Below, one piece after another: positions 1 through 53,321 of a DNA stretch of 53,321 nt. The stretch covers positions 1-53,321 of the forward strand of contig JAFQWE010000008.1 of NCBI GenBank assembly GCA_017407645.1, in the 5' to 3' direction. The position numbers and the translations under genes are program-made. The stretch comes from Clostridia bacterium. GTDB lineage: Bacteria; Bacillota; Clostridia; Oscillospirales; Acutalibacteraceae. Every line of letters begins with the position of its first letter. Within the stretch, counting starts at the first letter, position 1. The notes beneath the pieces were generated by a model that was given only the letters and a program-made list of their open reading frames with translations, did not search any database and was not told the origin of the DNA.

Positions 1-8
1 GCGAATAT

Positions 9-114
9 AATATCACTGAAATAGTAAGATTTCAATATCACTCTTTAGAAATATCTCGCCTTTGGCGAGGTATTCTAAAGAATATCACTGTGAGACCCGT
101 CTCACAATATCACT
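9..114. repeat. AATATCACT-punctuated palindrome array
   Basis: Four exact copies of AATATCACT lie at 9-17, 34-42, 81-89 and 106-114. Each gap is filled by a different inverted repeat: TGAAAT/ATTTCA (17-34), a long imperfect stem (42-81) and TGTGAGAC/GTCTCACA (89-106). The final T of one copy and the first A of the next pair with each other, so the 9-mer and the palindromes interlock. Start-to-start spacing is 25, 47 and 25. I do not know a named family for it. It continues to within 9 bases of the window edge, so more copies may lie outside. Confidence 0.8.
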
Positions 115-120
115 TAATAT

Positions 121-402
121 TCTTATTTTTGAGATAGGTTAGTTTGAAAAATATGTACTCCCGTTACGCACATTTGAAAGTGCGTAACCCACTATGACAC
201 TTATCTGTAGAAAGTGTCAATTTTTATATAAAAAATGAAAAAGGGAGAACACTTCTTTACGAAGTGTCTCCCGTTAGTTTGCTCATGATTTGCGGGAGGG
301 GGAACCCCTCCCCTACTATAATTAATGCTCTGCGCTATAATCTCGTTGAGAAGCAACATATCACCAATTGCCACCACCTCTCCCAAAGGGCGAGGTTTTT
401 TA
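121..402. other. hairpin-rich gene-free region
   Basis: No gene is supported here; the open frames overlapping it are shadows of the oxidoreductase or lack ribosome sites. The region holds a run of strong inverted repeats: GTTACGCAC/GTGCGTAAC (163-188), TGACACTT/AAGTGTCA (195-219), the hairpin at 243-272, GGGAGGGG/CCCCTCCC (294-312) and CCTCTCCC/GGGCGAGG with one mismatch followed by six T (377-401). The last one has terminator form on the plus strand although no plus-strand gene precedes it in the window. Confidence 0.65.
227..272 (-). terminator. intrinsic terminator of the FAD oxidoreductase
   Basis: Read on the minus strand, a GGGAGACACTTC stem pairs across a five-base loop with GAAGTGTTCTCCC (one bulged base) and is followed at once by a T-rich run (242 down to about 227). 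It lies about 130 bases beyond the stop codon of the gene that begins at 1611. Confidence 0.7.
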
Positions 403-1611
403 TTACAAATCTTTTTCGTGGAGGATTACTCCTGCATTTTTCAATTTTTCTTGCAACTGTGTCACGTCAAGGGCATCGAAATCGTCGGTCATTGCGGCGG
501 CAATACCTGCTGCCTGACCTGTTACGGCGCAACAGGGAATAACCCTCATAACATCCCACATATTGTCGGTGACAGATGTATTTCTGCCTGCGGTAATAAG
601 ATTTTTTGCATCCTTGCCGTAAAGGGTACCAAAGGGCACCTCCCACACAGGTCCGCGGCGGCGCCAGTCAGACACCATACCGATACTGTCTGCCACAAAA
701 GTATGCTCTTCGGCAGTGTCAAGGGTGTATGCACCCACAATTCTGCGGGTCATTCGCACCTGCGGAATGGTTGGCATTGTAACAGGCATATAGCTTTTAT
801 CCTTACCGCGCGCCTTAACAATATCGGCAAGCATTACCGAATGAGAATCAATAACCTGACCGCTAAGTTCATCGCCGTCAAGCCCTGAGTAACGTTTGTT
901 GTTAAGGGATTGCTCGCCGTAATCCACCTTGTTTTTAACCTCGTCAGGCACGTCGGCGGCACCTTTCATACGAAGCTTATAGCCCTCACTGTCGGACAAT
1001 GAATAGTGCCAAGCGGCAAGCACGTTGCCCTTGCCGAATTTTTCGGTGGCAACTCCTGCGCGGTAGCAAATATCCGCATCGCCTGTGCAGTCAACCACAC
1101 TACCCACCTTAACGGCAAAGCGGCCCGACTTATTCTCGCACACAATATGGTCAATATGGCGGTCGGCAATATCCACTCCGCAACAAAGGGTGCCGTAAAG
1201 TATCTCTACCCCTGCCTTTAGCAGTTCCTTTTCCGCAAGCAAAGCAAAATACTGGGCGTTAAAACGAACCTCATACCGCTCTGCTTTTGCGCGGGTTTCA
1301 ATATCATAATCATCAAACCAATGAATTGGATTTTTATCTTCAATCAAGTCGTCCTTAACCGAAAGGCGCAGCAACTCCTCTGCCAAACCAAAGGACACCT
1401 GCCTGCCCATTCCATCACAAAGAGGTAAATAAATGGTTATAAGCCCTGCGGTAGCAAGTCCGCCCAACGCAAACTCTCGCTCTGCAAGAATTACCTTTGC
1501 ACCCTCTCGCGCGGCGGCAAGGGCTGCTGAAATGCCTGCTATTCCGCCACCTGCAACAAAAACATCGCACTCTTTTGTTACTTGTGTTTGAAAGGTTTCG
1601 TTAATTTTCAT
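403..1611 (-). CDS. FAD-dependent oxidoreductase
   Basis: Predicted flavoprotein of the FAD_oxidored type (related to fumarate-reductase/thiazole-synthase-like flavoproteins). The N-terminus has a dinucleotide-binding GGGIAGISAALAAAREG motif (about residues 21-37), followed by the acidic end of the second strand (AERE). A second FAD-contact motif, VVDCTGDADICYRAG, follows near the middle, and the C-terminal part has GRNTSVTDNMWDVMRVIPCCAVTG-like sequence typical of the family (cofactor contact region). About 402 residues, normal length. I place the start at ATG 1609-1611: a GAGGTG ribosome site lies six bases upstream, whereas the GTG at 1618-1620 is inside that site. It is monocistronic, with its own promoter and terminator. 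The substrate is unknown. Such proteins often accompany sugar or rhamnoside catabolism in Clostridia, but no neighbour settles it. Confidence 0.85.
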   Translation of the reverse strand: MKINETFQTQVTKECDVFVAGGGIAGISAALAAAREGAKVILAEREFALGGLATAGLITIYLPLCDGMGRQVSFGLAEELLRLSVKDDLIEDKNPIHWFDDYDIETRAKAERYEVRFNAQYFALLAEKELLKAGVEILYGTLCCGVDIADRHIDHIVCENKSGRFAVKVGSVVDCTGDADICYRAGVATEKFGKGNVLAAWHYSLSDSEGYKLRMKGAADVPDEVKNKVDYGEQSLNNKRYSGLDGDELSGQVIDSHSVMLADIVKARGKDKSYMPVTMPTIPQVRMTRRIVGAYTLDTAEEHTFVADSIGMVSDWRRRGPVWEVPFGTLYGKDAKNLITAGRNTSVTDNMWDVMRVIPCCAVTGQAAGIAAAMTDDFDALDVTQLQEKLKNAGVILHEKDL

Positions 1612-1629
1612 ACCTATCACCTCTTTTTT

Positions 1630-1658
1630 ATTATATAAAAAAGGAAAGTTATAGTCAA
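1630..1658 (-). promoter_or_regulatory. sigma-A promoter of the FAD oxidoreductase
   Basis: On the minus strand, TTGACT (1653-1658) and TATAAT (1630-1635) are separated by 17 bases. The predicted start site (about 1623) falls at the edge of the GAGGTG ribosome site, so the leader would be only about 12 bases. Confidence 0.75.
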
Positions 1659-1710
1659 TGGATAATTAACATTTGACCGCATATAAATAAAACAGAAGGA
1701 GTGGATGATT

Positions 1711-2376
1711 ATGCCCACAGATTTTGAAAAATTGATACAAAAATATGCCGATGAGCTGATGCAGATGAAGGAGCGGTATCCTCAAAGCAAAGAGGAGCAA
1801 CCCCAAAGCAACCCTGCAACTCCCTACACCGAGCCTACTATTCCCCCACAGCCAACCGAAATGCCCGTTGTACTGCCGGGGGAGCCTTTGGAAATGCCTC
1901 AAATTCCTCAAAACGAGCCTCCTGCCGTTTTGCCTCCCTTACAAAGCGAGGAGGAAGAGGCTCCCTACATAGCAGACGAAATCTCAGATATTCCTATGGC
2001 GGAAAAGGACCCCTCCAACGATGACGAGGGGTACATTCAAATCAGAGCCTACACCGCCGACAAGGCTCTGCCTGTTGAGGGAGCACTTGTTGCAATAACA
2101 AGTCGGCAAGGGTCACTTGTCGCCTCTATGATAACCGACCGCGACGGACTTACTCCTGCGGTGGCGCTTAAAACTGTGTCTCGCAGTGAATCTGCCACCT
2201 CTGAGGGTATGGATGCCTACGATACCTACAACGTCGAGATTATCAAAAACGGATTTTTGGATTTTATAAACCGTGACGTGCCTGTTTTTGGGGGTATCAC
2301 CAACGTGCAAAACGCCCCTCTTGTGCCACTGCCCGAAATAAGTGACGTTAAAAGGGGTGAGATGGATGGCGATTGA
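1711..2376 (+). CDS. acidic, proline-rich protein with C-terminal Ig-like domain
   Basis: About 221 residues. Residues 1-25 form a short charged helix, and 25-95 are rich in Pro, Glu and Gln and probably disordered. The remainder (about 105-205) resembles a carboxypeptidase-regulatory or Ig-like beta domain: YIQIRAYTADKALPVEGALV, then a segment on advancing to a 'tracellular-style' repeat with TDRDGLTP and VPVFGGITNVQ. No signal peptide is visible. The start ATG at 1711 has AAGGAG nine bases upstream; ATG 1705 is only three bases from that site. The gene overlaps the next by 11 bases, so the two are probably translationally coupled. Its partners (SpoIID-like plus peptidoglycan-binding modules, SpoVB) suggest a role in the forespore envelope or cortex. 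The function itself is not known. Confidence 0.75.
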   Translation: MPTDFEKLIQKYADELMQMKERYPQSKEEQPQSNPATPYTEPTIPPQPTEMPVVLPGEPLEMPQIPQNEPPAVLPPLQSEEEEAPYIADEISDIPMAEKDPSNDDEGYIQIRAYTADKALPVEGALVAITSRQGSLVASMITDRDGLTPAVALKTVSRSESATSEGMDAYDTYNVEIIKNGFLDFINRDVPVFGGITNVQNAPLVPLPEISDVKRGEMDGD

Positions 2377-3706
2377 GCCCTTTATCCCCGAAAATATTAC
2401 AGTGCACCTTGGACCTCCTACCTCTGATGCTCCTAACGTGACGGTAAGCTTTCCCGACTACATTAAAAACGTGGCGTCGGGTGAAATTTATCCCACTTGG
2501 CCTGAAAGCGCCCTAAGAGCCAATATTTACGCCCAGATTTCCTTTGCTCTTAACCGCATTTACACCGAATGGTATCGGTCCCAGGGCTATGATTTTGACA
2601 TAACCTCCTCTACCGCCTACGACCAATCCTACGGTGACGGCAGAGCGGTATTTGATAATATTTCGCTGATTGTGGATGACATTTTCAACAGCTACGTGCG
2701 ACGTCAAGGCAGTACCGAGCCTCTGTTTACCGCCTATTGCAGTGGCAGAGGGGTGGACTGCGAGGGATTAAAGCAGTGGGACACGGTAACTCTTGCAGAG
2801 CAAGGTCTTAATCCATATCAGATTTTGCAGTATTATTACGGCGACGACATTGACATTGTATCGGGTGCGCCCGTCAGAATAAACACCCCCTCCTATCCGG
2901 GTATTCCTTTGCGGGAGGGGGACGTGGGTAACGATGTTCAACTAATGCAGGTGCGGCTTAACCGCATTGCCCGAAATTACCCAGGTATACCCACTATTGC
3001 CACGCCTGACGGGATTTTCGGCACTCGCACTACTGCCGCCGTCAAACGATTTCAGCAGGTTTTTGGACTTACCGATGACGGAATCGTTGGCAATGCCACC
3101 TGGTATCGCATTGCATACATATACTCCTCCGTCAAGCGTCTTGCAGAGCTTGACAGTGAGGGAATTGCGCTGGGTGAAATCCCTCAAAGCTTTGTTAGGG
3201 TACTGCGCCCAGGTGACAGTGGAGACAACATACGGGTGTTGCAATATTATCTGCGAGTCATAGCTCAGTATAACAACAATATTCCCACTGTTACGGTAAA
3301 CGGTCAGTATGACGGTCAAACCGAGCAAGCCGTTCGTGCTTTTCAGCAACAAAACGGGCTTAATCCCGACGGAATTGTGGGACGGCAGACTTGGAACGCC
3401 ATTTACAACTCTTACAGAGGTATTATTGCCGCATCTCCCGTTGGGGCAAACGGACTGCCCCTCTACCCAGGTGGCGTGCTTCGTTTTGGGGCAACAGGTG
3501 AGAATGTGCGCATAATTCAGGAGTGGTTGTCGGTACTGTCCCAAACCTATACCGACATTCCCTCTGTAGAGGTGGACGGCAATTTTGGTGAGGCTACCGA
3601 CCGAGCGGTGAGGGCATTTCAACAGCGTTTCGGCATCACTCCTAACGGAGTAGTGGGTGCAGTCACTTGGGATGCCCTTGCTTCCGCTTACGATGATTTG
3701 AGGTGA
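2366..3706 (+). CDS. SpoIID-like protein with three peptidoglycan-binding modules
   Basis: About 446 residues. The first 170 resemble the SpoIID/LytB domain of peptidoglycan-remodelling sporulation proteins: conserved IYPTWPESALRANIYAQISF, then TEWYRSQGYDFDIT and FTAYCSGRG. Three PG_binding_1 modules follow, at about 185-265, 280-355 and 370-446. Each has a GDxGxxVxxxQ-type start, an xDGxFGxxTxxAVxxFQ core and a GIVGxxTW end. There is no classical signal peptide. The ATG at 2366 has AGGGGTGA about five bases upstream; the longer GTG start would lie inside the preceding gene without a site. SpoIID in known systems cleaves denuded glycan strands during engulfment. I infer a related cell-wall role here, supported by the following spoVB-like gene. 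Confidence 0.85.
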   Translation: MAIEPFIPENITVHLGPPTSDAPNVTVSFPDYIKNVASGEIYPTWPESALRANIYAQISFALNRIYTEWYRSQGYDFDITSSTAYDQSYGDGRAVFDNISLIVDDIFNSYVRRQGSTEPLFTAYCSGRGVDCEGLKQWDTVTLAEQGLNPYQILQYYYGDDIDIVSGAPVRINTPSYPGIPLREGDVGNDVQLMQVRLNRIARNYPGIPTIATPDGIFGTRTTAAVKRFQQVFGLTDDGIVGNATWYRIAYIYSSVKRLAELDSEGIALGEIPQSFVRVLRPGDSGDNIRVLQYYLRVIAQYNNNIPTVTVNGQYDGQTEQAVRAFQQQNGLNPDGIVGRQTWNAIYNSYRGIIAASPVGANGLPLYPGGVLRFGATGENVRIIQEWLSVLSQTYTDIPSVEVDGNFGEATDRAVRAFQQRFGITPNGVVGAVTWDALASAYDDLR

Positions 3707-3710
3707 TAAA

Positions 3711-4223
3711 ATGAACGAAAACACAGTGCGGGACATTCAAAACAAGCTGCGCTTTTTATCGGAGGATTTTGATTCTCTTCCCCCTATTGCCGTTGACGGC
3801 ATTTACGGTGAGGAAACGGAGCGCGCCGTTGCCCAACTGCAACGGATTTTAGGCTTTGATGCCACAGGTGAGGCGGATGAGCGCACCCTGAATGCTCTTA
3901 ACGACCTTTACAGAGCAGCAAGTGAAAAACGGCTTCCTGCGGTAACGGTGCAAATTTTCCCCATCAACGATGAGCCGCTGGTTTTAGGAAGCACAGGTGT
4001 GTCCCAAACAATGCTTAACATTATGCTTGGAGCATTGGCTTTTGTCTTTTCCAATCTGCCCAAAATCCAAAGCATTGACACCTTTGGAGAGGACACCCTT
4101 GAAGCCGTTGCCATAATTCAGCACACATCAGGACTTGCCACCACAGGACAGGTAGATAAACCCACTTGGAATATGATTGCCCGTCTGTTTAATGAGTACA
4201 GAGGTGGCAACCGTGAAATTTAA
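3711..4223 (+). CDS. protein with two peptidoglycan-binding-like modules
   Basis: 170 residues made of two PG_binding_1-type repeats (about 3-70 and 85-163). The first keeps the DGIYGEETERAV core. The second is more divergent (IDTFGEDTLEAVAIIQHTSG, then TGQVDKPTWNMI). There is no signal peptide, catalytic domain or membrane segment. GAGGTGA lies six bases before ATG 3711, four bases beyond the upstream stop. The end overlaps the start of the SpoVB gene by 11 bases. With the preceding gene, the operon encodes five such modules. Probably a cell-wall or spore-cortex accessory protein. Confidence 0.8.
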   Translation: MNENTVRDIQNKLRFLSEDFDSLPPIAVDGIYGEETERAVAQLQRILGFDATGEADERTLNALNDLYRAASEKRLPAVTVQIFPINDEPLVLGSTGVSQTMLNIMLGALAFVFSNLPKIQSIDTFGEDTLEAVAIIQHTSGLATTGQVDKPTWNMIARLFNEYRGGNREI

Positions 4224-5745
4224 TCTTGCCCGATTTTTTAAAAACGCCGCCATACTCACTCTGACCTCTCTGATTTTGCGCCTTGTGGGTATGTTTTTCA
4301 GAATTTGGCTTGCCAACTCCATAGGCAGTGAGGGTATGGGGCTTTATCAACTGATTTTGGCTTTTTATATGCTTGCCGCCACCTTTGCAGGCGGAGGCAT
4401 CACCACCGCCGTCACCCGTCTTATAAGCGAGGCTATATCCCGCTCACAAAGGGGTGCGGTCAGGCGGATTATACTGCGCTCCGTCACTCTTGTTATAGGG
4501 ATAGGAGTAATTTCGGCGGTGGCAGTCATCATCTTTGCAAAGCCTATTTCACTTTACTGGATAAAGGATGCTCGCGCCGAATTAAGCCTTAAACTGCTCT
4601 CACTATCCCTGCCTTTTATGGCGGTGACGGCTTGTATCAGAGGCTATTTTGTTGCCTTTCGCAAGGTGGTAACTCCATCTATGGCACAACTGTTTGAGCA
4701 AGTGGTAAGAATGGCGGTTATCTTTTTTGTAATGGCAAAGGTGGGCACAAGTGACATTGCTCTTGCCTGCGCCGTTATTCTGTTTGGCGACAGTATCGCC
4801 GAGGCGGCGTCTTGCGCCTATTCGGTGGTGGGATATTTAATTCATCGCAGAAATCAGGGCAAAAGCCTTAAAAAAGAGCAGGATATTAAGGGTGTTACGG
4901 CAAAACTGCTTCACATTGCGGCACCCATTACCGCAGGCAAATATCTGACGACGGGACTTCGTACCGTCGAAAGTATGCTTGTACCTATTGGTCTTGCCGC
5001 ATTTTGCGGTGACAGAGCTCTAAGCCTTGCTCATTACGGCAATCTTAAAGGTATGGCGTTGCCTCTACTGTTTTTCCCTGCCTCTTTTCTTACCTCACTT
5101 GCCACACTGACTGTGCCTGAGCTTTCAGGTGCCGCCGCAAGGGGTGATTTCGGTCTTATTCGCCGCTCTGTTTCAAGGCTGATTGAAATTACCGCCACTG
5201 CTTCGGTTATTATCGGGGGAGTTTTTGCTCTTTTTGGAAAGGACGTCAGCAGTCTTATTTATAAAGAGCAAGACGTGGGATTTTATATTACCGTACTTTC
5301 TCCCCTTGTGCCCTTTATGTATCTTGAAAGCATTGCAACGGGGTGCCTTCACGGACTTGACCGACAAGGTGACACCTTTAAGTACAGCGTGATTGACGGC
5401 ATAGTGAGAATTGCGCTGATTGTGACTATGCTGGGCTCCACGGGTGTTAAGGGCTTTGTGCTTATTATGGCGGTCAGCAACATCCTTACAAGTACGTTGT
5501 GCATAAGCAAACTGATGGACGTGACGGGGATTAACCCCGATTTTACAAGTTGGCTGCTCAAACCTATTATGGCGCTTTTGCCATCTTTGGCGGTGGGACT
5601 ATGCGTTTCTTGGATTTTAGGGGGCGCACCCCTTTGGGTTAAAACGGCGGCAGAGTGTACCTCTGCCGTGGGAATTTATTTGATTTTTCAGGCTGGTAAG
5701 ATTAAGAGAATTAACCAAAAAGCAAAGCCTCAATCGGTTGATTGA
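4213..5745 (+). CDS. spoVB: SpoVB-type lipid-linked oligosaccharide flippase
   Basis: About 510 residues and highly hydrophobic, with roughly 14 predicted membrane segments as in the MATE-like polysaccharide transporter (MVF/PST) family. The N-terminus (FKNAAILTLTSLILRLVGMFFRIWLANSIGSEGMGLYQL) has the form typical of Clostridia and Bacillus SpoVB, and the LFEQVVRMAVI segment fits the same subfamily. SpoVB/MurJ relatives flip lipid II, and SpoVB is needed for cortex synthesis in Bacillus. The GTG start at 4213 has GAGGTGG five bases upstream and overlaps the preceding gene by 11 bases; ATG 4192 has no site. A stem-loop terminator includes the stop codon. The symbol is by resemblance; other paralogues of this family exist in Clostridia. 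Confidence 0.82.
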   Translation: MKFNLARFFKNAAILTLTSLILRLVGMFFRIWLANSIGSEGMGLYQLILAFYMLAATFAGGGITTAVTRLISEAISRSQRGAVRRIILRSVTLVIGIGVISAVAVIIFAKPISLYWIKDARAELSLKLLSLSLPFMAVTACIRGYFVAFRKVVTPSMAQLFEQVVRMAVIFFVMAKVGTSDIALACAVILFGDSIAEAASCAYSVVGYLIHRRNQGKSLKKEQDIKGVTAKLLHIAAPITAGKYLTTGLRTVESMLVPIGLAAFCGDRALSLAHYGNLKGMALPLLFFPASFLTSLATLTVPELSGAAARGDFGLIRRSVSRLIEITATASVIIGGVFALFGKDVSSLIYKEQDVGFYITVLSPLVPFMYLESIATGCLHGLDRQGDTFKYSVIDGIVRIALIVTMLGSTGVKGFVLIMAVSNILTSTLCISKLMDVTGINPDFTSWLLKPIMALLPSLAVGLCVSWILGGAPLWVKTAAECTSAVGIYLIFQAGKIKRINQKAKPQSVD

Positions 5746-5753
5746 GGCTTTTT
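5724..5753. terminator. bidirectional terminator, copy 1
   Basis: A perfect 12-base-pair stem (AAAGCCTCAATC/GATTGAGGCTTT) with loop GGTT and flanking T and A runs serves the two converging genes. The spoVB stop codon lies inside the stem. The same stem and loop recur at 8432-8462. Confidence 0.85.
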
Positions 5754-5756
5754 GAT

Positions 5757-6518
5757 TTATTTACCGTATTTTTCTTTTGCAATTTTTAGTGACTGAACGG
5801 GGTCAAGCAGAGGTGAATATTCAAGTCCGCAAGCACCCTTGTAGCCCAATTTGTCAACGGCATCAAATATCACGTTATAATCGTTTTCGCCATACTGAAG
5901 CTCATGTCTGCCCGGATGTCCTGCGGCGTGAAGATGAGCGATAAGGTCAATATTATTGGTGATGGTGGGAATAATATTGCCCTCCATTACCTGCATATGA
6001 TAGATGTCGTAAACAAGCTTTACGTTGGGATGGTCTACCTCTTTTATAATATCAAAGGCTTCCGCAGAGGAGCACAGATAATACCCCGGATGATTTACGT
6101 AGCTGTTCAGAGGCTCGGGCATAATGATTACTCCGCTTTCCTCAAGAATGGGAATAGCCGCCTTAAGAGTAGTAACGATAGCCTCCCGCTGTCTTTCTCT
6201 TTCCTCCCCCGTATCGTTTCCAACCTGAGTTATAAGCATTTTAACGCCCAGCTTATTTGCCGCCTTACAGCTTTCTTTAAGTCCGTCAAGCCACAGCTGT
6301 CTGTGCTCGGGGGTAGTCATTCTGAATTCGCTTGTGCACATACTTAAAAATTCGACGCCCGTATCTTCAAGGGTTGATTTTACTGCATCAAGGTCAAGCA
6401 TATTCCAATGATATGTTTCGATAGCGTCGTATCCAAGCTTGGCAACCTGTTTTACGGCATCGCAGAAATCCCACTCCTTTGATTTAAAAAAGCAAGGAAT
6501 CGGTACGCAAAGTCTCAT
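5757..6518 (-). CDS. sugar isomerase/epimerase, hydroxypyruvate-isomerase-like
   Basis: 253-residue TIM-barrel protein of the AP-endonuclease-2 (xylose-isomerase-like) family. Metal- and substrate-site motifs are visible: PEPLN near 150, the YDIYHMQVMEGN stretch near 185, HLHAAGHPGRHE near 212 and GLEYSP near 240. The same pattern marks hydroxypyruvate isomerases (Hyi). AGGAGG sits seven bases before the ATG. It lies 11 bases after the Gfo/Idh/MocA oxidoreductase on the same strand, a common pairing in catabolism of inositols or rare sugars. The actual substrate cannot be read from the sequence. Confidence 0.82.
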   Translation of the reverse strand: MRLCVPIPCFFKSKEWDFCDAVKQVAKLGYDAIETYHWNMLDLDAVKSTLEDTGVEFLSMCTSEFRMTTPEHRQLWLDGLKESCKAANKLGVKMLITQVGNDTGEERERQREAIVTTLKAAIPILEESGVIIMPEPLNSYVNHPGYYLCSSAEAFDIIKEVDHPNVKLVYDIYHMQVMEGNIIPTITNNIDLIAHLHAAGHPGRHELQYGENDYNVIFDAVDKLGYKGACGLEYSPLLDPVQSLKIAKEKYGK

Positions 6519-6529
6519 ATAAAAGCCTC

Positions 6530-7537
6530 CTATTTATTAAAATATATAACCTGACCGCTTTCCATTGACTTGTTAGCCGCAAATGCCATTTCGTGAGTTT
6601 TAAGGGCATCGGCATAATCTGAACGGATAAGCGATTTGTCACCCGTCATTACCGCTTTAAGAAAAGCCTCGTCAAGCAGGAAGGTCTGGTTTACTCCCCT
6701 TGGAATATCTGTCTCTTCCCCGTTGGCATTTGTAATTATAAGGTTGTTTCTGAGTCTGTAATCAAGAATCATATCGTTAAGGATTATGTAATATCCCCGT
6801 CTTATTTTTGGTGCGTGAGAGTAGCATCCGCTTACGAGGGTTGCAGTCACGTTATTTTCAAATTGGTAAACCACTGTGGAATGGTCGTCGTTATCGTACT
6901 CTGCAGGCGCATCAATTCCCGCTTTTACGATACCGCGAGAGCAGGTAGCGTATACCGAAATCGGCTCGCCATAGAGATAGCGAAGACCGTCGACAAGGTG
7001 AATATTCTGCTCTACAAGCTGTCCGCCGTTGGTGGCTTTGTTTTGCCACCACCACACACCCGGAACACCGCATACCCACGAGCCGTAAACCAGTCCGCCT
7101 GCCTTATGTTTAGGCAGTTCATCCTTAATAATATTGATAAGGTCAAGGTATCTGTCCTGCAGTCCCACTGCGGTAATAAGACCTTTTTCTTCTATCATAC
7201 GGCTTATTTCACGAGCCTTTTCCATATCCAGATTGATGGGCTTTTCCACAAGAAAAGGAATTCCCATCTCGATAGCCCTTGTCTCAATATCGGTGTGTGC
7301 AGTAGGCTCTACACTGATAATAACGGCGTCAAGTGTTTTGCCGCTTTCATTATTATACATCTCGGTGTGGTCTTTGTAAATACGCTGACATCCAAACTGT
7401 GCCGCAGCTTCAAGACGTCTTTCTTCAATCGGGTCTGCCACTGCAACAACCTCTACGTAGTCCATTTGCTCAAAGCTTTCTCGGTGTGCTTTTGAACGGG
7501 CGCCGCAACCTATAAGACCGATTCTGATTTTTTTCAT
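6530..7537 (-). CDS. Gfo/Idh/MocA family NAD(P)-dependent oxidoreductase
   Basis: 335 residues. An N-terminal Rossmann fold with IRIGLIGCGARSKAHRES (residues 4-21) is followed by the family hallmark EKPI (about 96-99) and a C-terminal alpha/beta domain. The segment VYGSWVCGVPGVWWWQNKAT and NGGQLVEQNIHLVDGLRYL carry the conserved substrate-side His. GGGAGGA lies seven bases before ATG 7537. First gene of a two-gene operon with the isomerase, divergent from an AraC regulator. It probably oxidises or reduces a sugar or sugar alcohol; the substrate is unknown. Confidence 0.88.
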   Translation of the reverse strand: MKKIRIGLIGCGARSKAHRESFEQMDYVEVVAVADPIEERRLEAAAQFGCQRIYKDHTEMYNNESGKTLDAVIISVEPTAHTDIETRAIEMGIPFLVEKPINLDMEKAREISRMIEEKGLITAVGLQDRYLDLINIIKDELPKHKAGGLVYGSWVCGVPGVWWWQNKATNGGQLVEQNIHLVDGLRYLYGEPISVYATCSRGIVKAGIDAPAEYDNDDHSTVVYQFENNVTATLVSGCYSHAPKIRRGYYIILNDMILDYRLRNNLIITNANGEETDIPRGVNQTFLLDEAFLKAVMTGDKSLIRSDYADALKTHEMAFAANKSMESGQVIYFNK

Positions 7538-7565
7538 TAAAAATTCCTCCCATACGGTTTTGTGC

Positions 7566-7595
7566 TTGACCTTTTGTTTAACGATAAGGTATACT
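7566..7595 (+). promoter_or_regulatory. sigma-A promoter of the AraC-type regulator
   Basis: TTGACC (7566-7571) and TATACT (7590-7595) are separated by 18 bases, 69 bases before the ATG at 7664. This placement argues against the longer open frame that begins at 7562. Confidence 0.65.
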
Positions 7596-7663
7596 GTAAT
7601 TATATTGCGCGTATGACCCCTTGTAAATCAAAATATATTGCCTTATATGAAAGGATATTGCAT

Positions 7664-8428
7664 ATGCAACACTTTTACGCTATTGATGACAGGCTGCCCA
7701 TAATACTACACACAATCGGCGAAACTCAAAATCAAATACCCATAGTTCGTGACAAAGATATAAAATGGAATCAATTTATTTGGGTAAAAAATGGGACAGG
7801 CACCTTTTATTCAGGTGACAAATGCTTTCGTCTTTCTAAAGGTCAAGGCGTTTTTCTAAGAAATTCCGAATCGCACAGTTATAGCGGCTCCAATCTTCAC
7901 ACGGCGTGGTGCACTTTTTCTTCCTCAGAAAACCTGCTGACCTACGTAATGGGGGACAAAAAATATCTTTTGTTTACTGTCCCCGATTTTTTGGAGAGGG
8001 AAACTGAAAATCTGAAATCACTTGCTCGCGGCAACACCGACACCCTTGAGCTGTCAAGCGCCACGTACTCATACGTTACAGAGCTTTTTGCCGCAATAGC
8101 CAAAGAATCTGACCCAATAATAGACGGGGCAAAAAAATTTATGAAAGAAAATTTTCATAGACCTCTTTCCCTTGACGAAATTGCAGAAAGTGTGGGACTT
8201 AACCGATTTTCACTATGCAGATATTTTAAGAAGCATCATAATCGAAGCGTAATAAACGAGTTAAAAAAGATACGCGTTTCTGCCGCAAAGCGAATGCTTC
8301 GCTATTCTGACGAAAAGATAGAAACCGTGGCGGCGCTTTGCGGATTTGAAAATCCCAGTTATTTCTCCCTTAGATTTAAAGAAGAGTGCTCCTGCACACC
8401 CCTTGAATACCGCAACAAATATTTGTAA
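7664..8428 (+). CDS. AraC-family transcriptional regulator
   Basis: 254 residues. The N-terminal half is an AraC-type cupin sensor (about 20-90, WVKNGTGTFYSGDKCFRLSKG). The C-terminal 100 residues form two helix-turn-helix units: SLDEIAESVGLNRFSLCRYFKK and KIETVAALCGFENPSYFSLRFK. The ATG at 7664 has GAAAGGA eight bases upstream and lies downstream of the predicted promoter; the frame extends 34 codons further up but crosses that promoter. Divergent from the oxidoreductase/isomerase operon, which it very likely controls in response to the sugar substrate. A terminator follows directly. Confidence 0.9.
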   Translation: MQHFYAIDDRLPIILHTIGETQNQIPIVRDKDIKWNQFIWVKNGTGTFYSGDKCFRLSKGQGVFLRNSESHSYSGSNLHTAWCTFSSSENLLTYVMGDKKYLLFTVPDFLERETENLKSLARGNTDTLELSSATYSYVTELFAAIAKESDPIIDGAKKFMKENFHRPLSLDEIAESVGLNRFSLCRYFKKHHNRSVINELKKIRVSAAKRMLRYSDEKIETVAALCGFENPSYFSLRFKEECSCTPLEYRNKYL

Positions 8429-8431
8429 ACC

Positions 8432-8462
8432 AAAAGCCTCAATCGGTTGATTGAGGCTTTTT
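8432..8462. terminator. bidirectional terminator, copy 2
   Basis: AAGCCTCAATC/GATTGAGGCTT stem with loop GGTT between the converging AraC and GatD-like genes. Stem and loop are identical to the hairpin at 5724-5753. Confidence 0.85.
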
Positions 8463-8465
8463 GAC

Positions 8466-9179
8466 TTATTCCGTTATTCTTTTTGTAAGTTGTGCAAGGG
8501 CGTTGTTATATGCCAAGCGGATGGGGTTGTTTTCATCAATTTCAAGAGCTTCACCCGTCAGTTTTTCATAGACGTATCCCAGCACCGCAGGGTTTTTTAC
8601 AAGCAGAGGGCCAGTCAGTTGGGTGGCAATTATGCCATCCTTAAATATGCCGTCAGCACCGCTTTTTTTGTCATTTCCAAGATCGTTGCCAAGGCTCAAC
8701 TCAAAGAGAGGGCACTCTATCCCCTCATACACCGAGGAAGTGTTAACATAGCCGATAATTTGTGTGCTAAAGAGATTTTCGGCGGTAGTCAGCACGTCAC
8801 CAAGCCAACGCTTTTCGCGGCTCATAGCGGTGGTAAAATCAAGCGCGCCAAGTCCTTTTTCCACTCTGCCGTTATACTCGATTTCTCCCCCAAGCAGAGC
8901 TACCGAGTTGCCTGTGGCAAGCCAAAGTCCGCCCTTTGCCAAATAGTCGCGGCCACTGTCACCCAGTCTTTGCGCGGCGGCAATTATATCATCCTCAGTG
9001 CCTGCCCCTGTGTAAACAAGATTATATCCGCTCAAATCTTGGGGCAAGGACTCCGTTCTTTCAACTGTAACGGAATGACCCTTGTCGGTTAGCGTTTTTT
9101 CTAATATGGCGATATTGCCGTACTCCCCGTAAAGAGAAAGCAGACGGCTGAAAAGATGCAGAATTTTAATTTCACTCAT
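8466..9179 (-). CDS. GatD-like glutamine amidotransferase subunit lacking catalytic Cys and His
   Basis: 237 residues of the CobQ/CobB-like GATase family. It sits nine bases behind murT, as in the lipid II isoglutaminyl synthase operon, where GatD releases ammonia from glutamine for MurT. Typical features are the LFSRLLSLYGEYGNIAIL start and GPLLVKNP near the end. However, the nucleophile loop that normally reads CGGYQ-LLG is ATGNSVALLG (88-97) with no cysteine nearby. The expected His before GPLL is Thr189, giving QLTGPLL where HGPLL is usual. I checked both sites at the nucleotide level. The fold is probably kept while glutaminase activity is probably lost. GAGGT lies seven bases before the ATG. 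Confidence 0.8.
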   Translation of the reverse strand: MSEIKILHLFSRLLSLYGEYGNIAILEKTLTDKGHSVTVERTESLPQDLSGYNLVYTGAGTEDDIIAAAQRLGDSGRDYLAKGGLWLATGNSVALLGGEIEYNGRVEKGLGALDFTTAMSREKRWLGDVLTTAENLFSTQIIGYVNTSSVYEGIECPLFELSLGNDLGNDKKSGADGIFKDGIIATQLTGPLLVKNPAVLGYVYEKLTGEALEIDENNPIRLAYNNALAQLTKRITE

Positions 9180-9188
9180 ACTCTTACC

Positions 9189-10529
9189 TCATTTTGCAAC
9201 GGGAGTTTGCACGTCCACACGGCTGAAAAGCTTGTCCTTATCAGAAAAGCAGGTGATTACGTACAGTTCCATACCCTGCATCTCACTCATTTGCTTTGCC
9301 ATTTGGTCAAGGTCAGGTTGCACCACAACCTCTGCGTCTCCCAAATCCATTACCGAAAAGCGCACCGCCAAATCGTTGGCATAACTGCCGCACAGGGTAA
9401 CACGCTTAACGTTGGATTTTGCGATTTTTTCAAATGCAATATCCCACAGCCAGCTTGTCTCGGCAGTGTAATATTTGCGGCTGATAGCGTCCACAATTAT
9501 ATAAAGGTCGCAAGGATTTTTGCGGTTGCAGACATACTCAAGGCTTTGGTTGTAGGATGTGGAATTTTCGTGCTTTGAGGTGATAAGCAGTCCCTGATTA
9601 TCCCCTGCTTTAAAGGTAACGATTCTGCCGTTTTTCATTACAAAATCGCTCATTGCAGCGGCGATTGACTGCCCGTCTGCACCTGCAATGCTTGCGGCGG
9701 CAAAGGCGGCGCACAGATTGTATACGTTATATCGGCTTGCAAAGGCAAGGCTGATTTTGTTGCCGTTAACGGTGATTGCACCCTCCTCCAAATCGGCGGT
9801 GTCAACGGTATAGGCGCGCTCGGGACGGGTATATCCGCAATTTTCACAGGCGTAGTCACCCAAATGAGCGTAGTGGAAGAAGTTATATTTAAGCTCGCCC
9901 TTGCAGTTGGGGCAATAGTAGCAATCGTTGTAAATTCCGTCCTGCTCGGTGGTGGAATAGGCATTTTGCTCCATGCCGAAATATAGGGCGTTATCCCGTC
10001 CCTTGCCGAAGCCACGCACAATGGGGTCATCGGCGTTAAGAAGCAGAGTAGCATCGGGCACCAAATCCACCGCATCCTGCAAAATGTCGTATATGCGGTA
10101 GGGGTGAGCGTTGCGGGTCAACTGGTCGCGGTAAAGATTGGTGACTGCAAAGCAGGTGGGCTTGATGTATTTAAAGGTGTGTCGGGCATATCTCTCGTCA
10201 CTTTCAAGGATGACGGCGTCCCCTCTTACCTTGCCACGCAGATTACTGTTGCAGATAAGCAGAGTGGCAACACCCTCTATCTGATTACTGCCCTCTTTGT
10301 TATAGACCACATTCTTGCCCGACGCGGTGAGAATGTAGGCAATCATCTCTACCGTTGAGGTTTTACCGTTGGAGCCGGTGACGGCTATAACGTTTTTGGG
10401 TAAGGTAAGCTGTGACAGTATGGTTGGGCAAAGCTTAAGGGCAATTTTGCCCGGTAGGCTTGTGCCCTTGCCAATCAATCTGCCCACAAAGGACAAAGCC
10501 TTGGTTAAAATAATAATTATCGCTTTCAT
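9189..10529 (-). CDS. murT: MurT-like Mur ligase (lipid II isoglutaminyl synthase subunit)
   Basis: 446 residues. The Mur-ligase central domain has the ATP loop GSNGKTS (52-58). A zinc ribbon with Cys206/Cys209 and Cys228/Cys231, the diagnostic insertion of MurT, interrupts it. The DUF1727 C-terminal domain contains DAISRKYYTAETSWLWD (347-363), including the Asp implicated in amidation. MurT with GatD amidates D-Glu of the peptidoglycan stem peptide. The stretch that usually reads KNPVGFN is replaced by KHENSTSYNQ (319-328). ATG 10529 has AGAGGTC upstream; the longer frame start lacks a site. The stop codon lies in the ribosome site of the GatD-like gene. Given the defective partner, it may use free ammonia or have another role. 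Confidence 0.82.
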   Translation of the reverse strand: MKAIIIILTKALSFVGRLIGKGTSLPGKIALKLCPTILSQLTLPKNVIAVTGSNGKTSTVEMIAYILTASGKNVVYNKEGSNQIEGVATLLICNSNLRGKVRGDAVILESDERYARHTFKYIKPTCFAVTNLYRDQLTRNAHPYRIYDILQDAVDLVPDATLLLNADDPIVRGFGKGRDNALYFGMEQNAYSTTEQDGIYNDCYYCPNCKGELKYNFFHYAHLGDYACENCGYTRPERAYTVDTADLEEGAITVNGNKISLAFASRYNVYNLCAAFAAASIAGADGQSIAAAMSDFVMKNGRIVTFKAGDNQGLLITSKHENSTSYNQSLEYVCNRKNPCDLYIIVDAISRKYYTAETSWLWDIAFEKIAKSNVKRVTLCGSYANDLAVRFSVMDLGDAEVVVQPDLDQMAKQMSEMQGMELYVITCFSDKDKLFSRVDVQTPVAK

Positions 10530-10557
10530 TTTGACCTCTTTATACGTTGATAATTGG

Positions 10558-10587
10558 ATTATACCACCATTCGCCACCCTTTATCAA
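10558..10587 (-). promoter_or_regulatory. sigma-A promoter of murT-gatD
   Basis: On the minus strand, TTGATA (10582-10587) and TATAAT (10558-10563) are 18 bases apart, giving a leader of about 20 bases before ATG 10529. Confidence 0.65.
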
Positions 10588-10689
10588 TAGGTAATTGGCG
10601 ATAAATTACAACATAAAGAATAATTTCTTTGAGTTGACACATCAATCCCAATAATCAAAACACATAGGAAAAGGAGTCTTTGCAACACT

Positions 10690-10765
10690 GCGGGAGCAGA
10701 ACCCCTCGCCCTTGCCTTCTCCGATAGGATAAGGGGGACCGCTTGCGGTGGATGAGGAGCAGAAA
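10690..10765. repeat. intergenic repeat element, inverted relative to 11401-11546
   Basis: In the 340-base gap between murT and the DUF1874-like gene, a GC-richer patch contains GGGGGACCGCTTGCGGTGGA. This is the reverse complement of TCCACCGCAAGCGGTCCCCC at about 11503-11522. It also has CTTGCCTTCTCCGATAGGA, which matches the reversed GGAGGAAGGCAAGG segment there. It resembles non-coding repeats common in Clostridia. The rest of the gap (10590-10690 and 10766-10840) shows only promoter sequences. Confidence 0.6.
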
Positions 10766-10843
10766 TATATTTTGCTACCTAAGTAAGTCCTATCGTCAAC
10801 CACGCCAAAGCTTATATTGTTTTGTTTATTTTTAACATTTTTA

Positions 10844-10872
10844 TTGACATTTGTTAAAGTTTTCTGTATAAT
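10844..10872 (+). promoter_or_regulatory. perfect consensus sigma-A promoter
   Basis: TTGACA (10844-10849), a 17-base spacer and TATAAT (10867-10872) form an exact consensus promoter about 55 bases before the ATG at 10927. Confidence 0.9.
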
Positions 10873-10926
10873 TAAGCCATAACCAAGTGATTGGTTGAAT
10901 ATACTTTATTTCAAGGAGGTTATTTT

Positions 10927-11310
10927 ATGGCAAACGCAAAAGATTTACCGTTGTTGCTACTTGACAACAGCAGTATGATGTCGGTTATGAATGAGGGTGT
11001 GTTCAAATGCTACAACCTCTCTTTGCACGAGGCAACTCAGCTCCTTGAAGTTTATGAAGAGGACCAAATTCTTCGTTGCTTCAGTAATCAAGAAATTGAA
11101 ACAGTAATATTTGATTATCTGGGGGCTAAAAAACGCAATTTTACATACAAAAAAATCCGCAATATGCGTCCGGGGCAAGACGCCATCGTGTTTAAGCTTT
11201 ATGTAACACCATCCGAATCTCAACCCATTATTCAGGCAGACGACGGCGTAGAAGCAAAGAAAATTCAAAACGTTTATGTTTACTGCCAATACCTATCCAG
11301 AATTTCATAA
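10927..11310 (+). CDS. small DUF1874/STIV-B116-like protein
   Basis: 127 residues. The order of motifs resembles the DUF1874 (STIV orfB116-like) family, which includes the AcrIII-1/Crn2 ring nucleases of cyclic tetra-adenylate. These motifs are a short N-terminal strand with NSS (14-16), SLHEATQLL (32-40), ILRCFSNQEIETVIFDYLG (48-66) and MRPGQDAIVFKLY (80-92). In ring nucleases the third block reads SAIGHEATA-like with a catalytic His; here the aligned residue is Asn54, and the Arg-Leu-x-Glu-Gly block is absent. If it is homologous, it is unlikely to act as that nuclease. AAGGAGGT lies eight bases before ATG 10927; a longer frame begins at 10891 without a site. It is driven by a perfect consensus promoter and followed by a terminator. 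The function is unknown. Confidence 0.5.
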   Translation: MANAKDLPLLLLDNSSMMSVMNEGVFKCYNLSLHEATQLLEVYEEDQILRCFSNQEIETVIFDYLGAKKRNFTYKKIRNMRPGQDAIVFKLYVTPSESQPIIQADDGVEAKKIQNVYVYCQYLSRIS

Positions 11311-11323
11311 CTACATCAAACAA

Positions 11324-11356
11324 AGAGCAAGTTCAACCGAGCTTGCTCTTATCTTT
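11324..11356 (+). terminator. terminator of the DUF1874-like gene
   Basis: AGAGCAAGTTC pairs with GAGCTTGCTCT (one G-T pair) across AACC, followed by TATCTTTTTT. The same stem type recurs at 12727 and 13441. Confidence 0.85.
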
Positions 11357-11591
11357 TTTGTCAACCAAACCAATTTTGCGGTGCGATTTCTGTTTATTTT
11401 ATGAATTTGGCTCCCTCCGGGAGGGAGCTGTCGAGCCTGTGCGAGACTGAGGGAGAATGCGAAAACTAAAATGCTAACGGAATTTGAATCTACGCAGGCT
11501 CCTTCCACCGCAAGCGGTCCCCCTTCCTCTCGGAGGAAGGCAAGGGTTTTGTCAACCAAACCAATTTTGCGGTGCGATTTCTGTTTATTTT
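11356..11591. repeat. repeat element between 45-base direct repeats
   Basis: A 45-base sequence beginning TTTTGTCAACCAAACC occurs at 11356-11400 and again at 11547-11591. Between the copies lies about 146 bases with two hairpin-forming patches: GCTCCCTCCGGGAGGGAGC (11410-11428) and CCTTCCTCTCGGAGGAAGG (11522-11540), plus CCGCAAGCGG. The patches resemble non-coding elements dispersed in many Clostridia. The layout could be an insertion with a long target duplication or a tandem duplication around an element. No coding sequence is seen. Confidence 0.7.
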
Positions 11592-11622
11592 GTGAATAGA
11601 ATTTGCGGTGGTTTTTTGTTAT

Positions 11623-11885
11623 AATTAAACTATAAAGTTGTTTACGGTGTTAACGGTATAACGGGCTTTAGAATTCATCAAGGCAACACAACCACCGATT
11701 ATTTTTATATTAAAAACATAATGGGTGACGTGTTGGGAATCGTTGACGGAACGGGCACATTGGTTGCCGAATACCGTTACGATACATACGGCAATCCTGT
11801 AATGATTCTTGACGGCAACGGAAACGATGTCTCTGCAAACTACTCTCATATTGCCAATATAAATCCCATAAGATATAGGAGGTAA
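11623..11885 (+). pseudogene. Rhs/YD-repeat core fragment
   Basis: An in-frame stretch of about 87 codons without a start encodes part of an Rhs-associated core domain: DYFYIKNIMGDVLGIVDG, then VAEYRYDTYGNPV, and it ends NINPIRYRR-stop. In intact Rhs proteins the NPIRYRG segment continues to the core's DPxGL-type end and a variable toxin tip, so both ends are missing. A stop (TAA) lies just upstream in frame. The last codons AGG AGG also form the ribosome site for the following lipoprotein gene. It is a remnant rather than a working gene. Confidence 0.75.
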
Positions 11886-11890
11886 CTGTA

Positions 11891-12718
11891 GTGAAAAAGA
11901 TATTCTGTGCTATTCTTGTAATTCTGTTACTGTGCGGTTGTGGAAGTAATACTACACCCAAAAAGAATTTAGAAAACAATTCATCACCGGCAAAAAGCAA
12001 TGATTTCGGCACCTCGGTTTTTTCTCCTGTTTTATTCTATGATGGCAAAGGGGCAGGAACAAATACGGCATTAGTTATAACCACTGTCCAAGAAAAAGCT
12101 TTTTACAATATGGATTCATACACCTACAATGGCAACAAGTGGGATTGGTATTTTAAAAACAACCCTAACGAAGCAGTGAAATCAGCCTCTGTGGATGGCA
12201 AAAAAATAACGTTTTACACTGCATCGGGGGAAAAACGAGAAACAACCGTAAACAGTGTTGTTTGTGAGGGGAGAATTTTAGACCAATTTACCGAGGCTCA
12301 AGCGATAACATCAACTGAATTGGGTCAGGAACGTTTCATAGGTCTCTTATCAACACAAACACCTTATCCATCAACTGTGAAATACACAGAAAGCGCAATA
12401 GAAGCCGACCTTGATGGCAACGGAAAAGTAGACCGAATTGAGTGGAAGTTTGATGATAATTTGGCTCCCGACGGATATTATAGTTGTTCTATTGACTTTG
12501 TTATAAATGGCAAAAAACATGTTTATAATACAGAAAGCGATCTTTATTACGCTAAAGATGATATAGAAGTTTTTGTTGCTGATTTAAACGGAGACAAAAC
12601 AATGGAAATTGTAATATACGAGCGAGCGTTTTCTTTAATGTCAGATGTTGTTATATATCAAATAGTTGATGAGCAGTTAAAAACCATCATAAACTACACC
12701 ATTACACCCGGACCGTGA
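11891..12718 (+). CDS. putative lipoprotein with VCBS-like aspartate motifs
   Basis: 275 residues. The N-terminus is a lipoprotein signal (KKIFCAILVILLLCGCGS) with a lipobox Cys near 17-19, followed by a Ser/Asn/Lys-rich linker. The mature part contains two calcium-binding-like strands, EADLDGNGKVDRIEW and VADLNGDKTMEIVIYE, spaced about 55 residues apart as in VCBS/FG-GAP-type domains. The GTG start at 11891 has AGGAGG eight bases upstream, contributed by the end of the Rhs fragment. A strong terminator follows. It sits where an Rhs cassette would carry its immunity or tip gene, but an immunity role is only inferred from position. It is predicted to be anchored on the outer face of the membrane. 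Confidence 0.7.
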   Translation: MKKIFCAILVILLLCGCGSNTTPKKNLENNSSPAKSNDFGTSVFSPVLFYDGKGAGTNTALVITTVQEKAFYNMDSYTYNGNKWDWYFKNNPNEAVKSASVDGKKITFYTASGEKRETTVNSVVCEGRILDQFTEAQAITSTELGQERFIGLLSTQTPYPSTVKYTESAIEADLDGNGKVDRIEWKFDDNLAPDGYYSCSIDFVINGKKHVYNTESDLYYAKDDIEVFVADLNGDKTMEIVIYERAFSLMSDVVIYQIVDEQLKTIINYTITPGP

Positions 12719-12726
12719 TTTAAAAC

Positions 12727-12758
12727 AATAAGAGCAAGGCGAATGCCTTGCTCTTATT
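12727..12758 (+). terminator. terminator of the lipoprotein gene
   Basis: A perfect 14-base-pair stem (AATAAGAGCAAGGC/GCCTTGCTCTTATT) with loop GAAT lies nine bases after the stop codon. The following T run is short. Confidence 0.75.
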
Positions 12759-12857
12759 GCCCCCTCGGCAAGAGTTATAAATTGCCCCCTCTAATTTTGT
12801 GCTTTTTGTGAATGGAATTGGTCGTGTGTGCTTGATATAATAAAATTAAGGAAACAT

Positions 12858-12908
12858 CGAATACCGTTACGATGCATACGGCAATCCTGTAATGATTCTT
12901 GACGGCAA
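12858..12908 (+). repeat. second copy of a 51-base Rhs-core segment
   Basis: This segment matches 11768-11818 at 50 of 51 positions (A to G at the first base of the Thr/Ala codon). It encodes EYRYDAYGNPVMILDGK and keeps the Rhs reading frame into the next open frame. The roughly 50 bases before each copy are also related (a TTTTGTGAATxGAATT patch), so the duplicated unit includes flanking sequence. Confidence 0.85.
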
Positions 12909-13350
12909 ACATCTTGGTTCAATGGATCCAACAACAGGTGAAATGTATAAAAAAGCAGAGAAGGGGAAAATTGTGGTAAATATATTTTGTTGTGAAGATA
13001 TGCGGAACAATGTGTTCTGTGTGGATGAACGGGAAGCCTTTAATAACGGATGTATAGAAGATAAAGTTTTATACTATTCATCTAAGTTTGATGAGTATGG
13101 AATACCTGTTTATGGCGGATATAACCATACAGCATCATCTTATATACAAATAAACCATTGCCCCTGGTGTGGAAAAACATTGCCGATAAGCAGGCGAGAT
13201 GAGTGGATTGAAACATTAGAAAAGTTAGGGTATGATGTACCATTTGACGAGTCGATACCCCAAAAATTCAAAACATCCGAATGGTATAACAAGAAACAAG
13301 ACAACCATTCTCCTGTCTCCAATGAAAGCACAAACGACGATAACCCTTGA
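12892..13350 (+). CDS. Rhs-tip-linked CPWCG protein (DUF6980-like, possible immunity protein)
   Basis: The open frame has 152 codons, of which the first five continue the Rhs-core fragment. The part from about residue 30 resembles small DUF6980-type proteins: FCCEDM, KFDEYGIPV, SYIQINHCPWCGKTLPISRRDEW and ETLEKLGYDVPFDESIP. The CPWCG motif and the early Cys pair suggest a metal-binding knot. A GTG at 12973 with AAGGGGA five bases upstream would give a compact 126-residue protein and may be the true start; ATG 12892 lacks a site. Proteins of this type are often found beside polymorphic toxin genes, so an immunity role is plausible but not shown. The C-terminus is an Asn/Ser/Asp-rich tail. Confidence 0.6.
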   Translation: MILDGKHLGSMDPTTGEMYKKAEKGKIVVNIFCCEDMRNNVFCVDEREAFNNGCIEDKVLYYSSKFDEYGIPVYGGYNHTASSYIQINHCPWCGKTLPISRRDEWIETLEKLGYDVPFDESIPQKFKTSEWYNKKQDNHSPVSNESTNDDNP

Positions 13351-13440
13351 CGCCGGAAAGCCAGCAAACCTTACAGGCAACAGGGTTTGGCGTTAACCTT
13401 TCAGGCCTTTCATATAAAGCAATACCAAACCCAACAACAA

Positions 13441-13475
13441 AGAGCAAGTTCAATCGAACTTGCTCTTATCTTTTT
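13441..13475 (+). terminator. terminator after the CPWCG gene
   Basis: A perfect 11-base-pair stem (AGAGCAAGTTC/GAACTTGCTCT) with loop AATC is followed by TATCTTTTT. It is nearly the same as the hairpin at 11324. The 90 bases between the stop codon and this hairpin contain no recognisable gene. Confidence 0.85.
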
Positions 13476-13486
13476 GCGTTATAAAA

Positions 13487-13536
13487 ACCCTCTCACCCGC
13501 TAACGCGGGAGCTCTCCCAGAGGGAGAGCCTTTTTT
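13487..13536 (+). terminator. second hairpin pair, repeat-type terminator
   Basis: CCCGC/GCGGG (about 13496-13509) is followed by GCTCTCCC/GGGAGAGC (13511-13529) and six T. It has terminator form on the plus strand and resembles the dispersed element near 11410. It lies between the accessory stretch and tcdA. Confidence 0.65.
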
Positions 13537-13566
13537 AATTAGCCTCGCCATTACCTTACATTAAAA

Positions 13567-14247
13567 TTACCTTTTTATAATGTCTTTTATTGCTTCGCCG
13601 GCGGCGATTAGTCCTGCCACCGAGGGTACAAAGGATATGCTTGCAGGCACTCGGCTGCTGATGACGGGAGGCTCCTTTGAATAGACTACCTTGAGCGCCT
13701 TTACTCCTCTTTTACGAAGTTCGGTGCGAACAACCTTTGCAAGTGGGCATACTGAGGTTTTGTATATATCCGCAACCTCAAAAGCGGTTGGGTCAAGCTT
13801 ATTGCCTGCACCCATTGAACTTATGATGCCCCCCGACTGTGCGGTGGCACACTCTATAAGCAATATTTTAGAGGAGACAGAGTCGATTGCATCCACCACA
13901 TAATCAAAAGCGGAAAAATCAAACTGCTCTTTAGTTTCTTCCGAAAAGAAAAGTTTGTGGGTGATAACGGTCGCATCGGGGTTAATATCCCTGATACGCT
14001 CTGCCGCCACATCCACCTTATACTTGCCCACAGTAGAATTAAGGGCAACCATTTGCCGATTTATATTAGAGGGGGACACGGTATCACTGTCAACAAGATG
14101 CAGGGTGCCAACGCCTGCACGGGCAAGTGCCTCTGCGGCGTGACCGCCTACTCCGCCGATGCCGAAAACCGCAACGGTAGACGACTGCAGACGGGCAAGG
14201 GCTTCATCCCCAATTAGCATTCGGGTGCGCTCAAATTGCTCTTTCAC
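13567..14247 (-). CDS. tcdA: tRNA threonylcarbamoyladenosine dehydratase
   Basis: 226-residue E1-like (ThiF/MoeB) protein. The nucleotide site GIGGVGGHAAEALARAG (29-45) is followed by D-SDTVSPSNINRQ (about 53-65), with the Arg used in adenylation, and by the ATP-contact Asp in VVDAIDSV. TcdA/CsdL dehydrates t6A at position 37 of tRNA to the cyclic form. The segment SVCPLAKVVRTELRKRGV and the C-terminal VPASISFVPSVAGLIAAGE are typical of TcdA rather than MoeB. Normal length. GGGGGAGAT lies directly before the ATG. Monocistronic. Confidence 0.9.
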   Translation of the reverse strand: MKEQFERTRMLIGDEALARLQSSTVAVFGIGGVGGHAAEALARAGVGTLHLVDSDTVSPSNINRQMVALNSTVGKYKVDVAAERIRDINPDATVITHKLFFSEETKEQFDFSAFDYVVDAIDSVSSKILLIECATAQSGGIISSMGAGNKLDPTAFEVADIYKTSVCPLAKVVRTELRKRGVKALKVVYSKEPPVISSRVPASISFVPSVAGLIAAGEAIKDIIKR

Positions 14248-14268
14248 ATTATCTCCCCCTTTTTAGAT

Positions 14269-14297
14269 ATAATAGCACTCTTTTTGCCGTTTATCAA
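14269..14297 (-). promoter_or_regulatory. sigma-A promoter of tcdA
   Basis: On the minus strand, TTGATA (14292-14297) and TATTAT (14269-14274) are 17 bases apart, about 20 bases before the start codon. Confidence 0.65.
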
Positions 14298-14380
14298 GAC
14301 AAAGTGTTGTCACTATCATCCATATTTTCAGAGGAATTTTGTTTAAATCACACTAATTTGAAAAAGTTTGCAAAAATGGG

Positions 14381-14408
14381 TTGACTTTTATTTTTAAGGG
14401 AGTATTAT
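14381..14408 (+). promoter_or_regulatory. sigma-A promoter of the ABC exporter operon
   Basis: TTGACT (14381-14386), 16 bases, TATTAT (14403-14408). The transcript would begin about 40 bases before ATG 14455. Confidence 0.6.
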
Positions 14409-14454
14409 ATACGCAAACAAAGGTCTTTGACCTTAAAAGCAGAGGTGCTTCATT

Positions 14455-16293
14455 ATGACAAACACCGAAGTAAACAAACAGGATATTATTCAACAGGAAG
14501 AGCCTATTTTAGAGCAGGATATTGAACAGCTTGAAAAAGATTTTATTGACAAGTATTACGTTCGAAATTCCCGCAGTCCCTTTTCTACGCTTTTGCGGCT
14601 TTACAAAAGGTACTACGGTAAACTGCTTTTGTCGGCTCTGTTTTTTATTATCAAGGTAAGCCCTCAATTATATTTGCCCGTCGCAATGGCAAACATAATT
14701 GACGTTATTACCTCCCGCCCCGAAAATGCGACTGAGATTATTCTTACAAACGCATTGATTGCCACCTTCTTGATTGCAATCAACATTCCTTGCCATATGA
14801 TGTACATTAAATATCGCTCTATTGCCACCAGAAGCGTTGAGGCAGGACTGCGCGGTGCCATAGTCCGCAAGCTGCAACAGCTTTCTATCAAGTTTAACAA
14901 GGAAATGCAATCGGGTCGTATTCAGTCAAAAATTATCCGCGACGTTGAGGCGATTTTTGAGTTTTCATCCCAAATTTTCAACAGCGGTATGGATGCGGCA
15001 ATAAACCTTATCACTGTTTTTGCCGTTATTATTGCAAAAGCCGATTGGTTTGTTATGCTCTTTTTCATATTGGGTGGCCCTGCATCTACCTTTTTGGTCA
15101 GGCTTTTCCGCAAAAGAATCGGAAGCAACAACCGCGAGTTCCGTATTGAAATGGAGGTTACCTCCTCTCGCGTTGCCGATATGGTCGAGATGATTCCCGT
15201 CACCCGCGCTCACGGTCTGGGTGATACCGAGGCAAACAAGATGACCGACCAGGTCAGCCGTCTTGCCGCCAAAGGAATCCAGCTTGACCGCACCAACGCT
15301 CTGTTTGGCTCGTCAAGTTGGGCGGTGTCAAATATTTTTAGGCTTCTTTGCCTTATTTACACCGTTATTCTTGCTCTTAACGGTATTTTGTCTGCAGGCG
15401 ACGTTGCCCTTTATCAAAGCTATTTCGGTCTGCTTGTTACCTATATCAGCACCATTGTCAATCTGTTGCCCACCATCACCAAGGGTAGTGAGTCCATCAA
15501 CTCGGTGGGTGAGATTTTGGGCGCCCACGATATTGAGGATAATCGGGGCAAGCAAAAAATTGACGGTGTTAAGGGTGAATTTGTATTTGACAACGTTTAT
15601 TTTGGCTACGATAAAGAAAATCCTGTTTTGAAGGGGCTTGACCTTAAGGTTAATGCAGGTGAGACGGTTGCCATTGTTGGTGAATCGGGCGCAGGTAAAT
15701 CCACCATTCTTAATCTTGTAACGGGATTTTACACCGCAACTGACGGAAAGGTCTTGATTGACGGCAAGGATTTGTGTAAAATAGATCTTACAAGCTACCG
15801 CAAGCACCTTGCAGTTGTGCCTCAGGTAAGTTCTATGTTTACAGGCACCATTCGGGATAACATTACCTACGGCTCCCCCAAGGTAACCGAAAAGCAACTT
15901 ACCGAGGTTATTGAGGCGGCTTGCCTTAAGGACGTTATCGACTCTATGCCCTTAGGTCTTGACACCCCCATCGGTGAGCATGGCGGCAAGCTTTCGGGCG
16001 GTCAGCGTCAGCGTATTTCTATCGCCCGCGCCCTTATCCGCGACCCCAAGATTATCATTCTTGACGAGGCTACCTCGGCTCTTGACACTGTGTCAGAAAA
16101 GCATATTCAGGCGGCTATCAACAATCTGGCAAAGGGGCGCACCACCCTCATCGTTGCTCACAGACTGTCTACCGTTAAGGATGCAGACAAAATTGCAGTA
16201 CTTAAAAAGGGCAAGTGCGTTGAGTTTGGCACCTATGACGAGCTGATGGCGTTAAAGGGTGAATTTTACAATTTCCGCAATTTGCAGGTTTAA
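14455..16293 (+). CDS. ABC exporter, fused permease and ATPase
   Basis: 612 residues. A soluble acidic N-terminus of about 55 residues is followed by a six-helix exporter membrane domain (about 60-345) and an ATPase domain. Visible motifs are Walker A GESGAGKST (409-417), signature LSGGQRQRISIARAL (513-527), Walker B IIILDEATSALD (533-544) and the H-loop HRLST. It would work as a homodimer or with a partner elsewhere. AGAGGTG lies seven bases before the ATG. A small membrane protein follows nine bases downstream. The substrate is not evident; lipid, peptide and drug export are all possible. Confidence 0.92.
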   Translation: MTNTEVNKQDIIQQEEPILEQDIEQLEKDFIDKYYVRNSRSPFSTLLRLYKRYYGKLLLSALFFIIKVSPQLYLPVAMANIIDVITSRPENATEIILTNALIATFLIAINIPCHMMYIKYRSIATRSVEAGLRGAIVRKLQQLSIKFNKEMQSGRIQSKIIRDVEAIFEFSSQIFNSGMDAAINLITVFAVIIAKADWFVMLFFILGGPASTFLVRLFRKRIGSNNREFRIEMEVTSSRVADMVEMIPVTRAHGLGDTEANKMTDQVSRLAAKGIQLDRTNALFGSSSWAVSNIFRLLCLIYTVILALNGILSAGDVALYQSYFGLLVTYISTIVNLLPTITKGSESINSVGEILGAHDIEDNRGKQKIDGVKGEFVFDNVYFGYDKENPVLKGLDLKVNAGETVAIVGESGAGKSTILNLVTGFYTATDGKVLIDGKDLCKIDLTSYRKHLAVVPQVSSMFTGTIRDNITYGSPKVTEKQLTEVIEAACLKDVIDSMPLGLDTPIGEHGGKLSGGQRQRISIARALIRDPKIIILDEATSALDTVSEKHIQAAINNLAKGRTTLIVAHRLSTVKDADKIAVLKKGKCVEFGTYDELMALKGEFYNFRNLQV

Positions 16294-16302
16294 GGATTTA
16301 GG

Positions 16303-16815
16303 ATGAAAAGATTTTTAAAGTATTTGGTTTTCTTTGCAATAATGGGCACCCTTATCTTTGTGATTAAATTTATAATGATGCCCTTGCCCAATATTCACCC
16401 TGTAGGTGTGCTTATTGTGTCGCTTACAGTGGTATTTAGAGCGAAAGCCCTTATCCCCATTTATATTTACGTTTTTCTTGACGGCATTTTCTTTGGTGGG
16501 TTATGGTGGATTCCCTATCTGTATATCTGGGCGGTACTTTGGCTTTTTGCAATGCTATTGCCTAAGAATATGCCAAAAGGTATTGCAATGCCCGTTTATA
16601 TGGTAGTTTGCGGATTGCACGGACTTTTGTTTGGCCTGCTGTACGCCCCATACCAAGCCTTGCTGTTTGGTCTTAACTTTCAGGCAACACTCACTTGGAT
16701 TGCAATGGGTATTCCCTTTGATATTACCCACGCCATAGCGAATTTCGTTATGGGCTCACTTATATTGCCACTTATTATTGCTTTTAAGTATTCAAAGAAG
16801 ATTTTAGACAGTTAA
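16303..16815 (+). CDS. multi-pass membrane protein, ECF S-component-like
   Basis: 170 residues with about five or six hydrophobic helices. The C-terminal helix begins PFDITHAIANFVMGSLILPLI, a pattern seen in energy-coupling-factor transporter substrate-binding (S) components, where a conserved Asp/His/Asn set precedes the last helix. The N-terminal KRFLKYLVFFAIMGTLIFVIKF helix and the VVCGLHGLLFGLLYAP segment fit the same family. It starts nine bases after the ABC exporter and probably shares its transcript. No EcfA or EcfT is nearby. The assignment is tentative. Confidence 0.6.
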   Translation: MKRFLKYLVFFAIMGTLIFVIKFIMMPLPNIHPVGVLIVSLTVVFRAKALIPIYIYVFLDGIFFGGLWWIPYLYIWAVLWLFAMLLPKNMPKGIAMPVYMVVCGLHGLLFGLLYAPYQALLFGLNFQATLTWIAMGIPFDITHAIANFVMGSLILPLIIAFKYSKKILDS

Positions 16816-16845
16816 AATGCCACTTTGCGCAGAGTGAGCATGACA

Positions 16846-16913
16846 GGCGGATAATATCCGCCCCTACAACGTTGAATTAAAATTGTATCGTAGGGGCGAT
16901 TCACGAATCGCCC
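16846..16913. repeat. double-palindrome intergenic element
   Basis: Two perfect hairpins in mirror arrangement: GGCGGATA-A-TATCCGCC (16846-16862) and GGGCGATTC-AC-GAATCGCCC (16894-16913). The inner flanks CCCCTACAA and TTGTATCGTAGGGG also pair, so the whole block can fold as one cruciform. It is of the type of the TAGGGGCG-ended elements scattered through many clostridial genomes. Confidence 0.75.
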
Positions 16914-16922
16914 GTAAATAAA

Positions 16923-16947
16923 AAACCGCAGTCACAGACTGCGGTTT
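16923..16947 (-). terminator. terminator of the XRE gene
   Basis: AAACCGCAGTC/GACTGCGGTTT with loop ACA and T-rich sequence beyond it on the minus strand. The XRE stop codon touches the stem. The core hairpin is repeated exactly at 17647-17667. Confidence 0.8.
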
Positions 16948-17164
16948 ATTTTATCTTTGGATACCTATCTTTACAATCGGTTATACCCAAAATATAATCA
17001 ACGCTTGTATCATAAAAATCGGCAAGTTTTATAAGAATAGAGGTTGGTATGTCGTTTTCGCCCGTTTCATATTTTGAATAGCCCGTTTGTGACATACCAA
17101 GGAAGTTAGCAACTTCCGTTTGATTTAAGTCACGGTCTACCCTTAAATCACGTATTCTGAACAC
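16946..17164 (-). CDS. XRE-family helix-turn-helix regulator
   Basis: 72 residues, essentially one Cro/C1-type DNA-binding domain: LRVDRDLNQTEVANFLGMSQ, then GYSKYETGENDIP and LADFYDTSVDYILGITD. No separate sensor domain. The GTG start follows AGGTGGTGAGG. It is divergent from the SLOG gene; the palindrome at 17183-17207 between them is a likely operator, so autoregulation and control of the SLOG gene are plausible. Confidence 0.88.
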   Translation of the reverse strand: MFRIRDLRVDRDLNQTEVANFLGMSQTGYSKYETGENDIPTSILIKLADFYDTSVDYILGITDCKDRYPKIK

Positions 17165-17182
17165 AACCTCACCACCTTATTT

Positions 17183-17207
17183 CTAAACTGTAATTATTTT
17201 AGTTTAG
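17183..17207. promoter_or_regulatory. candidate operator palindrome
   Basis: CTAAACT (17183-17189) and AGTTTAG (17201-17207) are perfect 7-base arms separated by 11 A/T-rich bases. The site lies 19 bases upstream of the XRE start codon in the divergent intergenic region. A TATAAT (17254-17259) facing the SLOG gene has no good -35 match. Confidence 0.5.
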
Positions 17208-17280
17208 TATGTATAAGGTTATTGATTTTTAATCTGAAACAGGTTAAAATTATTATAATAATCAAATAAAGGTGGTCGCT

Positions 17281-17643
17281 ATGGAAAAAAGAATTGTGAT
17301 AGCAGGTTGCAGAGATTACAACAATTATAGTGAAGCAAAAGATTTTATAGACAGTTGTTTGACAAATATAAGAACCCAATACACCCTTATTATAGTATCT
17401 GGTGGTTGCAGCGGTGCCGATATGTTAGGTGAAAAATATGCAAACGAAAACGACTTCAAAATTGAAAGACACAATGCAAATTGGTCTGAATTTGGTAGAA
17501 GCGCAGGCCCTATCAGAAACAAGGAAATGGCAACTATCAGCGACTATGTTATTTGCTTTTGGGATGGAAAAAGCAAAGGCACTAAGTCAATGATAGAATT
17601 TGCAAAACAACTCGAAAAACCAATTAGAATAAAAATGATATAA
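17281..17643 (+). CDS. SLOG-superfamily protein, DUF2493 (YspA-like)
   Basis: 120 residues with a Rossmann-like SLOG fold. Visible features are KRIVIAGCRDYNNY at the N-terminus, the nucleotide-site motif VSGGCSGADMLGEKYA and AGPIRNKEMATISDYVICFWDGKSKGTKSMI. These are the three blocks expected in DUF2493/YspA proteins, thought to bind nucleotides or nucleotide-derived signals. ATG 17281 has AAAGGTGG upstream; the earlier GTG at 17272 is inside that site. Divergent from a small XRE regulator and bounded by its own terminator. Relatives occur in phages and cellular genomes. The function is unknown. Confidence 0.82.
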   Translation: MEKRIVIAGCRDYNNYSEAKDFIDSCLTNIRTQYTLIIVSGGCSGADMLGEKYANENDFKIERHNANWSEFGRSAGPIRNKEMATISDYVICFWDGKSKGTKSMIEFAKQLEKPIRIKMI

Positions 17644-17646
17644 AAC

Positions 17647-17671
17647 ACCGCAGTCACAGACTGCGGTTTTT
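17647..17671. terminator. bidirectional terminator between SLOG gene and ugd
   Basis: ACCGCAGTC/GACTGCGGT with loop ACA followed by TTTT on the plus strand; on the minus strand GTTTTAT follows. It serves the two converging genes and copies the hairpin at 16923-16947. Confidence 0.8.
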
Positions 17672-17677
17672 GCCGTT

Positions 17678-18988
17678 TTATCTACCGATTGAGTAGTATT
17701 CAATACCTGCTTTTTTCATATCCTCAACTTCATAGATATTTCTGCCATCATATACAAGAGGAGTTGTCATCAGCTTTTTATAGGTTTCGGGGGATATTGC
17801 CTTTATCTCGCCCCATTCAGTAAAGATAAAGCAGACATTGGCATCTTTTAGCGCAATTTCGGGATTGTCTACATAAGTGATGCTACCCTTGCCGTGCTTA
17901 CCCTCGGGATAGTGACGCTTGAAGTTATCGGTGCCGACAGGGTCATAAGCAATTATGTTGCCGCCCGCCTCCAAAAGCAATGGAACATTGTCAAGTGATG
18001 GTGCCTCGCGCAAATCGTCAGTACCCGGCTTAAAGGTAAGACCAAGCACTGCTATATTTAAATTCTGGAATGTTATAAGACGGTCGCAAGCCTTTTTGTA
18101 AAGGCGTGTTTTTTGCTCGGTATTAACTGCTACCGCCGCCTCAACTGTGCGCAAACGGTAGCCGTGCTGATTGGCAATGAACTTAAGAGCCTTGGTATCT
18201 TTAGGGAAACAACTGCCGCCGTATCCGATACCCGCGCCCAAAAACCTTGAGCCGATACGCTCGTCAAAGCTCATACCCCTTGCAACATCTTCAATATCTG
18301 CACCAACCAGCTCGCACAGGTTGGCTATATCATTCATATAAGATAGCTTAAGCGCCAAAAAGTCGTTTGATGCATACTTTATCATTTCTGCAGAACGGCG
18401 ACTGACCGAAACTATAGGCAAATTAAAGGGAGCATAAATCTCGCGCAGCATCTTTTCTGCCTTTTCACTTTCGGTGCCGATAATAATTCTGGCGGCCTGC
18501 AAAGTATCGCGCACTGCGGTGCCCTGTGCCAAAAATTCTGGGTTAGAGGCAACCTCTATTTTTACATCACGCTTAAGAAAATCCCGAATAAACTGCTCAA
18601 CCTTATCGTTAGTACCCACAGGAACTGTGGATTTTACAACAACAAGACAGTCTTTTTCTACATTTTCGGCAATCTGTCGGGCAACAGTTGCTATATATGA
18701 CAAATTAGCACTGCCGTCAGGTTGCTCGGGAGTACCTACACCAATGAAAATTGCATCTGCATCTTTATAGGCAGAGGCATAATCGGTGGTGTAATCAAGT
18801 CTGCCTGCGGCATAGTTTTTTTGCATAAGCTCTTCAAGGTCACTTTCATAAATGGGCGACACACCGCTTTTCATAAGCTCAACCTTAGCGGCATCAACGT
18901 CAACGCACATTACGTTATGGCCTTTTTCTGCAAAGCACACGCCTGCCACAAGACCTACATAACCTGTTCCTGCTACTGCTATCTTCAT
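17678..18988 (-). CDS. ugd: UDP-glucose 6-dehydrogenase
   Basis: 436 residues. The NAD site GTGYVGLVAGVCFAEKGH (7-24) starts a UDPG_MGDH N-terminal domain. Further motifs are the central-domain EFLAQGTAV and EMIKYASNDFLALKLSYMNDI, then the catalytic Cys260 in GYGGSCFPKDT and the C-terminal GLTFKPGTDDLREAPS. It converts UDP-glucose to UDP-glucuronate with two NAD. GAGGAG, which overlaps the stop of the upstream gene, lies seven bases before the ATG. Last gene of the polysaccharide operon; its product feeds the 4-epimerase encoded just upstream. Confidence 0.95.
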   Translation of the reverse strand: MKIAVAGTGYVGLVAGVCFAEKGHNVMCVDVDAAKVELMKSGVSPIYESDLEELMQKNYAAGRLDYTTDYASAYKDADAIFIGVGTPEQPDGSANLSYIATVARQIAENVEKDCLVVVKSTVPVGTNDKVEQFIRDFLKRDVKIEVASNPEFLAQGTAVRDTLQAARIIIGTESEKAEKMLREIYAPFNLPIVSVSRRSAEMIKYASNDFLALKLSYMNDIANLCELVGADIEDVARGMSFDERIGSRFLGAGIGYGGSCFPKDTKALKFIANQHGYRLRTVEAAVAVNTEQKTRLYKKACDRLITFQNLNIAVLGLTFKPGTDDLREAPSLDNVPLLLEAGGNIIAYDPVGTDNFKRHYPEGKHGKGSITYVDNPEIALKDANVCFIFTEWGEIKAISPETYKKLMTTPLVYDGRNIYEVEDMKKAGIEYYSIGR

Positions 18989-18991
18989 ATC

Positions 18992-20728
18992 TTACTCCTC
19001 AATTTTATAATAATTTTTGTACCACTTTGCAAACTTACCAAGTCCCTCCTCAATAGAGGTAGCAGGCTTAAAGTCAAAGTCCTTCATAAGCTCTGAAACG
19101 TCGGCATAGGTCTGATATACATCCCCTGCCTGCATTGGCAAAAATTCCTTCTGGGCGGTTTTGCCAAGGGCCTTTTCAAGAGTCTCAATGAAATACATCA
19201 AGTTTTCGGGATTATTGTTACCAATGTTATAAACCTTATGACGAGCGCCCTTTTGCTCTGCAGGAGGATTGCAAAGCATATTTTCAATGCCCTTTACAAT
19301 ATCGTCAACATAGGTAAAGTCGCGGTACATATCACCGTTGTTGAAAATCTTAATGGACTCCCCTGCATAAATCTTTTTGGTAAAGCCGAAATATGCCATA
19401 TCAGGTCTGCCGTAGGGTCCGTAAACGGTAAAGAAACGAAGTCCCGTTGCGGCAATATCATAAAGGTGGCTATAGGTATAAGCCATAAGCTCGTTGCTCT
19501 TTTTGGTGGCGGCATAAAGGCTTATGGGTGAGTCAACGTTATCATCGGTAGAGAATGGAGTCTTTTGCTGATTGCCGTAAACGGAAGAACTGGATGCATA
19601 AAGCAAATGGTCAACGGGATAGTGACGGCAAGCCTCCAAAATATTGAAAAAGCCAATAATATTTGAGTCAATATATGCCTTGGGGTTTTCGATAGAATAG
19701 CGCACGCCTGCCTGTGCGGCAAGGTTAACCACAATATCAAAGTTACCCTCTGCAAAAAGGCGGTTTACGGCATCTGCATCTGCCAAATCACCCTTTACAA
19801 AGGTGAATTTGGGTTGCTTTTTAAGAATGTCCAGACGGGCATATTTAAGGGTAACGTCATAATAATTGTTGATGTTATCAAAGCCCACAACGGTGGCACC
19901 AAGCTCAAGCAGTCGGTTACACAGGTGGAAGCCGACAAAGCCTGCGGCGCCTGTTACAAGCACCTTTTTTGAAGGGTCAAAAGGACGGAATTTTGCCATA
20001 TTTATTCCCCCGTAATTTTTCATAACGTTCTGATAGCTTTTAAGGTTGCCAATATCATATCGGGCACCGGGCATCTGCATAGCGTTTACTGTGGCGTGCT
20101 TGCACATCCAAGCCGCAAGTGCACCCGGAGAATCGATGCCGCAACCGTCGGCAATAGCCTCGTCAATGCGGGCAATATCCTCGCCCTTATAGATATAAAA
20201 CGGGGGCACGCACCAATTTGACTTGGGCTTTTCGGGCTTTTCCTCCATATCGGAAATAAGGTCACCCTCAAGAGACAGTACGCCGCACTTTTGAAGCTTT
20301 TCAGTATCCTTCTCATAATAACGCATCAGACAAGAGGTACCCTTGTCCTTGGCATACTCAACAAATCTGCCAAGTGAAAAATCAAGCAGATTATCACCTG
20401 CAATAACAAGCATATCACCTGAAAGATTAAGCTTATCAATAGCAAATTTCATATCCATAACGGCGCCAAGACGGGTTTGCTCGGTAGAGGTGCCGTCATC
20501 AACAACGTCTATGTTGTAGGGCTTGGTCTTTGCCCACTGCTCAAAATGGTCGGCAAACTTGTGGTTGCTGACAATTACAAAGCGGTCAATGTCGGTGGTT
20601 GCCTTTATATCGTCAAGCAACCAATCAAGTATGGATTTTTCCTTAACCTCAAGCAAAGGCTTGGGGAAATTTTCGGTAAGTGGGTAAAGTCGAGTAGCAT
20701 AGCCTGCGGCTAACACCATACAAATCAC
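18992..20728 (-). CDS. fused sugar nucleotidyltransferase / UDP-glucuronate 4-epimerase
   Basis: 578 residues in two parts. Residues 1-240 are an NTP_transferase domain: MVLAAGYATRLYPLTENFPKPLL, then VIAGDNLLDF and a C-terminal YDIGNLKSYQNV. Residues 250-578 are a short-chain epimerase of the UDP-glucuronate 4-epimerase type: VTGAAGFVGFHLC, then NNYYDVTLKYARL, Ser/Tyr/Lys catalytic set SSSSVYG and YAATKKSNE, and FTVYGPYGRPDMA. I infer activation of a sugar-1-phosphate (galacturonate-1-phosphate is the best guess) and UDP-GlcA/UDP-GalA interconversion in one chain. The GTG start has AAAGGAG nine bases upstream. An internal ATG at 19997-19999 (residue 244) has its own GGGGGAA site, so a free epimerase may also be made. 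Confidence 0.88.
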   Translation of the reverse strand: MICMVLAAGYATRLYPLTENFPKPLLEVKEKSILDWLLDDIKATTDIDRFVIVSNHKFADHFEQWAKTKPYNIDVVDDGTSTEQTRLGAVMDMKFAIDKLNLSGDMLVIAGDNLLDFSLGRFVEYAKDKGTSCLMRYYEKDTEKLQKCGVLSLEGDLISDMEEKPEKPKSNWCVPPFYIYKGEDIARIDEAIADGCGIDSPGALAAWMCKHATVNAMQMPGARYDIGNLKSYQNVMKNYGGINMAKFRPFDPSKKVLVTGAAGFVGFHLCNRLLELGATVVGFDNINNYYDVTLKYARLDILKKQPKFTFVKGDLADADAVNRLFAEGNFDIVVNLAAQAGVRYSIENPKAYIDSNIIGFFNILEACRHYPVDHLLYASSSSVYGNQQKTPFSTDDNVDSPISLYAATKKSNELMAYTYSHLYDIAATGLRFFTVYGPYGRPDMAYFGFTKKIYAGESIKIFNNGDMYRDFTYVDDIVKGIENMLCNPPAEQKGARHKVYNIGNNNPENLMYFIETLEKALGKTAQKEFLPMQAGDVYQTYADVSELMKDFDFKPATSIEEGLGKFAKWYKNYYKIEE

Positions 20729-20759
20729 AACAAACGACTCCTTTCGTTTTTACAGAGTT

Positions 20760-21938
20760 TTACTTAGGCAAAACACCGTCTGCACTGTTGCAGAAGTGAA
20801 CTGAGAATTTGCCCTCTAAATGTGGAAACGCCTTTAAATATTCCTTTGTGACGTTGCTTTCGATTTCTTCAAGATAATCGGGGTCAACAAGTGCCATACA
20901 GCAGCCCTTAAAGCCTGCTCCGCTGAAGCGTCCGCCGTAAATTCCTTTTGTGCGGCACATAATCTCATAAAGCTCTTTAAGTTCGGGTGAGCCCGTTTCG
21001 TAATTATATATTGAGCTGTATCCGCTTTCGAAAGACAGACGTCCAAAAGCCTCAATATCACCCTTGCGCCACGCCTCTGCACCTGCTTCAACGCGAGCAA
21101 ACTCGGTGTAATAATGCTCTGCTCGCTTGCGCCAATTTTCAGGCAAGCGGTGTTTATATGCATCGTACACCTCACGAGGAACATAGCGTAATCGGGCATT
21201 TTTAAAGCCGTTATCCTCAATGCCTGCATATGCCATAAGGGCGTATGCTGCCGATTTAATCTCATCAACGCGGTTATTAAATGCACTGCCTGCAAGGCTG
21301 CGCTCGATTCCGCTAAAGAAAATGGCAATCTTGAAGGGCTTCATAGTATCAGGCTTTACAATGCGCTCGTAACTGCCGTTTGAGGTGTCAAGATAAAGCA
21401 AATTGTCCTTTTTGCAAAGCACCTCACAGGATTGGTCAAGGGTGCCGACGTTAACTCCAACGTAGTTAACCTCACTCCACAAGGCTGTTTTTATAATTTC
21501 CTCAGCAGAAAGGTACACTCCGTTAACCTCGCAAAGCGCAGTTATAAACGAGATAATAACCGAAGCAGAGGACGAAAGTCCGCCAATTGGCAGATTGCCG
21601 TAAATGATGCCTCTGAGTCCTCTGTAAAGGGGTCTTATTTTGCCCAGTGCAATTGCGGCGCCACGCAAATAATCTGCCCAATCGCACTTCTTTTGCTCGG
21701 GCACGTTATTGATATTAAAATGCACCTTACCGTCAAAATTTAAGCTGATAAGCTGAACTGAACCGTCATCGGTAGGGGTGTAAGTAAGGTTGATGCCCTT
21801 GTCAATGGCAAGGCCCGTTACCTTTCCGTGTTGGTGGTCGCTATGGGCACCCAAGGGACATATTCTGTAAGGGCAAAAGGCGGTCTGAGGCTCTTGCTTG
21901 CCGGTGAAAAATCTTGAATACTCTTCAATTAAATTCAT
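20760..21938 (-). CDS. galacturonokinase-like GHMP kinase
   Basis: 392 residues of the GHMP kinase family. The substrate motif that in galactokinases reads GRxNLIGEHTD is here PYRICPLGAHSDHQHG (23-38), the form I associate with plant galacturonokinase (PYRICPLGAHxDHQGG). The ATP loop is PIGGLSSSAS (117-126). The C-terminal motif YGGRFSGAGFKGCCMALV also matches that enzyme, and KRAEHYYTEFARVEAG and YSSIYNYETGSPELKELY fit along its length. The predicted reaction is D-galacturonate plus ATP to galacturonate-1-phosphate. The next gene encodes a nucleotidyltransferase fused to UDP-GlcA 4-epimerase, consistent with salvage to UDP-GalA. Galactokinase is the alternative. The ribosome site is weak (AAGAAGTGA). 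Confidence 0.8.
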   Translation of the reverse strand: MNLIEEYSRFFTGKQEPQTAFCPYRICPLGAHSDHQHGKVTGLAIDKGINLTYTPTDDGSVQLISLNFDGKVHFNINNVPEQKKCDWADYLRGAAIALGKIRPLYRGLRGIIYGNLPIGGLSSSASVIISFITALCEVNGVYLSAEEIIKTALWSEVNYVGVNVGTLDQSCEVLCKKDNLLYLDTSNGSYERIVKPDTMKPFKIAIFFSGIERSLAGSAFNNRVDEIKSAAYALMAYAGIEDNGFKNARLRYVPREVYDAYKHRLPENWRKRAEHYYTEFARVEAGAEAWRKGDIEAFGRLSFESGYSSIYNYETGSPELKELYEIMCRTKGIYGGRFSGAGFKGCCMALVDPDYLEEIESNVTKEYLKAFPHLEGKFSVHFCNSADGVLPK

Positions 21939-21950
21939 AAGTTCACTTCT

Positions 21951-23513
21951 TTACACTTTGTTTGGACGTTGCTTTTTAAGAATTTTGCTTTTTAAAACAT
22001 TTATAACATATCGGTATTCTGCAGGGGAAACCAAAGAATTTATTACAAAATAAGCGGGGATTATTACCATACTGAAAAGAATTCCATACAGGAAGAACTG
22101 ACCGTAATTTGCAATACTCGGCACCACAAATTTTTCTGCAAAAACAACTACTGCAAATATTGCAAAGTTTACAATTACAGGCTTATAGGATTTAAAATAA
22201 CTCCGCTTTAATATGTGCTTTGTGGTGTAAATTATAATATCGTTTGAACGGTAAAGCAAGGCCGCAACGGTGCCTATAAGCACACCGTAAATTCCAAGCG
22301 GCCATACCAATGCAAAGGACACCGCAAGATTTATTGCCGCCTCTGTTATTGTGCGAGGCACCGTTGCCTTTGCATGACCTGCAATATTTATAAGGTTGAC
22401 CGACACCATTCGCACGCTGCTTAACAACTGTACAAGACAGAACAGCAAAGGTAAGTAGGGCATATCGTAATTGAAATCAAAATCCGCAGTATAAATCAGG
22501 ATAAAGGGTCTGAAAAGCAAATAGCACACCGATATAACCGAAAAAATAAAGGCAATGTAATAGGTGTTATAGGCATCGTGAAGCTTTATGTATTCATCCC
22601 TATCCTCATGAAAGGTAATGCCAAGCATAAACAGAAGAGAGTTGTTAAGGGTGTTGCACAGCTTGTGCAAGGCGTGAATTACAAAATTGTAGGTGGTATA
22701 TATGCTTGCATAAACTAGACCTTGCTCCCCCGCCATTGATATTACAAGTGTATCCGTATTTGAAAAGATGAGCAAGGAAATCTGATGAATTAAAAATGCG
22801 TTTTTCTGCTTAATGGATTCAAAGTCCGGCTTGGCATCAAAGTTGACCCAATAATATTTTTTCTTAAAATAAGCACTGTAAAGGAATAACTGAAACAGGT
22901 TAACCGACATATATCCAAGCTGAATAAGAACTATATTGGCGCCCGAATAAATAAGAGCAATCTTAACAGCCGACATAAGCAGCTCGATTATTAGGGTAAT
23001 GTTTGAGGTAACGTATCCTCTGCCCTCTGCAATAAGCAGTTGCTTGAGGGTTGCCTGAAAATAAAAGTTAACCACGCCTGCAATACCGGCAATAAAGGTA
23101 ACAAGACCAACGGCGACTTTTACAATCAGCCCTCCGCTAAGTCCCATAAATTCAAAGGGGATTCCCCTTGTGTCAATTAGCATGGGATAAATAAAGGACA
23201 GACCTATTACACACAGCAAATAATATAGTGACACCCGTCGGTAATAGATGCGTGTTGCCGACAATACCGAGGATATTCCGTCGCGGTCTTTGCTTGCCAC
23301 GTGCTTATAAAGTGCCTGCACCGTTGCAGTACCTATTCCGGCCTCCAACAGTGCCACGTAGCCCATAAGCTGTGTAATTGATGAAAACAGTCCGTTTACC
23401 GCACTTCCGAATTTCATAACGAAAAAGCGCGGTATAATAAGGCCCAAGGCCATCATCAACAACTGGCTTATTAAGCCGAATATTATGTTTTTAAGGCCTC
23501 GCTTAAACTTCAT
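21951..23513 (-). CDS. wzx: Wzx-type polysaccharide flippase
   Basis: 520 residues with about 12-14 membrane segments and the start FKRGLKNIIFGLISQLLMMALGLIIPRFFVMKFGSAVNG-type sequence of the polysaccharide transporter (PST) family. It translocates undecaprenyl-linked repeat units across the membrane. AAGGATTAAG precedes the ATG. It lies between the Wzy-like gene and the galacturonokinase-like gene in the same operon. It is not closely similar to the second flippase at 32019-33473, so the two probably handle different repeat units. Confidence 0.85.
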   Translation of the reverse strand: MKFKRGLKNIIFGLISQLLMMALGLIIPRFFVMKFGSAVNGLFSSITQLMGYVALLEAGIGTATVQALYKHVASKDRDGISSVLSATRIYYRRVSLYYLLCVIGLSFIYPMLIDTRGIPFEFMGLSGGLIVKVAVGLVTFIAGIAGVVNFYFQATLKQLLIAEGRGYVTSNITLIIELLMSAVKIALIYSGANIVLIQLGYMSVNLFQLFLYSAYFKKKYYWVNFDAKPDFESIKQKNAFLIHQISLLIFSNTDTLVISMAGEQGLVYASIYTTYNFVIHALHKLCNTLNNSLLFMLGITFHEDRDEYIKLHDAYNTYYIAFIFSVISVCYLLFRPFILIYTADFDFNYDMPYLPLLFCLVQLLSSVRMVSVNLINIAGHAKATVPRTITEAAINLAVSFALVWPLGIYGVLIGTVAALLYRSNDIIIYTTKHILKRSYFKSYKPVIVNFAIFAVVVFAEKFVVPSIANYGQFFLYGILFSMVIIPAYFVINSLVSPAEYRYVINVLKSKILKKQRPNKV

Positions 23514-23562
23514 AAAACTTAATCCTTACCTTTTGCAAATCTCACAATAACTAAAACTACCT

Positions 23563-24933
23563 TTAAAGCATCAAAACAACAGTAAACCACAAAACCGAAT
23601 AATTACCGTCAAATAGGCTTAGGGTCAACGACCAATATATGAAAAGCATCTTACACAAAAGTATCGTACAATCACGGGTTTGTCTTGTTCGCTGAATGCA
23701 TTTTATAAGCGAATAGCACATTACGGCAAAAACAAAAACAAATCCAACAAATCCAAATCGAAGCATTACATCAACAAAGCAATTGTGACTTACATTTATT
23801 CCCAAAGGATTAACGTGGTTGCCACCGAAAAGCTGATTCAACGCTGGTTGCTCTAATAAATATTCTATATTCAGTCGGGTTATCTCTGTTCTGCCGGTGG
23901 TTGCGCTATCATAGTCTCCACCTAGGAATTCTGCTACTTTATTTGAAAGTTTTTCTTGATAATACTCCAGATAATTAACCGCTTCACCCGATGCATTCTC
24001 TCCGCCAACTATACCGAGCATCGGGAAAACGGATATAGCAACTGCTGCAACTAATATTATAATCAATAACACAGATAGATTTTTTCTGTCCTTATTCATT
24101 ATAACCGAGAAAACCAACAGGATTATTACTGCAGCAATCAATCCTGATATTGAAATAGTTGTAATAAGTGAAAAGAACAAAACACTGCAGCTTATTGCTT
24201 TAATCCATACGTTCACATATTTAGTACTTATAATTATTGCTATACCAAGGGTAATAAACAATGCCGCTAAATTGGGGTCATTACTTGCAATGCCTATAAT
24301 ACCCATTCTTCCCACATTTACTGAAGAGGTTGTTTTTCGCGCTATTAAACTTACCAGAGTGTTTGTCACAATACCAAAACCAAATGCCAAGAAGAATTTT
24401 TCAAAAAGGTTTACATCGGTGTGACTTTCGCAACGCATATAAACCATCCACAAAGTAAAGACAACCATAATGGTTAGTTTTTCGTTTCCCATATAATCTT
24501 TAAGGAAAAACACGCTTTGTAACCAATTTATAAGACCTAAAGTCAGCCATGCAAGGTCAGACAGTTTGAAGTTTAGCCTGAGTTTGAAAATAAGCAACCT
24601 GAAAATCAGCATATAACCCATCAACGTAAACTGGGTAATACGCCCCATTATTATGGTGCCCATTGCATGAGGGGTAATCAATACTATAGCAACCGGAACA
24701 TAATAGTAAGGTGTAAACATCAACAACGCCGTAAGCGATGCGATTACAAGGCCTAAATAAGGCTCAAAAGTTGCGCGGTCGTATAGCATAAGAATCTGAC
24801 ACAAATAATATGCCACAATCGCAAAACGAACAAAGACATTGTTTAAGCTTAAATCAACGCCGTTGTTTTGTTCATTATTCAATTGATTATCCTCTATTTG
24901 TATAGAGGGTTTGATTCTTTTTGACCTAAGCAT
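23563..24933 (-). CDS. wzy: Wzy-type polysaccharide polymerase (O-antigen ligase family)
   Basis: 456 residues. A short charged N-terminus is followed by about 11 membrane segments and a larger outward loop (about residues 310-390, rich in Gly, Asn and Glu) before the last helices. In this loop, GRTEITRLNIEYLLEQP and LGINVSHNCFVDVMLRFG resemble the Wzy_C/O-antigen-ligase pattern with a conserved His. It would polymerise repeat units outside the membrane. I start it at ATG 24933, where GGAGGT lies six bases upstream; the frame extends 65 codons further but overlaps the upstream glycosyltransferase and has no site there. Confidence 0.78.
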   Translation of the reverse strand: MLRSKRIKPSIQIEDNQLNNEQNNGVDLSLNNVFVRFAIVAYYLCQILMLYDRATFEPYLGLVIASLTALLMFTPYYYVPVAIVLITPHAMGTIIMGRITQFTLMGYMLIFRLLIFKLRLNFKLSDLAWLTLGLINWLQSVFFLKDYMGNEKLTIMVVFTLWMVYMRCESHTDVNLFEKFFLAFGFGIVTNTLVSLIARKTTSSVNVGRMGIIGIASNDPNLAALFITLGIAIIISTKYVNVWIKAISCSVLFFSLITTISISGLIAAVIILLVFSVIMNKDRKNLSVLLIIILVAAVAISVFPMLGIVGGENASGEAVNYLEYYQEKLSNKVAEFLGGDYDSATTGRTEITRLNIEYLLEQPALNQLFGGNHVNPLGINVSHNCFVDVMLRFGFVGFVFVFAVMCYSLIKCIQRTRQTRDCTILLCKMLFIYWSLTLSLFDGNYSVLWFTVVLML

Positions 24934-24997
24934 TGATAAACCTCCAACAAAAAACACCAGATAACATAAATCTATAAAGATATGTGTTTTGCTTGTT

Positions 24998-25969
24998 TTA
25001 ACGCCCTGACAGTAGCATAATGTATACCATTCCCTTAAAACCAAACATTTTATATAACATCCGATACTTCGGTCTGACATATTGACTGTTAAGCAAAAAC
25101 GACAAAGGTTTTGCAGCCGATATAACAACTGATTTTTCTTTTTTAGCTATTGATTTAAATTTTCTTATGTAGCTAAAATAAGTTATTTCCATCTGTCTGA
25201 GCATCGCCTTTCGGAATGTGTCCGAACAATTGCCATCCGTATTTATAAAATCCAACCAACGAGTAATTATTTGAAACACCCCAATAAATCGGGAAGCGCT
25301 TATAGTCGTCATTATTGAGCCTTCGCGATTCATTCTGTATAAAGTGTTTACACGGTCGTTTACAGCCAGCTTTCTGGCGGCGCGATATAGGTGCGGCATC
25401 ATATCAAGGTCTTCGTTCAGCTGACCTAAGCGGAACCAAATGTTATTGTCAATCATCAAACTACGCCTGAAAAGCGTGCGCCACGCACACCATATAGGAC
25501 GGTCGATGTTGTTTAGCAGTGTAGCAAAGCCGTCTTCACCGTTTTTATCTGCCACATATTCATCTTTTAAAGAAAAGGGTTCAGGGGTAATAGTGCCCGT
25601 ACCCATATCAAAATTTGCATACTTTGCAATAACAGCGTCAACTTCATCGGTTATTTTAGCGGCAGAGGAGGAAACAGATAACTCATCTGCAAAGCAATCG
25701 TCGCCATCCAAATAGTACACAAACTCACCTGTTGCATTCTTAGTGCCGTAATTACGGGCGCCTGACAATCCGCAATTTTCAATGTGATACACTTTAATTC
25801 GATTATCCCGCTTTGCATAATCATCGCAAATTCTTCCGCTTGAATCGGTTGAGCCATCATCAACTAAAATTATCTCTAATTCTTTGTAATCCTGTGCCAA
25901 AACGCTTTTGATACACTCTTCAACATAGTTCTCAATATTATATACAGGTATTATAACACTAATTAGCAC
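24998..25969 (-). CDS. family 2 glycosyltransferase
   Basis: 323 residues. GT-A fold with SVIIPVYNIENYVEECIKSV at the start, the nucleotide-binding ILVDDGSTDSSG (34-45), ENCGLSGARNYG and the metal-binding DGDD (about 92-95). A family-typical WRTLFRRS/LNEDLDMM segment follows in the middle. It transfers an activated sugar during repeat-unit assembly on the inner membrane face; donor and acceptor are unknown. The GTG start has AGAGGG six bases upstream. Confidence 0.9.
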   Translation of the reverse strand: MLISVIIPVYNIENYVEECIKSVLAQDYKELEIILVDDGSTDSSGRICDDYAKRDNRIKVYHIENCGLSGARNYGTKNATGEFVYYLDGDDCFADELSVSSSAAKITDEVDAVIAKYANFDMGTGTITPEPFSLKDEYVADKNGEDGFATLLNNIDRPIWCAWRTLFRRSLMIDNNIWFRLGQLNEDLDMMPHLYRAARKLAVNDRVNTLYRMNREGSIMTTISASRFIGVFQIITRWLDFINTDGNCSDTFRKAMLRQMEITYFSYIRKFKSIAKKEKSVVISAAKPLSFLLNSQYVRPKYRMLYKMFGFKGMVYIMLLSGR

Positions 25970-26005
25970 AATATCCCTCTTTTCAAAACTGTTTAAGCAC
26001 CCGTT

Positions 26006-27163
26006 TTACTCAACAACTTGATATACTTGTTCCACTATTCCTTGATTATCATAGTTAAAATCATCAAGATACTCGACTATTTGCTGACGCAACTCACAGT
26101 CAGATATCATACGCTTAACGCCATCGTAAACTCCTTCGGCACTGTTGGGACAAATAATACCCATTTTGCCGTCAACCACTACCTCGTGAGCAGCGGGATA
26201 ATCGGTAACCACAATAGGTTTTTTAAGTGCCGCAGCCTCTAAACATACCAAAGAGAAGGATTCGGTAGTAGAAGACACTACAACAAAATCGGCGTTAAAT
26301 ATATATGGATATGGATTTTCCTTATAGCCAACAAAAAAGACATTTTCTGACAAACCCAATTGCTCAACTTTTGTTTTAAACTGGGTGAGCAATGATCCTC
26401 CGCCAACTATAACCCATTCAAAATCAATACCCTCTTTTTTTAGTTTTAGAGAAGCATCAATTACACGGTCAAAACCTTTTTCCTGGGCACATCTGCCCAC
26501 CGAAACTATTAACGGACAGTTCTCTTTAAAACGGTTAACTTTGTAACTGTCACAAAGTTCCAAAGGTGCTGACTGATTAAAGGTATTATAAATGCGAATG
26601 CTTCTGTTGGCATCGGCTGCACCACTGTCAATATACTCGCCCATAATACCGTCAGAAACAAAAATCACTTTATCAAAGCAATCATAAACGGCGCGTAACT
26701 TTTCGGCTCCGCCGTTGTATTTGGAATGCACCCAGGCAATTTTTCGGGGTGCCTTTATGTATCTTGCAAATTCGCTTGCATCCTTTTCCTGATATGCGAT
26801 AACACAGTCATACTTGTTATCATAGTTCTTCGCTGCCTGCTTATATGCAATTTCATAACGGGACTGCTTTTGGATTTTTGACTTTGCAACGAAACACAAG
26901 CTCTTAATAAAAGCGCCTATTTTGCCCGACTTTAGTAAAACCGAAACCGTTTCGCGACCGGCAAGCAGGACTTTATCTTGAGGCAAAACATTACAAGCAT
27001 CTTCAAACTGCTTAAGCACGGTACCTTTATTACGGATAAACATCACATCAATATGATAACGCTCTTTATCCATATTGGCAATTAGGTTGAGCAAGGATGT
27101 GCGTGTACCGCCGATTTGGGCGGTGGGCAGAACAAAAAGCAAGCGTTTAGCCTTCTTTTCCAT
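26006..27163 (-). CDS. family 4 glycosyltransferase
   Basis: About 385 residues. Two Rossmann domains of the GT-B fold. The N-terminal RLLFVLPTAQIGGTRTSLLNLI has the Gly-Gly loop, and the C-terminal domain has SVGRCAQEKGFDRVIDASLKL, then VGGGSLLTQF and STTESFSLVCLEAAALKKPIV with the Glu-x7-Glu motif. ATG 27163 has GAGGTG upstream; the TTG one codon earlier is not needed. Its 5' end overlaps the preceding gene by 17 bases, indicating coupling. Confidence 0.9.
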   Translation of the reverse strand: MEKKAKRLLFVLPTAQIGGTRTSLLNLIANMDKERYHIDVMFIRNKGTVLKQFEDACNVLPQDKVLLAGRETVSVLLKSGKIGAFIKSLCFVAKSKIQKQSRYEIAYKQAAKNYDNKYDCVIAYQEKDASEFARYIKAPRKIAWVHSKYNGGAEKLRAVYDCFDKVIFVSDGIMGEYIDSGAADANRSIRIYNTFNQSAPLELCDSYKVNRFKENCPLIVSVGRCAQEKGFDRVIDASLKLKKEGIDFEWVIVGGGSLLTQFKTKVEQLGLSENVFFVGYKENPYPYIFNADFVVVSSTTESFSLVCLEAAALKKPIVVTDYPAAHEVVVDGKMGIICPNSAEGVYDGVKRMISDCELRQQIVEYLDDFNYDNQGIVEQVYQVVE

Positions 27164-28244
27164 CAAACACCTCGTTAATTTCGGTCATATATTTATCAAC
27201 AACTATTCTGCGGTCAAATTCCCTTTCAACCTTAGCGCGACCCGCAAGACCCATATCCTTGCGGACATCCCAAGGCAAACTTAAGAATTTAAGAATTTTC
27301 TCTGTTAAATCATCGGCATCCTTTTGCTTAACAACAAAACCGTTCACACCGTCATCAACGATTTCGCGACATCCGATTCGGTCGGTAGTAATAATCGGGC
27401 GGGCAACAGCACCGCTTTCAAGCAATACGTTGCTCATTCCCTCGGGGTAGTAAGTAGGATGAACGGTGCAACAACAACGGGCAATAAAATCACCCACACG
27501 GTTGCTATAGCCGTGATAAACGATGCCGGGGGTTTGTGTTGCTTCTGCAAGATATCCCTCGTAGTTTCCGTCACAGCCGCCGACAATATGAAAAACGGCG
27601 TCGGGATGATCTTTAAGTACTGCTTTTGCTGCAGTAACATATTCCTCAATGCCCTTTTCCTTTAGCATTCTTCCAATAAAACAAAACTCTTTATCCGTAG
27701 GATATTCCATAGGTATATATTTGCTGACATTTACGCCCGAACCCGGAAGCAGCACGGCTTTTTTACCCTTTATGTTATTTTCTTCAAAGAATTGCATATC
27801 ATATGAGTTCTGGAAAAATATGCAGTGCGCCCGTTTCAAAGAAGCTCGGTAAAGGGTCAAAATAACATTTCTTATTAGTTTTGATGTGTAACCTACTGCA
27901 GCAAGTCCTGTTATATTAGCGAAAAACGGAACCTTATAACGATGGCATGCAAACCCTGTATACACATTGGGTTTTATGTTAAATGTAAGCACTAAATCGG
28001 GTTTTTCTGCCTTTATTATCTTGCTGTAGCAGAAAAGCAATTTTAAATCGTTAAGAGGATTTTTGCCTCGTCTGCCAACAGAAATATCAACTATTTTAAT
28101 GCCTTCTGCCTCTAACTCTTCAACATGGTCTTCCTTTTTGCACATAACTACAACCTGATGACCTTTTGAAATTAAAGCCTGCATTATTTCGTTTCTGAGA
28201 TTGTAAACGTAAGTTGTATCGTTTGCACTAAGTACTATTTTCAT
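27147..28244 (-). CDS. family 4 glycosyltransferase
   Basis: 365 residues, GT-B fold. The N-terminus KIVLSANDTTYVYNLRNEIMQALISKGHQV and the FANITGLAAVGYTSK segment resemble GT4 enzymes that add the second sugar to lipid-linked units. The C-terminal domain contains FIGRMLKEKGIEEYVTAAKAV, HPTYYPEGMSNVLLESGAV and AVARPIITTDRIGCREIV. It is the first gene of the minus-strand operon running to ugd, with a promoter at 28382-28410 and a leader of about 130 bases. No initiating phosphoglycosyl transferase is seen before it. Confidence 0.9.
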   Translation of the reverse strand: MKIVLSANDTTYVYNLRNEIMQALISKGHQVVVMCKKEDHVEELEAEGIKIVDISVGRRGKNPLNDLKLLFCYSKIIKAEKPDLVLTFNIKPNVYTGFACHRYKVPFFANITGLAAVGYTSKLIRNVILTLYRASLKRAHCIFFQNSYDMQFFEENNIKGKKAVLLPGSGVNVSKYIPMEYPTDKEFCFIGRMLKEKGIEEYVTAAKAVLKDHPDAVFHIVGGCDGNYEGYLAEATQTPGIVYHGYSNRVGDFIARCCCTVHPTYYPEGMSNVLLESGAVARPIITTDRIGCREIVDDGVNGFVVKQKDADDLTEKILKFLSLPWDVRKDMGLAGRAKVEREFDRRIVVDKYMTEINEVFDGKEG

Positions 28245-28381
28245 AATTCATTTCGCTCCATTTTATAAAATACAGGAATCTATAACGATTACACAAAGAG
28301 TTTTTTACAATATTTGGCGGCACCTTTAGTCACGACACTTGTAAACTTCGACATAGTTAGCCACATTATAATCCATCTTTG

Positions 28382-28410
28382 ATTATATCATTTTAAGAAA
28401 ATAAAATCAA
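28382..28410 (-). promoter_or_regulatory. sigma-A promoter of the downstream polysaccharide operon
   Basis: On the minus strand, TTGATT (28405-28410) and TATAAT (28382-28387) are 17 bases apart. It would drive the eight genes from 28244 down to ugd. Confidence 0.7.
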
Positions 28411-28480
28411 GGGTAAAAAGAAGATTATTCGTTTCAAATTGTGCTGTTTTTGGCATTTTTTGATTTTTTACAATCAATAT

Positions 28481-28522
28481 CAAAAACAACAAACCGCGTG
28501 GGCAAACGCCACGCGGTTTGTT
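28481..28522 (-). terminator. terminator of spoIIID
   Basis: A perfect 14-base-pair stem (28488-28501 with 28509-28522, arms AACAAACCGCGTGG/CCACGCGGTTTGTT) begins at the stop codon and is followed on the minus strand by GTTTTTG. It separates spoIIID from the next operon. Confidence 0.88.
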
Positions 28523-28772
28523 ATCGCAGTTTTTCGTATTTTCGTCTGGTGGCAAGGCCGCCACGTATATGCCGTTGGGACTTGTTGATTTCAAGCACCT
28601 GTTTGGCTTGGCGGTACAGCTGCAAATCTATCTTTTTAAGCCGTTGAGCCACATCTTTATGTACTGTTGATTTTGAAATTTTGAACACCTTGGCGGTTGC
28701 GCGCACTGTGGCGCCCGTTTCGATTATGTATTCCGCCAAAAGCACCGCTCTGTCTTCTACACCGTCACGCAT
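28521..28772 (-). CDS. spoIIID: sporulation transcription factor SpoIIID
   Basis: 83 residues, the usual length. The helix-turn-helix TGATVRATAKVFKISKSTVHKD (about 19-40) and the C-terminal basic stretch RHIRGGLATRRKY are near-diagnostic. SpoIIID switches mother-cell gene expression during sporulation, acting on sigma-E-dependent genes. AGGAG lies nine bases before the ATG. It is placed between two polysaccharide operons with its own strong terminator. A promoter for it alone is not obvious in the 50-base gap, so it may be read from the upstream cluster or from a sporulation promoter I cannot identify. Confidence 0.95.
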   Translation of the reverse strand: MRDGVEDRAVLLAEYIIETGATVRATAKVFKISKSTVHKDVAQRLKKIDLQLYRQAKQVLEINKSQRHIRGGLATRRKYEKLR

Positions 28773-28822
28773 ACAATCAACTCCTAAAAGGGTTGTTAGA
28801 TTATATGCCTGAGCTTTGCCGT

Positions 28823-29965
28823 TTATTCCTTATCAAAAATTGATTCCCACAATGGAATAATTTTTTGTGGCAGGAAGTTGACGGCGTTTGCTTTTGAGTT
28901 TTTTGCAAGAGCCTTTTTAAGCTGGTTATCGGTTAAAATATCCACTATTTTTGACGCCATTTCTTCAGTCTTTTCAAAGGGGATAAGATAGCCGTTTTCA
29001 CCCTGTGTAATAATGGCTTTGGGGCCAACGGGCACATCGTAACTGATAATTGGCAAGCCTACCGCTGAGGCTTCCAGCATAACCATAGGGAAGCATTCGG
29101 TAAGGGAGGTCATTGCGAAAAGGTCGCTTTGGAGCATATGCTTCTGCACTTCTTCCTTTGACACCATTCCCGTAAAGGTAATCTTATCTGCCACCCCTAA
29201 ATCGTTTGCAAGAGCTTTAAGACTGTCCATCTCTTCGCCACCGCCCACAAGAGTGAGGGTTGAATCGGGAATTTGCTTGTTTACAAGGGAAAAGACCTTA
29301 ATTAAACTTCCGAAATTTTTGACAGGATGCAGCCTGCCTGCCGACACAATGCGGTTGCCCTGCAAGGCGGCATTTTCCTCGGGAATTCCCTCCAAAATAT
29401 TGGGGATGGTGACAATTTTAATCTTGTTGTTATCCTTAAGCCACTTGGAAAAATTTTCGTATGAGCCCTGACAAATAACCGCCAAATAATCAAGATTTCT
29501 GAAGGCTTTTTTGCAACGTTCAATATACTTGGGGCTGTCGTCGTGCAAATGCTCCTGAGTAATGGTAACAACACCTTTTGGAGCGTATTTTGACAGCATT
29601 TCTGCATACTCAACACGGGTTGAAAGTACAAAATCGCACTTAAGATTTTTGACGGCTTTTTCCATCAATTTCTTTTTAAGATGAAGAATTTTAAGGGCAA
29701 CAAAGCCTTGTTTTGCAATCTTAAAAGGGTTCTTTGAGTGAATAGCCTCTGCAATTTCCTGACGGTTGGGGTGGGTATCCATAAGATAGCGCACCTTTAC
29801 TCTGCCGTCAATTTCATATGCAGGGGGATTATTCATACTGTAGGTGGTTATAAATTCCACCTCATACTTTTCGCAAAGCTGATTTGCCAATGTTATGGTT
29901 TGCTTTTCTATTCCGCCGTGTTGCAGGTGGAGCATTAAAATAGCTATCTTTTTTATAACTATCAC
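28823..29965 (-). CDS. family 4 glycosyltransferase
   Basis: 380 residues, GT-B fold. The N-terminus KKIAILMLHLQHGGIEKQTITLAN has the loop Gly pair. The C-terminal domain has SAGRLHPVKNFGSLIKVFSLV, LVGGGEEMDSLKALA and SLTECFPMVMLEASAVGLPII with the Glu-x7-Glu pattern. The GTG start lies five bases after the stop of the sulfotransferase-like gene, and no better start is present for ten codons. It is the last gene of the upstream polysaccharide operon. Confidence 0.9.
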   Translation of the reverse strand: MIVIKKIAILMLHLQHGGIEKQTITLANQLCEKYEVEFITTYSMNNPPAYEIDGRVKVRYLMDTHPNRQEIAEAIHSKNPFKIAKQGFVALKILHLKKKLMEKAVKNLKCDFVLSTRVEYAEMLSKYAPKGVVTITQEHLHDDSPKYIERCKKAFRNLDYLAVICQGSYENFSKWLKDNNKIKIVTIPNILEGIPEENAALQGNRIVSAGRLHPVKNFGSLIKVFSLVNKQIPDSTLTLVGGGEEMDSLKALANDLGVADKITFTGMVSKEEVQKHMLQSDLFAMTSLTECFPMVMLEASAVGLPIISYDVPVGPKAIITQGENGYLIPFEKTEEMASKIVDILTDNQLKKALAKNSKANAVNFLPQKIIPLWESIFDKE

Positions 29966-29970
29966 CTATC

Positions 29971-31026
29971 TTAAAAGACTTGGTTGTCCTTGTGTTCAAG
30001 GGCATAGGGAAAATCGTACAAATATTCAGGCAGTTCTTTAGCAATAATTTCGCACTCGTTAGCGTATTGCTCATTCTTTCTGAACAACTGAGTATTGTTA
30101 ATTGACCTGTCGGGGTTAAACTTGGTTTTCTTGGCGGTGTGAGTTTTCTCATCCCAGCCTAATTTTTGGAATATGGCAGAGATTGTAGCGTCGTAATTAT
30201 AAATCAAATCTTCAAATTTAATTCTTACAATCCGCTCACTGTCTGCCGGCTTTTCCATTTGGCGCAAGCTTCTGTAATACTTGCAAAACTCATTTACATC
30301 GGTGGGATATGGCACCGGCTCACCCTGTTTTGACCAGTAATATTTGTTGCTGATGAAGACGTCGCGAGGGTCACGCTCCATAACAAAAACGTAGGCGTCA
30401 TCATCAAAATATTTTTCAAATCTGAACAGGTTGAAGGGAAGCAAAAGCTGGTCAAACAGTATACTTTGCTCCTTGTAGCCTGCCATTTCGAAAAGCTTAT
30501 AGATATATTCCTTTGCCTTGGTGTAAAAGCGTTTTTCATCGGCAAAGGAAAGGCGCATAGGCGCATATTCAACCACCTTTTTAGGCTTAAATCGATTTAG
30601 GGTTGCCATTTTAAGCAATCTGTTAACAATCAGTCTTACAATCATTTTTGGGGTGGCGTTTTCCTGATAATACCAGTAGTAATCACTTTCCACGTCGGTG
30701 ATGCTTTTGGTAAATTCCTTGGTAGCATCAAAGAAGCCCTCACCAATATTCTGCTTATAGTGACCTACCCACCAATATTTTTTGTCGTAAAGCTGCTTCA
30801 TTGTTTTTTCAAAGGAATGAAGGGCTTCGTCACTGCGAACGGCATTGTTGCCCATAAGCAGCTTGTCCTCTAAATCAAAAAGTCCGTTGGGGCAGTGCAT
30901 AAACACGTATTCAAAGGTGCCTCGGCTTACGTCCACACCCTCGATTTCACTCATAATATCGGTTATGGCTGATGAGCCTGAACCCATATATCCCGACGGG
31001 ATAATTATTCTTTTGGGATTTGCCAT
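29971..31026 (-). CDS. sulfotransferase-like protein
   Basis: 351 residues. The N-terminal IIIPSGYMGSGSSAITDIM matches the 5'-phosphosulfate loop of PAPS-dependent sulfotransferases (SGxxGSGTS-type). VFVMERDPRDVFISNKYYW in the centre supplies the 3'-phosphate-binding Arg and Ser pattern (RDPRDVxxS). It would transfer sulfate from PAPS to a saccharide hydroxyl. ATG 31026 has AAGGGTG six bases upstream; the GTG three codons earlier overlaps that site. It sits between two glycosyltransferases, so a sulfated repeat unit is the natural inference. Kinases or other P-loop proteins are less likely because the second motif is so typical. Confidence 0.78.
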   Translation of the reverse strand: MANPKRIIIPSGYMGSGSSAITDIMSEIEGVDVSRGTFEYVFMHCPNGLFDLEDKLLMGNNAVRSDEALHSFEKTMKQLYDKKYWWVGHYKQNIGEGFFDATKEFTKSITDVESDYYWYYQENATPKMIVRLIVNRLLKMATLNRFKPKKVVEYAPMRLSFADEKRFYTKAKEYIYKLFEMAGYKEQSILFDQLLLPFNLFRFEKYFDDDAYVFVMERDPRDVFISNKYYWSKQGEPVPYPTDVNEFCKYYRSLRQMEKPADSERIVRIKFEDLIYNYDATISAIFQKLGWDEKTHTAKKTKFNPDRSINNTQLFRKNEQYANECEIIAKELPEYLYDFPYALEHKDNQVF

Positions 31027-31038
31027 TGTTTTCACCCT

Positions 31039-32019
31039 TTATTTAAGTTTGCTTTTTATTTTCATACAAAGATTGGTCAAAAAGTAAAGTTTACGTCTGT
31101 TAAACTGCAAAATCAGTTTTTTGTTAGAGGTAAGGCAAGGCATATATTTGTTATTATAAAGCCCGTCAAAGCCTGACAAGTATTCATCAAGCTTTTGAAT
31201 TACCGCCCTTTTATCCTTTGCCTTGCTTTGCGCCACGCGGGTAACGGTTGCAACGGCAATATGGTCAACTACCAAAAAGGCAAATTCTTCCCTTGTTTTG
31301 TCGTATACTCCCTTTTGCTTGAAATAAGAGATTACATCCTCAAAGGCATCTATAATTTCAAGATTGCGGGCGGCATTGCCGTTATTCATCGTGGAGCCTG
31401 CCCGTTGCACGTAGTAAACAAGAGGCTCATCAATATAGGTGATTTTATGGGCATTCAAATAAAGCTTTGGTATAAGGCGCATATCCTCGTACCACACCCT
31501 TGTGGCAAAGCTCAGGTCACCGAAAACGGAGCGTCTGAAAAGCTTGCCCCAAGGAGCCACCCGATTAAACAAAATTTGTGGTGACTCAAAAATATTTGTT
31601 GTGCCGTTGGTAACGTTGTTGCCCATTTTTGCAATAACCGTTCCGTCCTCTTTAACGTCGTAACAGGCGCAAGCCACAATATCACTGTCGTTGGACTCAG
31701 CAGCCGCCGCCAGTTTTTCAATACAGTCGGGGGCAACGTAGTCATCACTGTCCAAAAAGGCAACATATTCGCCCTGCGCCTTTTCCAAACCGAAATTGCG
31801 AGCGCCGCCCTGACCGCTGTTTTCAATGGTATAGGCGGTAAAGTTGGGATTGCTTGCAACGTAGCGGTCAATAATTTGTGCCGAATTATCGGTGCTTCCG
31901 TCGTTAACAATAACAACCTCTAAATCAGCATAGGTTTGTGACGCCACCGAATCAAGACAGCGGGGAAGAAATTTTTCAACGTTATAAACGGGGATAATTA
32001 AACTAATTTTCAAATTCAT
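31039..32019 (-). CDS. family 2 glycosyltransferase
   Basis: 326 residues, GT-A fold. The N-terminus is SLIIPVYNVEKFLPRCLDSV. Further motifs are VVIVNDGSTDNSAQI, ENSGQGGARNFGLEKAQGEYVAFLDSDDYV (metal-binding DSDD near 91) and VAPWGKLFRRSVFG. The ATG shares its A with the TGA stop of the upstream flippase, indicating coupling. Acts in repeat-unit assembly. Confidence 0.9.
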   Translation of the reverse strand: MNLKISLIIPVYNVEKFLPRCLDSVASQTYADLEVVIVNDGSTDNSAQIIDRYVASNPNFTAYTIENSGQGGARNFGLEKAQGEYVAFLDSDDYVAPDCIEKLAAAAESNDSDIVACACYDVKEDGTVIAKMGNNVTNGTTNIFESPQILFNRVAPWGKLFRRSVFGDLSFATRVWYEDMRLIPKLYLNAHKITYIDEPLVYYVQRAGSTMNNGNAARNLEIIDAFEDVISYFKQKGVYDKTREEFAFLVVDHIAVATVTRVAQSKAKDKRAVIQKLDEYLSGFDGLYNNKYMPCLTSNKKLILQFNRRKLYFLTNLCMKIKSKLK

Positions 32020-33473
32020 CAAGCCTTACTTTTAAAAAATTTTGATGCAAAGCCTTTTATCTTTTCAAGAATAAGCAGTGCCGTCTCATTTTTAGTCACA
32101 AGCACAAAGGCAACGTATACAATTACGCCACCCAGAAGCTCTGCCAAAAGCTTAACCACCACGCCGGTCGGCAACAAGGCAATCAGACGAACTGCGCCGT
32201 ACATTACAAGGGAGCCGAGAATTGCGCTCAAATTATCCTTTAGAAGCTTGGGCAGGTCGAACATATCCCTTAAATTCCAATATGACACGGCAAAAACGGT
32301 ACATTCGGCAATAAGACAGGCAATACAGGCGCCGTAGGTCTGGAAGAAGGGAATAAGCACCATATTACTTGCTATGCTAACCATTGCGCCTGCTGTTGTG
32401 GCAAGGGTGTATATCTTTTCTTTGCCGAGAGGCAGAAGCATCTGCACGCCCATAAGACTGTTCATTGATACGATAAACACAAGCACGCTGAGTATCTTTA
32501 AAACGGGAGCAACCTCTAAATACTCACTGCCTAAAAAGAAGGGAATAAAGTCGTCTGCCACGCCTAATATGCCAAACATGGCGGGCAATGCGATAAACCA
32601 AGTAAAACTGATAGACTTGTGCACGTAGGCGCGGATTCCCTCTTTATCATTGCTTTGGGAAAGATTGGCAACGCGAGCCATCATAACGTAGCCTACCGAC
32701 TGCAAAACCCCCGTAATCATTCGGGCAATACGTTGACCCTGGTCGTATATACCAACGTTGTCGGTGTTGGTCATCCAACCAAGCATACTGCGGTCAATAA
32801 GGGCGTATATATAGTTCATCGCCTGAGGAATAAGCAGGAAAAAGCTAGGCTTAAGATGCTCAAAAGGCTTTAAGATTTTGCCTTTTCTAAGGTCGACGTA
32901 CTGAGGCAGATAGTAAATCATTATAAGGTTGCCCACAAGGGTGCTAAGCACTGCCATAAGCACGTACCAAGGCAAATCTGCAGGGGTGCGTATAAAGGTG
33001 AAAAGGCAAACCACAAAAATGAATTTTACAACAAGATTGCGCAGCGTTACCTTTTTAAAATCCTCTACACCCTGATAAAACCAAGTTATATCAATGCCGT
33101 TGGCAACAATATTTATAATGTGAATGCGGTAAATATAGGCATTCTCGTTATTGATACAAAGCGCAGGGATATAAACCGCAAGAGTGACCGCCGTAAGCAC
33201 CAATCTTAACAAAATCAGGCCCTTGGTTACACGTGCAAGCTCTTCCTCATCGTCACGAACGTAGGCTACCTTGCGTATGCCGTAAAGGGACGTGCCAAGA
33301 GCGCCTAAAATAATAAAATAGGTTACTATGCTTTCGGTAAAGGAATGTATGCCGTTGGCGTGCAATCCCAAAGTCCTTGCCATATAAGGTGTTGTAATAA
33401 CGGGCAACACCGTAACAAGAACCTGATAAAGCATATTAAAAAATACGTTTTCGGTTACACTTCTTTTTTTCAT
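32019..33473 (-). CDS. wzx: Wzx-type oligosaccharide flippase
   Basis: 484 residues with about 12-14 membrane segments. The N-terminus ENVFFNMLYQVLVTVLPVITTPYMARTLG is typical of the RfbX/Wzx group. The GVEDFKKVTLRNLVVKFIFVV segment and YALIDRSMLGWMT fit the family. It flips the lipid-linked unit made by the genes around it. Starts two bases after the Wzy-like gene and ends on the start codon of the glycosyltransferase. It is the second flippase in the window. Confidence 0.88.
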   Translation of the reverse strand: MKKRSVTENVFFNMLYQVLVTVLPVITTPYMARTLGLHANGIHSFTESIVTYFIILGALGTSLYGIRKVAYVRDDEEELARVTKGLILLRLVLTAVTLAVYIPALCINNENAYIYRIHIINIVANGIDITWFYQGVEDFKKVTLRNLVVKFIFVVCLFTFIRTPADLPWYVLMAVLSTLVGNLIMIYYLPQYVDLRKGKILKPFEHLKPSFFLLIPQAMNYIYALIDRSMLGWMTNTDNVGIYDQGQRIARMITGVLQSVGYVMMARVANLSQSNDKEGIRAYVHKSISFTWFIALPAMFGILGVADDFIPFFLGSEYLEVAPVLKILSVLVFIVSMNSLMGVQMLLPLGKEKIYTLATTAGAMVSIASNMVLIPFFQTYGACIACLIAECTVFAVSYWNLRDMFDLPKLLKDNLSAILGSLVMYGAVRLIALLPTGVVVKLLAELLGGVIVYVAFVLVTKNETALLILEKIKGFASKFFKSKA

Positions 33474-33475
33474 TT

Positions 33476-34897
33476 TTAACCTTCTGTCTTTTTCTTAAAT
33501 AAAGGCTCGGTTCGGCAATAAATAAGAAGCAGAACTATTCCCAAATAAATTGCCACGTTGGGTCGCCTTAGCAAATAGCCTGAATAAATAGCCGATATAA
33601 TCTGCAAGCCTAAAGCCACCAGCACAATAAAGTTAAACAGATTAAAGCTGCCTTTAAAATCGGTTACAAGCTGCTTTATCAGTCGGGCAATAAAATATGC
33701 CATAAGCAGCAAAAACAGTGCCGCGCCAATATATCCGTAATAATACAAAATTGCAGGCGGGTCGTTTTCAAGGTCAAAATTATCGTCCTTGTGTTGCATT
33801 TTTGTGTATTCAAAGCCAACCAAACGGGTGGCAAAATCCGACTCATCCCATACAAGACGGGCATATATCAGTTTTTTAAGACGCATATCCGACAAGCCGT
33901 AGGAATTAAGGTTTTCGCCATATGCATCAAGCACCTTGTCAGGCCCAAAGCGGTCAACAAGATTGGGGTTAATATAGTCTAAATAGAAATATTTGCCCTT
34001 TAACTCCTCTTCATCCTCTTTGTCCTTGTCTTCCTTATCCTCCTCCATCAGTTTATCAAGAGCAGCCTGCTCCTCTAACCGATTGCTTTGAGCGGTACTG
34101 TCGATAATCTGGCGGGGGGAGTAATTATAGCACAAAAGGGATGCCGCAATCAGAAGCACTGCCATTGCGCACTTATAAATCTGGAAACGATTACGCTTTT
34201 CCTTAATGAAGACAAGCTCAACAAAACAAAATCCTGCCACTGCACCGAAGGATGCAAGCATTGCCCCAAAGGTAGCCTTGGTGCCGTTAAGAGTGTACAT
34301 ATAAATCAAAGGCAACATTGTAAGCGGAAAATAATACTTGCAGTATTTTATTGCAAAACACAGCCCAAAAGGAATAAGGCTTGACAAAATTATGCTTTGA
34401 GCATTAGGAATAACATACCAGCCTGTCCATCCCATCTGGAACATTGGATAGGTGCAGTTGCCGCTATTAAGCGCATAGGACAGATAAAATGCAACCACGC
34501 TTGTAATCACATTTATAATAAGGCCTGTCGAAATCTGCTTTAACAAAGATGCCTTTTCATAAAGAAACATAAAGCAGAAAAGTAAAATTGGCATATGAGC
34601 AACCAACAGCATATATTTTACGTCGCTGAATACACCTGCAAAGCCGTCTCGCAGGGTGTTAAGCACGTGCAATGCGCAAAAGCCGACAATCACCGACATT
34701 ACCGCAATGAATTTTTTGCGTTCTTTGGTGAAAAACAACACGTAAAGGGGTAACGCCACTGTGACAGCAAGGCGGAAATATCCTGCCAGTGATACGGCAG
34801 AATCGCTTTGAAAATATGCCAAAATATCTAAAAAGGGCTGTAACGTTAAAAATATGAGAAGCATATTGTTTTTAACAAAATCAATAACTTTTTTCAT
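33476..34897 (-). CDS. wzy: Wzy-type polymerase / O-antigen ligase family protein
   Basis: 473 residues, about 12 membrane segments. A large hydrophilic loop (about 275-380) contains an unusually acidic Lys/Asp/Glu run (DKLMEEDKEDKDKEDEEELK) before the last helices. The loop position fits the catalytic outward loop of O-antigen ligase/polymerase proteins. AAGGAG lies seven bases before the ATG. Its place between a GT2 gene and the flippase supports Wzy. Sequence similarity to known Wzy proteins is always low, so the call rests mainly on topology and context. Confidence 0.72.
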   Translation of the reverse strand: MKKVIDFVKNNMLLIFLTLQPFLDILAYFQSDSAVSLAGYFRLAVTVALPLYVLFFTKERKKFIAVMSVIVGFCALHVLNTLRDGFAGVFSDVKYMLLVAHMPILLFCFMFLYEKASLLKQISTGLIINVITSVVAFYLSYALNSGNCTYPMFQMGWTGWYVIPNAQSIILSSLIPFGLCFAIKYCKYYFPLTMLPLIYMYTLNGTKATFGAMLASFGAVAGFCFVELVFIKEKRNRFQIYKCAMAVLLIAASLLCYNYSPRQIIDSTAQSNRLEEQAALDKLMEEDKEDKDKEDEEELKGKYFYLDYINPNLVDRFGPDKVLDAYGENLNSYGLSDMRLKKLIYARLVWDESDFATRLVGFEYTKMQHKDDNFDLENDPPAILYYYGYIGAALFLLLMAYFIARLIKQLVTDFKGSFNLFNFIVLVALGLQIISAIYSGYLLRRPNVAIYLGIVLLLIYCRTEPLFKKKTEG

Positions 34898-34912
34898 TTT
34901 TACTCTCCTTTT

Positions 34913-35866
34913 TTAATATCCCTTGCTCTTTGCCTTAATACTTAAAATCAACTTAGACAAGCCCGACAGTCCCGCATAATTAAGCAGTGCAATAATCTTG
35001 CGGTTTTTTGCCATTTGGGCGAAAACTGCATCCTTATAAAATTTGGGGTAGCGTTTTTTTACCTCGCTGACCATTTGTTTAATTATCTTGTTTTTATTTT
35101 TGTTCTTTTGGGCTTTCAGACGGTTGACGGTGGTAATAAGCAGGTGGTCAAGATACAAATACTCCAGCACGTCCTTATATTTTTCCGTCATTCCCTTTTC
35201 TTCAACGTATCGGGTCAGGTTGCCAAGCACCGTTAACATATCAAGATTTTTTTCGGCGTTGTTGTTGGTCATTGTGGAAACTTCACGGCAGTGGCAGTGA
35301 TAAAAGCTTTTGTGTATTACACTGATTTTTTCGGTAAGCATCAAATTTTTGGTGGTAAACTCAAAATCCTCATACCACAAGCCCTCAGGAAAGCGTATAT
35401 CCCCCACAAAATCCCGCCTGAAAATTTTGTTGCAGGCAGAGGGAGTTACCGCAAACTTGCTTTCAAACTGTGAGGCGTGATGATAGACGTCGTAGGTGGG
35501 ATAGTGGTCGGTGGTATCGCAAATAACGATATCCGCATCCTCCCCCTTTGCCTTTTCATACATTTCGGTATACATTTCGGCATCCACCCAGTCGTCACTG
35601 TCAACAAAGCCAAGATACTCGCCCTGCGCATACTGAAGGGCAAGGTTTCTTGCCGATGCCTGACCGCCGTTTTCCTTGAAAAATCCCTTTACCTTTTGAG
35701 GATATTTTTCCTCGTATTCTTTGATAATTTGGTCTGAGCCGTCGGTAGAACCGTCGTCAACCACCAAAATCTCTATATCTTCAAGGGTCTGACCCACCAA
35801 GGAGTCAAGACACTGGTGTAAATAATCTTTTGTGTTATAAACAGGAATTATTACACTAACCTTCAT
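34913..35866 (-). CDS. family 2 glycosyltransferase
   Basis: 317 residues, GT-A fold: MKVSVIIPVYNTKDYLHQCL, then EILVVDDGSTDGSDQI, ENGGQASARNLAL and VDSDDWVDAEMYTEMY (metal site DSDD). The ATG at 35866 has CAGGTGA five bases upstream. An in-frame extension to 35896 lacks a site. First gene of the upstream polysaccharide operon, about 30 bases downstream of the predicted transcription start. Confidence 0.9.
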   Translation of the reverse strand: MKVSVIIPVYNTKDYLHQCLDSLVGQTLEDIEILVVDDGSTDGSDQIIKEYEEKYPQKVKGFFKENGGQASARNLALQYAQGEYLGFVDSDDWVDAEMYTEMYEKAKGEDADIVICDTTDHYPTYDVYHHASQFESKFAVTPSACNKIFRRDFVGDIRFPEGLWYEDFEFTTKNLMLTEKISVIHKSFYHCHCREVSTMTNNNAEKNLDMLTVLGNLTRYVEEKGMTEKYKDVLEYLYLDHLLITTVNRLKAQKNKNKNKIIKQMVSEVKKRYPKFYKDAVFAQMAKNRKIIALLNYAGLSGLSKLILSIKAKSKGY

Positions 35867-35900
35867 TTTATTCACCTGCTTTACATAATTATACATAGTG

Positions 35901-35929
35901 AGTATATCATAAAAGCATTTTTATAGCAA
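35901..35929 (-). promoter_or_regulatory. sigma-A promoter of the upstream polysaccharide operon
   Basis: On the minus strand, TTGCTA (35924-35929) and TATACT (35901-35906) are 17 bases apart. No strong terminator is visible before spoIIID, so the transcript could run through spoIIID to its terminator. Confidence 0.65.
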
Positions 35930-35999
35930 GTCTATTTTGGTTTTATGTTAACAAACGGATACAATTTTGTAACCCTCCCCTTTTTTTGACTAATTTTTG

Positions 36000-36028
36000 T
36001 TGCGAAAATTTGTTTGCGGTGGTATTAT
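36000..36028 (+). promoter_or_regulatory. promoter of repeat surface protein 1
   Basis: TTGCGA (36000-36005), 17 bases, TATTAT (36023-36028). The upstream stretch, a TTTTGTAAC patch followed by a pyrimidine run, resembles that before the second paralogue at 39772, so the whole promoter region seems duplicated. Confidence 0.6.
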
Positions 36029-36083
36029 TTATTTGTAAGATTGGGTGCCTACCGCCCATATCAATTGTTAAGGAGGATTAGTT

Positions 36084-39000
36084 ATGAAGAAAAGCAAGTT
36101 TTTAGCGGTTATTATAACTGTAGTTGCTCTTGTTTGTACGTTCACTCTTTTTGCATCTGCAGAGGAGCCTGTTCAAGAAGGCTTTGTCTACGATGCAGAG
36201 GGCGGATACTACGTATTTTATGATTGGGGCAACATAGTAACCGACCGCGAAATTTGGGTTGATCAATACAGAGCAACCTTCCGCTTTGACCAAGAGGGCA
36301 GAATGCTTAACGAAGAGTGGTATCTTGCCGATGACGGCAGCTGGTACTACTACAAGGCGGGCGGCTACCGTGCCGAGAGCGAGTCACTCCAAATCGGCGG
36401 TGTCTACTACGCATTCAATAACGAAGGCGTAATGGTTGACGGCAAGGATGAAGAAATTTATCTTATAGACAAAGACCAGTGGGTGTTTGTTCGCGCCAAA
36501 GCAGGCGGTCCTATCTACGTAAACGAGTGGTATCTTGACCAAAACGGCACCTGGTACTACTACGGTGAAAACGGATACACCACCGAAGGCTTAATGGAAT
36601 ACGGCGGCAACTACTATTACATTGGCTATCGCGGTGAAATGTATGCCGACGGTGAATATAATGTTTATGATGAAGCTACTGATAAGTGGGTTTGGTACCG
36701 CATAAAGCCCAACGGTGTGCTTTATCGCAACGAGTGGTTTGAAAACGACTATTACTACACCGACGACTGCAAAGCCGCACAGGGCTTCTTGGTTGTTGAC
36801 GGTATCGGCCGTTACTTTAGCGAAAGCGGTTGGAAGATGTACGGCGGCTCGTACTTTGACGAAGCAGCAGGCTGCACCTACGTAGTTACCTACAACGGCG
36901 TTGCCGCTAAGCTTAACGCAAACGGTTGGACCTTGGTAGGCAAGGATTACTACTATTGCGAAGATGGTCAGATGTTTACCGACGGCATCTATGAAATAGG
37001 CAATGCAAGCTACTATTTCTACGGTGACGGCATTATGCTTCAGAACGATTATGTTTATGATTACGAAAACAATGCCCGCTACCGTGCAGGTGCAAGCGGT
37101 GCTCTTTACCGTAACCAGTGGGCTCTTTCCGATGAATACGGTTGGGGCTACGACAGATGGGAATACTACGGCGACGATTTCAAAGGCTATGAAGACGGTA
37201 TTTATACCATCGGCGCAGCACAGTATATGTTCAGAAACTATATCGCCCTTTCTGACGAGCTTATAGCCTACGACGGTATTGATGGCGTTTATGTTGCAGA
37301 TAAGAGCTGTGCTCTTACCAAACACAGCAACGGTTGGCTCCTCTTTGACGACACCTGGTATTATGTTGAAAATGACTGCTTGGTCAAAAATGGCATAAAG
37401 CAAATCGGCGATTTCAAGTACGGCTTCGACTATGAAGGCAGAATGTACAGCAACCAATACTTTGAGGTTGAATATTACAACGAATTAGGCGACTATTACG
37501 AATTCTGCTACTATCTTGCAGGCGAAAGCGGTGCAGTTGTTGAAACTCCCGGTTGGGTTGTTGCAGGTCAGTATTACTACTACATAAATGAGGACGGCAC
37601 TCTTTACACAGGTGAATTGGATATTAACGGCACCGTTTACTGTCTCTATCCCCAAATGAACGCCGCTTCTATTGATTACATTTATGAGTATGACGAAGAA
37701 AATGGAACAGATAGCTTCTATCTTTATGCCGTTCTTCCCAATGGCACTTATCAAAAGATAACCGCTTCAGGCTACTATGCAACACCTTACGGCAAGCTGC
37801 TTGTTGAAAACGGCAAGATTTATCAGGGCTGGAAGCAGACAGCAAACGGTGCTTGGTTCTACTTTGACCTTGAGCTTGTTGCAGGCAGAGATGCCTATAT
37901 TGACGATAATATGTACTATTTTGACCATTCGGGCAAAATGGCAGCAGGCGGCTGGATTGATTGCGGCGACACCTTCAAGTATGCCGATGAATACGGCAGA
38001 TTGGCAACAGGTTTCACTAATATTAACGGCACCGATTATATCTTTGATATGACCGACTTGGTTCGCAACAGCTTATATTACAACGAAGACGGTTTCTGGT
38101 ATGTTACCGATGAAACCGGCAGGGCATACAAGATTGGTAAAGAGGGTTGGAATCAAATTAACGATGAGTGGTACTACATTCAGGATGGCAACCTTTGCCG
38201 AGGCGAGACCTACTTGATTGAAAACGATGAAGAGGTTGTTTATTTATTCAATTATGAAACCGGCAAATTGATGACCAACCACTACGACGGCTCTTACTAT
38301 TATGATGAGAACGGCCGCCGCTTTGAAGACGGTTGGGTATATCACAACGGCGGTTGGAGATATTTTGACCCCTACGAGTACTGGTGGGGACTTTACACCA
38401 TTAACGGAATTAACTACTTCTTTGAATACGGCATTATGCTTGCAGATACCACCTATTACGATTTCTCTAGCCAAACCGTTTATGTTATTGATGCTTACGG
38501 CATAGTTGTAAATGAGTTTGATATGGCTGACGGCTTTAGCTACGGAAACGGCAACGCATGGCTCCTTAAGAATGGCATCGGTTATACCGGTTGGTATGGC
38601 GATTGCTACTTCAGAGACGGTGTTATGCTGATTAACCAACTTGAAAAGGTTGACGGCAAAATTTACTACTTCACTCCCAAAGGCACCTATTTGCGTGGTT
38701 GGTATCAGGATGTTGACGGCGAATGGATATATGCCGACCAAAGCGGCGCAGTTGTTACAAATCAGTGGATTCAATCAGGCAGCGCTTGGTACTATGCAGG
38801 TGTATATGGCTGGTGCCTTAACGACGGCGTTGAATATATTGAAGCCGAAGACAGATATGCTTTGTTTAATGAAAACAGCGTATACGTAAAATATATTGAT
38901 TTGGATCCCGAGCTTCCCACAGGCACCGCTAACACATGGAGCTATAAGGATGGCTTCTGGTACTACTTCACCTCAACGGGTGTTGCTGCAAACAGCGATT

Positions 39001-39671
39001 TCCTTTATATCGGCAACGCTTGGTATTACTTCGACTACCAGGGCAAAATGTATGCCGACAGATTTGACTTCAACGGCTTCTACTATCAGGCATCAGGCGC
39101 TCGTCTTGAGGCAACCTGCGAATGGAAGCTTATCAACGGCAAGTGGCTCTATTTTGGCGCTGACGGCAGTGTAGATACAGGTTGGCTGCTTCTTAACGGC
39201 ACAAAATACTTCATTGCAGACAAATGGGGCTATTCCGAATTGAACGGCGAAGAAGAGTTTGATTACGAAATGTATACCGGCTTCCGTCTTATTGACGGTA
39301 AGGTATATCAGTTCTCTGCCGCAGGTGCTTGCTTTGGCGAGTATACCACTAACGGCTGGGTTCAGTTGTACGACGGCAGCTTTGCTTATATCAAAGACGG
39401 CAAGCTGTTGACCGATGGCGTTTACAACATCAACGGCACCGACTACTGCTTCGATTATGATGGCTATATGGTGGTAAACAATTACTACTACGTCGAATCA
39501 ACCGGCAAGTGCGTTTATGCTTCTGCATCAGGTGCTTTGTTGGGCATCGGCTGGCACAACACCGCAGAAGGCTGGGTTTACGTTGATGCTCAGGACGGCG
39601 TGCTAACAAACGGTGTTTACCTTATCAACAACGGCCTTTACTTCTTCAACCACGGTTACTGGGTTTCATAA
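36084..39671 (+). CDS. giant secreted protein of choline/cell-wall-binding-type repeats, paralogue 1
   Basis: 1,195 residues. A signal peptide (MKKSKFLAVIITVVALVCTF, cleavage probably after ASA near residue 26) is followed almost at once by aromatic-rich repeats to the end. The repeat pattern is GW-x(3-6)-GxWYYY-x(3)-G-x(5-8)-G-x-Y-x-I-x-G-x-Y-Y-x-F, with Tyr and Trp forming the usual stacked hairpins of CW_binding_1/choline-binding modules. I see no catalytic or anchoring domain, so about 97 percent of the mature protein is repeat. AAGGAGGA lies seven bases before the ATG. The adjacent choline kinase/cytidylyltransferase operon suggests it binds phosphocholine on surface polymers. Glucan binding is the main alternative for this repeat family. 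Confidence 0.85.
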   Translation: MKKSKFLAVIITVVALVCTFTLFASAEEPVQEGFVYDAEGGYYVFYDWGNIVTDREIWVDQYRATFRFDQEGRMLNEEWYLADDGSWYYYKAGGYRAESESLQIGGVYYAFNNEGVMVDGKDEEIYLIDKDQWVFVRAKAGGPIYVNEWYLDQNGTWYYYGENGYTTEGLMEYGGNYYYIGYRGEMYADGEYNVYDEATDKWVWYRIKPNGVLYRNEWFENDYYYTDDCKAAQGFLVVDGIGRYFSESGWKMYGGSYFDEAAGCTYVVTYNGVAAKLNANGWTLVGKDYYYCEDGQMFTDGIYEIGNASYYFYGDGIMLQNDYVYDYENNARYRAGASGALYRNQWALSDEYGWGYDRWEYYGDDFKGYEDGIYTIGAAQYMFRNYIALSDELIAYDGIDGVYVADKSCALTKHSNGWLLFDDTWYYVENDCLVKNGIKQIGDFKYGFDYEGRMYSNQYFEVEYYNELGDYYEFCYYLAGESGAVVETPGWVVAGQYYYYINEDGTLYTGELDINGTVYCLYPQMNAASIDYIYEYDEENGTDSFYLYAVLPNGTYQKITASGYYATPYGKLLVENGKIYQGWKQTANGAWFYFDLELVAGRDAYIDDNMYYFDHSGKMAAGGWIDCGDTFKYADEYGRLATGFTNINGTDYIFDMTDLVRNSLYYNEDGFWYVTDETGRAYKIGKEGWNQINDEWYYIQDGNLCRGETYLIENDEEVVYLFNYETGKLMTNHYDGSYYYDENGRRFEDGWVYHNGGWRYFDPYEYWWGLYTINGINYFFEYGIMLADTTYYDFSSQTVYVIDAYGIVVNEFDMADGFSYGNGNAWLLKNGIGYTGWYGDCYFRDGVMLINQLEKVDGKIYYFTPKGTYLRGWYQDVDGEWIYADQSGAVVTNQWIQSGSAWYYAGVYGWCLNDGVEYIEAEDRYALFNENSVYVKYIDLDPELPTGTANTWSYKDGFWYYFTSTGVAANSDFLYIGNAWYYFDYQGKMYADRFDFNGFYYQASGARLEATCEWKLINGKWLYFGADGSVDTGWLLLNGTKYFIADKWGYSELNGEEEFDYEMYTGFRLIDGKVYQFSAAGACFGEYTTNGWVQLYDGSFAYIKDGKLLTDGVYNINGTDYCFDYDGYMVVNNYYYVESTGKCVYASASGALLGIGWHNTAEGWVYVDAQDGVLTNGVYLINNGLYFFNHGYWVS

Positions 39672-39691
39672 TTCATAACTGAATAATTTCA

Positions 39692-39729
39692 GCACGGGTA
39701 TTGGTGAAAACCAATGCCCGTGCTTTTTT
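39692..39729 (+). terminator. terminator of repeat surface protein 1
   Basis: GCACGGGTATTGGT pairs with ACCAATGCCCGTGC (one mismatch) across GAAA, followed by TTTTTT. Nearly identical to the hairpin after the second paralogue. Confidence 0.9.
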
Positions 39730-39771
39730 CTTGTCAGTTTTGTAACTTTTTTCTTTTTTTGCCAAATTTGG

Positions 39772-39800
39772 TTGCAAACACCATCTTCAAGTGTTATATT
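39772..39800 (+). promoter_or_regulatory. promoter of repeat surface protein 2
   Basis: TTGCAA (39772-39777), 17 bases, TATATT (39795-39800). It aligns with the promoter at 36000-36028, including the TTTTGTAAC patch about 40 bases upstream. Confidence 0.6.
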
Positions 39801-39851
39801 GGTTTTAGTTGTTGGTCTATTGGCAACAAATAAAATTAAGGAGAAAAAACG

Positions 39852-42800
39852 ATGAAGAAAAGCAAACTTTTAGCAGTTATTATAACTGTGCTTGCTACTG
39901 TTTGTATGTTCACTCTTTTTGCATCTGCCGAAGAGCCTGTTCAAGATGGCTTTGTGTATAATGCAGAAGGTGGATACTATGAATATTACGAGTACGGTTA
40001 TAAAGTAGTCGACTGCGAAATCTGGATATCTGAGTACAACGCCAACTTCCGTTTCGACGAAGAGGGCAGAATGTTAGACGATGAGTGGTACCAAGATGAA
40101 GAGGGTAATAAATACTATTATTTGCCAGGTGGCTACCGTGCAGATAATGACAGAGTATTTGTTATTGATGGCAAGCATTATGCCTTTAACCATAACGGTG
40201 TACTGTATCGCGATTGCATTTGCAGAATTTATTCTAATGAGTTAGACGGCTACTCCTGGGGCCGCGCCAGAGAGGACGGCACTTTGTATGTAGACCAGTG
40301 GTACCTTGATGAAGAAACAAATGAGTGGTACTATTACGGTGCCAACGGTACCTCTCCCAAAGGAGTTACCTATATCGGCGGTAACCCCTACTACATCGGT
40401 TACGAAGGCAGAATGGATACAGGAACCTTCTCTGTAACTGTCGGTAATGACGAAAAGCTCTATGTATACCGCACAAAAGAAAACGGCGTGCTTTTCCGCA
40501 ACGAGTGGGACGGTAACGGCTTTGCCAAGTGGTACTACACCGACGATTGCTCCGCTGCTCAAGGTTATATGTTTGTTGACGGCGCATACCATCTTTTCAG
40601 TGAATACGGTTTTCTTTACACCTACACTGTTGAAAAGGACTTTTTGACAGGTATTTCTTACACCTGCGACCAAAACGGTATCGCAAAGCCTCTTAATGTA
40701 AACGGTTGGTCATATGTAGATAACACCTATTATTATTGTGAAAACGGCGATGCATATAAAGACGGCGTTTATAAGATTGGCGATGCATATTATTTCTTCC
40801 AGTTCCACGGAAAAATGCTTCAAAATGAAATTTTTTACGGCTCAGTTGAATCTGTAGTTGTTCAGTACAGAGCAAAGGAGAGCGGCGCTCTTTATCAAAA
40901 CGAGTGGTACTCTGAAATAACCAATAACGGCCCAGGCACAGAAAGTTATTTGCACAAAGAATATTACGGCGAAGACTTTAACGGCTGTCGTGACGGTTTT
41001 CATACCATTGACGGTGACCTGTACTACTTTATTTCAAACGGTGTAAATTCTAATCATTTACTCGACTACTTCGATGATGCAGTTTATGTAACTGACGCCG
41101 ACTGCAAACTTGTAAAATACAACAACTGCTGGATTCTCAACAATGGCAACTGGTACTATGTTGAAAACAACAAGTTGATTAAAAACAACGTTAAGGAAGT
41201 TGGCGGTGTTTTGTACGGCTTTGACTTTAAAGGCGTTATGTATGAAAACTGCATCGTTGAAATTTACGACCGTTCTTCATCAACCCGTGGTTCTAAATAC
41301 TACATCGCCACTAAGGGCGGTGCCATTGTAACCACTCCCGGTTGGACTGTATTTGACGGAAAATACTATTATGTTACCGAGGACGGTTCACTTTATCAAG
41401 GCGAGTTGACACTGGGTAACACTACCTATTATCTTGACCCCGCAATGATTGAGGGAACATACGGTGCAGAGCAAATTTATAACGACGCAACCGATGATTA
41501 CGACTATAAACTTTATCTTGTTTTGCCAAACGGTGTTAAGCAGCCCATTACCGCAGAGGGTTATTACAACACTCAGGACGGTAGAGTGCTTGTTGAAAAC
41601 GGCAAACTTTATCAGGGTTGGAAGCAGATTAACGGATATTGGTACTATCTAAATCCTGCCTTTACTGAGGGTCAGGCACGCTACATTGACGGCTCATATT
41701 ACTATTTTGACAACACCGGCAAAATGGTTGCTAACGGTTGGCACTACCGCGGCAACAGTTATATTTATGCCAATGAGTACGGCCGCCTTACAACAGGTGC
41801 TGCCGAAATTGGCGGCATTTTGTACGGCTTTAACAGCAACGGTACATTGGTCACCGACGGTTACTTCTATTTTGACGATGAAATTTATGTTACCGACGCA
41901 AACGGCAGAGCATATTTGCTTGAAAACGACGGTTGGAATCTTGTTAACGGATATTGGTACTTCGTAAAAGAGTACGACGACGGCTACGACTCTTTCAAGG
42001 AACTTGCCACCGACTATATGTACTTAGTAGAAAACGACAAAGAGGTTGTTTACTCATTCAGTTGGGATAGCGGTCGCATGAATACCAACCACTATGACGG
42101 CGATAGTTATTTCGGAGCAGACGGACGCCGTGTAACAAACTCATGGCTTCTCACCGAAAAGGGTTGGATGTACTTTGACCCCTATCAGTATTGGAGCGGT
42201 TGCTACAACATAGACGGCGTTGACTATTACTTTGACAACGGCGTAATGCAAACAAACGGCACCTTCTACGATATTTACGGCAGTTACTGCTATGTTGTTG
42301 ATGCATCAGGTGTTGTAACATCATCCTTCCCTGTTTCCGACGGCATCCATTATAGCGGCGACACCGCATATATGTATAAAAACGGCGAGTTGTACGACGG
42401 TTGGTACGGCGAATACTATTTTGACGACGGCTATATGGCTATCGACACATCTATTGAATACAACGGAAACTTGTATTACCTTGACGGTCACGGCAAATAT
42501 ATCCGCGGTTGGTACAAGAGTGGTGACGCTTGGATTTATGCCGACCAGAGCGGCGCCGTTGTCACAAATCAGTGGATTCAGTCAGGTTCATCCTGGTACT
42601 ATGCCAGCGAATACGGTTGGATGTACTACGGCGGCGTATTCTACATTGAGGCTGAAGATAAATATGCCAAGTTTGATAAGAACGGCATTTATCAGGGCTA
42701 TGTTGACTACCGTGTTCCCACAGGCACACCTTACTCTTGGGAGTATCGTGATGGCAACTGGTACTACTACACATCCACCGGCGTTGCCGCCTACAGTTGC

Positions 42801-43460
42801 GAAATGCTGCTTGGCAACATCTGGTATGCCTTTGACTATGAAGGCAAAATGATTGCTGATAACTTCTACAATCAGCACTACTATCAGGCATCGGGTGCCA
42901 GACTTGAAGCATCTTACCAGTGGGCACTTATCAATAACAAGTGGGTTTACTTCGGTTCAGACAGCAAGGTTAAATCAGGCTGGATTAACCTTAACGGTAC
43001 AAGATATTACATTGATTACTATATCGAGAGTGATAATAATTACACCAACTATATTTACGAAATGGTTGCAGGCTATGCTTTGATTAACAATGAAGTTTAC
43101 CGTTTCTCTGCCTCAGGCGCTTATGAAGGCAAGCACACCACTGACGGTTGGGTTCAACTTTACAACGGTAATTTCGCTTACATCAAAGACGGCGAGGCGC
43201 TCACAGAAGGTGTTTACAACATCAACGGCACCAACTACGCCTTCGATTCAGACGGCGAAATGTTAGCAGACGGCGGCAACTATATTGAAGGTTTCGGATT
43301 TGTATACGCCACTGCCTCGGGCGCACTTTACACTCCCGGCTGGCACAACACCGCTAACGGTTGGATTTATGTAAAATCCAACGGCAGAGCCTGTGAAAGC
43401 GGCGTTTGCCTTATCAACGGTGTTCAGTACTTCTTTAGCGCAGGCTACTGGGTTCCGTAA
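39852..43460 (+). CDS. giant secreted protein of choline/cell-wall-binding-type repeats, paralogue 2
   Basis: 1,202 residues. It is collinear with the preceding gene along its whole length. The signal peptides differ at only four or so positions. Shared landmarks include ADQSGAVVTNQWIQSG, GWVQLY-x-G-x-FAYIKDG and the ending on a GW-type repeat. Like paralogue 1 it is nearly all aromatic hairpin repeats, without an enzyme or anchor domain. AAGGAG lies eight bases before the ATG. The pair has clearly diverged (insertions, many substitutions), so the duplication is not recent. Predicted location: cell surface, held by the repeats, most simply through phosphocholine given the next operon. Confidence 0.85.
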   Translation: MKKSKLLAVIITVLATVCMFTLFASAEEPVQDGFVYNAEGGYYEYYEYGYKVVDCEIWISEYNANFRFDEEGRMLDDEWYQDEEGNKYYYLPGGYRADNDRVFVIDGKHYAFNHNGVLYRDCICRIYSNELDGYSWGRAREDGTLYVDQWYLDEETNEWYYYGANGTSPKGVTYIGGNPYYIGYEGRMDTGTFSVTVGNDEKLYVYRTKENGVLFRNEWDGNGFAKWYYTDDCSAAQGYMFVDGAYHLFSEYGFLYTYTVEKDFLTGISYTCDQNGIAKPLNVNGWSYVDNTYYYCENGDAYKDGVYKIGDAYYFFQFHGKMLQNEIFYGSVESVVVQYRAKESGALYQNEWYSEITNNGPGTESYLHKEYYGEDFNGCRDGFHTIDGDLYYFISNGVNSNHLLDYFDDAVYVTDADCKLVKYNNCWILNNGNWYYVENNKLIKNNVKEVGGVLYGFDFKGVMYENCIVEIYDRSSSTRGSKYYIATKGGAIVTTPGWTVFDGKYYYVTEDGSLYQGELTLGNTTYYLDPAMIEGTYGAEQIYNDATDDYDYKLYLVLPNGVKQPITAEGYYNTQDGRVLVENGKLYQGWKQINGYWYYLNPAFTEGQARYIDGSYYYFDNTGKMVANGWHYRGNSYIYANEYGRLTTGAAEIGGILYGFNSNGTLVTDGYFYFDDEIYVTDANGRAYLLENDGWNLVNGYWYFVKEYDDGYDSFKELATDYMYLVENDKEVVYSFSWDSGRMNTNHYDGDSYFGADGRRVTNSWLLTEKGWMYFDPYQYWSGCYNIDGVDYYFDNGVMQTNGTFYDIYGSYCYVVDASGVVTSSFPVSDGIHYSGDTAYMYKNGELYDGWYGEYYFDDGYMAIDTSIEYNGNLYYLDGHGKYIRGWYKSGDAWIYADQSGAVVTNQWIQSGSSWYYASEYGWMYYGGVFYIEAEDKYAKFDKNGIYQGYVDYRVPTGTPYSWEYRDGNWYYYTSTGVAAYSCEMLLGNIWYAFDYEGKMIADNFYNQHYYQASGARLEASYQWALINNKWVYFGSDSKVKSGWINLNGTRYYIDYYIESDNNYTNYIYEMVAGYALINNEVYRFSASGAYEGKHTTDGWVQLYNGNFAYIKDGEALTEGVYNINGTNYAFDSDGEMLADGGNYIEGFGFVYATASGALYTPGWHNTANGWIYVKSNGRACESGVCLINGVQYFFSAGYWVP

Positions 43461-43476
43461 TAACTGAATAATTTCG

Positions 43477-43514
43477 GCACGGGTGTTGGTGAAAACCAAT
43501 GCCCGTGCTTTTTT
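43477..43514 (+). terminator. terminator of repeat surface protein 2
   Basis: GCACGGGTGTTGGT pairs with ACCAATGCCCGTGC (one mismatch) across GAAA, followed by six T. Copy of the hairpin at 39692. The -35 element of the next promoter begins two bases after it. Confidence 0.9.
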
Positions 43515-43515
43515 C

Positions 43516-43543
43516 TTGACTTTTTAGAATAGTGTGTTATAAT
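43516..43543 (+). promoter_or_regulatory. sigma-A promoter of the choline operon
   Basis: TTGACT (43516-43521), 16 bases, TATAAT (43538-43543), 30 bases before the GTG at 43574. Confidence 0.75.
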
Positions 43544-43573
43544 ATGTTCATAAAATGTTGAGGCGGTGATTTC

Positions 43574-45352
43574 GTGAACAAGCAAGAGTTCGATTTGCTC
43601 ATAACCCTAAAAAAGAGTACCTTTGTCAATCAGCGTGCTTTAGCAAAGGATAGCGGCTACTCTTTGGGGCTTGTTAACTCTGCCCTGAAAAACTTGGTGG
43701 AGGCAGGCTATCTGACGGCAGATTATACCCTTTCAAAAAAGGCGTTGGCACTTTTTGAGGCAAACACTCCCAAACGGGCAGTCATTCTTGCGGCAGGAAG
43801 CGGAATCAGAATGGTGCCTATCAACACCGAAACTCCCAAAGCCCTTTTGCAAGTTAAGGGTGAGGTGCTTATTGAACGGCAAATCCGCCAACTTAACGAG
43901 GCGGGGGTTACCGATATTGCAGTGGTTGTTGGCTTTTTAAAGGAAAAGTTTGAGTATCTGATTGATAAATTCGGCGTTGACCTTGTTTACAACGGTGAAT
44001 ATTACACAAAAAACAATCTCCACTCCTTGTTTCTCGTTAAAAACCGACTTGCCAAATGCTATATCGTACCTTGCGATTTGTGGTGCAGTGAAAATCCTTT
44101 CAGCAAGGATGAGCTTTACTCTTGGTATGCCGTCACCGACGAAATGACTCAAAAGAGCGACGTTTTTGCCAACCGCAAGGGTCAGCTTGCCAAGGTAGCC
44201 TATAATCAGCAGGGCAACCGTATGTTTGGCATCTGCTATCTTGACGGCAAAATGGGTGAAACGGTGGCAAAACGTCTGACCGATATGGAGCATGATATTA
44301 AGTACAGCCACTCTTTTTGGGAGGAGGCAGTGTACGAAGGCAAAAAGATGCTTCCCTTTGCTAAGGTTTTGTCTGCCGAGAGCAATTTTGAGATTAACAC
44401 CTATGAGCAACTGCGGGATATTGACAGTGACTCTTTGCAACTGAAATCGGAAAAAATCGAAATTATAGCAAAGGCTATGGATTGCTCCCCCGATGAAATT
44501 GTTGATATAAAAATTCAGAAAAAGGGTATGACCAACCGCTCGTTCCTTTTCACTCTGCGTGGCAAAAGATATATTATGCGAGTGCCCGGTGAGGGTACCG
44601 ACAATCTTATAAACCGCAAGGAAGAGGCAGAGGTTTACAAGGTTATTTGGGATAAAAAGATATGTGACGACGTTATTTATATCAACGCCGAAAACGGATA
44701 TAAAATCACCGCATTTTTAGATAACGCCCGTGTGTGCGATGCCGAAAATGATGATGATTTGCGCCGCTGTATGAAACGGCTTCGTGACTTTCACAATATG
44801 AAGCTAAAGGTTAGCCATACCTTTGATATTTTTGAGAAAATCAATTTTTATGAGTCCCTTTGGTTAAGCGAGCAGTCACAATATATTGACTACGGGCAAA
44901 CCAAGGCAAAGGTTTTTTCTCTTAAAGGCTTTGTGGACCGATATAAGCAGGAATACAGTCTTACTCACATTGACGCGGTGCCCGACAACTTCCTATTCTG
45001 CACCGACAGTGAGGGTAAAGAGGACATTCGCCTGATTGACTGGGAATATTCCGCCATGCAAGACCCCCACGTTGATATTGCAATGTTTATTATCTATTCA
45101 ATGTATGACCGCGAAGGAGCGGATAATCTGATTGACACCTATTTCACCGAGGGGTGCGACACTATTACCCGTATTAAGATTTACTGCTATATTTCTATGT
45201 GCGGTCTGCTTTGGAGTAACTGGTGCGAATACAAGCGTGATTTAGGCGTGGAATTCGGTGAATACTCCTTAAAGCAATACCGCTTTGCCAAGGAATATTA
45301 CACCCTTGCAACCGAACTGATTAAAAAGGAGGGGTTAGATGCACAAGGTTAA
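43574..45352 (+). CDS. winged-helix / cytidylyltransferase / choline kinase fusion (LicCA-like)
   Basis: 592 residues in three parts. Residues 1-63 are a winged-helix DNA-binding-like domain (NQRALAKDSGYSLGLVNSALKNL). Residues 67-290 are a nucleotidyltransferase with AVILAAGSGIRMVPINTETPKALL, similar to LicC phosphocholine cytidylyltransferases. Residues 305-592 are a choline/ethanolamine kinase domain with KKGMTNRSFLF, the catalytic HIDAVPDNFLF (465-475) and LIDWEYSAMQDPHVDIA (about 487-503). Predicted reactions: choline to phosphocholine, then to CDP-choline. A licCA fusion is known in Treponema denticola. The winged helix may give autoregulation. The GTG start follows AGGCGGTGA. It overlaps the next gene by 14 bases. 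Confidence 0.88.
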   Translation: MNKQEFDLLITLKKSTFVNQRALAKDSGYSLGLVNSALKNLVEAGYLTADYTLSKKALALFEANTPKRAVILAAGSGIRMVPINTETPKALLQVKGEVLIERQIRQLNEAGVTDIAVVVGFLKEKFEYLIDKFGVDLVYNGEYYTKNNLHSLFLVKNRLAKCYIVPCDLWCSENPFSKDELYSWYAVTDEMTQKSDVFANRKGQLAKVAYNQQGNRMFGICYLDGKMGETVAKRLTDMEHDIKYSHSFWEEAVYEGKKMLPFAKVLSAESNFEINTYEQLRDIDSDSLQLKSEKIEIIAKAMDCSPDEIVDIKIQKKGMTNRSFLFTLRGKRYIMRVPGEGTDNLINRKEEAEVYKVIWDKKICDDVIYINAENGYKITAFLDNARVCDAENDDDLRRCMKRLRDFHNMKLKVSHTFDIFEKINFYESLWLSEQSQYIDYGQTKAKVFSLKGFVDRYKQEYSLTHIDAVPDNFLFCTDSEGKEDIRLIDWEYSAMQDPHVDIAMFIIYSMYDREGADNLIDTYFTEGCDTITRIKIYCYISMCGLLWSNWCEYKRDLGVEFGEYSLKQYRFAKEYYTLATELIKKEGLDAQG

Positions 45353-46049
45353 GCGTGCCATAATTATGGCGGCAGGCACAGGCACAAGAATGCAGCCTGT
45401 CACTTTAGAAACCCCTAAACCTATGATTGAGGTTAACGGCAAGCGGATGATTGACACCGTAATTGATGCTTTGCACCAAAACTCAATTACCGAAATTTAC
45501 GTGGTGGTGGGCTATCTTAAAGAGAAATTTGCTCCCCTCACCCAAAAGTATGAGGGAGTCACCCTTATCGAAAACCCCTATTACGACACCTGCAACAACA
45601 TTTCTTCTCTTTACGTTGCAAGGGAGCATTTAAAGGACGTTATCATCCTTGACGGTGACCAGATTATATATAACCCCGAAATCTTAGACCCCAACTTTGA
45701 ACGGTCAGGCTACAATGCCATCTGGACCGACAGTCACACTGACGAATGGGTGCTTACGGTGGAAAAGGACATCGTCACCAAGTGCAGTCGCACAGGCGGT
45801 GAAAAAGGGTGGCAGCTTTTCAGCGTTTCCCGTTGGAGTGAGGAGGACGGTATCCGTCTTAAAGGGCATCTTGAGGCGGAATTTGAGCAAAAGCAAAATC
45901 GTGGGATTTATTGGGACGACGTGGCTCTTTTCTGCTATCCCAGCCAGTACGAATTAGGCATCCGCCCTATGAATCAGGGCGACATTCTTGAAATTGACGC
46001 CATCGGTGAATTGGCACAGGTGGACGACAAATACAAAGCTTATATTTAG
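45339..46049 (+). CDS. licC: LicC-like phosphocholine cytidylyltransferase
   Basis: 236 residues. NTP_transferase domain with AIIMAAGTGTRMQPVTLETPKPMI (residues 7-30), VVVGYLKEKF, ENPYYDTCNNISSLYVAREHL and LDGDQIIY (the metal-binding Asp pair), then YWDDVALF near the end. The CNNISSLYVA type of segment is common to LicC/choline-phosphate cytidylyltransferases. Predicted reaction: CTP plus phosphocholine to CDP-choline. AAGGAGGGG precedes the ATG inside the 3' end of the kinase fusion. This is a second copy of an activity already present as a domain in the preceding gene, so one of the two may act on another alcohol phosphate. Confidence 0.85.
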   Translation: MHKVKRAIIMAAGTGTRMQPVTLETPKPMIEVNGKRMIDTVIDALHQNSITEIYVVVGYLKEKFAPLTQKYEGVTLIENPYYDTCNNISSLYVAREHLKDVIILDGDQIIYNPEILDPNFERSGYNAIWTDSHTDEWVLTVEKDIVTKCSRTGGEKGWQLFSVSRWSEEDGIRLKGHLEAEFEQKQNRGIYWDDVALFCYPSQYELGIRPMNQGDILEIDAIGELAQVDDKYKAYI

Positions 46050-46059
46050 GAGGACCAAA

Positions 46060-47619
46060 ATGAATAAAAAGCTTAACCAAAAGGGCAAAATCGATTGGAT
46101 GATTACACTTGTTCCCCTTGCACTTGTTGTGGGGCTGAGCATCCTTTTCTTTGTGTTGCCCGAGCAGTCTAACGTTGTTATCAGTCAGGTAAGAAGCTTG
46201 CTTGGTGACACTATGGGTGTTTATTACCTTATAATCGGATTGGGCGTTTTCCTTGTGTCAATGTTTATTGCCTGCTCAAAGTACGGCAATATCGTACTTG
46301 GCGGACAGGATGAAAAGCCCAAATACTCCTTCTTGGCTTGGGGTTCAATGATGTTTACCGCAGGTCTTGCGGCAGATATTCTGTTTTACTCCTTCTCTGA
46401 ATGGGTACTTTATGCCACCGACCCACACATTGCACAGCTTGGCTCTATTCAAGAGTGGGCAGGCGTATTTCCCCTTTTCCACTGGAGCCTTATTCCTTGG
46501 GGCTTTTACCTTGTGCTTGCCGTTGCCTTTGGCTTTATGCTTCACGTTCGCAACAAGGACAGACAGAAGTATTCAGAGGCTTGCCGTCCTATTTTAGGCA
46601 AGCATACCGACGGTATTTTAGGCAGACTGATTGATCTGCTTGCCGTTTTTGCATTGCTTGCAGGCACTGCTACCACCTTTAGCCTTGCCACTCCCCTTAT
46701 GGCTAATATTATTGCCGAGCTTTTCGGTCTTACCGTCAATACAACCCTTATTAACATAATCATTCTGATTGTTACCTGCGTTGTTTACACCTATTCACTG
46801 CTTCACGGCTTTAAGGGTATCGGTATTCTTGCAAAGGCTTGCATTTTCCTTTTCTTCGGTCTGCTTGCCTACGTGCTTATTTTCGGCGGTCAGGCTCGCT
46901 ATATTATTGAAACAGGCGTTGAATCACTGGGTAAAATGGTTAACGAGTTCTTTAGTCTGTCAACCTACAGCGACCCTCAGCGTACCGAGGCATCATTCCC
47001 TCAGAATTGGACCATTTTCTATTGGGCATACTGGATGGTATGGTGTGTTGCCGCTCCCTTCTTTATCGGCACCATTTCAAGAGGCCGCACCGTCCGTCAG
47101 ACCATTTTGGGCGGCTACGGATTCGGTGTTGGCTCAACCATTCTGAGCTTTGTTATCCTTGGCAACTATTCTATGGGCTTGCAGACATCAGGCAAAGCCG
47201 ACTTTATTGCCAAGTATACCGAGACGGGCGACCTTTACGGTATGATTATTGATATGATTAAAACCTTACCTCTTGCTCCCGTTGTGCTTGTAATCGTGCT
47301 TGTTACCATGATGCTCTTTTACGCTACATCCTTTGACTCAATTGCACTTATCGGCGCTTGCTACAGTTACCGCAAGTTAGGCTCAAGCGAAATGCCTAAC
47401 AAGATGATTCAGTTTATGTGGTGCATACTGCTTATAGTTTTGCCAATCGCTCTGCTTTTCTCTGACAGTTCAATGGCTAATTTGCAGTCGGTAAGTATTA
47501 TTGCCGCCTTCCCCATTGGCATTGTAATTGTGCTTATTGTGGCAAGCTTTATGAAGGATGCCAACAAGTTTATGAAAGAGATAAAGGCTCCTGCAAAAAC
47601 CGAAAGCACAGAAGAATAA
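46060..47619 (+). CDS. BCCT-family choline/betaine transporter
   Basis: 519 residues with the 12-helix pattern of betaine/choline/carnitine transporters. Family motifs include FHWSLIPWGFYLVLAVAFGFMLHVR and the signature WTIFYWAYWMVWCVAAPFFIG-type helix followed by ISRGRTVRQ. ATG 46060 has AGGAGG six bases upstream and lies ten bases after licC; the longer frame from 45988 is inside licC. Known lic loci use a DMT-family LicB for choline uptake; a BCCT protein in that place is a functional equivalent by inference. Terminator directly downstream. Confidence 0.9.
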   Translation: MNKKLNQKGKIDWMITLVPLALVVGLSILFFVLPEQSNVVISQVRSLLGDTMGVYYLIIGLGVFLVSMFIACSKYGNIVLGGQDEKPKYSFLAWGSMMFTAGLAADILFYSFSEWVLYATDPHIAQLGSIQEWAGVFPLFHWSLIPWGFYLVLAVAFGFMLHVRNKDRQKYSEACRPILGKHTDGILGRLIDLLAVFALLAGTATTFSLATPLMANIIAELFGLTVNTTLINIIILIVTCVVYTYSLLHGFKGIGILAKACIFLFFGLLAYVLIFGGQARYIIETGVESLGKMVNEFFSLSTYSDPQRTEASFPQNWTIFYWAYWMVWCVAAPFFIGTISRGRTVRQTILGGYGFGVGSTILSFVILGNYSMGLQTSGKADFIAKYTETGDLYGMIIDMIKTLPLAPVVLVIVLVTMMLFYATSFDSIALIGACYSYRKLGSSEMPNKMIQFMWCILLIVLPIALLFSDSSMANLQSVSIIAAFPIGIVIVLIVASFMKDANKFMKEIKAPAKTESTEE

Positions 47620-47629
47620 CTTAAAAAAT

Positions 47630-47663
47630 AACACAGGCTATGTACTCCATAGCCTGTGTTTTG
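47630..47663. terminator. bidirectional terminator
   Basis: A perfect 13-base-pair stem (AACACAGGCTATG/CATAGCCTGTGTT) with loop TACTC is flanked by an A run and TTTTG. It serves the choline operon and the converging glycoside hydrolase gene. Confidence 0.85.
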
Positions 47664-50600
47664 TTATATCTGTTCTATTATAGGTGCCGTCATAATTCCC
47701 AATGGGCGCAGACGATAGGACTCAGTCCAGTTATCACTTGTGCGCCAAATATTCGGACCTATCCAACGCTCTGATTGATCACCTGCGTGCAGGTGACCGA
47801 AAGCGTTGAATCGGTTGCCAAGCAGTGTCAGTGTCAAAATATGCTCACCCTCGCTAACGGGTACTGTGCAATTATAGGGGGGATAGATTACTGCCGCTTC
47901 ACTTTGGTCAACGGCAACCTTAACCGCCGCACCCACATAATGAGGCACTGTAATTTTAAGGGCGCCCGACTTGGTTTTAACGGGGATTTTGTAGGTTACG
48001 TTGCCTGTGTAGTGAGCAAGCCCCTGACGGACGATATCGTCAAAGCCCAGTTTTTCGGGCTTTGCAACTATCCTACGGTGCTCGCCCTGAACGGTTACAC
48101 CGAAATCTCCCAACAGATAGCACCACTCAACGTTGGTTCGTTTACCAAAGGGCAACTCTGCCTCAATAATATTTTCGCCCTTTTGGAGCGCGCCGATTGG
48201 CACTGTTCCAATGGATTTGTCAACAAACCAACCATCAGGCTTTGCTGTAATCTGCTTGCCGTTTATCCAAATTTTTGCAATATCGGCGTCTTCAAGAGCC
48301 AGTTTTACACCATCAATTTCAATATCACTTGTCACCTTAAAGCGTAAGCTTACACTGTGTTCGGGGCGAGGCTCCTCAACCGTCCAGGGCTGTGCAAAGT
48401 TATCCTGACGGGTAGGCCAATTCAGTTCAACGCGCAGGTCGTTATCAGCGAAAAGCAGCTCTTTTTCAGGGCGATATGCCTGACCGTCAAGAGATACCTC
48501 TGCTTTATCAAGAAGCAATGCGTTAGGCTCGTCAAGCTCATACTCAACAAGAGCAGAAACCGACAGCTTTTCACCCTCTGTATTCACTGCTTCTGCCTCT
48601 GACAGAACTTTTTCCGTCGTCAGCTTAAGCAGCAGTGAATCATAGCTGTAAAGGGTAGCGTCAATATGGGTATAGCCCTTTTCGGCAGTTGACGAGGCAG
48701 GCTTTATAGCTCCCGTCTGCGTATCATAAATCAACGCGCCGTATTCACCCTTTACAGTAATTCTGATGGGCTCAGGCACCACCTTATCCTTACATTCGGC
48801 ACTTCTTGAATGGGCAATAAAGAGCCATTTATCCTCTCCGTCCTGCCTCAACTGATGAATGAGATTATCGGTGCGGATGCCGTCGGGACGGCGAATATCA
48901 ACAATGCGTTCTGCCTCAAGGGCGTCAAAAACAGCTTCACGGGCAAAGGGAACGGTCTGACTCTCTTGCCAAAGAGCCTCGCCGCGAGCGTCAGGCACAC
49001 CGTCGATATATTTGGGGGCATTGCCTATAAATATAAGCTTGCCGCCCTGCTCCTTAAATGCTTTGAGCCGCTCATATGTGGTGCCGCGCAAAATCTCGCA
49101 GTCAGGCACCAAAATGGTGTCGTATTCCATCTTGCCCACCTTAAGAGGTGCGCTGCCTCCTTCACACAGGTCAGGAAGCAAAGATTCACTGATAAAATCA
49201 AAGTCAAGCATACCCTCGATAAGCCAACGGGTAAGGTTAAGAAAATGCTCGTTTATCTGTCCGCGCTTGCCGCCTGTTTGGTCAGCAGGGCCGAAGTTAA
49301 TCCAATAGCTTTCGATAGGATGTATCACGCCCACCTTCACCACAGGCTTGCCACGGGTAAGCGCAGTGTTAACACGGGCAAAATGGTTTTCTACCAAGGA
49401 ATAATCCTTCCACCAAGGTGACTGATAGCCGATAGAGGCAGGATAGTCACGCTTTGCCTCGCCCTTCATTGACACCCAGAACAGATGATGCACGCGCACT
49501 GTTACACCTAATGCCGCCTGCCAATCACCTTGGAATTTGTGACCGCGGAAGTCAAAATCCCAACCTGTTACGCCGTAAAGCTCGCTAAGCATACCCTCTC
49601 TGCCGTACTGATGAACTGCCGACTGAGCCTGCTTGGCGGTAGCAAAATTGCGACCGTCGCACAACATATCTATGCCGGGCAAATCAAAGCCGCGATAGGC
49701 TCGCATTGCCTCACCCAAGGCAATAGTCTGATACTCAAGGTTGTCTTCAAACAGCATATGCCCCGTCAGCATCAGGTTGTGGTCGCGGCACCATCCGCCG
49801 CATTGGTCGGCAAAAGCCTGAGTAAACCGCTCACAAATGTGGTCGTGATAATGATAGCGGATCAAAGACAGTTCACCATTGGGAAGCTGCCAGAATATTT
49901 CAGGCAAACGTTTGAGCAAATCTTCGCCGTAGGCTTTGGCATAGGTTTGAGGTAGGTCGTCTGTCCAAGGGATAGTAATATCATCGGTATATTTTGCAAA
50001 GGGCAGTTCTTTTTTAAAGGAAATTTGAGGCTCGTCGGTGAATATGGCAGGTATCAGTCCCCCAAAATCGTCACCAACCGTCTCTAAATAGCGGTCGTAG
50101 GTAACCTCAATAAATCGCTTCATTGCCGCAGGGTCAAGGGTGTTGACATAGGTTTGATTGTTCCACCAAGGACTTAGTTCGCGGATGTGCAGATAGGCGT
50201 ACCATTTTGTACCCTCTGCATCCCTGTCGGCATCAATCAGTTTGCCGCTTTTAAGGCAGCCGTCATCGTCAAGCACAACGTCATAACAGGCAAGAAGTTT
50301 ATCTTCACGCCCAGCCTCTACTGACATAACAAGACTGCGTTGACGGTATTTTTCTTCTTTGGTAACAATACCGCCTGCGGCACCTGAGGGCCAACGGTCC
50401 TCATCATAAAGCCAGGCAAGCATATTTTCGTCGCGGCATTTTTCAACGCAGGCCTTGATAAGTTCCATATGCTCGTCGCTCAGGTATTTAGTAGCCATTC
50501 CCGTACGCACGTGCATATGTGCACCGCCAAGTCCCATCTGCTTCATAACGTCAAGCTGGCGTAAAAGCTCCTCTTTTTCAAGCTCGCAGTTCCACGCCCA

Positions 50601-50684
50601 AAAGGGTGTGCCACGATACTCGCTTGTAGGGTTTAAAAAAAGTTCGCTTGTTAATTTTGCTTCTTTATTTTTAGGATACAACAT
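47664..50684 (-). CDS. GH106-like glycoside hydrolase (probable alpha-L-rhamnosidase)
   Basis: 1,006 residues, no signal peptide, so probably intracellular. The N-terminal half matches the GH106 pattern: RGTPFWAWNCELEKEELLRQL, then GLGGAHMHVRTGMATKYLS, WLYDEDRWPSGAAGG and FTDEPQIS (carboxylates in the barrel). Internal WWNNQTYVNTLDPAAMKRFIEVTYDRYLE and MLTGHMLFEDNLE fit as well. The C-terminal 300 residues form beta-sandwich domains with DIEIDGVKLALEDADIAKIWINGK, a galactose-binding-like fold. GH106 enzymes remove terminal L-rhamnose. GGAGG lies eight bases before the ATG. Divergent from an AraC regulator that probably controls it. Confidence 0.82.
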   Translation of the reverse strand: MLYPKNKEAKLTSELFLNPTSEYRGTPFWAWNCELEKEELLRQLDVMKQMGLGGAHMHVRTGMATKYLSDEHMELIKACVEKCRDENMLAWLYDEDRWPSGAAGGIVTKEEKYRQRSLVMSVEAGREDKLLACYDVVLDDDGCLKSGKLIDADRDAEGTKWYAYLHIRELSPWWNNQTYVNTLDPAAMKRFIEVTYDRYLETVGDDFGGLIPAIFTDEPQISFKKELPFAKYTDDITIPWTDDLPQTYAKAYGEDLLKRLPEIFWQLPNGELSLIRYHYHDHICERFTQAFADQCGGWCRDHNLMLTGHMLFEDNLEYQTIALGEAMRAYRGFDLPGIDMLCDGRNFATAKQAQSAVHQYGREGMLSELYGVTGWDFDFRGHKFQGDWQAALGVTVRVHHLFWVSMKGEAKRDYPASIGYQSPWWKDYSLVENHFARVNTALTRGKPVVKVGVIHPIESYWINFGPADQTGGKRGQINEHFLNLTRWLIEGMLDFDFISESLLPDLCEGGSAPLKVGKMEYDTILVPDCEILRGTTYERLKAFKEQGGKLIFIGNAPKYIDGVPDARGEALWQESQTVPFAREAVFDALEAERIVDIRRPDGIRTDNLIHQLRQDGEDKWLFIAHSRSAECKDKVVPEPIRITVKGEYGALIYDTQTGAIKPASSTAEKGYTHIDATLYSYDSLLLKLTTEKVLSEAEAVNTEGEKLSVSALVEYELDEPNALLLDKAEVSLDGQAYRPEKELLFADNDLRVELNWPTRQDNFAQPWTVEEPRPEHSVSLRFKVTSDIEIDGVKLALEDADIAKIWINGKQITAKPDGWFVDKSIGTVPIGALQKGENIIEAELPFGKRTNVEWCYLLGDFGVTVQGEHRRIVAKPEKLGFDDIVRQGLAHYTGNVTYKIPVKTKSGALKITVPHYVGAAVKVAVDQSEAAVIYPPYNCTVPVSEGEHILTLTLLGNRFNAFGHLHAGDQSERWIGPNIWRTSDNWTESYRLRPLGIMTAPIIEQI

Positions 50685-50700
50685 AAGTCATTCCTCCCTC

Positions 50701-50730
50701 TTGACAATAGGATAACTTGTTTTGTATAAT
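50701..50730 (+). promoter_or_regulatory. sigma-A promoter of the second AraC regulator
   Basis: TTGACA (50701-50706), 18 bases, TATAAT (50725-50730). It overlaps the oppositely directed promoter at 50709-50737. Confidence 0.7.
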
Positions 50731-50737
50731 AAGTAAA
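50709..50737 (-). promoter_or_regulatory. possible promoter of the GH106-like gene
   Basis: On the minus strand, TTTACT (50732-50737) and TATCCT (50709-50714) are 17 bases apart, a weaker match. A weak promoter that depends on the AraC protein would be expected here. Confidence 0.4.
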
Positions 50738-50784
50738 CACCTTAATTTGCGATTTTTAGTTGTTTTTGGGGGTGATTTTAAGAT

Positions 50785-51600
50785 ATGCCACTAAACATTG
50801 ACCAGATTCATATGATGCACCTTTTTCAAAAGGATATAAAACTGCACAGCCACAACTTTTTTGAGTTGGTTTATATCGTTTCGGGGCAATGCACCCATCT
50901 GTTAGGTAATGAGCAAAGTCGCATCAAAGCGGGGGATTATTTTATAATTGATACGGGCAGTAAGCACAGTTATATTAACACCGACAAAAAGTTTGAGATT
51001 ATCAACTGCCTTTTTATGCCCGATTATATTGACCGCGCCCTTACCGACTGCCCCACCCTTGCAGACCTGCTGTCAAACAAGATTTTGCGCTTCGGTGTGC
51101 CTGTTGACATATGCGCCGCAGACCGCACCTTTCACGATGATGATGGCACTGTCGGCCGTCTTATGCACAAGATGGTCAAGGAGTACGAGCAAGCCGCAAC
51201 GGGATATATGGAGCTGCTTCGTTGCTATCTTACTCAGGCGCTTGTTATAACCGTGCGCGCAAGCGAGCAGGTAAAATCAGATATGCACCCTGCCACCGAT
51301 GCAGTTATCAAATATCTGCAAGAGCATTTTGACAAGCCTCTTTCTCTTGATGCCATCGGCAAAACGTCAGGATATACCGCGCCCTACATAAGCGGCGTTT
51401 TTTCAAAGGATATGGGGATGACTATACGAAACTTTTTGCAAAGATTAAGGGTTGAAAAGGCTTGCAGATTGTTGGACGAAACATCTCTTCCTTTACTGCA
51501 AATTGCTCAGCAGGTAGGCTACACCGACGCAAAACATTTTACCGAAGTGTTTAAACGATACAAAAACATCTCTCCAAGGTCTTACCGAAAGAACAAATAA
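50785..51600 (+). CDS. AraC-family transcriptional regulator
   Basis: 271 residues. An N-terminal cupin sensor has HSHNFFELVYIVSGQCTHLLG (metal- or sugar-pocket His pattern) and GDYFIIDTGSKHSY. The C-terminal AraC domain has two helix-turn-helix units, SLDAIGKTSGYTAPYISGVFSK and LLQIAQQVGYTDAKHFTEVFKRY, ending SPRSYRKN. The GGGGGTGA site is about 11 bases before the ATG, rather far. Divergent from the rhamnosidase gene with overlapping promoters, so it is its likely regulator. Confidence 0.9.
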   Translation: MPLNIDQIHMMHLFQKDIKLHSHNFFELVYIVSGQCTHLLGNEQSRIKAGDYFIIDTGSKHSYINTDKKFEIINCLFMPDYIDRALTDCPTLADLLSNKILRFGVPVDICAADRTFHDDDGTVGRLMHKMVKEYEQAATGYMELLRCYLTQALVITVRASEQVKSDMHPATDAVIKYLQEHFDKPLSLDAIGKTSGYTAPYISGVFSKDMGMTIRNFLQRLRVEKACRLLDETSLPLLQIAQQVGYTDAKHFTEVFKRYKNISPRSYRKNK

Positions 51601-51631
51601 TGACCCTAGGGGTTGTACTGTTAAGGACAGT

Positions 51632-51666
51632 AAAAAGGAAGCACAAAAATTTCGTGCTTCCTTTTT
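51632..51666 (+). terminator. terminator of the AraC regulator
   Basis: AAAAAGGAAGCAC pairs with GTGCTTCCTTTTT across nine A/T-rich bases. The stem is followed by AATTTTG. The next 127 bases to the activating-enzyme stop codon contain nothing recognisable. Confidence 0.8.
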
Positions 51667-51793
51667 AATTTTGTCTTATACCGTAACAAGCAGGGAAAAT
51701 GTACGGCACATTTTCCACTCTTTAGGAGTACCTAATACCCTTAAACTCTCTCAACTAATTGCAGCCTGTATTACAATGCACAAAGTGCACCAA

Positions 51794-52618
51794 TCAGAAA
51801 ATGTCTTTTAATTCCTTCAATTTATTATTGTCAGGAGGAATAAAACGTTGAACATCTCTCCCGATGGCTGCGTATTTGTTTTCACCCATGGCGTGATATG
51901 GTAACAGTTCGATTTTTTCAGGCTTGCCGTATGCAAATAAAAAATTCTTTATACATTGCATTTCCTGTAAACTGTCATTTATGCCGGAAATCACAGGAAT
52001 CCGAATCCATATTTTTGCGTTTGCATGAAACAGTTTTTTTAGATTTTCCAAAATCAATTCATTTTCCACACCAACATACTTTTTGTGTTTTTCATTATCA
52101 AAGCATTTGATATCATAGAGAAACAAATCGGTATAGGGTAGAATTTTTTCAAGGCTTTCAAATGGAATATATCCTGCGGTGTCCACTGCGGTATGTATGC
52201 CGTTTTCTTTGCATTTTTTAAGAATCTCTAAAAGAAAATCGATCTGCAGCATACATTCGCCACCCGAAAAGGTCACTCCGCCGTTTGAATTGTCATAAAA
52301 TGCTTTATCTTTTATAATCTCAGCAAAAACTTCATCTGCTGTATATTCTTTGCCACAAACCTTACGTGCATCCACAGGACAGTATAAGGTACATTTTCTG
52401 CAAAGGGTGCAACGGTCAGGCGTAGGACATATTTCTTTGCATTTTACGCAGCCTTTACATTTATCCTGATAGAACATCATCTGAGGTTTAAAATCCTGAC
52501 TTTCGGGGTTATGGCACCACACACATTTTAAGTTACATCCCTTAAAAAATACGGTTGTTCTAATCCCCGGTCCGTCAACGAACGAGTTTCGCACAATATC
52601 AAAAATTGTTGCTGTCAT
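51794..52618 (-). CDS. glycyl-radical enzyme activating enzyme (radical SAM)
   Basis: 274 residues. N-terminal SFVDGPGIRTTVFFKGCNLK leads into the radical-SAM CxxxCxxC (CNLKCVWC). It is followed by an inserted ferredoxin-like domain with two four-Cys clusters (CKGCVKCKEICP and CTLCRKCTLYCP), then VTFSGGECMLQ (SAM-binding GGE) and later PVISGINDS and ELLPYHAMGENKY. The inserted clusters place it with activases of non-PFL glycyl-radical enzymes rather than classic PflA, which lacks them. It makes the glycyl radical on the enzyme encoded upstream. The ATG overlaps that gene's stop by four bases (ATGA). Confidence 0.92.
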   Translation of the reverse strand: MTATIFDIVRNSFVDGPGIRTTVFFKGCNLKCVWCHNPESQDFKPQMMFYQDKCKGCVKCKEICPTPDRCTLCRKCTLYCPVDARKVCGKEYTADEVFAEIIKDKAFYDNSNGGVTFSGGECMLQIDFLLEILKKCKENGIHTAVDTAGYIPFESLEKILPYTDLFLYDIKCFDNEKHKKYVGVENELILENLKKLFHANAKIWIRIPVISGINDSLQEMQCIKNFLFAYGKPEKIELLPYHAMGENKYAAIGRDVQRFIPPDNNKLKELKDIF

Positions 52619-53321
52619 TTCTGTGTTGTCCTCTCGATAATGTTATCCTGAATACTTTCGTTTAATTTGACAAAATAATCCGAAAATCCCGAAACACGAA
52701 CACGCAAATTTTTATATTCTTCGGGTGTGACTTTTGCATTTAGCAAATCTTCCTTTGAAACATAGGTTAATTGGAAATGCACGCCACCGTTTTTAAAATA
52801 AGTTTCAAGCATATCAACTGTTTTTTCAAAGTGTTCATCGTTTTTTATCAGTTGTTCATCAACCATAAAGTTTGTAACGGTAGAGCCGCAACCAATGCCG
52901 CTTGGATCAACCTTAGCGATGGAGTTCAGCAGTGCCGAAAGCCCGTTTCTGTCATGCCCGCCACTTTGTTGCAAACCAAATTTCAGCGGGTCGCCTGCTT
53001 TTCGCCCATCAGGTGTTGCACCCATTTTCTCACCAAACCATTTGAAATGCGGATTGTAACCAAACAAATCACCCATAAGAAAATGATAGCCAAAAAGGTT
53101 GGTTTTGTCCCTCAAATATTCATACATACTATGGTACAATTTTTGCGCGACATAATTTGAACGCTCGGTATCATTGCCAAAGAAATCGCCCTTGTTTTTA
53201 ATTAGAGTGTGCAAATCTTCAAACCCTGTCCAGTCATTCTGCACCGCAGAAACAAGCTCCTTCATCGTAACGATTTTTTCATCAAAAACAAATTGCTTAA
53301 CAATAATAAGTGAGTCAATGA
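52615..53321 (-). CDS. glycyl-radical enzyme, C-terminal part (truncated by window edge)
   Basis: The open frame runs to the window edge without a stop, so the start and the catalytic Cys lie outside. The visible 235 or so residues include IDSLIIVKQFVFDEK, then GATPDGRKAGDPLKFGLQQSGGHDRNG, and the radical-bearing motif RVRVSGFSDYFVKLN, in which the Gly of VSGF is the radical site. The expected tail is QDNIIERT. Such enzymes include pyruvate formate-lyase, glycerol/diol dehydratase, choline lyase and hydroxyproline dehydratase. The FSDYF form after the Gly and the associated two-cluster activase argue against PFL, but the substrate cannot be assigned from this part. Confidence 0.88.
   Translation of the reverse strand, partial: IDSLIIVKQFVFDEKIVTMKELVSAVQNDWTGFEDLHTLIKNKGDFFGNDTERSNYVAQKLYHSMYEYLRDKTNLFGYHFLMGDLFGYNPHFKWFGEKMGATPDGRKAGDPLKFGLQQSGGHDRNGLSALLNSIAKVDPSGIGCGSTVTNFMVDEQLIKNDEHFEKTVDMLETYFKNGGVHFQLTYVSKEDLLNAKVTPEEYKNLRVRVSGFSDYFVKLNESIQDNIIERTTQK

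Follow-up and report, generated by a model that had tools for sequence, protein, structure and literature searches.

The window analysed here, a stretch of 53,321 nucleotides from an uncultured clostridium of gut type, contains at positions 43516–47660 what is, as judged from its sequence, a single predicted transcription unit of three genes on the plus strand, located directly downstream of two genes for choline-binding-repeat proteins. The first gene (43574–45352) encodes a fusion protein of 592 amino acids, HTH-LicC1-LicA; the second (45339–46049) overlaps it by 14 nt and encodes LicC2, a probable CTP:phosphocholine cytidylyltransferase of 236 amino acids (1jyk, E 2e-30); and the third (46063–47619) encodes a BCCT-family transporter of 518 amino acids (PF02028, E 2e-122) with a probable role in choline uptake. 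A sigma-70-type promoter (TTGACT-16-TATAAT with a TG extension, 43516–43543, plus strand) matches the consensus at 11 of 12 positions and is the best in the scanned region, and a bidirectional terminator-like hairpin with a 13-pair stem (47630–47660) closes the operon; both are assigned by consensus match. The upstream repeat-protein gene ends in a terminator-like hairpin with a 15-pair stem and a T-run (43476–43509, plus strand), where an inverted-repeat finder at its own settings listed nothing; this hairpin is near-identical to one downstream of the first repeat gene (39691–39724), which suggests that the two repeat genes arose by duplication. The original prediction had proposed choline uptake by a BCCT transporter, a choline kinase and a cytidylyltransferase next to repeat proteins within 43516–47663. 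All three functions are recovered by Pfam and PDB sequence matches, and those coordinates fit the unit framed by the promoter-like site and the hairpins, themselves consensus matches. Several features go beyond that description: the kinase and a cytidylyltransferase are fused behind a winged helix–turn–helix (HTH), a second, different LicC is encoded, an operator-like pair is conserved in the operon, and the repeats of the neighbouring proteins are irregular with canonical repeats residing elsewhere in the genome.

The fusion protein comprises a winged HTH (about residues 1–64), a LicC-like nucleotidyltransferase (68–284) and the choline kinase LicA (305–572). Pfam detects an NTP-transferase domain and Choline_kinase (PF01633, E 4e-18), PDB sequence searches match 1jyk (E 5e-32) and 4r77 (E 2.5e-32), and a structure model (pLDDT 90.9) has LicA and LicC as its top Foldseek matches; the best solved-structure matches of the operon's enzymes by sequence are pneumococcal LicC and LicA. 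With the pneumococcal active-site numbering (PMC4364537), the LicA domain keeps eight of the 12 residues compared, including the aromatic cage: T29, D176, N181 and D194 correspond to T320, D467, N472 and D489 of the fusion, and Y197, W251, W254 and Y268 to Y492, W547, W550 and Y564, all eight being invariant in an alignment of 21 fusions. Four residues are changed (Q31 to R322, N32 to S323, K45 to R336 and E213 to Y508), the last of which touches the charge of choline in LicA and counts against choline as the substrate. LicC2 keeps D105, D192 and E216 of the pneumococcal LicC pocket (PMC6697681) together with aligned W136 and Y190, and the alignment shows that this pocket is not kept in LicC1. 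Despite the lost pocket of LicC1, a second LicC adjoining the fusion is absent from seven of 27 fusion loci (neighbourhoods were counted in the fetched flanks only), which counts against the scheme developed below.

A candidate operator of the form TGTTCA-N24/25-TGAACA spans the promoter and the start codon of the operon: TGTTCATAAAA at 43545–43555 and its inverted copy TGTTCACGAAA on the minus strand at 43570–43580 together cover 43545–43580 and lie over the GTG start. The motif TGTTCAYRAAA has just two matches in the 53,321 bases against 0.23 expected. At fixed spacing the pair is present in all 26 homologous genes tested (28 of 28 close HTH fusions once L080 and L087 are counted) and in six of seven distant HTH fusions, the exception being L054; it is absent from both fusions that lack the HTH (L082 and L084) and from all 364 other ORF starts in the same loci. 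Exact pairs occur at 22 distinct places in 1.19 Mb of fetched DNA, each with a spacing of 24 or 25 nt and each preceding an HTH-LicC operon; among HTH-LicC loci without a kinase, one of five (G013) has an exact pair. The codon-2 asparagine is encoded by AAC in 23 of 26 genes versus 40% elsewhere in the genes (p 3e-7, a value that ignores the kinship of the organisms). Because the conserved inverted pair is tied to the HTH and codon 2 is biased towards AAC, the first protein is probably an autoregulator of its own operon, acting through this candidate operator and laid out like NadR. Alternatively, the element could serve RNA-level or translational control, or be the site of another regulator, with the HTH not being the binder. 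Its overlap with the ribosome-binding region and start codon in close homologues is in keeping with such a role; yet in the distant homologues L052, L053 and L057 the pair lies 13–17 nt upstream of the listed start, in L041 it precedes a transporter operon in which HTH-LicC is the fourth gene, and where the HTH is absent so is the pair. We regard this alternative as unlikely.

The trifunctional NadR of Enterobacterales (HTH, NMN adenylyltransferase and ribosylnicotinamide kinase) has the same order of HTH, nucleotidyltransferase and kinase as the autoregulator proposed here. Forms without the HTH are known in the NadR family (PMC12421817) and are represented here by L082 and L084; the pathway and the enzymes differ, and the likeness is one of layout only. 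Among open-licence papers, covered by titles and the opening parts of abstracts, no description of the HTH fusion or its operator was found. A tentative elaboration, which we hold somewhat less probable than its negation, is that HTH-LicC1-LicA is a NadR-like choline autoregulator, in which the kinase would make phosphocholine, the altered-pocket LicC1 would sense phosphocholine, CDP-choline or CTP, and the HTH would tune the operon through the 36–37 bp inverted operator, such that surface phosphocholine would track the choline supply in gut Clostridia. The HTH-LicC proteins of aminoethylphosphonate-transporter operons would then represent a sister branch, with the same half-sites used by G013 at least.

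The two neighbouring proteins, CBPa (36084–39671, plus strand, 1195 amino acids; Choline_bind_3, E 6e-22) and CBPb (39852–43460, plus strand, 1202 amino acids, 49% identical to CBPa; E 5e-13), consist entirely of repeats behind signal peptides apparent by eye; the Pfam repeat is matched in both with irregular spacing, and the choline-binding-type repeats of CBPa are divergent. Canonical tandem GW..WYY repeats of about 20 amino acids are found in four other proteins of the genome, encoded on contigs C10, C14 (two) and C27, one of which carries a lysozyme-type GH25 domain. The last 450 residues of CBPa are modelled as a hairpin array (pLDDT 86). A fold search with CBPa was dropped as a means of deciding its ligand, since its top matches (clostridial toxin repeat regions, the LytB choline-binding module, glucansucrases and CbpF) mix choline- and glycan-binding modules; the modelled fold fits glycan-binding modules as well as choline-binding ones, and CBPa and CBPb are candidate choline binders. 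Nine of the 27 fusion loci have choline-binding-repeat proteins in their fetched flanks and 18 have none, which counts against the scheme. Across 300 family genomes Choline_bind_3 occurs in seven of 16 kinase-positive versus 17 of 284 kinase-negative genomes (one-sided Fisher p 6e-5) and, with the window's own genome left out, in six of 15 kinase-positive genomes (p 3e-4), p-values that overstate independence because the organisms are related.

The operon might instead activate another amino-alcohol to decorate the polymer, for example ethanolamine or one of its methylated forms, with the repeat proteins binding glycan. PF01633 spans choline and ethanolamine kinases, and the changed E213, the missing pneumococcal pocket of LicC1, the repeat fold's matches to glucan- and glycan-binding modules and the aminoethylphosphonate-type transporters of sister HTH-LicC operons are all compatible with this; but the LicA aromatic cage and the LicC2 pocket are kept, a BCCT transporter suits quaternary amines, and choline-binding repeats track the kinase. 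These observations render a substrate other than choline rather improbable.

The transferase LicD is missing from the window, as originally noted, and a search of the 71%-complete genome yielded a single match, on another contig (C10), where its gene overlaps one for a 2-hydroxyacid dehydrogenase. In a tree of 41 LicD rows, the bootstrap of which had not converged, it belongs to a clade of nine with support 100/100. Two LicDs of this clade in kinase-positive G246 are located 1.5–4 kb from TarI, and another member (L064) is less than 10 kb away from a lic operon. The clade also includes LicDs of G006, G017, G018 and G021, genomes without a LicA-type kinase match, so the LicD found may not be the phosphocholine transferase; given that LicDs close to lic operons are spread across the tree and that its bootstrap had not converged, its status as a proven transferase was dropped. 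Kinase-positive family genomes are not enriched in LicD (11 of 16 versus 152 of 284 kinase-negative ones, p 0.18), and this co-occurrence, not being significant, was set aside as evidence. The fetched flanks of six of the 27 fusion loci contain a LicD; gene orders in relatives include LicD-fusion-LicC-BCCT-CBP-CBP-(one other ORF)-CBP in L086 and LicD-MurJ/MOP flippase-fusion-LicC-BCCT in G113.

As the polymer to be decorated, the original prediction had pointed to the polysaccharide operons just upstream. One of these, a Wzx/Wzy-type cluster on the minus strand (28823–35896) encoding by Pfam a group-1 glycosyltransferase, a sulfotransferase-like protein, a GT2, a flippase, a polymerase and a further GT2, is a candidate target; five of its six genes adjoin the lic operon in L063 and a related cluster is present in G024. 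A TarI-TarJ-like-permease-TagH-like cluster on contig C37, cut by the contig end, would be at least as likely a target. CDP-choline could also end up in lipid, as phosphatidylcholine or a choline glycolipid, instead of on a surface polymer. In its LicC-LicA arrangement the fusion is reminiscent of the bifunctional LicCA of Treponema denticola, and the sole NCBIfam match of the LicD is Mf1, a LicD-family diacylglycerol cholinephosphotransferase (62 bits, cut-off 225). A review names a CDP-choline pathway in T. denticola. Against such a lipid product, the 71% of the genome at hand holds one LicD and revealed no phosphatidylcholine route, its sole CDP-OH_P_transf match being PgsA (over cut-off), although 29% is missing; a genome devoid of licD that spends CDP-choline only on phospholipid is not what was found. 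Lipid synthesis does not explain why the operon is linked in relatives to choline-binding-repeat proteins, to LicD and to genes of teichoic-acid type, and we consider it improbable.

No LicB-like choline importer is encoded in the operon, and the BCCT transporter occupies its place. The transporter scores above the cut-off on TIGR00842 (412.5 bits); among NCBIfam models below their cut-offs its top scores are carnitine and betaine transporters, which counts against choline, its presumed substrate. BCCT transporters commonly serve osmoprotection, but accumulation of betaine or choline with an incidental kinase is very improbable, as the BCCT gene stands behind the cytidylyltransferase-kinase fusion, directly or after the second LicC, in 23 of 27 loci and LicB-like EamA proteins take its position in two (L080 and L088).

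Enzyme families, gene order, the tie between the operator-like pair and the HTH, and the genome-level link between kinase and choline-binding repeats are read from sequence; on these grounds we think it likely that this is a lic-type phosphocholine operon with LicD encoded elsewhere, serving to decorate a surface polymer to which choline-binding proteins attach, with the first protein as regulator. The BCCT transporter would import choline, the LicA domain would convert it to phosphocholine and LicC2 would produce CDP-choline, from which a LicD encoded elsewhere in the genome would move phosphocholine onto a surface polymer, either a teichoic acid or the Wzy polysaccharide encoded next door; the decorated polymer would then be gripped by choline-binding-repeat proteins, the lysozyme-type one among them. 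The winged HTH would bind the TGTTCA/TGAACA sites over the transcription start and start codon, and repress or tune the operon in response to choline-pathway metabolites. The original reading is supported in part: the genes fit uptake and activation of choline to decorate a surface polymer, with choline-binding proteins encoded close by, while the two neighbours as choline binders, the LicD on C10 as the transferase and either polymer as the target are candidates.

Pneumococcus, which has a choline-binding GH25 enzyme, offers a close parallel in its lic1/lic2 genes (licABC-tarIJ; licD1, licD2, tacF): choline kinase, LicC and choline uptake are shared, as are TarI in the genome, choline-binding repeats including a GH25 enzyme and, in relatives, a LicD, a TarI or a MOP flippase close to the operon or to LicD. 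Unlike in pneumococcus, BCCT stands in for LicB, the kinase forms a fusion with an HTH and an additional LicC, LicD lies outside the operon, two large all-repeat proteins are encoded beside it and the operator-like pair is conserved. Haemophilus lic1 (licABCD) likewise unites kinase, cytidylyltransferase and uptake in a single unit, but according to a review includes licD, uses LicB and modifies lipopolysaccharide. The PntC phosphonate-tailoring cytidylyltransferases (PMC6697681) have LicC-type activation for surface decoration in common, and in LicC1 the D192 position holds Glu, as in Tde-PntC; in contrast to PntC, no phosphonate gene was seen in the operon and the D105 position of LicC1 is occupied by Pro rather than Glu.

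Surface phosphocholine has been described chiefly in airway pathogens and organisms related to them. The operon predicts that Clostridia of the gut and rumen bear the same coat, complete with choline-binding proteins, and there it could contribute to immunity against phosphocholine and to competition for choline. A 2023 survey (PMC10434233) covers 26 species, and a term search of its main text returned neither Clostridi- nor Lachnospiraceae. With a named DNA site and a fused enzyme-regulator, choline control of surface decoration becomes testable with purified protein. Operons of the same type are also found in cultured species, for example [Clostridium] aminophilum and Blautia parvula.

Three co-directional genes, framed by two terminator-like hairpins and preceded by a strong promoter match, make up the lic operon: a fusion of HTH, NTP transferase and choline kinase domains (43574-45352, +), a separate LicC gene termed LicC2 (45339-46049, +) and a BCCT transporter gene (46063-47619, +). 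Family assignment thereby bore out the choline kinase, cytidylyltransferase (LicC) and BCCT genes of the original prediction. Among solved structures the fusion best matches LicA of S. pneumoniae (2.5e-32) and LicC (5e-32) by sequence, and LicC2 best matches LicC (2e-30); an AlphaFold2 model of the fusion (pLDDT 90.9; 21 sequences) has LicA and LicC as its top fold matches. The operon can be read as a variant of the lic pathway, with a predicted operator and a fusion laid out as NadR. According to an excerpt of PMC12421817, trifunctional NadR is a single chain made up of an HTH, a nucleotidyltransferase and a kinase, and other lineages have forms that lack the HTH. In these terms the fusion resembles NadR in its three parts, in the operator-like site at its own promoter and in the occurrence of HTH-less forms; this is a likeness of layout, not a claim of homology.

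Twelve LicA side-chain contacts described in an excerpt of PMC4364537 were placed on the fusion/LicA alignment with an inferred residue offset of 20. Eight are kept in the fusion (T320, D467, N472, D489, Y492, W547, W550, Y564) and are invariant in an alignment of 21 sequences (20 database fusions plus the window's); four are changed (Q31 to R322, N32 to S323, K45 to R336, E213 to Y508). The key residues of LicC comprise D105, D192 and E216 plus an aromatic box (excerpt of PMC6697681). LicC1, the LicC-like domain inside the fusion, has Pro at 105, no Trp at 136, Phe at 190 and Glu at 192, keeps D107 and E216, and has Asn at 218 (numbering from the same alignment offset). By alignment LicC2 keeps D105, D192 and E216 as well as W136 and Y190, which we take to be members of the aromatic box. 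Because this set of five is complete in LicC2, whereas LicC1 keeps only E216 of it, LicC2 probably is the phosphocholine cytidylyltransferase. Catalysis by LicC1 remains plausible, with another kind of pocket, except in the fusion at L083 194-1963, where Asn replaces the metal-binding Asp107 of the LicC1 domain, which suggests that catalysis has been lost while the HTH and kinase stay. Two sister HTH-LicC genes lie behind ABC-transporter genes, at L041 6136-7062 (genome G013) and L045 6513-7400 (G011), and both have Glu at the LicC D105 position, as does Tde-PntC. The L045 binding protein and permease match the 2-aminoethylphosphonate types PhnS2/PhnU2 below the cut-off; the L041 transporter was named by eye, and a LicD lies two genes further on.

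A recurring word was spotted in the sequences upstream of fusion genes. TGTTCAYRAAA matches twice in the 53,321 b of the window (0.23 expected), and a motif scan places these matches as an inverted pair, the predicted operator, at 43545-43555 and 43570-43580. Scored as two half-sites of six positions each at fixed spacing, with a pass at ≥5/6 in each, the pair passes in 26/26 HTH fusions (the window's, 23 loci, G113 and G061); L080 and L087, outside this set, score 11/12 each, which gives an operator pair in 28/28 HTH fusions. Only 7 of 371 ORF starts in the tested loci pass, all of them fusion genes, and L082 and L084, which lack the HTH, reach 8 and 9 of 12, within the range of shuffles. Both the start codon of the fusion and its second codon overlap the second half-site; of 26 Asn codons at this second position 23 are AAC, against 351/887 of other Asn codons (p 3e-7). 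An exact scan for TGTTCA-N22..27-TGAACA across 1,189,051 b of fetched, partly overlapping DNA gave 25 matches, or 22 distinct places once three copies of the window site were removed; N is 24 or 25 at every one of them, and each precedes an HTH-LicC operon. These include five distant fusions with kinase domains of 24-31% identity (L051, L052, L053, L057, L059) and the aminoethylphosphonate-type operon at L041. L060, which makes a sixth such distant fusion, reaches 11/12; L054, also distant, has no pair (score 9), and four HTH-less kinase loci (L055, L056, L058, L061) score 7-9 at gene starts. Of five genomes whose HTH-LicC is not joined to a kinase (G001, G002, G008, G011, G013), only G013 has an exact pair in its fetched DNA. 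Such loci lacking a pair, like the four changed LicA residues, slightly lower the odds of the lic-type and NadR-like readings. The exact pair is absent from the fetched stretches of the window's own genome that carry LicD, choline-binding proteins and the tar-type cluster, so the operator seems private to the lic operon there.

Scanning genome contigs gave at least 29 loci, of which the 27 listed (L063-L089) have the LicC1-LicA fusion. The HTH is present in 25 and absent in two (L082, L084), and a second LicC-type gene follows in 20/27; BCCT lies behind the fusion in 23, EamA in two, a contig end in one (L081) and something else in one (L087). Fetched flanks, often ended by contig ends, hold choline-binding-repeat proteins at 9/27 loci (motif count and phmmer; those tested, from L067, L070 and L086, were confirmed by Pfam) and LicD at 6/27. 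In G113, LicD and a MurJ/MOP flippase stand directly in front of the fusion operon. Among 300 family genomes, assumed to be the same for all three counts, the kinase domain occurs in 16 (E 1e-8), Choline_bind_3 in 24 (E 1e-6) and LicD in 163 (E 1e-10). Choline_bind_3 is found in 7/16 kinase-positive versus 17/284 kinase-negative genomes (p 6e-5; 6/15 without the window's own genome, p 3e-4), and LicD enrichment is not significant (11/16 versus 152/284, p 0.18). Adjoining lic operons or within ~10 kb of them, a YidC-like 60KD_IMP domain is fused to CDP-glycerol glycerophosphotransferase (L077 7727-9808, L136 12476-14560) or to a sulfatase domain with a distinct glycerophosphotransferase alongside (L085 5225-9369, L025 5952-9928). 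Polysaccharide clusters close to the operon repeatedly contain a sulfotransferase-like gene (window 29971-31035, L063 93-1148, L066 1539-2603, L068 10561-11619, L026 10026-11075).

LicD, which the original prediction had found missing from the window and proposed to seek in the genome, turned up once in a PF04991 search of the incomplete assembly (1.36 Mb, 41 contigs, 71% complete), on contig C10 (8697-9359, E 4.6e-49) rather than on the window's C33; its gene overlaps a 2-hydroxyacid-dehydrogenase gene at the latter's end. A tree of 41 LicDs places it, with 100/100 support, in a group with eight others, including those of G006, G017, G018 and G021, genomes with no kinase match at E 1e-8 (G021 by absence from the match list). 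Another clade member (L064 20692-21597) lies <10 kb from a lic operon, and kinase-positive G246 has two members with a TarI 1.5-4 kb away, so the C10 LicD may still have a choline role. We infer that the dedicated LicD lies in the missing part of the genome. The relative G024 (99% complete) carries the same operon at 57% identity, and one of its LicDs clusters at 100/99 with those of L082 and L069, both near lic operons. Behind this LicD come two ABC-exporter-like genes (by eye) and a TarI over the cut-off, and 3-9 kb further on lie another LicD and a protein with choline-binding repeats. Contig C37 of the window's own genome ends in TarI (325 bits against a cut-off of 166), a TarJ-like zinc-alcohol-dehydrogenase, an ABC-2 permease and an ATPase that is TagH-like (272 bits against a cut-off of 320); the G024 exporter ATPase matches the own-genome ATPase at 183 bits. 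At L038 13551-15542 (G024) a 663-aa protein with LicD as its C-terminal half adjoins a choline-binding-repeat protein, and similar long proteins occur in G190.

The two repeat proteins upstream of the operon, CBPa (36084-39671, +) and CBPb (39852-43460, +), are 49% identical and contain 6 and 8 irregularly spaced GW..WYY hairpins (shuffles 0.3). Near-identical terminators behind CBPa (39691-39724) and CBPb (43476-43509) point to duplication of the gene, of which the sister locus L063 carries a single copy. A model of the final 450 residues of CBPa (pLDDT 86, pTM 0.51; 6 sequences) shows an array of hairpins whose fold neighbours are choline-binding and glycan-binding modules alike. The genome holds four further proteins with canonical repeats, 7-10 hairpins each and mostly every 20 residues: LRR_5, GH25 and repeats on C10, LRR_5 and repeats twice on C14, and repeats on C27. 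Phage genes for terminase, head and portal (275-5758) are found ~3-8 kb from the C10 protein (L021 8567-14302), whose GH25 portion has matches among phage endolysin families.
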